DNA from: a virus
Virus record (IMG/VR): IMGVR_UViG_3300021379_001320
Location: 1 to 30,654 of that record
DNA: 30,654 bases
Direction: 5' to 3' (one strand)
A program made the position numbers and the translations under genes. The first letter of the stretch is position 1, and each line of letters begins with the position of its first letter. Shown in pieces: positions 1 through 30,654 of the stretch. The notes below the pieces were generated by a model. It did not search any database. It saw only the letters and a program-made list of their open reading frames with translations, and was not told the DNA's origin.

Positions 1-3000
1 TTGATTCCAGCACCTTCACCAGCATAGAAACTATATGCATCTCCACGAGAAGTCTCAACTGTCTCGAATGTGCCAATACCAGTGGTATAGACATTTCCTT
101 GAACATGAAGTCTCTGAGCAGGAGCATCGGTTCCAACACCCAAGAACTGAGTGTTGGTGAGTCTCATTCCTTCAACACCATCAGTATTGAATCTGATAGT
201 TCCGTCAGAACCAGAATCATCAAGAGCAATCGAAGTATCACCCTTCTGGAAAGCATCAATCTGAACAACCTGTGCTGTTAAGATACCAGCAATATTCACG
301 TTTCCAACAATATTGACTTCACCAGATCCTGCGGGATCAATATTTAAATCACCCGAAAGTGTTTCAATATTGTTTCCAGAAATCGTAACATTTCCAAACT
401 GACCACTGGTTGGTGTGATAACACTGCTATTAACACCATCGGTAATTGTCAGAGAAGAGAGTGCCTGAAGACTTGTTACCTGGTTAGTGAAGGATACTGT
501 TCCATTCTCTTGATCGACGAAGAATGCCTCACCAACTCTAAAGTCACCCTTATGATCAATACTGACATAGGAAACTTCACCATTGTTGAGTTCGGTAACT
601 TCGTTTGCTTGAATCGCAAGGTTAGGATCATTGCTGAAATCTTTTCCAGCACCGATGAAGTTGAAGTTGACTGCGAAGAATCTCAGAGTAACACCGTCAC
701 CATCAGCAACGACACCCTTCTGACCATATTCAAGAGCACAACCAACAGAACGCATGTCAGCACCAAACTGACTGAAGTCTGCAAGGGTAAGTTTGGTTGC
801 GGTTCCGATTCCACCACCAGCTTGCTCGATGCGAATGTCCTGATTGACGATGATGTCATCAGCAGTGGTGGTTACACCAGCAGCACCATCAAAGTGCAGC
901 AAGATTGATGTATCTCTATCACCTAAGAGTGCTGCAGTGGGAGCAGTAAAGTTTGTTGTATATTTACTGACATCTTTTTCAACTCTATATTCATCAATAT
1001 AACCCTTATAAGCACCTGTAGCACCGTCATATTCGGCACCAAGGACCATTGGCTTGGTGCTTCCATAGTCATTGCTGTCTGAGTAAGTAGAACCCTCTTG
1101 TGTGCCGTCAATGAACAGTTTTGTGGATGTGGATTGTCTAGAAAGAGCAATGTGATAATAGGTTCCAGTGCTCAATCCAGTGTTACCTAGGATAGCAGTT
1201 GTAGCACCTACTTGAACACCAATACTAGAACCAACAGAAACAATGTTAAGAGCAGTATCGGAATCGGAACCATCTCTTAAGTCAAAGATAGTCTTCTTGC
1301 CAGTGATTTCATCTGGTCTGATGAAGAACTCAACAGTAAAATCACCAGTTCCAAATCCAAATCCACCAGAAGTCTCAGCACTGATAGAGTCGTTTGTACC
1401 GTCAAGATACAGAGATGCAGTTCCAAATTTGGGGAAGTTGGTGGAGAGTTGTGCATCACCGTTGAAGGTCACTGCCTGGGCAGATCTATTTGAGAGAACT
1501 TCGAATCCCTCACTCTTACCAGAGATTCTGAAGTAAGTGGCATCGGCACTGGCAACAATACCAGTTGCCAGACCAGTTACACCGTCAGTATCGAAGTAGG
1601 TAACAGTATTACCAACTCCAACGTCTGTTGTAAGACCAGTTGCTCTCAGTCTTGTCTTACCATCGGATGCAAATCCAACAGAACCAGACAGACCCTCAAT
1701 ACCAGTTGCGGCAAAGTAAGAGAAGCAGTTTAGGAACTCAACTCTGGCACCGTTAGTGAAGGAAAGTGCTTTACTGTTTGGAACGATGAATGTACATTCG
1801 TTAAACAGGAATGCTGCTTCTAAGGAGTCACTAGTGCATTCGGAACCATCGATGTAGGCACCACCACCAGCAATATAAGAGGATGGTGGAGAATCTGCGG
1901 AATCGTATCCATATGGATCATCAGCAGTGATATTGCTACCAAAGTTTAGAACGGTTACTCTTTGGACATATGGAGATCTAGTTGTGATCGCAATTCCAGG
2001 AGCATATTTAAACGCATAACCCTGATTACCAGGAGTATCAAAATAGAGACCACCGATGGTAAGATCTTCGACGACCGTGCGATCATTCATCAAGAAGCAG
2101 TCCTTCTGCCTAGTGGCAGTTGTAGGCATGATCTTGGTAGCACGAAGACCAGCACCCTTAACTGTCAGACCTCTGGGAATTGTAAGTGGAAGAGTTTCCT
2201 CATAAACACCTGCGGCAATATTCAGAACATCATTCTCACCAATATCAGTGATATTTGTTAAGGCATGTCCAAGTGTTCTCCATGGTCTTTCTGGTCTATC
2301 ACCTTCGTTAGAATCACTTCCGTTTGCAGCAATGTAATAAGTATTTCCAGGAGAGAACGATGTGGAGATATTTGCGTCTTGAGGGTTCTGCCAGATTAAC
2401 TTACCACCAGAGATTGTCAGGATGGAGTTAGCAGCACCTACATTGTTGTTGCTGTCATAGATGGCAGTATCGACTCTTACAATCTCACCTGTGAGGGTTG
2501 TAGCACTGACGATACCACTTCTAAAGGTAATTGCCGTTCCTACGGTCAGAGTGTCTGTAATCGTCGCATAGGTGCCTGTCAGAGACGTTACCAGACCAGT
2601 TGTGATCTTGGCATCAAGAGAATCTAAATCTGGTACAAATGCAGAAGCAATTGTAGAGACGCCAGTAGTAATAAGATTGGCAATTGTGCCAACACCAGAG
2701 ATGAAGATATTTCTACCAGTTACCTCATCATAAACAACGTCTCCAGTGATGTTTAAGTTTCCATCAATGTAAACATCACTCTGGAATGTAGCAATACCAG
2801 TTACAGTAGAGACACCAGTAACCTGTAATTGTGGTGTTCTTGTCGTTCCAAATACAGAGATACCATAACCAGTGGTCTCAACGGTCTTGGAACCATCAAA
2901 ATAAAGTTCTGCAGAACCATCGACAGTAAATACTGCCATGGAATCATTTCCAGTTCCATTTTTCGCAATCTTGATTTCCTGATCGGAATCAATTAATAAA

Positions 3001-4166
3001 CCACCAGCTCCACCATCACGAATAATACTTCCAGCACCGTTGTGGAAAATATTGAGGTCATTATTTGTGCCAAATTCAAGAACTGAATTGTCATTCAATC
3101 TTAAATTATTACCAGCACCATCAAATGTCATGTCAGCATTGACATTGACAGAACCATTGAATGTAGAAACACCCGATACGGAAAGATTAGTAACGATGCC
3201 AGTATTAATATTGGCAGTGACAATATCTGCAGTTTCTACATCAACTACTGTTACTGTTGCATATGTACCAACTAAAGAAGTTACAACACCAGCAGTAATT
3301 TTGGCATTGAGAATATCACCATCATTGACATCAATAGTCGTGATGGTTGCACCAGTGCCAACAATATCAGTTACAGCAAGACCAGTGATGTTTGCGGAAG
3401 AAGCATCAAAAGTCTCAGTGTCAAGAGTGGTAATGGTTCCTAGACCACTATTAAAGTTGGCAATAGTACCAACACCAGTAATATTAATATTTCTACCACT
3501 TACTTCGTCATATACAATATCACCACCAACACTTAAATCACCAGCAACATAAACGTCACTGCCAAAAGTTGCAATGCCAGTGACACTAGAGGCACCAGAT
3601 ACTTGAATATCAGTTACATCAACATGTGTAACCGTTGCATATGTGCCAACTAAAGACGTTATCAGCCCAGCAGCAATATAAGCATCGGGAACACCAAGAG
3701 AGACTCCGATTGATACGGAAGAATCAAACGTACCTACTCCAGTTACAACAAACTGTCTTGCGGTAAATTCGTCAAAAGACAGGTCGCCTGTAATATCTAC
3801 GTTTCCTTCGAATACTACATCGTCCTTAAATGTAGAAATACCAGAAACAGAGAGTCCACTACCTACTTGAACTCTATCAATTAGTGAATTTCCATTTGCC
3901 GAAAGAACTTTTCTTGGCAGCAGAACACCTTCCTGAGTGAGGTCATCAGGCATCCTCTCCATGTAGTATTGACCACCTACAGGGTATGGAAGTGTGCTAA
4001 CACCAGCAGCACTACCAATGTAGAGTTTTCTGTAGGTTCCACCAGCACCAACGTTGGTGGTGTCATACACATATACTAGTTCACCATCAGTTACACCTGT
4101 ACCTACTGGTGGTAAATCAGGTAAACCAATACCTAACGTTCTTTTTAGTTTAATTTGACTTGCCAT
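1..4166 (-). CDS. Fibre-like virion structural protein with beta-helix and LamG lectin domains (partial, C-terminus outside window)
   Basis: The frame starts at ATG 4166-4164 behind a GGAGG ribosome site and stays open to the left edge (about 1388 codons), so the C-terminus is missing. It begins MASQIKLKRTLGIGLP. Residues about 150-600 are beta-rich repeats with TGVSTF/TGVGTIAN phrases. At about 610 a pectate-lyase-like beta-helix opens with YYIAANGSDSNEGDRPERPW, followed by NIAAGVYEETLPLTIPRGLT and VKGAGLRATKI. Residues about 895-1110 look like a LamG/concanavalin A fold: GTASLYLDGTNDSI, GTGDFTVEFFIRP, GTYYHIALSRQSTSTKLFID, YKGYIDEYRVEKDV, then LLHFDG. Later come GDLNIDPAGSGEVNIVG and GVGTDAPAQRLHVQGNV, typical of phage fibre shafts. 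The inferred role is a baseplate-attached fibre contacting host glycans. The fold calls rest on motifs only. The start overlaps the stop of the 73-residue gene (TGATG), suggesting translational coupling. Confidence 0.85.
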   Translation of the reverse strand, partial: MASQIKLKRTLGIGLPDLPPVGTGVTDGELVYVYDTTNVGAGGTYRKLYIGSAAGVSTLPYPVGGQYYMERMPDDLTQEGVLLPRKVLSANGNSLIDRVQVGSGLSVSGISTFKDDVVFEGNVDITGDLSFDEFTARQFVVTGVGTFDSSVSIGVSLGVPDAYIAAGLITSLVGTYATVTHVDVTDIQVSGASSVTGIATFGSDVYVAGDLSVGGDIVYDEVSGRNINITGVGTIANFNSGLGTITTLDTETFDASSANITGLAVTDIVGTGATITTIDVNDGDILNAKITAGVVTSLVGTYATVTVVDVETADIVTANINTGIVTNLSVSGVSTFNGSVNVNADMTFDGAGNNLRLNDNSVLEFGTNNDLNIFHNGAGSIIRDGGAGGLLIDSDQEIKIAKNGTGNDSMAVFTVDGSAELYFDGSKTVETTGYGISVFGTTRTPQLQVTGVSTVTGIATFQSDVYIDGNLNITGDVVYDEVTGRNIFISGVGTIANLITTGVSTIASAFVPDLDSLDAKITTGLVTSLTGTYATITDTLTVGTAITFRSGIVSATTLTGEIVRVDTAIYDSNNNVGAANSILTISGGKLIWQNPQDANISTSFSPGNTYYIAANGSDSNEGDRPERPWRTLGHALTNITDIGENDVLNIAAGVYEETLPLTIPRGLTVKGAGLRATKIMPTTATRQKDCFLMNDRTVVEDLTIGGLYFDTPGNQGYAFKYAPGIAITTRSPYVQRVTVLNFGSNITADDPYGYDSADSPPSSYIAGGGAYIDGSECTSDSLEAAFLFNECTFIVPNSKALSFTNGARVEFLNCFSYFAATGIEGLSGSVGFASDGKTRLRATGLTTDVGVGNTVTYFDTDGVTGLATGIVASADATYFRISGKSEGFEVLSNRSAQAVTFNGDAQLSTNFPKFGTASLYLDGTNDSISAETSGGFGFGTGDFTVEFFIRPDEITGKKTIFDLRDGSDSDTALNIVSVGSSIGVQVGATTAILGNTGLSTGTYYHIALSRQSTSTKLFIDGTQEGSTYSDSNDYGSTKPMVLGAEYDGATGAYKGYIDEYRVEKDVSKYTTNFTAPTAALLGDRDTSILLHFDGAAGVTTTADDIIVNQDIRIEQAGGGIGTATKLTLADFSQFGADMRSVGCALEYGQKGVVADGDGVTLRFFAVNFNFIGAGKDFSNDPNLAIQANEVTELNNGEVSYVSIDHKGDFRVGEAFFVDQENGTVSFTNQVTSLQALSSLTITDGVNSSVITPTSGQFGNVTISGNNIETLSGDLNIDPAGSGEVNIVGNVNIAGILTAQVVQIDAFQKGDTSIALDDSGSDGTIRFNTDGVEGMRLTNTQFLGVGTDAPAQRLHVQGNVYTTGIGTFETVETSRGDAYSFYAGEGAGI

Positions 4167-4387
4167 CAGTAGATGCCTCCATCAATGTTTAAAGCCGTGG
4201 CTGATGAAGCATTGATCCACTTTCCAGTAAGACTTTGATAAATCAAAATCTGACCGTCTAATTTATTGGTAATTGTGGTATCAGAAAGAGTTTCGATGGA
4301 CCCACCACCACCTGCACCACCTCCAGTGGTTCCAGTGGTTAATACTTTAATTGCGTTTTGTTGTCCTACACGCACGTTTAATGACAT
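4166..4387 (-). CDS. Small glycine-rich protein, probable fibre or baseplate accessory
   Basis: 73 residues, start ATG 4387-4385 overlapping the previous stop as TAATG, with a strong AGAGGAGG ribosome site about 12 bases upstream. The N-terminal 17 residues are followed by a flexible threonine/glycine linker (TTGTTGGGAGGGGS), then LDGQILIYQSLTGKWIN. The D-G-Q-x-L-x-Y-x-x-x-x-x-K-W pattern is common in phage fibre and baseplate surface proteins, where it forms a short beta-hairpin repeat. No signal peptide or membrane segment is visible. Its position directly before the large fibre-like gene, with coupled translation, suggests a connector or accessory of that fibre. The function is inference; the gene itself is well supported by spacing and ribosome site. 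Confidence 0.75.
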   Translation of the reverse strand: MSLNVRVGQQNAIKVLTTGTTGGGAGGGGSIETLSDTTITNKLDGQILIYQSLTGKWINASSATALNIDGGIY

Positions 4388-4725
4388 TACCTGGTTACTC
4401 CTCCTCTAACAAGGACTGTTCCTTCAACCGCTCTTGTCTTAGTGCCGCCAAGGTCAAGTACTAAGTCATAAAGATATCTTCCAGGTGTTAATGTCGAAGT
4501 CAAACTAGAACCCATAGACACAGTAATCACTCCTGTGGTTGGATCATTCACTGACGTTAAAAACGGTGTGCTTGTTGTAGCGGTAAAATGTTTTCTCAGT
4601 GCTGCACTATGAGCATATCCAGTTAAGTCCAATGCACTGTCAGACGTTGCATCAGCCAAAGTAAAAGTTTGGCTAAATGTCGCACCGACATTAATACTCA
4701 AATTTGATACGTATACGGCAGCCAT
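4387..4725 (-). CDS. Small beta-sandwich-like structural protein
   Basis: 112 residues, beginning MAAVYVSNLSINVGATFSQT. The pattern (N-terminal strand, INVGATFSQTFTLAD, DLTGY, an R-K pair, DPTTGVITVSM, then TPGRYLYDLVLDLGG and a closing AVEGTVLVRGGVTR) matches a family of short phage proteins built from one Ig-like or jelly-roll-like sandwich, often encoded next to baseplate or fibre genes. The family has no assigned activity that I can name. It is the first gene after a late-promoter octamer (GATAAATA at 4757-4750, 25 bases upstream of the ATG), so it may head a transcript that also carries the glycine-rich protein and the fibre-like protein. There are no cysteines or membrane segments. Confidence 0.8.
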   Translation of the reverse strand: MAAVYVSNLSINVGATFSQTFTLADATSDSALDLTGYAHSAALRKHFTATTSTPFLTSVNDPTTGVITVSMGSSLTSTLTPGRYLYDLVLDLGGTKTRAVEGTVLVRGGVTR

Positions 4726-4749
4726 TTAACGAAAAGCACCCTATACTGG

Positions 4750-4757
4750 TATTTATC
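4750..4757 (-). promoter_or_regulatory. Candidate T4-type late promoter, GATAAATA
   Basis: On the minus strand this octamer matches 7 of 8 bases of the T4 late -10 box TATAAATA; cyanophage late boxes are often written NATAAATA. It sits mainly in the 27-base gap between the 71-residue and 112-residue genes, with the ATG 24-25 bases downstream, a normal late-promoter spacing. It would drive the 112-residue, glycine-rich and fibre-like genes. Confidence 0.5.
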
Positions 4758-4968
4758 TACCTAATAAGTCATGAACTAATTTCTTCAGTTCTTCAACTTC
4801 TTCATGAAGACTAGAAATTTCTTGTTCTAAATTTTGTTTCTCTTCTTGTTGTTTTTTCAAAGCATTTCTTTGACGGACATATTCGATATATGCCCGTCTA
4901 TCTGTATTTACTATCGCACCACTATTTGGATCACGATAGAGATTTTGATATCCCTCTACCTTTATCAT
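4753..4968 (-). CDS. Small coiled-coil protein of unknown function
   Basis: 71 residues. The first 30 residues (MIKVEGYQNLYRDPNSGAIV) hold the pattern GYxNLYRDPNSGAIVN, which recurs in short cyanophage proteins encoded near baseplate genes. The remainder is a charged heptad-like helix (KKQQEEKQNLEQEISSLHEE and on to VEELKKLVHDLL), predicted to form a parallel coiled coil. The start ATG overlaps the stop of the 2347-residue gene as ATGA, so it is probably translated by reinitiation. No enzymatic motif is present. A role as a structural clip or assembly factor for the baseplate or tail fibre is inference from position. The gene call is firm because it fills the gap exactly. Confidence 0.75.
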   Translation of the reverse strand: MIKVEGYQNLYRDPNSGAIVNTDRRAYIEYVRQRNALKKQQEEKQNLEQEISSLHEEVEELKKLVHDLLGR

Positions 4969-7900
4969 GCCAATGCAATCGTTCTAATGTCTCTGAAGAT
5001 GGGAACCTTAGATTGATTAGTTGTAGTGGAAATAATCTTAATAACATATCCAGTGAACTGTTCAAGATTATCAGCAGTAAATTGATACTCAAGATAATCA
5101 TCAACAGTCAAACTTGGTCTAACTATTGCATCTGGATGTCCAGTGTTAGCAGCAACGTTAATTACTTCATCCCCATATCCATCACCATTTGTATCACGGA
5201 GATTCTCATATCCTGGGAAGAGTTCATATGTTTGATCAATTTCACTAGAGTCTGCCCTGACCAACTTATAAAGAACTCTAAAGTCAGATTCTGCTGGTCT
5301 ATTGGCGGTGAGAAGAACTCTCAATGAAGTAGCTGGTTGCTGAAGATCGACTTGACTAGAGATATAAATCGCAGAATGTGGATCAGTATCGTCAGAATTG
5401 ATTCTTCCATCAGTTACATAATTCAATCCTGGATTGTCAATTCTGTTTGAATAGAGTTCAATGTTGGCAAGATCCAAGTTAATGTATGGTGAGAGATAGT
5501 TCGTCTCAGTGTTCAATTGAACTCCCATTGTAAAGGACTTACTGCGTGGAAGATCAGTTGTTCTAGCATCTTCATTAACTTTAGATGCAATCAATCTTGG
5601 TGTTTCAAGTTGATTAATAGTATTGATTCCAACTGGTTCAAAACCTTGATCCAAGAAGGAAACTTCATTTCCATTAACACTTGTTCCACTAACAGTTCTG
5701 ACGTTAGCAGAAACACTAGTAAGATCACCAGGTGTTATAACTTCGAAACTTGGTGCAATGTAGTTAAATTGAACATTTTGAGTTGCCTCAGCATGGTTTC
5801 CACCAACAAGAGCATTTGTGTTAAACGAAAGTTGTGGTTCTTGATTAGCAGCATCATCCGTATCTCTATTTGATCTATCAATTTGGATGTAGTATCCATC
5901 AATAGATCTTTCAATTGAACCCATATCATGAGTCTTATTGATTCTTCTTAAAGAAACTCCGTTCAATTCATACTTCAGTGCTTGATCACCAGTCTGGTGA
6001 GCAATTGTAAGAGTATTATCTACACCTCTTTCCAGAACACCGACTGTACCGACACCCACAGAATCATAAGCAATGATCTCGTCATTGAGAACAAGGTAAC
6101 CAGTATTAGCAGCACCAACGGCAATTCCTTCAAATGTCAGTAATCCAGTTGTGCTTCCCAGAGAGATGACTTCATCATCAACACCAAGATTCGCAGATAG
6201 TGCATTTACTGGTGTATTGGGTCTAATCTTAGACAAAGTTACTTTGTTGTTGTCAGCATACATTCCGTGGTTGTAGTGATCAACAAAGAACCAAGATCCA
6301 TCATTTTCATCACCAGTCGTTACGTTGCTTGAAGTGACTTCAACGTTTGCTGCCTGAATATTTCCACTATTGTCATAGTAAGAAAGTCCAGCACCAACAA
6401 CCAGATTTTCACCCTGGACATTGGTCAAGTAAAGTGTATCAATACCCCAGAGACTATCCACAGTAATAACAGCACCGTCACCAGTTCCACCAACATCTGC
6501 GGTTGTAAGACCAACAGTGTCACCAACAACATAACCAGAACCAGAAGATGCAACAGAAACGGCAGTCACATTACTAATTCCTGAACCAACTGTAACGTTG
6601 AGTGTCAATCCACTTCCATTGCTATTGACATTGAAAGTAGAAACTGGGTTACTTGGAGTTCCATATCCACTACCACCTGTGAATACTCCAACACCACCAA
6701 CAGCAACAGATCCACCCTGCTGATCTACAAATCCAAAGTTATAAGACTTGGATGCGGAGGTTACCTTTCTACCGATTGCAAGAGTGCTAATACCAGATGC
6801 ACCAGTCGCATAGGTTTCAATACCAACGGTCAGTCTTCTTGGATAGGTTTCAATTGGATCCTCTCCAAGTTCTCTGCTTCCAGAGTTACTGGTATCAAGT
6901 TTTGGATTGTAGAAATATGCCTGTCCAGAATTTGACGTGAAATCAGCACGATATAACTTAAATGTCATATCTTCATATTGATTAGCAGTCCAAATAGACC
7001 CGTTCTGAGACAAGAACAACGATCCCATAGAATACTGAGTTGCATAGACAACACCAGTAGCAGCAGGAAGATCACTGGAGTTAACTGTCTTCTTGCCCAT
7101 TTCTGCAACCCACACTTCATACTGATCTGTGTCAGCAAGAAGAACTACAGCATATTCTCTATTTGGTTCAAGATAAATTGGGGATGGGAACTTGATATTC
7201 GTAGCAACAGAAGCATTAGATGATGTTGTAATATCCTCTGGTTTTACCAATACTCTTGCATATGGAGCAACCAAATCTGTGGTTGGTGTGCCAAGTGACA
7301 TGGTACGAAGTTGAACTTCGCAAGGAATGTTTCCAGGATCTTTATTGGCAAAGAATACATCCAAAGATGTAATAAATGCACCTTCTTTTTCCACAAGGAA
7401 AGATTGTGCCAGGGGATCATAGAAACGAACTGATACTCTCTGTCTAGTAATAACACGTCCATTTGCAGTGTATTGCGTGGCTGCACTGGAAATTAACTTA
7501 CTTCCAGGAAGTGGTTCTGCGTTAGTGGCACTGGTTGTCAGTTTATATTCTTTGGTTCCTGTGGTGATTCTGACAGTTGGAGCAGGTCTTGCTAATGGAT
7601 TGCTGAGGAAGAAAGATCCAATGAGATCACCACCATTGTCGGCAATCAATCTGAGATTTGACAGAGTTGCCTGAGCACCACTATTAAGACCTCTAAATCT
7701 ACAACCAATCTCAACACGTCCATAGTGAGCACCTTGAGCCTGTGCGGCAAGTGCAAAGGTATCTACGTTTAATACTGTGGATGCAAGAGAATACTGGGTT
7801 GGGAGAGTAGTTGTGTTGTCGTAGGGGTTAATTGTATAAGAAACAGATGGTGTCGCAAATGCTCCTGATTTGTGATCAGGTCTTGCAAGTCTGAATCTGA

Positions 7901-10900
7901 TAATATCTACACCATCAACGGAACCAACTACAGTTTCACCAACTTGGAATACACCAGTTACACCCTCAACTTCAAGAAGTTTTGGAACAAAATCAACACC
8001 ACCATTTCCATCAAGGAATTGATAATATCTTCCATATGGTTTATTACCAACACTGCGGAACTCTACGTTCCTAGATCTCATAAATCTATCTGCTACGTTA
8101 GATACGACTCTGACACTAGACGACCCAGAACCTGCTCTTCTTGGGTTGGGTATGTTGATCGATACAGAAGGAGCCCAAAGATTTCTTACCCAGAAATCAG
8201 ATTTTGGATTGAGATCAACACTTCCGTTGTAAAGAACAACGTTAAATGGGTTTACATTTTCTACCTTAGTAGCATGTGGCTGACTCAAATATTGAACTTC
8301 ATTGTATTTCAGTGTAATTAAACGACCAGTTTTTTGAACGTTGGAGTCCAAAAGATCAAAATCTACACTCAAATCCAATTCGGCATTTGGAACACTTGCA
8401 TCGGACGCAAGGAGAGCATTCAAAGTTATCGCATCTCTAAATGGTCTGAGTTCATTATTTTCTGGAAGCATCACAGATCTAGGATCAATGAAATCACCAT
8501 TTCTAAAGTTATCTACAAAGAATCCAGACTTAAATCTCGACAGTCCAGTTGCATCTCTAACTTGCAGAGATTGTGTCTCAACTTCAAGAAGATTGAGTGA
8601 AGTTACTTCCTCCAAATCTTCAATCCTATCTTCAAGTTGTCCGATATCACGCATGGTGTATCTTCTGTTATCTTCCATTGTGATGGTTACTTCATCAATA
8701 TCGAAGATATAAGCAGAAAGAGACAGTGTTGCAATTAGCATCACATCACCAACTTTTTCTGGTGGTTTTGGATCTCTATCAGGAACTCCCTCAACATAAG
8801 CAAAGTTACCAAGTTTATCCAGATAAAGTCTATCAATTCTTGGTGGATAGAAATTATATCCAATTACAGAACTCTCATTTGCTGCGAGAAGAAGTTTTGG
8901 TTGATCGGTAAATACTCTCGATTTAAAATCAAATGGGGAAGCAGTGGCAGAAACTGGATCATACACATCAACTCTAGGTCTAAAGTCTAAAGTATCCGAT
9001 GCTCTCTTCCGTTGTGGACCAATATTGGGAATATCTTTAGCAAATCTTTCATCATCGTAACTATCGACAGTGAAGATATCACCTTCATCATTAGATGGAA
9101 CTGTATAATGATCATAAACAACATACAGTTTTCTATTTGGTTCAGCATACCCATCATTTCTGACTAATCGGGCATAATCATAGTATTGATTTTTCTGACC
9201 CTTATCTAAAGTAAATCTATTTGTTACGTCAGAATATCTTCCAGCAGTCGTTGACTGAATCTGTGCGATAACATTAGACTCTTGGAAAAGAACAGTCTCT
9301 TGGAAAGAGAATCTGTTTTCATTTAGATAAACAAAAGTAACTTGGTTTGCTGCTTTTGTTACTACTTTAGCAATAGTTCCAGAACTACTTCCAATCAGAT
9401 TTTCTCCTAAGATAACACTATCGTTAATATCAGCATTAGCAAAGAAGTTGAGAGTGTCAAGAGTTACTGAATTTTCGTCGATTGCTTGATATACGGCAAA
9501 AATATTAGCAACATCTGGATAATTTAAACAAATTTCTTTGTCCTGGACTCTTGTTCCATAGAAAATACTCTTTGTTAGTCCATCATTAATGCTGTTGTTT
9601 GGATCAGTTCCAGAATTGCTATACTTGGATCTGGTGATCTCAAGAGTTCTGACTCTATTATAAACTTTCTGTTTGTTTTGAATGGCAGTTTTTCTAACCG
9701 TAGCAATTACATTTACGTTAGACTGACTTGTTCTTAATCCGTTAAATGTAACTACATTAGAAGAAATTGTTACATTACCATCACGAAGTGGTTCAACGTC
9801 ACCGTCACTATAGATGATAGAGTATCTTTCTTCATCAAAAGCTTCAAACAAGATGTCAGTAAGACCAGTGACATCAGCAACAGAAAGTGTAAGAACACCA
9901 CTAGCATTTGTGGTTTTGCCAGTTACCTCTACAACTGCTTTAACATCAGATCCAGTAAAATCTACAGTTGCAATGTTCCCATCGTCCAGGGAAGCATAAA
10001 GGAATCCCTGCTCCTCATTTCTAATTGTAGCTCTACCACGTTTAAATTGAGTTGTGGTTGTTGAGGATGGGAGTGTTCCATCACATACTCCAGGAATGCT
10101 GCTTACTGCAGCAAGGTTCATTACAAGACCATTCGCAGTAACAGAACTTACTCTATTAAATGTCGGTACAGATTGCGTACTCTTTTGATATCTAATAATA
10201 TCACCAACTTTAATATTAGCAAAATTATTACCAGCAGATGTTGTGATTCCAGTTGGATTAATACTGATAGTATCTACTAAACTAAATCCAGAGGGAACAT
10301 CAAAGTCTAGAGATGCGTCTGCTTTAAAATCAGTACTGTATCCAGACACAGCACTAGTGTCTTGATATACCATTTTAATGTCACCAGAACCAAACTGTTT
10401 GACATTATTGACAGTTCTTGGTGTAGTAGTGATTCCATTAATAGAAATAGACTCACCCTGGATAAAAGAACCTGCAGTTTGTCTCACATAAACCTGAGAA
10501 GATCCTGATCCAACTGTTGTTGCATATCCAGTTGCACCACTACTCAGACCTCTAATAAAAGCAGTATCTGGAAGTTCACCCGCACTTAGATTCTGATTGA
10601 ATTCTAGTCTTGTATATGTTTGAACATCATACAGATAGCAATCATAAATTGTAGAATTTGGTTCCTCAGTGTCGACCTGCGCTTCTGGTTTTACTGTATA
10701 GACTCTTGCCTCACCAATCTGGGTTCCGTTTGGTCCCGCACCATTATTTTTTCTATTATCGTAGAGTTGAACCGCAGATGTAAATTGTGGAATACCACTG
10801 ACATTGTTAAGCTTGAGAAGATTGCCCATCTCAAAATCAACGGCAGAAGCCTTAACTTCTTTGGTTGCTCTTGTTTTGTTAACGTCTAAAATCGTAGTGC

Positions 10901-12008
10901 CATTCTTTCTTACATCATAACCTCTGACATAGGCAACACCAGGACCTACTTTAAGACAAGCAAGATCATCATTAGGAGTTCTCCCTTGAGATGTTGATTG
11001 ATTGGAAAAGTAAAGACCATCATTACCAAGTCTATCGTTTAGAGAATTGAACATACCAAGTTCAAAATCCTCTACAGAGTAGTCACCAGACTCATCATAG
11101 GTTCTCTCAGCAAGATAATCACGAATAATATTATATTGGGTATTCTTGATAATTTTTCTGATAATGCCAGTTTCGACTCTTAAAAGTTCAATAAAATTGA
11201 CATCTGTTGTATCGGTGATACTCTTTTTACCAAGGACCAATTCAATTTTTAATCTATCCGCACCTGGTGCAGTGTAATTGGAGAATCCTTTGGCATTATC
11301 ATAAAGAGTCGCATCATTTTTTGCCGTAGCAATAGTCTCATTAATGATTAAACCAACTCTATAAGATGGTTGATTAGTATATTGATCTAAAAGAATTGTT
11401 TGCTTATCTACCCTGACAAATGTTCCTCTAAGGAACATGATGCCCTCACCAATATGAGCAGCAGAACCAATAGAAGTAGCATTTTCTGCAATGCATGTAG
11501 CAAATGTATTGCCAGTAGGAATTGTTGTATTTCCGTAATCTACTGCTTCTAGAGTTTCTAAATTTTCACCATCACTAAAAGATGAAATTGCATTATTTGT
11601 GTTACCAGAATCAATGTACTTTACATAAAGAGTTACATTATTTCTCTCGGACTGACTCTGAGAAAGCACGAATTGAACTTGTGCTGTAACACCAGACTCT
11701 TGCCCAACAATTCTCTTCCCTACAAAATTATCAATATAAACACTTACATCCGTTCCCAAGTGAGAAGAATTAACTTCTACCGCATAAAATTGATCGTCAT
11801 ATGTTACATTGCCAGGAATGACAATAGAACCCTCTTTGAAAATATGACTGCCAAAACTTTCTAGTTGATTCTGTAAAATTGACTGGAGAGTTGTTAATTC
11901 TCTTGCCTGAATTGGGAACCCAGGTTTGAAAAGCACACGATAATAATCCTTGAGAGGATCAAAATCGTCATAGTAAGGATTGACGTTGAGATTAGTCTGT
12001 TGTGGCAT
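4965..12008 (-). CDS. Giant DUF4815 virion structural protein (baseplate periphery)
   Basis: 2347 residues. The N-terminus carries the DUF4815 signature YYDDFDPLKDYYRVLFKPGF followed by PIQARELTTLQSILQNQLES (residues about 12-54), known from T4-like cyanophage structural proteins. A short coiled coil (IGQLEDRIEDLEEVTSLNLL) lies near 1120-1150. Residues about 1780-1835 hold two GSGY beta repeats. Residues about 1965-1995 hold a YLVLNDEIIAYDS...LERG module that also occurs in the 4521-residue protein. Near the C-terminus DTNGDGYGDE (D2272) resembles a calcium loop. The protein ends KVPIFRDIRTIALA. It lies four bases after gp8, where T4 has gp9 and gp10, so an outer-wedge or fibre-attachment role is likely, but no T4 homology is visible to me. 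It is far larger than T4 gp10 (about 600 residues). Confidence 0.88.
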   Translation of the reverse strand: MPQQTNLNVNPYYDDFDPLKDYYRVLFKPGFPIQARELTTLQSILQNQLESFGSHIFKEGSIVIPGNVTYDDQFYAVEVNSSHLGTDVSVYIDNFVGKRIVGQESGVTAQVQFVLSQSQSERNNVTLYVKYIDSGNTNNAISSFSDGENLETLEAVDYGNTTIPTGNTFATCIAENATSIGSAAHIGEGIMFLRGTFVRVDKQTILLDQYTNQPSYRVGLIINETIATAKNDATLYDNAKGFSNYTAPGADRLKIELVLGKKSITDTTDVNFIELLRVETGIIRKIIKNTQYNIIRDYLAERTYDESGDYSVEDFELGMFNSLNDRLGNDGLYFSNQSTSQGRTPNDDLACLKVGPGVAYVRGYDVRKNGTTILDVNKTRATKEVKASAVDFEMGNLLKLNNVSGIPQFTSAVQLYDNRKNNGAGPNGTQIGEARVYTVKPEAQVDTEEPNSTIYDCYLYDVQTYTRLEFNQNLSAGELPDTAFIRGLSSGATGYATTVGSGSSQVYVRQTAGSFIQGESISINGITTTPRTVNNVKQFGSGDIKMVYQDTSAVSGYSTDFKADASLDFDVPSGFSLVDTISINPTGITTSAGNNFANIKVGDIIRYQKSTQSVPTFNRVSSVTANGLVMNLAAVSSIPGVCDGTLPSSTTTTQFKRGRATIRNEEQGFLYASLDDGNIATVDFTGSDVKAVVEVTGKTTNASGVLTLSVADVTGLTDILFEAFDEERYSIIYSDGDVEPLRDGNVTISSNVVTFNGLRTSQSNVNVIATVRKTAIQNKQKVYNRVRTLEITRSKYSNSGTDPNNSINDGLTKSIFYGTRVQDKEICLNYPDVANIFAVYQAIDENSVTLDTLNFFANADINDSVILGENLIGSSSGTIAKVVTKAANQVTFVYLNENRFSFQETVLFQESNVIAQIQSTTAGRYSDVTNRFTLDKGQKNQYYDYARLVRNDGYAEPNRKLYVVYDHYTVPSNDEGDIFTVDSYDDERFAKDIPNIGPQRKRASDTLDFRPRVDVYDPVSATASPFDFKSRVFTDQPKLLLAANESSVIGYNFYPPRIDRLYLDKLGNFAYVEGVPDRDPKPPEKVGDVMLIATLSLSAYIFDIDEVTITMEDNRRYTMRDIGQLEDRIEDLEEVTSLNLLEVETQSLQVRDATGLSRFKSGFFVDNFRNGDFIDPRSVMLPENNELRPFRDAITLNALLASDASVPNAELDLSVDFDLLDSNVQKTGRLITLKYNEVQYLSQPHATKVENVNPFNVVLYNGSVDLNPKSDFWVRNLWAPSVSINIPNPRRAGSGSSSVRVVSNVADRFMRSRNVEFRSVGNKPYGRYYQFLDGNGGVDFVPKLLEVEGVTGVFQVGETVVGSVDGVDIIRFRLARPDHKSGAFATPSVSYTINPYDNTTTLPTQYSLASTVLNVDTFALAAQAQGAHYGRVEIGCRFRGLNSGAQATLSNLRLIADNGGDLIGSFFLSNPLARPAPTVRITTGTKEYKLTTSATNAEPLPGSKLISSAATQYTANGRVITRQRVSVRFYDPLAQSFLVEKEGAFITSLDVFFANKDPGNIPCEVQLRTMSLGTPTTDLVAPYARVLVKPEDITTSSNASVATNIKFPSPIYLEPNREYAVVLLADTDQYEVWVAEMGKKTVNSSDLPAATGVVYATQYSMGSLFLSQNGSIWTANQYEDMTFKLYRADFTSNSGQAYFYNPKLDTSNSGSRELGEDPIETYPRRLTVGIETYATGASGISTLAIGRKVTSASKSYNFGFVDQQGGSVAVGGVGVFTGGSGYGTPSNPVSTFNVNSNGSGLTLNVTVGSGISNVTAVSVASSGSGYVVGDTVGLTTADVGGTGDGAVITVDSLWGIDTLYLTNVQGENLVVGAGLSYYDNSGNIQAANVEVTSSNVTTGDENDGSWFFVDHYNHGMYADNNKVTLSKIRPNTPVNALSANLGVDDEVISLGSTTGLLTFEGIAVGAANTGYLVLNDEIIAYDSVGVGTVGVLERGVDNTLTIAHQTGDQALKYELNGVSLRRINKTHDMGSIERSIDGYYIQIDRSNRDTDDAANQEPQLSFNTNALVGGNHAEATQNVQFNYIAPSFEVITPGDLTSVSANVRTVSGTSVNGNEVSFLDQGFEPVGINTINQLETPRLIASKVNEDARTTDLPRSKSFTMGVQLNTETNYLSPYINLDLANIELYSNRIDNPGLNYVTDGRINSDDTDPHSAIYISSQVDLQQPATSLRVLLTANRPAESDFRVLYKLVRADSSEIDQTYELFPGYENLRDTNGDGYGDEVINVAANTGHPDAIVRPSLTVDDYLEYQFTADNLEQFTGYVIKIISTTTNQSKVPIFRDIRTIALA

Positions 12009-12012
12009 TTTA

Positions 12013-13595
12013 TTAGAACTCTAATACGATTTTAACGTCTTCCTTCTGTCTTTCATTCCTGGTTACAGAAGGTCTATTGTCAAGGTAGATGATTTCACCT
12101 TTCCTTTTATTTATTTCTGGATTTGCAAGTCCATTTGTGAATTGAACACCTAGATTAACAACTCTGCCGTTATTAAGTGTTGTGGTAATTCCACTAAAGT
12201 TTTGATCCACATTGACACTAAAAGATCCACCAGTCTTGGTGATTGGATTAGAGCTTGAGGTGAAGTTAATAACAGGAGATCTGGATCCTACATTAATGGC
12301 ATCGGTCTCATCTCCAGTAGAAGCATTGTAATAGAGACTTCTATCTTGATAATATCTGATGATCTTTGTTTCAGTATCATAAGAAGCAACAATTCCTTTT
12401 GCTGTAGATCCAACACCACTGTCTGCTGAATTTTATCACCAACGACCAAATCTTGTGCAGCACTCTGGGTCTCGTATTTAATTGAGAACAACGAAGAAAA
12501 CTGATTATCTGTGAAAATAGTATCAGATCCTAGCAACGTTGGGTTCTTAACAATTCCAACTTGAGCAAACACCGTATCATCGGCAAAATCATAAGAGGAG
12601 TTGTCAAATCTTGCATACATCAGAACTTTGTCAGCACCAAGTTCTTTATAAACGTCAAAACCGTGACCCTTGGATGGTGGAATGATGGGTGTTAATTTTG
12701 CGAACGCAGAAGTTGCCGTTTGAACACCAGCGTTTTCACTAGAAAGATCCACTCTTCCGAAAGAATACCCATTACCACCAGCAGTAACCTGAGTTTCAAT
12801 AATTTGCCCAAGAGAGTTTGTGGTGATTCTGACTTTACCACCCTGACCATCACCTAAGATAGGGAACTCTTTTGCAGTAACCTGTGGATATCCAAGACCA
12901 GGTTCATCAATAGCAACGACTTTAATCTGATTACTATTTACTTCAGAATTAGCATTGTCTCTAACAGCCTGAATACCTGTATTGGTTGTGGTAGCCCAAT
13001 CATTTGGAACAGTGATATACTCAGTGGAGTCAAATTTAACAATATCACTGGGGTTAATGGTGTACATGTATTTCCACAAGTAACCATCACCACTAGTTCC
13101 TGCTCTACTTGGTTCAACATCAGTGAATGATGGTTCATCCAAAGAAGCAGCTGGTGTAGTGGAAATACCAGTAGCAGTTCCATTATCTAAACAAATATAA
13201 ACACGGAAATCACTATTAACAACATAGTAATTCGCATCATAAAGTCTATTGGAATTAGTTACTTGAGCAGGATATGTTGGACTATAATCGTGCCTATAGT
13301 AATCATACGTGGATCCTTGAACCCAATTTACCTTTCTAATCAGTCTTCTTGTGTTAGAAGAATTGACACGTTTACCAAAAAGCATTGTGTCATAGACATG
13401 ATTAGAATAATTAAAATTATCTGTTGGAAAAGGTGGTCCACCAGTGTCATTCCAAGTAGAAGTTCTACCATATCCAGCGGCTGTTGGATCAGATAAACTC
13501 ATGAAGGCATAATAAGAATTTGCCGTATTTGCGACAGAAGCCACAAAATTTTCGGCATTCAAAATCCTAAACTGATCTGTAATAATAGCAGACAT
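12013..13595 (-). CDS. 8: Baseplate wedge protein gp8, interrupted by an apparent frameshift
   Basis: The first about 389 residues (ATG 13595) match the gp8 pattern: PPFPTDN, then VYICLDNGTATG, DGYLWKYMYTI and EYITVPNDW, comparable to T4 DGYVWEYLFEI and NEYIVVP. Around 12424-12434 the frame changes. As given it runs on as low-complexity leucine-rich sequence to a stop at 12288. In the -1 frame, protein-like sequence continues without stops (GVGSTAKGIVASYDTET, RYYQDRSLYYN) to 12013 and ends KGEIIYLDNRPSV...KIVLEF, which matches the T4 gp8 C-terminus GEMIYMENRPP...ILFTF. Restored length is about 527 residues versus 334 in T4. gp8 binds the gp6-gp7 wedge core as a dimer in T4. A single missing base, from sequencing or real mutation, is the simplest explanation. 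A late promoter lies just upstream. Confidence 0.9.
12108..12115 (-). promoter_or_regulatory. Weak candidate late promoter, AATAAATA, inside gp8 3' end
   Basis: AATAAATA on the minus strand matches NATAAATA, about 100 bases upstream of the DUF4815 gene start at 12008. It lies within gp8 coding sequence (EINKRK), so a chance match in an AT-rich lysine/asparagine stretch is quite possible. Confidence 0.2.
12424..12434 (-). other. Probable one-base deletion site in gp8
   Basis: On the minus strand the sequence GATAAAATTCAGCAGAC covers the change from the N-terminal to the C-terminal gp8 frame. Adding one A after ATTCA (giving ATTCAAGCAGAC) would read DKIQADSGVGSTAKG straight through, and adding an A to the AAAA run would read DKNSADSGVG. 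The exact base cannot be fixed from this sequence alone. The C-terminal frame has TAA at 12435-12433, so the change must fall downstream of that. Confidence 0.7.
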
Positions 13596-13617
13596 TATTA
13601 GCTTTTTGGTTTTCCTG

Positions 13618-13625
13618 TATTTATA
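13618..13625 (-). promoter_or_regulatory. Candidate T4-type late promoter, perfect TATAAATA
   Basis: A perfect TATAAATA on the minus strand lies in the 39-base gap between the stop of the 4521-residue gene (13635) and the gp8 ATG (13595), with 22 bases between box and ATG. Location and spacing fit a T4 late promoter recognised by gp55-modified RNA polymerase, serving gp8 and genes below it. Confidence 0.65.
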
Positions 13626-13634
13626 AGGTGATTT

Positions 13635-16600
13635 TTACTGTTTTCTCAGAGCACCAGTACCTCTGAGTCCAATGTTTCTTCTTTGGAACGTTGGATAAGT
13701 AGTTAATCCAACTTCAAAGGCATTGCCATCAACAGAAACTGAGATTGGATTATCATTTCTAGTAATACCAGAAATTCTTCCCCAAGAGATTCTTCCTGCT
13801 GGTTCAAAATAAGTTCCAGTTGTGGCAATACCAACAATATTGGTATCTGGATCAACTTGACATGTCATAATTCCAACCGTGCCACTGAACTGAGTATAGT
13901 ATGCCTCATAGATGTTATCGAGTTTGTCTGTAGAAACACCAATCACATTTGTTGTTCCGATTCCAACAGAAGTTGCGGATCCAACTAATGTGGTGAGACC
14001 AGTTCCAACACCAGTGTCATATACCAGAACTCTATAACCCTGAAGCAATTGCTGCCTCTCAGCAAGAGTTGGGACATCTTGAAGATCCAACTCAAAGGTG
14101 AGTCCAAGACCAGCTGGTGGAATGCTGAAGTGGTATTGAGATCCGACTCCTGCATTATTGAGAATGTATGCTCTTTCACCGTTTGGTTTTGTGGTCATGG
14201 AAATTGTTGCTCCTGCACCAACACTCAATGGTGATGTGGTAGCAACACCTACGGTAGTTACATCGTAAGGTGTAGATAATGTATATTCAATGATTTTCTC
14301 ACTGTCACCACCAAGAACAATCATCTGAGTTCCATCTGTGCTCATAACAAAGTCAGATGGTGCAGCATCGTCTGTCAGTGCTTGACTACTACCAAAGGAA
14401 ACACTAGTAATATCAAAGGCACTAGACATATCATACTTGTAAAGTGCTGGTGACGATGGTGAAATTGTAATGATGGCAGCTCCAGTATCAACGACTTGCA
14501 AACCTCTGTGGGACTGAGTTTGGTTAGCAACTGTTGTTTGTGTGGAAACACCTGCAAGTGTATCACTGGTCAAATCCCAAGCAACAGAGAGATCAATCTG
14601 GTTCAGTTGAGTAACGAATGGTGCTTGAGCACCTCTGCCAAGGGTGTAAAGTTTAGTACCATCATCACGGAAATATAGATCATAAATTTGTGTAACCTGA
14701 GTGCTGATTCCAAGTTGATTACTGTTATTAACTGTTGCCGTCTCAATTTCAAATGCAGTGGAAAGTGTCCATTCGGTAATTGTTAAAGTGTTTTGATCAG
14801 CAACATACAATCTAGTTCCATCTGGTTTGAAGAAAATTGCTCTAAGATCATTCTTTGATCCATCAATGAGACTTAATCCCTTTCTATAGATTGTCTTCGA
14901 AACATCATATGGATAAAATTCTTCCAGTCTTGCAAAAGACGTTTGGATACCAGTGATAACACCAGCATAACCTCTGACCTCGGTATCAATAATTCCAGAA
15001 ACTAGTTCTGTTGGAACAGTTGTTGTAGATCCAATACCAGCAGTAGAGAATCCAGAAATAACTAATCCACCGAAATTGGTATCTGGATCACCAGTTGGAT
15101 CTACACCAAGGAACAATGAAGTATCTTCAACAAAAATTTCAGTATCTGATGTTGTAATATCTTTGAGAACTTTTGCTGTTGGGTAGATTTGAGCCTCAAT
15201 AGAATCTCTTCCCTTAGAAATCAATTCACCACCAAGGAATCTATCAACTTTTTGTTTTGTCCAACCAATTGGTTTTGGTTCAGTTGTACTTACACCATCA
15301 CCTCTGTACAGAGATGTTTCAATTTCACTGGAGGATTTGATTCCAACAATGATACGGCTACTTTCTTGAGAAAGGTTGTCAAAAGTCAGAGTCGCATCAT
15401 TTTTTTCAATAAGTGGTGTTCTCTTCATGAAAATATCATCACCAACTTTAATAGTTTCTGTAATATTGTTTAAGAAACTATCTGCCGCAGAACCTCTGTA
15501 GAAATAGATTGAAATTTTATCTTCTGGTGCTGGTGGTTCTGCAAATGTAATTGAAGTGCCGCCATAAAACTCATATGCCTCACCAGGTTCCTGCAAAATT
15601 CCATTTATGAACACAATCAGAAGATATTCAAGATCAATAGCAGCAGAATCTGGATCATTCTTATCAGTTTCAAAACTAATCAGTTGATCATTATAGGAAA
15701 GTGGGAATCTGGTTCTAGATCCATCTTGGAAGATACTGATATCATCAATATAATCCATTTCACCAAACTGCCATGCTGAGAATTCATCCTCAAAAGTATC
15801 ATCAATTGTAATTTGGAATTCGTTGAAATTCTGACCAGCATTGGGATCAGTTGTCATTCCCAAGACTCTTACAACATCACCTCTTCTGAATGAATATCCC
15901 ACTTTAGTGATATCAAATTTTTGAACCTCAAATAAAGTTGCTCCGACTCCAGTTTGTACCACACCACCAGTTCCAGCAGTGTATAAGTAAGTTCCAGCAG
16001 TGGCAGCAGCACCGATATTTACTGTGAAACTATTCTCATCAATGAATTGCAGAACTGTATAATCATAACTTACATCCGTGTAGGGGAAGATAGTTCCTCC
16101 AGATCCAACTGGTGCATTTGGTGAAAACTGGAGATTGTTCAATTGAACAATATCACCAGTGGTAAATCCATGTCCGACAGCACTTACGGTAGAAAGTCCA
16201 GTGGTGTCATCGTATAGGAAATTGACAATTGGTTTGGAGTTAAATGAGGTGTTAATTCCCAATACGCCGACAGTGACTGACATTCCAATACCAGTTACTG
16301 TTGTTGTTCCAACAGACAGTCTGGAAACACCTTCTACAACCAGATTATCATAACGGGGTTCTTCAATACTAATCGTTGGATTTGTATATCCACTACCAGC
16401 ATTCGTAATGCTGAATGCCAATGTTCCACCAGCACCAACAGTTGCTGAAATTTCTGCAACCGTTCCAGTGTGACCATCCTCAAAAACGGTAATATCGGGA
16501 GCACTGATAGTAGAATAACCACTACCAAAATCTGCGTTAGTCCATTTTGCGAATGTACCACCACTATTATATGTGTGGGCAAATGTAACTACACCTACTT

Positions 16601-19600
16601 GAGTTTCAAATTTAGTATCGGAAAGAATTCTTGTGGCATAATATGGACCAACACCTTTTACTTCAAAAGCATTTCCAGCACTAGATCCAGAACCAACATA
16701 AGTGTGTTCAATTGTTGAAACACCAACATTAACTAAGAATTTGTTTGTTCCTGCAATGCCAAGAATTGGATACTTGTTGATATCCACAGCCTTTCTTCCA
16801 GAACTACCATCTGGGAAGATAGAAGTTGTAATACCACCGTGTGGAGTGGAGCAAGCAAACCCAATATTGGAAAGATGTACCAGTCTACCAACTCTAAAGT
16901 TATGTGCGGACGTTAAACCAACAGTAGCAAGTCCAGTTCTGTTATCATAAACAAAGGAACTAATTTCAAAGTTTACGCCTTGTGCCGATGGGAAATTGTA
17001 GTTGTTAGCAAACGGAGCACCAGATGGACAAGTGAAATTGAGATTCTTAAGTTCAATTTTATCTCCAGTATTCAATTCATGATCAACAGATGAAGTTACC
17101 GTAAGAATGCCAGTTGTATTATCATATGCTGCATCAGAAATTGCTAAGAATGTACCAGTAGTTGGAACACCAGTAATTGAATTGATTTGACCTAAGACAA
17201 CAGATACTTCTGGTGTGGAAGGACGCAATGGTGCATATCCTAGACCATTTGTAGATGCGAAAGAAATCGGAACACCACCTCTTGGCAGTTGGTTGAGGTT
17301 GATATCACTTTGATTAATAATTTGAGTTCCACCTACAGATGTAATACCAGTAAATATTACACTGCTGATCCCAGCTACTTCAGTAATCTCGAAATTGTTA
17401 TCAGTGTTGTTTGGTGTTGATGGTGGTTGGAAAACACCGTTAATAAACAAGAGACCATTTCCACCTGTAGTTCCGATGCCAGTTACATTACTGCCACCAG
17501 AGGTGAGTGTAAAGTCAGATGTGACACCATCAAACTGATCAGATATATCATCAAATATGAGATTTGATTCATAATCTTTTCTGAAATATACTCTACCAGA
17601 GAAATTAGATCTTGGAATTGTCAAACCTCTAGCATCAAGATCTTGCCTACCAGCACCCATAGGTGCTTGAGTAAAGTTAATTTTACTGTCAGTAATATCA
17701 TATGCTCCCCTATAAACAGAAACAGAATCAAACTGACTATGTGAAGTAGAAATAGATCCTACAAAACCACGATCGACTTCTACAATAGGTAAAGTTCCAA
17801 TAGAACCAACACCATCAGTGTTGGTAGATCCAAGTCCAACAATATTGACTCGCATATACTCATCATTCACTTTAATCAAATCTGCTGGTCTAATGGATGA
17901 GATTCCAGAGAGTTGAATAATTGTTGTCCCAGCTCCAATTGCCTGCATTGTTTGCTCAGACAATGGTGTTTTAGAAATGGGTGACTGGACAATACCATCA
18001 ATTGTGATAATTGCCTTTTCATTTCTCTTTGCCATCGCAAGAACATGTTTGTTTCCAGATCCAAAGTCACTGAAAGATACCCCAGTTCCAGCAGCTGCAG
18101 CAGTAGTTGTTATAGCAACTTTAAATTGTGAAGAATTAATTCTAATAGCATAAACACTTTCTGGAAGTCTTGCAGTTCCAACGCCAGTGTTATAAACAAG
18201 ACCTGTTGCACCGACACCAATTAAGTTAGAACCAGGTCTATATTGAAGTTCTTCACCAGTTTGGAAGAAATGCTCGACAGTAAAAATGCCAGTTGTTGTG
18301 CTAAGAAGACCTGCTGTTGCTGGATCAAAAGTCTTAGCAAAAATATCAACTCCATTATGTTTAGCATCAAATTGTAGAATCTCTCTTTGATTAATTCCAT
18401 AATAAACTGACTGGGAAACATTATTGTTTACATCACCATATGAAAGATCACCAATACCTTGAATATCACCATTATTATCGAGATCTCTATAGATAATTTC
18501 ACTAAAAGACTGAACCTGAATATCACCACTATAATCTGGGTGGAACTTTAGATCTACTCCAGAGGCAGTGTATTCTGCTGAGAAAGTACCAATACCATTA
18601 ACATCATTCGCAGTAAAATATGGATAACTGAGAACATAAAGGTTCTCTCTTGTTTTTTGATCATTCAATACATAAACCTGATGTAAGGCTTGAGTCTCCC
18701 CAATACTTACTCTAACCGTGGATTTGAATGATCCATCAGTGATGCTGTTAATACCAACAATAGCAGTGGGAGTTCCACCAGTTACTTCAGTGAATTTAGA
18801 TTCAATTCTTCCAGTTCTCTCTGTTCCAGTATCTGTTCCAGTGAGTGCATATCTGTAAGTTCCAATACCAGCAGCTGTAGTTCCAATACCGATGGTTTGG
18901 GTTCTCAATCTTACACCATTAGATCCATTGTTGTTATAAACAAGGCTTACAACACCAGAATCAATGGAAGATGTGAAAGATCCAATAAATGGTCCAGAGA
19001 GACCATTTAAACCAACTCTAGTATTGAAAGCTGCTATCTCAGTTAAATACGAGTCTGTGCCATTATGGGAAAGAACTAATTCGAAATATTCTGCAGCATT
19101 TTCCAACTCATCAAAGACTTCTACGCTAGTGTAGAAAGTATCTGTTGTTGAGGTACTAAATCCAAGAACAGTTGTTCCGACTCCAGCATTAATGTCTAAG
19201 GTTTTGGAAATTAAGTCAATAAATCCAATACTTTGAGATCCAATTCCAGCAGAATCATCATCGAAGAAAGTCTGGAGAAGTTTAACTTCATAATCAGTAT
19301 TAAAGGATTCATTAGGTGAGAATCTCAGAGAATACTGATTGGTATCTTCATTGAAGAACCCATCAAGTTCACCAATTGTTTCACCAAGACCAACTTTTTC
19401 AAGAAGGAAAGTATCTTGATTGTTGCCAATCATTACAATTTCCTTAAGACTCATTTCAGAGTCGTTAGTAACATCTACAAGTTGAACTAAAAACTTGTTA
19501 GTTTTTCTACCATCAGTAAACAGTGCTGTATCTATGAAACTGAGAAGTTCATTAGAATCCTCATTCAAGAACTGACTGCTGATGTCATCGATTCCAATAA

Positions 19601-22600
19601 CTCTGTTTGACTTATTAAGAATAAAATCTACAACTTCTACATTGATGAACTCAATTGATTTTGAAGTATTTGTAGTTGCATCGACATCAAGTACAAAATC
19701 AAAGTCATTAATTGTATCAACTCTCTTAGCACCATCAAATACATCCAGAACTAAGAATGGTTCTTCCTGTGCGGTTGTGAAAGAAAGACCAACATTTCCT
19801 TTTGGACTAATTTGAGTGTCTGCAAAATTCTTATATCCAGATGGATGTACGTTATCATTTACAAAACTAATAATATCATCAAATGGTTTTTCACTCTGAA
19901 TAGAGTAAGACATTCTTTGGAAATAATCATTATCTCCTGTGACTTGGAAATCTTCACTCAGTTTTCCAATATCATCGTTCCAACCTGTATTGAAAACAGA
20001 GGTAGAATCGATTTTAAAACTACCAACTTTGGAAGAAATATCTGTGATCGTGCATTTTGCACCACTTACAGATCCCGTTAAAGTGTCACCATTTTTAATT
20101 GGTGTTGTTCCAGTTACATTCAACTTCCCTGTTAAAGCATTGAAACTACTAACAACAAGATCAGTTGTTCCAACCAAAATAATATCATTTAGATATAAAA
20201 ACTCACCCTCAACAAATAGTGAGGTTTGCTTATTAACAACAAATTCTGGAACATCTTCTTTTTTAACAACATTAGCAAAAAGTCCAGGGGTTGTTACAGC
20301 AATTCCTGTATTAGTCCCTGCAGGAACCAGACTACTCAAATCATAGGTGAGTTTGTTGGGGTTAACACTAGAATCATATCCAGTAACAGTAAAGAATTGA
20401 TATCCATGATCAGAAGAATTATGACCTTCTCCAATTGTTGATGCCAACCCAATGCCTTCAACAAAAAATTCATCACCAACTTTAAATGGTGCTGTGGTAA
20501 ATCCAAGAATAGGTGTGGAAAGACTTAAAGTAACTTGATTGTCCGTGCTAGATGCAACACTGACAATAGAAATTCCATTATCATTATTAACTGCTACAGC
20601 ACGATACACAACATCATTTTTTAATCCTACTGGATTTCTATCGATTCTAATACCAGCAGTTTCCACACCACCTACTAGTGTAGTTGCACTGACTGCATTT
20701 CCAGAAAGTTCCGTAGAACCTTGGAAATCAGATACCTCAGAATCAGATGATGGGTCATATAGGACAACTCCAGGTGCTGTCAAATAATTTTTACCACTAC
20801 TAATCACAGTGATAGAAGAAAGTGTTTCAAAATCAGAAACAGTTAATTCGTCTGGAACACTAGCAGTTGGTGTAAGTGTTTTATCGGATGGATATGAGAA
20901 ACCAGGGGTCAGCAGTCTTACTGTTTCAAGTTTTCCGATATTATCGGAATTTAATCTCAGTAAAGCATCAGATCCATAATCGGAAGTGATACTAGAAATG
21001 TTAGGAACTGTTTTGTATCCAATTCCCTCAAAAATAATTTTTACACTATCAATAGCACCAGTTGCAGTTGTAGATGTGGTTGTATAAGTGATAGAATCGC
21101 ATTCATCATCAGTATAAGATGATTTTTCTACCTCTTCGGAAAGATTAATGTCAAAAGTTGTGCTTGTGATTCCTGTAACATTAAAAGTTCCATTATACTT
21201 GCTGTTTTCATATCTAATTTCATTATATCCTGTTACATCAGTATCCGAAGTGCTAATGAATCCACCATTATCAAGATTATAGTAAAGAATATCTGGTAAC
21301 CCAGAAGAGAAACTCAAGGTCAGAGCAGCTCCGACATTTCCATTAGTTCCAGAAGAAGAAACTAGGAAATTAGTTGTTTGACCTGTAGATACCAGTGGAT
21401 TGTCAAATTCATCATCATAATAGATTTTTAAGTTGTATCCAGAAAGAGTTGGATCTTCTAAGTTAAAAACTAGATCGTTATTTCTAAAAACATTGAGTGG
21501 TGGATTTACCAAAGAAAGTGTTTGATCTGTTCCACCAACGGAAGTTAGATTAACAAAAATTGGGGGAGATGAAACGGCATCTTTTTTAGTTTCGGTAAAT
21601 CTGAAATTATCCTTATCAATCACAAAGACATAATATGAACCAGTAGAAAGTCCACCAATAACTTCACTATTAGACTCATAATATACTTTATCACCAGTAA
21701 AATATTGGTGATCTGTTTTATTAACAATATTAGTAGATGTATTAACTCCAGCAGAGCTAATTGCTACTGGATTTACAAGTATCTTTTGCTCAACTACTTT
21801 GAGAGAAACAGAAGATCCAGCACCAACACCAGTACTAAAACCAGGATTTACGGAGAGTTGAATTACATCATTATTTGAAAGACCATGTGTTTCACCAGTT
21901 GAAACTGTTGCTGTAATTTTCTTAACGTCAGCAGTTACTTGATCATAATTACTTTCGAATTTGTAATCATACAAATTCATGTACTGAACATCACGGAAAA
22001 ATACTTTATCACCATTCAGAACAGTCGCAATACCAATGGTATCTTTAGATGTCTTGATGGCATAAACAGAACTTGGTAAAGTAAAGATATTTCCTGTAGA
22101 ACTAGTCGAAACACCAATAGAAGTAGTTCCAAGACCAACAGAGTATGAAATAAGTTGGTTAGTTACGAATGGATGATCCTCAAGGAAAATATTCTGAGTG
22201 AGAATACTTCTTTCTGTTGTAATGCCATTAAATTGATAAGATCTTACAGTAGAGAATCCAACAGTAATTCCAATACCAACTTGTTCAAATGGATTAAAGA
22301 AAATTTCGTCTTGTTCTCTAGACTCAAAATATGGTGTTTCAACAGCAATTGTAAATCTTTGTGGAGAATATGATACACTTTCTGTTGCGGTATGTGCAAC
22401 TCCACCACCAGCAGTTTCTGATGGGAATCTTTGAACTCTAATTACACCATCAGCATTAAATTGATTCAATACACCAAAAGTTTCATTTGATATTCTGAGA
22501 GAACTACCAATAGAAACTGGCATTACAGTCACTTGGATATCAGTGGTCATTCCACTAACACCTGTTGTTCCCATTCCAACTACGAGTTTTCCTGTTGGTA

Positions 22601-25600
22601 GTTCGGAATTGATAATATGAGATCCATCGAGATTTTCCACAAAAGTAGAAACTCCAGTGATTCTAATAATATCCTCATCATCAAGAATAAAACTAGGACT
22701 AATATTAACTTCTAAAGTTTGATTGTCTTTCCAAGAAACAATGGCATTCTCATAAATTGTCTCCGTGGAAGAAACAGAAACAATGGATCTACCACTAATC
22801 TTAGAAACTTCTGCAGCAAGACCTGTTCCAAATTCCGTGTCACCAAAGTTTAATGCATCACCAATCGCATATCTTGCGTTTCCAGTAGAGGCAACACTAA
22901 TTGACTGAATAGATCCAGATTCGACAGTATCGACAATAGAGTCTTGAGGGAATACTTTGTATGGTTCGATAACAAAGTCATACGAAGCATTTTCCTCTGC
23001 AATTTTATATGGGAAAGTATTTCTAATCAGATTGGAATTATTAAAATCAAATCTCTGGTCAATGGCAACAGCAGGATTTACATTGACACTAATGCTTTCG
23101 GATCTGTAAGAATCTCCAATAAAGAATGGGAATTGAGGATCTCCATTTGCATCAATTGTAGCATAATATGCATAAATTCCCTCTGGGAATTCATTGGTAA
23201 TTGTAAATCTTCCGTTGGATTCGTCAAGATCACCAGAATCAATAAACCTATAATCATCAACAAAGAATCCTAATGGGAAAGTCGTGGAATTGGGTCTATT
23301 TGTGATATACGAAATATTAGAGGTATATCCAGATCCAACTCTTTTAGTACCACTCTGAATGCTTTCTGGGTCGTTATATCCATAAGCACCATAGATTGGA
23401 TTTCCATCATATGCCCAACCAATAATAGGAGAGTGGAAAGAACCACTATCACTAAATGCATTTCTTAGAGTTACACCATATCCAATGGCAGCATACTCAA
23501 GACCCTGTTCTGAAGTAGGAACTACGACCTCACCACCAGGATCATTAATCTTGGCAAACTTATTGACACCCAAACGTCTCACGAAACCGTTCAGAATTGC
23601 CCCAGAACCCACCGAATTAGCCTTAATGGTGGTTGTGTTCGAATCGTAGTTTAAACCCCTTGAGAGGACGACTACAGAGGTAACTACACCCGCATTGTTG
23701 GTAAGTGCTCTAAGTCTAGCACCAGTACCAGTAGTTCCAGTTCCAACAGGATTGGAAGAAACTTCCAAGTCTGGTGGTGAAGTATATCCAGAACCACCAT
23801 TAAGAACGAACACACTATCAATCTGCCCGTTAAGAATGACTGGTCTTACTTCTGCACCAGTCCCACTATTAACCCTGATCTGAGGTGTTTTTTGGAAATT
23901 TAAAATTTCAGAACCATAATCAGTTCCTGGTTCATAGAGATATGCATCAACAATTGGACCACGAACAATTGGAGTTGCCGTAAATGTCCCTTCTGTAGAT
24001 TGAGTTGTTACTGCCTTAATAGTAACCGTAATCTCTGGATATTTGAAAATATGACTTCCAACACCAACTGTTTCGAGAGAAACAAATTTTTCTCTATTAA
24101 AGTCGGTAAGATTTGTTCCACCTACTCCAGCATTTGCAACTCTAAACTCTCTGTCGGAAATTTTTAAGACTTTGTACTGAACCGTTGTAGAAAGTCCAGA
24201 GATAGGAGTATCAAAGTATTCATACTCTACAAAGTCACCATTAGTAAAGTTATGATTATCAAAGACAATAGTATTATTTGCAGTATTAATACCTGTTGAC
24301 TGAACAATGAGTTTTCTATTAGAATAACTCTGTCCAGGGTTAAGGACATTAATTCTATCAATCTTTAGCTTCTTATTAGTAGTTCTGAACTTCATCAGTC
24401 CAGCGTTGTTCTCAGTTGTAATACCGATTGTATTAATGCCCAACTGAGCATCCAGTTTCGTATTGTGAATCTGAATAGTGCTGCTATTGATAAACTTAGA
24501 GTAGTAGATATTACCTGTTTGAAGTGTTAATCCTTGTACAGCATCATTTGCGGTATTTGTAGAAATACCAAGAGCAGCAGTCCCTAATGCGTTATAAACA
24601 ATAGGATCACCTGTCTGGAAGTTATGTTGTGTTAGGAAAGTAATTGTATTATCACCTACATCAACACCACCACCCTCAGTAAGAGTATTGGCGTTAAAGA
24701 AGACTTCTCTAAACTCAGATGCTAATGTTGCTGATGCAGTTGCTCCTTCACCATTACCACCAGCAATATCAATAGAAACTACTCTATCAATATCAAAATT
24801 GACAGGATCGACTAGAATATCTGCAAACGAACCCTCAACAACTGGTTGCACTAATGCTGTTGTTCCAGAGGCAACTGATGGATTATCAACGATGATTCTA
24901 GGTGGGTTTGATGCATCATAATTAGATCCACCATTAAAAACTTCTACTCTACTTAAAGGACCATAGAATACAGAATCATCAACTTTATAGTTAGTAATTT
25001 CAACACCATTAATTAAGATGCCAACAGATCCTGGTTGAGTTTTTTCTCTAGTACCAGTCTTAATATCTTGAGACAGAGGAAACTTCTTAAGAATTTTTTG
25101 AGGTTCAATAGTTGATTGTCTCTGCTCAGCAAGAATAAAGGAATGAGGACCACTATTAGAAGGTTTAAATCCAATGTAAGATCCAGATGCTAAGAAAGAT
25201 CTTGACAGGGAAAGTTTAATTCTATTATTATTGGGTGGTGCTTGTACCTCAACAAAATAACTTCCAGTGTTTAAACCAACAATTGGATCTGCTCCATCTA
25301 ATGGTTCATAGAATACTTCATCACCAGTGAAGAATGGAACTGCATCCTGGAAAGAGATAGTATCATATGTAAGATTTGTAGGATCATAATTTTGAATAGC
25401 ACCAGTAAGTGTAGATGCTACGGAAATTTGAGATTCCGTTGTTACTGGTCTAATCACATAGGATGGTAAAGAATTACTAGCAACATATGCAAATTCTTCA
25501 TCCTCAATATATGTGTTGAGAACATCGGATGTTAAAACATCATCTCCTACAGATAAAGGAGCTCCAAGACTAGAAGCTCTATTCAATCTTCTTCTAATGT

Positions 25601-27200
25601 CATATCTTCCCGTTGGAACAACCGAAGAATAATCTCCAGCACCAAGAGTTACTGCATTGTTAGTTAAATTAACACTTACAACTTCAAGATTTGATGCAGC
25701 AATAGTTTGACTAGATCTCTCTACAATATCAACAAAGTCACCTAGTTTTAAACTAGATCTATCAATTTGCGAAGATAGGTTAAACGTAGATCCACTAAAG
25801 GTTGTTACAAAGTATCTTGCTGAAGTGTTGTAAATCCAAGAATTAAAAAAGATTTTTCTATAACTATCGTCTTGCTGTTCGTTAGAAATTACTTGACCAA
25901 GATTTCTAATGTTAATTCTAGAATTTTCTACACTCGAAAAAATATCTTCGGTCTGTTCAAATTTACTCAAAACACCCGTAAGAACAAATCTTACTGGTTT
26001 TGCTAAGTTATTGTCTTCAAAAGCATAAACTTCAAGAGCTTGCGTAACTTCTGTTCTTGGGGTGATATTTTGTGTTAATCCACTACAACCAATGAATTGG
26101 GTAATTGTTTTATCGGTATAAGTGATCGTATCATCACCAATGTTAAATGACCCACTTTCTGGAAAACCAATAGTAGAATCTACTGTGATTACAGGTGCAG
26201 ATGCAGAGTGACTGCCAATCGTAAAACTGCTTCCAGGAATTCTAAATTTACCCTCAATTAAACTTTCATCATCAAATCCGATGAAAAGAGAAATTTTATA
26301 ATATGTTTGAACTCCAATATCATCTGTAGTTCCTCTAGTAAAAATCTCTACCTCAGAGATTGGTCCACTAGCCGCTCCGATTCCATTTTCTGGTTGAGCA
26401 TCTTGGAAAAGAGTTGTTCCAGAAATTTTGGTAGGATCACCACTAATAAGTTTTGCAACTACAACTTCTCTACGAACATATTCAGCATATGATGGTTTTA
26501 CAAGAAACTGTTCTAGATCAATTACCTTGGAATCGATTCCATATAGAACTTTCAGAAGAATTTTGATTGATTCTTCCGTTCCTTTGCTTTGATATAAACT
26601 TTTCGATTCTTTAATAAAATTATTTACATCTAAATTCGAGGTAAAACTAGTATCTTCTAATCCAGGTGTATATAATTTTTTGAGTTTTCTGTAGAATTCT
26701 TTTAAAAAGAGCGCACTAAGATTCTGTACTGGAGTATCTGCCGCATGAGTTTCCGCAACAGATTGCGTAAATACCAACTCTTCTGGATTATTTGGAGCAC
26801 GATAAGAAGTAACTCCAGAAAAACCACGCACACATCCAGTGAAAGAATTTGTGGTTAATCCAGTATAGGTAATAATTTCATCACCTAACTTGATTAATCC
26901 GTATTCGGGTGGAAATCCTTTTGTATTTGTGACAAAAATTTCAGTATCTGTGGTTGAAATACCCGCAGTTACCGTTGACATACCAGCAATAACGTCTGGT
27001 GTCAGAGTATCTAATTTTAGATACTGATCAATATTTTCACCTAGGTCAACTGGACCACCAGCAAATTCCTGAGACGTGTAGTAAGAACTTAGAAAATCTA
27101 CAACAAGTGGATTTTCCTCTTTGATGAATTCTGGAAGTTGGCTATCTACAACGTCCTGAATCTTTACTCTAAAGTCAAAAACAGAATTTGTGTTTATCAT
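13635..27200 (-). CDS. Giant gp7-like baseplate wedge protein with modular beta-rich extension
   Basis: 4521 residues, roughly 480 kDa, one uninterrupted frame. Its ATG overlaps the gp6 stop as ATGA and has a TAGGA ribosome site. It occupies the gp7 position between gp6 and gp8. Residues 22-41 (LPEFIKEENPLVVDFLSSYY) and 195-221 (FIKESKSLYQSKGTEESIKI, then LLKVLYG) resemble the C-terminal wedge-core region of T4 gp7 (YSTKGIEASYKFLFKVLY). A DEIITY module interrupts it at about 74-130. The rest is beta-rich: at least six clear TGD-x-V-x-Y modules (about 620, 863, 988, 1833, 2978, 3677), GSGY repeats (about 753, 1137, 2060, 3560, 3600), a YHYH-like domain (about 1237-1362), two FINGxxQ modules, and five propeller-like repeats (about 4105-4360). 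It ends GRISWGRISGITR...NIGLRGTGALRKQ. The core function is baseplate wedge; the role of the extension is inferred as host contact or shell. T4 gp7 has only 1032 residues. Confidence 0.88.
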   Translation of the reverse strand: MINTNSVFDFRVKIQDVVDSQLPEFIKEENPLVVDFLSSYYTSQEFAGGPVDLGENIDQYLKLDTLTPDVIAGMSTVTAGISTTDTEIFVTNTKGFPPEYGLIKLGDEIITYTGLTTNSFTGCVRGFSGVTSYRAPNNPEELVFTQSVAETHAADTPVQNLSALFLKEFYRKLKKLYTPGLEDTSFTSNLDVNNFIKESKSLYQSKGTEESIKILLKVLYGIDSKVIDLEQFLVKPSYAEYVRREVVVAKLISGDPTKISGTTLFQDAQPENGIGAASGPISEVEIFTRGTTDDIGVQTYYKISLFIGFDDESLIEGKFRIPGSSFTIGSHSASAPVITVDSTIGFPESGSFNIGDDTITYTDKTITQFIGCSGLTQNITPRTEVTQALEVYAFEDNNLAKPVRFVLTGVLSKFEQTEDIFSSVENSRINIRNLGQVISNEQQDDSYRKIFFNSWIYNTSARYFVTTFSGSTFNLSSQIDRSSLKLGDFVDIVERSSQTIAASNLEVVSVNLTNNAVTLGAGDYSSVVPTGRYDIRRRLNRASSLGAPLSVGDDVLTSDVLNTYIEDEEFAYVASNSLPSYVIRPVTTESQISVASTLTGAIQNYDPTNLTYDTISFQDAVPFFTGDEVFYEPLDGADPIVGLNTGSYFVEVQAPPNNNRIKLSLSRSFLASGSYIGFKPSNSGPHSFILAEQRQSTIEPQKILKKFPLSQDIKTGTREKTQPGSVGILINGVEITNYKVDDSVFYGPLSRVEVFNGGSNYDASNPPRIIVDNPSVASGTTALVQPVVEGSFADILVDPVNFDIDRVVSIDIAGGNGEGATASATLASEFREVFFNANTLTEGGGVDVGDNTITFLTQHNFQTGDPIVYNALGTAALGISTNTANDAVQGLTLQTGNIYYSKFINSSTIQIHNTKLDAQLGINTIGITTENNAGLMKFRTTNKKLKIDRINVLNPGQSYSNRKLIVQSTGINTANNTIVFDNHNFTNGDFVEYEYFDTPISGLSTTVQYKVLKISDREFRVANAGVGGTNLTDFNREKFVSLETVGVGSHIFKYPEITVTIKAVTTQSTEGTFTATPIVRGPIVDAYLYEPGTDYGSEILNFQKTPQIRVNSGTGAEVRPVILNGQIDSVFVLNGGSGYTSPPDLEVSSNPVGTGTTGTGARLRALTNNAGVVTSVVVLSRGLNYDSNTTTIKANSVGSGAILNGFVRRLGVNKFAKINDPGGEVVVPTSEQGLEYAAIGYGVTLRNAFSDSGSFHSPIIGWAYDGNPIYGAYGYNDPESIQSGTKRVGSGYTSNISYITNRPNSTTFPLGFFVDDYRFIDSGDLDESNGRFTITNEFPEGIYAYYATIDANGDPQFPFFIGDSYRSESISVNVNPAVAIDQRFDFNNSNLIRNTFPYKIAEENASYDFVIEPYKVFPQDSIVDTVESGSIQSISVASTGNARYAIGDALNFGDTEFGTGLAAEVSKISGRSIVSVSSTETIYENAIVSWKDNQTLEVNISPSFILDDEDIIRITGVSTFVENLDGSHIINSELPTGKLVVGMGTTGVSGMTTDIQVTVMPVSIGSSLRISNETFGVLNQFNADGVIRVQRFPSETAGGGVAHTATESVSYSPQRFTIAVETPYFESREQDEIFFNPFEQVGIGITVGFSTVRSYQFNGITTERSILTQNIFLEDHPFVTNQLISYSVGLGTTSIGVSTSSTGNIFTLPSSVYAIKTSKDTIGIATVLNGDKVFFRDVQYMNLYDYKFESNYDQVTADVKKITATVSTGETHGLSNNDVIQLSVNPGFSTGVGAGSSVSLKVVEQKILVNPVAISSAGVNTSTNIVNKTDHQYFTGDKVYYESNSEVIGGLSTGSYYVFVIDKDNFRFTETKKDAVSSPPIFVNLTSVGGTDQTLSLVNPPLNVFRNNDLVFNLEDPTLSGYNLKIYYDDEFDNPLVSTGQTTNFLVSSSGTNGNVGAALTLSFSSGLPDILYYNLDNGGFISTSDTDVTGYNEIRYENSKYNGTFNVTGITSTTFDINLSEEVEKSSYTDDECDSITYTTTSTTATGAIDSVKIIFEGIGYKTVPNISSITSDYGSDALLRLNSDNIGKLETVRLLTPGFSYPSDKTLTPTASVPDELTVSDFETLSSITVISSGKNYLTAPGVVLYDPSSDSEVSDFQGSTELSGNAVSATTLVGGVETAGIRIDRNPVGLKNDVVYRAVAVNNDNGISIVSVASSTDNQVTLSLSTPILGFTTAPFKVGDEFFVEGIGLASTIGEGHNSSDHGYQFFTVTGYDSSVNPNKLTYDLSSLVPAGTNTGIAVTTPGLFANVVKKEDVPEFVVNKQTSLFVEGEFLYLNDIILVGTTDLVVSSFNALTGKLNVTGTTPIKNGDTLTGSVSGAKCTITDISSKVGSFKIDSTSVFNTGWNDDIGKLSEDFQVTGDNDYFQRMSYSIQSEKPFDDIISFVNDNVHPSGYKNFADTQISPKGNVGLSFTTAQEEPFLVLDVFDGAKRVDTINDFDFVLDVDATTNTSKSIEFINVEVVDFILNKSNRVIGIDDISSQFLNEDSNELLSFIDTALFTDGRKTNKFLVQLVDVTNDSEMSLKEIVMIGNNQDTFLLEKVGLGETIGELDGFFNEDTNQYSLRFSPNESFNTDYEVKLLQTFFDDDSAGIGSQSIGFIDLISKTLDINAGVGTTVLGFSTSTTDTFYTSVEVFDELENAAEYFELVLSHNGTDSYLTEIAAFNTRVGLNGLSGPFIGSFTSSIDSGVVSLVYNNNGSNGVRLRTQTIGIGTTAAGIGTYRYALTGTDTGTERTGRIESKFTEVTGGTPTAIVGINSITDGSFKSTVRVSIGETQALHQVYVLNDQKTRENLYVLSYPYFTANDVNGIGTFSAEYTASGVDLKFHPDYSGDIQVQSFSEIIYRDLDNNGDIQGIGDLSYGDVNNNVSQSVYYGINQREILQFDAKHNGVDIFAKTFDPATAGLLSTTTGIFTVEHFFQTGEELQYRPGSNLIGVGATGLVYNTGVGTARLPESVYAIRINSSQFKVAITTTAAAAGTGVSFSDFGSGNKHVLAMAKRNEKAIITIDGIVQSPISKTPLSEQTMQAIGAGTTIIQLSGISSIRPADLIKVNDEYMRVNIVGLGSTNTDGVGSIGTLPIVEVDRGFVGSISTSHSQFDSVSVYRGAYDITDSKINFTQAPMGAGRQDLDARGLTIPRSNFSGRVYFRKDYESNLIFDDISDQFDGVTSDFTLTSGGSNVTGIGTTGGNGLLFINGVFQPPSTPNNTDNNFEITEVAGISSVIFTGITSVGGTQIINQSDINLNQLPRGGVPISFASTNGLGYAPLRPSTPEVSVVLGQINSITGVPTTGTFLAISDAAYDNTTGILTVTSSVDHELNTGDKIELKNLNFTCPSGAPFANNYNFPSAQGVNFEISSFVYDNRTGLATVGLTSAHNFRVGRLVHLSNIGFACSTPHGGITTSIFPDGSSGRKAVDINKYPILGIAGTNKFLVNVGVSTIEHTYVGSGSSAGNAFEVKGVGPYYATRILSDTKFETQVGVVTFAHTYNSGGTFAKWTNADFGSGYSTISAPDITVFEDGHTGTVAEISATVGAGGTLAFSITNAGSGYTNPTISIEEPRYDNLVVEGVSRLSVGTTTVTGIGMSVTVGVLGINTSFNSKPIVNFLYDDTTGLSTVSAVGHGFTTGDIVQLNNLQFSPNAPVGSGGTIFPYTDVSYDYTVLQFIDENSFTVNIGAAATAGTYLYTAGTGGVVQTGVGATLFEVQKFDITKVGYSFRRGDVVRVLGMTTDPNAGQNFNEFQITIDDTFEDEFSAWQFGEMDYIDDISIFQDGSRTRFPLSYNDQLISFETDKNDPDSAAIDLEYLLIVFINGILQEPGEAYEFYGGTSITFAEPPAPEDKISIYFYRGSAADSFLNNITETIKVGDDIFMKRTPLIEKNDATLTFDNLSQESSRIIVGIKSSSEIETSLYRGDGVSTTEPKPIGWTKQKVDRFLGGELISKGRDSIEAQIYPTAKVLKDITTSDTEIFVEDTSLFLGVDPTGDPDTNFGGLVISGFSTAGIGSTTTVPTELVSGIIDTEVRGYAGVITGIQTSFARLEEFYPYDVSKTIYRKGLSLIDGSKNDLRAIFFKPDGTRLYVADQNTLTITEWTLSTAFEIETATVNNSNQLGISTQVTQIYDLYFRDDGTKLYTLGRGAQAPFVTQLNQIDLSVAWDLTSDTLAGVSTQTTVANQTQSHRGLQVVDTGAAIITISPSSPALYKYDMSSAFDITSVSFGSSQALTDDAAPSDFVMSTDGTQMIVLGGDSEKIIEYTLSTPYDVTTVGVATTSPLSVGAGATISMTTKPNGERAYILNNAGVGSQYHFSIPPAGLGLTFELDLQDVPTLAERQQLLQGYRVLVYDTGVGTGLTTLVGSATSVGIGTTNVIGVSTDKLDNIYEAYYTQFSGTVGIMTCQVDPDTNIVGIATTGTYFEPAGRISWGRISGITRNDNPISVSVDGNAFEVGLTTYPTFQRRNIGLRGTGALRKQ

Positions 27201-29104
27201 TTCCTACTTAATTGTCCGTTGGTGTAACTAGATGCAACAGGGAATCCAACTCCCGAAATTTGTTCACCAGAAGTAATGGTGTCTCTTGCCATATTTATGG
27301 TGCTATTATCGATATTCAATTGCAAATACAAGTCTTTGAGACCAATGACATCATTTGATTCTGGAACTGCTTGAATTTCAATAATTCCATCTGGTTTGAC
27401 GGTAGATGTAATATTAACAGTGTTGATTAGAATCTCACCCTTCACATAATCGACTGATCCTGCAGCAGGAACGATAACAACGGGACCATCGTCAGATTCT
27501 TTTACAATTGCGATTGCACCAGACTGCAAATCAGCATTTGGTACATCTGTAAAGTAAAGAAGATCACCCGATCCTTGTACAGTAAATCCTGTGCTCTTAA
27601 TATTGAATCCAGAAGCAACTACATGGAATTTGTTTCCATAACAAATTTCATATTGAGTAAATTGATTTAAAAGTGCTTTCAAATCTCTTCTAATAATCAC
27701 TTTCGTAATATTAGAAGTAATAGCACTGTTTGTATCGTCAATAACTTTAACTAATTTGCTATATTTGAATCTACCACCAAAAGTATTCAAATCAATCGAG
27801 TCTGCATAACTATTCAGACTGGAAATAACATCAGTTCTCAGTTGATTTGCATCTGGAACTTGACTTGCATTGTAAAATACACTCGAATTCAATTCGATAT
27901 ACAAAAGTTTCAGATCTTCAATTCTTTGATTTACACCAGCAACAGAATAAGTCTTTAACCTGCTTAAAATTTGAGTTTTTGTAAAATCAGACAAGAAAGT
28001 ACCATTTTTTGGTTTGATACTCAATACAACCGTTCCAAATTCGGGAGGATCTAACTCTTCACCACCGACTACGGAAACGGATTCCGTATCTGGGTAAATT
28101 CTTTGAATTATTGCCTCATAATCCTTTGCAGTGACGGCTCTATACTGAGAAGAGTACAATCTTGGAGCATAATATTTGATTGATTCAATAGGTTCAATAT
28201 TGGAACCATTTACTGCGGACTGATTAGTCGTTACAGTTACGGTATTGGTTGGTAAGAAGATATTATCAGTGCTATTTTTTACAGATCCAGTAAATGAGAA
28301 GTTAGTAGCTCCATTTCCTGCGGACCCATCAGAAATAATGTAAGAAACTTCAATGATGGAATCATTTTCCAATTTTTTACCAAAAATACCATCACCAAAT
28401 AGCAATTCATATCTTTCATCCGAAATTTCTTGAATGAGATAGATTTCGGAAATAGATGTTACATCAATAATGTTCTCTACTTGATTATATTCTCTACCTA
28501 CAGTCTCTTGAGGTCCTTTGACGGTTACTCTGATCGAACTCGTATCGATTCCTGGGTTATCAAGAATAAATCTCTGATCAACCGATGCATTGACCTGGAA
28601 GGTCTTTCTAAGTAGTGTTCCTTGGTAGATATCAATATTTTGAAAGGATGCCCTTCTAGGTCCATTTCCGTTAATATCGGGACCTGTCAATAATGAAGCC
28701 GCAGTAATGTCTTCTGGAATTGAAAAAACGACAGATGAATTATCTACAGCACCTACAGTGACCAAACCTTTGTTAAGAGTTACCGTAGGACTAGTTCCTG
28801 TGAATTCAATATTAAAACTTACCTGAGCTTGTGCGGATTTCCTTGACCTTGGAACATATCCAATGTTTCTAGCAAGAGAAACGACATTTTCTCTTAAAGT
28901 GGCAGAGTCAATAAACGATTCATTCACCACCATGTTGGTGTTGAACGCCGTAATGTACGTGTTATATGCTAAAGTGTCAATTAGGACTGAAAAGTTTGAC
29001 CCTTCAAAGTCAAAATCTGTAAAATTCGAGTTTGCTCTCAAATAAGACTTAATAGAAGTCTTAATTTGATCAAAATCTAAATTTGTATACTTTGTTAATG
29101 GCAT
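27197..29104 (-). CDS. 6: Baseplate wedge protein gp6
   Basis: 635 residues, close to T4 gp6 (660). The N-terminal pattern (DFDQIKTSIKSYLRANSNFT, then GSNFSVLIDTLAYNTYITAF and SARNIGYVPRS-type VVSLARNIGYVPRSRKSAQA) is the baseplate J/gp6 family hallmark: a helical region that dimerises and helps form the (gp6)2-gp7 trifurcation core and the inner ring linking six wedges. The middle part has EVSYIISDGSAGNGATNF and YYAPRLYSSQYRAVTAKDYE, also typical of gp6/J proteins, followed by the AIIQRIYPDTESVSVVGGEE region. It directly abuts gp25 (TAAATG, no gap), and its stop overlaps the giant gp7-like gene, so gp25, gp6 and the gp7-like protein are probably made in coupled fashion. No odd features. Confidence 0.95.
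   Translation of the reverse strand: MPLTKYTNLDFDQIKTSIKSYLRANSNFTDFDFEGSNFSVLIDTLAYNTYITAFNTNMVVNESFIDSATLRENVVSLARNIGYVPRSRKSAQAQVSFNIEFTGTSPTVTLNKGLVTVGAVDNSSVVFSIPEDITAASLLTGPDINGNGPRRASFQNIDIYQGTLLRKTFQVNASVDQRFILDNPGIDTSSIRVTVKGPQETVGREYNQVENIIDVTSISEIYLIQEISDERYELLFGDGIFGKKLENDSIIEVSYIISDGSAGNGATNFSFTGSVKNSTDNIFLPTNTVTVTTNQSAVNGSNIEPIESIKYYAPRLYSSQYRAVTAKDYEAIIQRIYPDTESVSVVGGEELDPPEFGTVVLSIKPKNGTFLSDFTKTQILSRLKTYSVAGVNQRIEDLKLLYIELNSSVFYNASQVPDANQLRTDVISSLNSYADSIDLNTFGGRFKYSKLVKVIDDTNSAITSNITKVIIRRDLKALLNQFTQYEICYGNKFHVVASGFNIKSTGFTVQGSGDLLYFTDVPNADLQSGAIAIVKESDDGPVVIVPAAGSVDYVKGEILINTVNITSTVKPDGIIEIQAVPESNDVIGLKDLYLQLNIDNSTINMARDTITSGEQISGVGFPVASSYTNGQLSRK
27292..27299 (-). promoter_or_regulatory. 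Weak candidate late promoter, CATAAATA, inside gp6 3' end
   Basis: CATAAATA on the minus strand fits NATAAATA and lies about 92 bases upstream of the giant gene's ATG at 27200, inside the gp6 C-terminal coding region (TINMARD). The distance resembles that of the similar intragenic box upstream of the DUF4815 gene. A chance match is plausible. Confidence 0.25.
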
Positions 29105-29506
29105 TTATCTTGTAACCTCAAGTAAGAATGCGACATTTTGTGGTGGTAAATCTTGTCCTACAATATCAAATATTACATTCACCTCAAAACTGTTATCATC
29201 TGGTCTTGGAAACACCTCAACATTCAAATTTGCGGCTCTTGGCTCATAATTTGTGACGGTTTCTTCAATTTGTTCGGCAATAATCGCAGCAGTACCGTAA
29301 TCACAGAAGCCGAACAACGTACTTCTGACATCTGAACCCAAATCTGGGTTAAAAAACCGTTCAGTCGGAATAGTTTCGACCAAATTTCGCACGGAGCGTG
29401 CGATTGTACGCTCATTAGTGAGCACTGGAAGATCTCCAGTGATCGGATGAGGTACAAAAGACAGTGAGATGTCTTTAAATGCCCTAGATGTGCGTTTTGA
29501 AGCCAT
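29105..29506 (-). CDS. 25: Baseplate wedge protein gp25 (GPW/gp25 family)
   Basis: 133 residues, the usual size (T4 gp25 is 132). It shows the family's features: an N-terminal strand region (KDISLSFVPHPITGDLPVLT), ERTIARSVRNLVETIPTERF followed by FNPDLGSDVRSTLFG, and the EPR motif (E88-P89-R90 in TNYEPRAANLNVEV). gp25 nucleates the sheath at the baseplate and is the most conserved part of contractile tails, bound to the gp6/gp7 core bundle. The start ATG 29506 has no strong ribosome site, but the alternative ATG at 29516 is out of frame. A late-promoter octamer lies 30 bases upstream. gp6 follows immediately. Confidence 0.96.
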   Translation of the reverse strand: MASKRTSRAFKDISLSFVPHPITGDLPVLTNERTIARSVRNLVETIPTERFFNPDLGSDVRSTLFGFCDYGTAAIIAEQIEETVTNYEPRAANLNVEVFPRPDDNSFEVNVIFDIVGQDLPPQNVAFLLEVTR

Positions 29507-29534
29507 GAAAAGGCATGATTTTCAGATTATGAAC

Positions 29535-29732
29535 CTATTTATTACCATTACAGTAAGTTGGCTCGGTTCCATACTCCCAATCATCATAATCTTCGTCGTT
29601 GCGAATCTCTTCAGCAAGCATATTTTGACGTTTGATGTCGTTTACATGGTCTCCGACCACTTCTCTCAACATTTTTTCATGCTGACGAGCACCTAGGTTA
29701 TCTAAAAAGTCATTTTCGGGTAGAAATTGCAT
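29535..29732 (-). CDS. Small acidic protein of unknown function
   Basis: 65 residues, not recognised. It begins MQFLPENDFLDNLGARQHEK and is predicted mainly helical, with a strongly acidic and aromatic tail (EEIRNDEDYDDWEYGTEP). The AGAGGA ribosome site lies about 8 bases upstream of the ATG at 29732. It lacks membrane segments and has one cysteine near the C-terminus. It sits just before gp25 with a 28-base gap that begins at a late-promoter box. Its good ribosome site and clean fit between neighbours support it as a real gene. A chaperone or small assembly factor is possible, but nothing in the sequence shows it. Confidence 0.7.
   Translation of the reverse strand: MQFLPENDFLDNLGARQHEKMLREVVGDHVNDIKRQNMLAEEIRNDEDYDDWEYGTEPTYCNGNK
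29536..29543 (-). promoter_or_regulatory. Candidate T4-type late promoter, AATAAATA
   Basis: AATAAATA on the minus strand fits NATAAATA (7 of 8 to TATAAATA). It overlaps the stop codon of the 65-residue gene and lies 30 bases upstream of the gp25 ATG (29506), a good place for the start of the gp25-gp6-gp7-like late transcript. Confidence 0.5.
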
Positions 29733-29747
29733 CGTAGAGTCCTCTTC

Positions 29748-29767
29748 AAAAGTCCTTGAGAACTTTT
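29748..29767 (-). other. Intergenic stem-loop, possible terminator or processing hairpin
   Basis: In the 45-base gap before the 65-residue gene, the minus strand reads AAAAGTTC-TCAA-GGACTTTT: an 8-bp stem with one GU pair and a 4-base loop. The 3' arm ends in four T, but the next bases are GAAGAGG, the ribosome site of the downstream gene. It may be a weak terminator or an RNA-processing/translation-control hairpin. Confidence 0.35.
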
Positions 29768-29777
29768 AGAGGGGTTG

Positions 29778-30008
29778 CTATCCCTGATTATTATTTAGTT
29801 TTTCCTCTTTGACCTTCTTGAAGTACAATTTATAGTATCTTGACTTCATTTCTTCCATGGTTTCCATGTCTTCTTTGAAACCCATGTATTTGAGAAGTTG
29901 ATAAGACCCTTCAAGTTCACTAATGAGTCTTAAAAGAGTGACGGGTCTAACTTGAAAACCACCAAATTTGTAGTTTCTTACGTCCTGAGACTCTTTTCTT
30001 TCATCCAT
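29778..30008 (-). CDS. Small charged protein of unknown function
   Basis: 76 residues from ATG 30008. An earlier in-frame ATG at 30083 would overlap the upstream gene by 83 bases. The 30008 start instead overlaps the upstream stop by a few bases (ATGGATGA) and has a purine-rich AAAGAGAG stretch directly upstream, so I prefer it. The protein (MDERKESQDVRNYKFGGFQV, RPVTLLRLISELEGSYQLLK) has a short N-terminal basic region and then two amphipathic helices rich in K and E. No known motif is recognised. Coupling to the upstream unknown gene suggests they act together. Confidence 0.7.
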   Translation of the reverse strand: MDERKESQDVRNYKFGGFQVRPVTLLRLISELEGSYQLLKYMGFKEDMETMEEMKSRYYKLYFKKVKEEKLNNNQG

Positions 30009-30654
30009 TCTCTCTTTCTTTTGCAGTTTTCCAGAAATATTCGTCTTCACGACCCATTCCAAGTCGTTCAAACCCGTTCTCAACCTGATAATACTGAGTC
30101 GAAACCTTAAAATCGGGCATTTTTGGTTCGACAGGTGTTAAACTATTGTCAAAAATCCTCATTCTGTTGTTTGGATACAGTGCATACTGCCCATTATTCA
30201 GTTCAATGAGGTTATGTGACTTATGTTCGGCAGGATTTTCACTTGTCGCATAGTCAATTACGTCAGGATCCTGGTGATAATTATCTAAAGTGCAGATATA
30301 GGTGCCTTTTTGAATTCCAAAGTCTCTTGTGTAGAGTTCAAAATCCATCGAACCGATGAATTGCTTCTTTACAGTGACTACACCATAGTCCATACAGTTC
30401 CAAAACTGTAGATTAGGAAGATCCATATCGGGATCTGGAGTCTTTGGTTTTGATACAAATGCACTGATAGGTAATTTATCGTACATTGCGGCATACTCTG
30501 GCAGATATGTCTCAAAATAAAAAGTGCGTCCAGGTATCGACTTACACGACACCCAGACGCCTTTGACAAATTCACCGTGACCAGATTGATGATCTGTAAG
30601 ATATTCCTTACGAACCCATACTTCAACTGAGGGAAGATTAGCAATCAAACATGC
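30001..30654 (-). CDS. Protein of unknown function, open at the right edge
   Basis: At least 217 codons ending in TGA at 30003-30001. The frame stays open to the window edge; a TTG at 30648 (followed by IANLPSVEVWVRKEY) could be a start, but no start is confirmed, so the N-terminus is probably outside. The visible part is soluble and beta-rich, with aromatic residues throughout (GRTFYFETYLPEYAAMYDKL, NLQFWNCMDYGVVTVKKQFI, NNGQYALYPNNRMRIFDNSL). No catalytic motif, signal peptide or membrane segment is recognised. Its position upstream of gp25 and coupling to the next small gene make it likely a conserved phage protein, but I cannot assign a function. Confidence 0.75.
   Translation of the reverse strand, partial: ACLIANLPSVEVWVRKEYLTDHQSGHGEFVKGVWVSCKSIPGRTFYFETYLPEYAAMYDKLPISAFVSKPKTPDPDMDLPNLQFWNCMDYGVVTVKKQFIGSMDFELYTRDFGIQKGTYICTLDNYHQDPDVIDYATSENPAEHKSHNLIELNNGQYALYPNNRMRIFDNSLTPVEPKMPDFKVSTQYYQVENGFERLGMGREDEYFWKTAKERENG

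Follow-up and report, generated by a model that had tools for sequence, protein, structure and literature searches.

A LamG-type domain inserted in the predicted beta-helix of a T4-like cyanophage fiber: a putative accessory adhesion module subject to loss and allele exchange

What does a concanavalin-like domain do in a fiber gene that lies among the baseplate genes of a cyanophage, and does it decide which hosts the phage can use? The question is raised by a virus record of 30,654 nucleotides (30.7 kb; IMG/VR IMGVR_UViG_3300021379_001320), all of which was analyzed and is here called the window. Its minus strand carries the baseplate region of a T4-like cyanophage in the order gp25, gp6, a 4521-aa protein (P0003), gp8, VrlC/DUF4815 (P0001), a small fiber-assembly-type protein (P0006) and the fiber gene P0007 (Table 1). 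A first-pass annotation, made from the sequence, had described a fiber next to the baseplate, and the gene order fits this, as gp25, gp6, the 4521-aa protein, gp8 and VrlC/DUF4815 all lie upstream. P0007 is incomplete, its 3' end being cut by the window edge, and the frames of close relatives run to about 1676-1976 aa. Two of its neighbors have counterparts in phage P-HM1: P0006 matches PHM1_091 at 39% and P0001 matches the 'VrlC protein' PHM1_089 at 35%. The frame of gp8 (P0002, 12288-13595, minus strand) has an aberrant tail past about residue 390, and plausible sequence continues in another frame from gp8 to about 12008, at the next gene; this is a frameshift, perhaps from an assembly or sequencing error.

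Table 1. Coordinates in the window of the fiber gene P0007, its parts and its neighbors
Feature	Coordinates	Strand	Basis or remark
P0007, fiber/tailspike-like virion protein	3..4166	-	ORF, 1388 aa, start codon at 4166
P0007 N-terminal repeat region, residues 1-605	2352..4166	-	Repeated self-like matches among relatives
P0007 predicted beta-helix, first part, residues 606-894	1485..2351	-	AlphaFold model; tailspike/lyase matches
P0007 LamG_3/concanavalin-A-like insert, residues ~895-1108	843..1484 (831-1490 in wider bounds)	-	PF13385; model; PDB matches; empty site in DSL-LC03
P0007 predicted beta-helix, second part, residues 1109-1262	381..842	-	Abuts first part in LamG-less relatives; one model with first part
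P0006, small fiber-assembly-type protein, directly upstream of P0007	4387..4725	-	phrog_3304 'L-shaped tail fiber protein assembly', E 2.3e-29
P0001, VrlC/DUF4815, upstream neighbor, marks start of fiber region	4965..12008	-	PF16075, E 7.7e-57
P0003, 4521 aa, between gp6 and gp8	13635-27200	-	YHYH domain PF14240, residues 1250-1352, E 2e-25

The names attached to this gene family point to a baseplate wedge protein. P0007 matched PHROG 1469 'baseplate wedge subunit' with 1018 bits, and its homologs in ACG-2014f, P-HM1 and MED4-213 (approximately 40-45% identity), of which those inspected (L021-L024, L033) carry a LamG in the same position, are labeled 'baseplate wedge initiator' (gp7). This label stems from PHROG and GenBank names; P0007 gave no match to gp7 in Pfam and is encoded after gp8 and VrlC, whereas in both the window and P-HM1 another giant protein directly precedes gp8 and the gene of this family follows VrlC. 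Residues 1-605 matched no family in a Pfam profile search, and NCBIfam assigned none to P0007 or to two relatives. The region downstream of VrlC has been described as a host recognition cluster, and concanavalin A domains have already been noted in the structural operon (both in PMC7029224); on the strength of those descriptions the LamG of P0007 belongs to a kind of module already known. Its frequent loss from one site and the exchange of its alleles through tandem fiber genes are the unusual features, and a search of the open-access literature found no description of LamG presence/absence or allele exchange in cyanophage fibers. Structural and tail/baseplate genes do mutate in cyanophage evolution experiments, the passages in point of PMC9910659 and PMC6224464 leaving LamG unnamed.

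The domain had been annotated as LamG_3 at positions 835-1490, that is residues 893-1111, which agrees closely with the bounds of the insert as drawn against a LamG-less relative, and the peptides quoted in support are present in the P0007 translation. The assignment was borne out by a profile search, in which PF13385 (Laminin_G_3) matched residues 922-1063 (E 1.8e-16) with 61.1 bits, far above the curated cut-off of 27.6, and positions 1-141 of the 151 in the family model were covered, placing the domain in the family. A six-frame search of the record returned this as the single match (975-1403, minus strand, E 3.2e-20). A model predicted for the domain from 35 sequences (pLDDT 92.5, pTM 0.90) is all-beta save three residues and shows a two-sheet antiparallel beta-sandwich. 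The best 1000 Foldseek chains of the PDB were rescored against this model, with matches within 1 Z of each other treated as ties, and 838 of them reached a Z of at least 8. Among the best were PAPP-A residues 13-216, a LamG-type domain (Z 18.8, rmsd 2.5, 179 aligned), domain 4 of AbnA, an arabinanase (Z 18.6, rmsd 2.4, 174 aligned), the pentraxin domain of PTX3 (Z 17.7) and the CBA120 tailspike TSP2 (Z 17.5, rmsd 3.0, 198 aligned). Clostridial neurotoxins and their partner proteins also matched, through their receptor-binding parts and at lower Z; we attribute this to a shared broad fold and claim no kinship. Among predicted viral structures the top matches were the homologs from Prochlorococcus phage MED4-213 and ACG-2014f. 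A sequence search of the PDB gave nothing meaningful (one match to the domain, at E 0.24, and none to the whole of P0007 at 0.01) and the fold claim therefore rests on Pfam and structure comparison; taken together, the PF13385 scores, the confident model and the structural matches rule out a chance match or misread fold. Compared with PF13385 at large (ConA-like lectin/glucanase superfamily), the domain of the window differs in being inserted within the beta-helix of a phage fiber and in containing no Trp.

A monomer AlphaFold model of residues 606-1262 (pLDDT 85.6, pTM 0.66) matched rhamnogalacturonan lyase 5olq (Z 20.7, 253 aligned) and the phage tailspikes 6c72 and 8iq5 (Z 18.8 and 18.6), and its beta-helix matches (Z 17-21) span model residues ~2 to ~620, hence both flanks of the LamG. 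P0007 is accordingly predicted to contain the parallel beta-helix of the tailspike class, and from the model we take the LamG to be an insert of ~210 residues between two parts of a single such helix. A close parallel is with CBA120, whose TSP2 and TSP4 also combine a beta-helix with a beta-sandwich akin to carbohydrate-binding proteins (the helix of P0007 matched TSP4 at Z 17.9). In TSP2, however, the sandwich that matched lies at the C-terminal end (residues 690-921), whereas that of the window lies within the helix and is missing in many relatives.

We favor, by a modest measure, the possibility that the LamG is an accessory surface-binding (adhesion) module on a tailspike-like fiber. P0007 would be a receptor-binding-type fiber of a T4-like cyanophage, organized around a tailspike-like parallel beta-helix, and the LamG would be mounted on its side between the two helix parts. 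In that position its most likely ligand is a cyanobacterial surface component, either a glycan or a glycoprotein, and the domain would add affinity or specificity to what is recognized by the helix and the remaining fiber.

The predicted helix can close without the LamG, so that the module can be lost. In Synechococcus phage DSL-LC03 the fiber aligns to window residues 606-899 and then from residue 1109, so that the two halves abut without a LamG, and a PF13385 search of the complete DSL-LC03 record gave no match; nor was there one in L107, L108 and L111, three LamG-less sequences that are all fragments. For a census, the helix, the LamG and a LamG-less helix each served as query against viral contigs (best 80 per query), phage records were added, and the sequences were scored with one profile per helix part and one for the LamG; this census replaced a smaller set of 90 distinct sequences (78 with and 12 without LamG). 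Among the 117 distinct helix sequences obtained from the best 80 per query, the LamG was at the site in 88 and absent in 29, a ratio that is not a natural frequency because each search contributed its best 80 and the LamG query finds LamG-bearing loci by construction. For sequences found with the helix queries, again the best 80 per query, the corresponding figures were 58 and 23 of 81 distinct. The flanks were 7-13 residues apart in 23 of the 29 LamG-less sequences, and the helix parts touched or overlapped in the remaining six.

A helix tree was built from 114 of the 117 sequences (three were too short) and the window, 115 in all, with the LamG columns removed; like all trees in this study it was a quick one with SH-aLRT support only. 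LamG presence required five gains or losses on this tree, at least four of them forced by branches with SH-aLRT of at least 95. A single LamG-less clade was rejected (AU p 6e-46). By eye, the LamG tree, which like the other LamG trees carries long-branch warnings, broadly parallels the helix tree, and for this reason the simpler reading is that the ancestor had a LamG which was then lost repeatedly. We also observed that a 94-kb contig (IMGVR_UViG_3300023084_000009) carries three LamG-less beta-helix fiber genes of the P0007 family (L190, L192 and L200), and that the related frame L107 has collagen-like repeats (PF01391).

Where present, the domain is maintained, as indicated by purifying selection. 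In the 10 pairs formed by the window and four close relatives (five of six close sequences, L043 having been excluded for its different length), dN/dS in the LamG segments was 0.00-0.17, and a search for positive selection in these five sequences gave no value above 0.25 in any segment compared. Over 73 LamG-bearing sequences, mean pairwise identity was 0.49 in the LamG core (residues 951-1062) versus 0.60-0.66 in the helix parts; this gap arises at intermediate distance and is absent among near-identical sequences. One LamG allele of ACG-2014f was 98.8-100% identical across all 40 records bearing it, which counts against arms-race behavior at short range. A scan of genome contigs with the window domain found two relatives, at 31-32% identity, in MAGs of Burkholderiaceae and Paceibacterota, and none titled cyanobacterial. 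As a single-domain query reaches close relatives only, we claim no origin for the domain.

Replacement of one LamG by another can be followed in the ACG-2014f isolates. Syn7803C29 has three consecutive fiber genes (260, 261 and 262) with a LamG in 260 and in 262; the two LamG regions share approximately 50-65% DNA identity over most bins, and the two alleles are 44% identical in the core. When 41 isolates were scored by BLAST, with four RefSeq duplicates excluded, 26 had both alleles, 11 had that of 260 only, 3 had that of 262 only and 1 had neither, so that at least one allele was missing in 15. Five of these fifteen were examined at the gene level: (i) C7 has one long fiber gene, C7_264, that fits C29 gene 260 to nt 1832 and gene 262 from nt 1839 (4001/4010 informative sites); (ii) US34 likewise has one, US34_271, that switches from 260 to 262 at 2841/2851 (3999/4005 informative sites); (iii) in US4, 260 is joined to 262 with the frame broken, the LamG of 262 being kept on a separate ORF; (iv) C25 has lost most of 260; and (v) in C9, 260 is joined, at a point before its LamG, to the far end of 262, with both LamGs lost and the frame broken. 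A PF13385 search found no match in the whole C9 record and one each in US4, C25, US34 and C7. Because the junction precedes the LamG in C7 and follows it in US34, these two phages keep different alleles. The other ten '260 only' isolates are known by BLAST, and as several retain parts of 261, their rearrangements differ. The locus in KJ019155 (L033, 32212-45699) is a deletion-prone fiber locus, with genes fused or deleted in the five examined and broken frames in two.

Recent duplication was rejected as the source of the two LamG genes, since 260 and 262 are ~50-65% identical whereas the two single-gene forms match one or the other parent at mostly 98-100% identity. Collapse of repeats during assembly was also judged unlikely: the parents share just 6 and 9 identical bases at the junctions and assembly had been done with word lengths of 51-71 (PMC5112629). 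C7 carries 12 extra bases at its junction. C7 and US34 are thus junctions of tandem paralogs, that is, allele replacement in deposited genomes as judged from their sequences. Since tandem fiber genes share helix motifs on either side of the LamG, recombination can swap LamG alleles, and selection may favor such exchange. It is possible, if on balance doubtful, that the LamG is a mobile adhesion cassette of cyanomyoviruses for which one conserved helix site is repeatedly emptied, refilled or given new alleles by recombination between tandem fiber genes at short, conserved motifs of the helix, with further trade with a giant virion gene. Were this so, a phage population could slowly switch its surface binding, with a reserve of paralogs that collapses to one when selection changes.

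The giant gene in question also bears on the strongest alternative to an adhesion module, namely that the LamG packs against neighboring fibers or baseplate proteins and stabilizes or orients the fiber without contacting the host. LamG domains often bind proteins. In S-RIM12, S-RIM2, ACG-2014a, ACG-2014d and QB2 a related LamG is found in a giant protein encoded just upstream of the gp9/gp8 genes, which by position would be a baseplate component. These giant proteins (compare phrog_701) are different from P0007 in having one to three LamG copies and no match to its type of beta-helix, and their LamGs are 35-46% identical to that of the window; in S-RIM12 a single frame of 6376 aa gives three matches, of which one scores under the family cut-off. 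P0003, the counterpart in the window, matches the S-RIM12 giant in pieces (24-37% identity), and both six-frame and protein searches with PF13385 found no LamG in it. One example points to movement of the domain between the two genes: the viral contig locus L163 is 88 and 81% identical to L175 in the helix parts and 61% in the LamG, its LamG is 68% identical to the giant-type LamG of L155 and 67% to that of L171, but 51% to those of two other giant-type loci, L170 and L156, and it groups with the giant type at SH-aLRT 99 (94 in the first LamG tree). A structural role would suit these relatives in a putative baseplate protein, the protein binding known for LamG domains and the strong purifying selection. 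Yet absence from 29 of the 117 distinct relatives in the census (best 80 per query), with the helix kept, and the swap, inside a single phage group, for an allele that is 44% identical are both easier to reconcile with an exposed module, and we regard a purely structural role as rather unlikely.

The first-pass annotation had proposed a glycan-binding domain as a candidate determinant of host range against cyanobacterial surface sugars. The invariance among relatives that would speak against this was not found, in that the domain varies or is absent, and its identity to each of the 362 matching phage records is below 60%; variation does not, however, track the isolation host. PMC5112629 describes 142 cyanophages that had Synechococcus WH7803 as isolation host, went through three rounds of plaque purification and were propagated on WH7803, and all KJ019 records used here fall in the accession ranges given there. 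One host strain thus yielded four LamG states among the 41 ACG-2014f isolates, and, if the deposited assemblies are right, WH7803 supports the growth of phages whether they carry both LamG alleles, a single one or none. On the same proviso the LamG is not the sole determinant for WH7803 and seems dispensable on at least this host, bearing in mind that C9, whose fiber frame is also broken, would show that the whole LamG-bearing fiber is dispensable on WH7803 rather than the domain alone. The same report tested 138 isolates on 15 Synechococcus strains and describes host range over these strains as corresponding little with lineage. A quantitative role, or a role on other hosts, is compatible with the ACG-2014f pattern.

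With respect to sugar binding, the fold is common to sugar-binding or putatively sugar-binding domains such as AbnA domain 4 and BACOVA_03559, and CBA120 TSP2, which has been named the specificity determinant of its phage, has a carbohydrate-binding-like beta-sandwich (D4) beside its helix. AbnA domain 4, the nearest solved match known to bind sugar, is described as doing so through pi interactions of a Trp-rich sheet (PMC9110388), whereas the window domain lacks Trp altogether. The differing LamG sets of isolates from one strain, the complete DSL-LC03 record in which PF13385 finds nothing and a LamG tree that by eye follows the helix tree all argue against a lectin as main determinant of host range, which we consider improbable. 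For the question of which parts of the virion govern host range in marine T4-like cyanophages, ACG-2014f offers a ready natural panel of related phages on one host with both, either or neither LamG allele.

Equally improbable is that the helix is an active polysaccharide depolymerase for which the LamG serves as carbohydrate-binding module, since its resemblance to polysaccharide lyases, epimerases and phage depolymerases is one of fold alone at low identity (10-15%), no Pfam enzyme family was matched in the helix, and beta-helices without enzyme activity occur in fibers. We also observed two beta-helix genes with stretches of ~366 and 124 residues inserted elsewhere in the helix (L161, 2760-6386, and L180, 3574-6372, respectively), and the helix may therefore be able to accept several kinds of plug-in domain.
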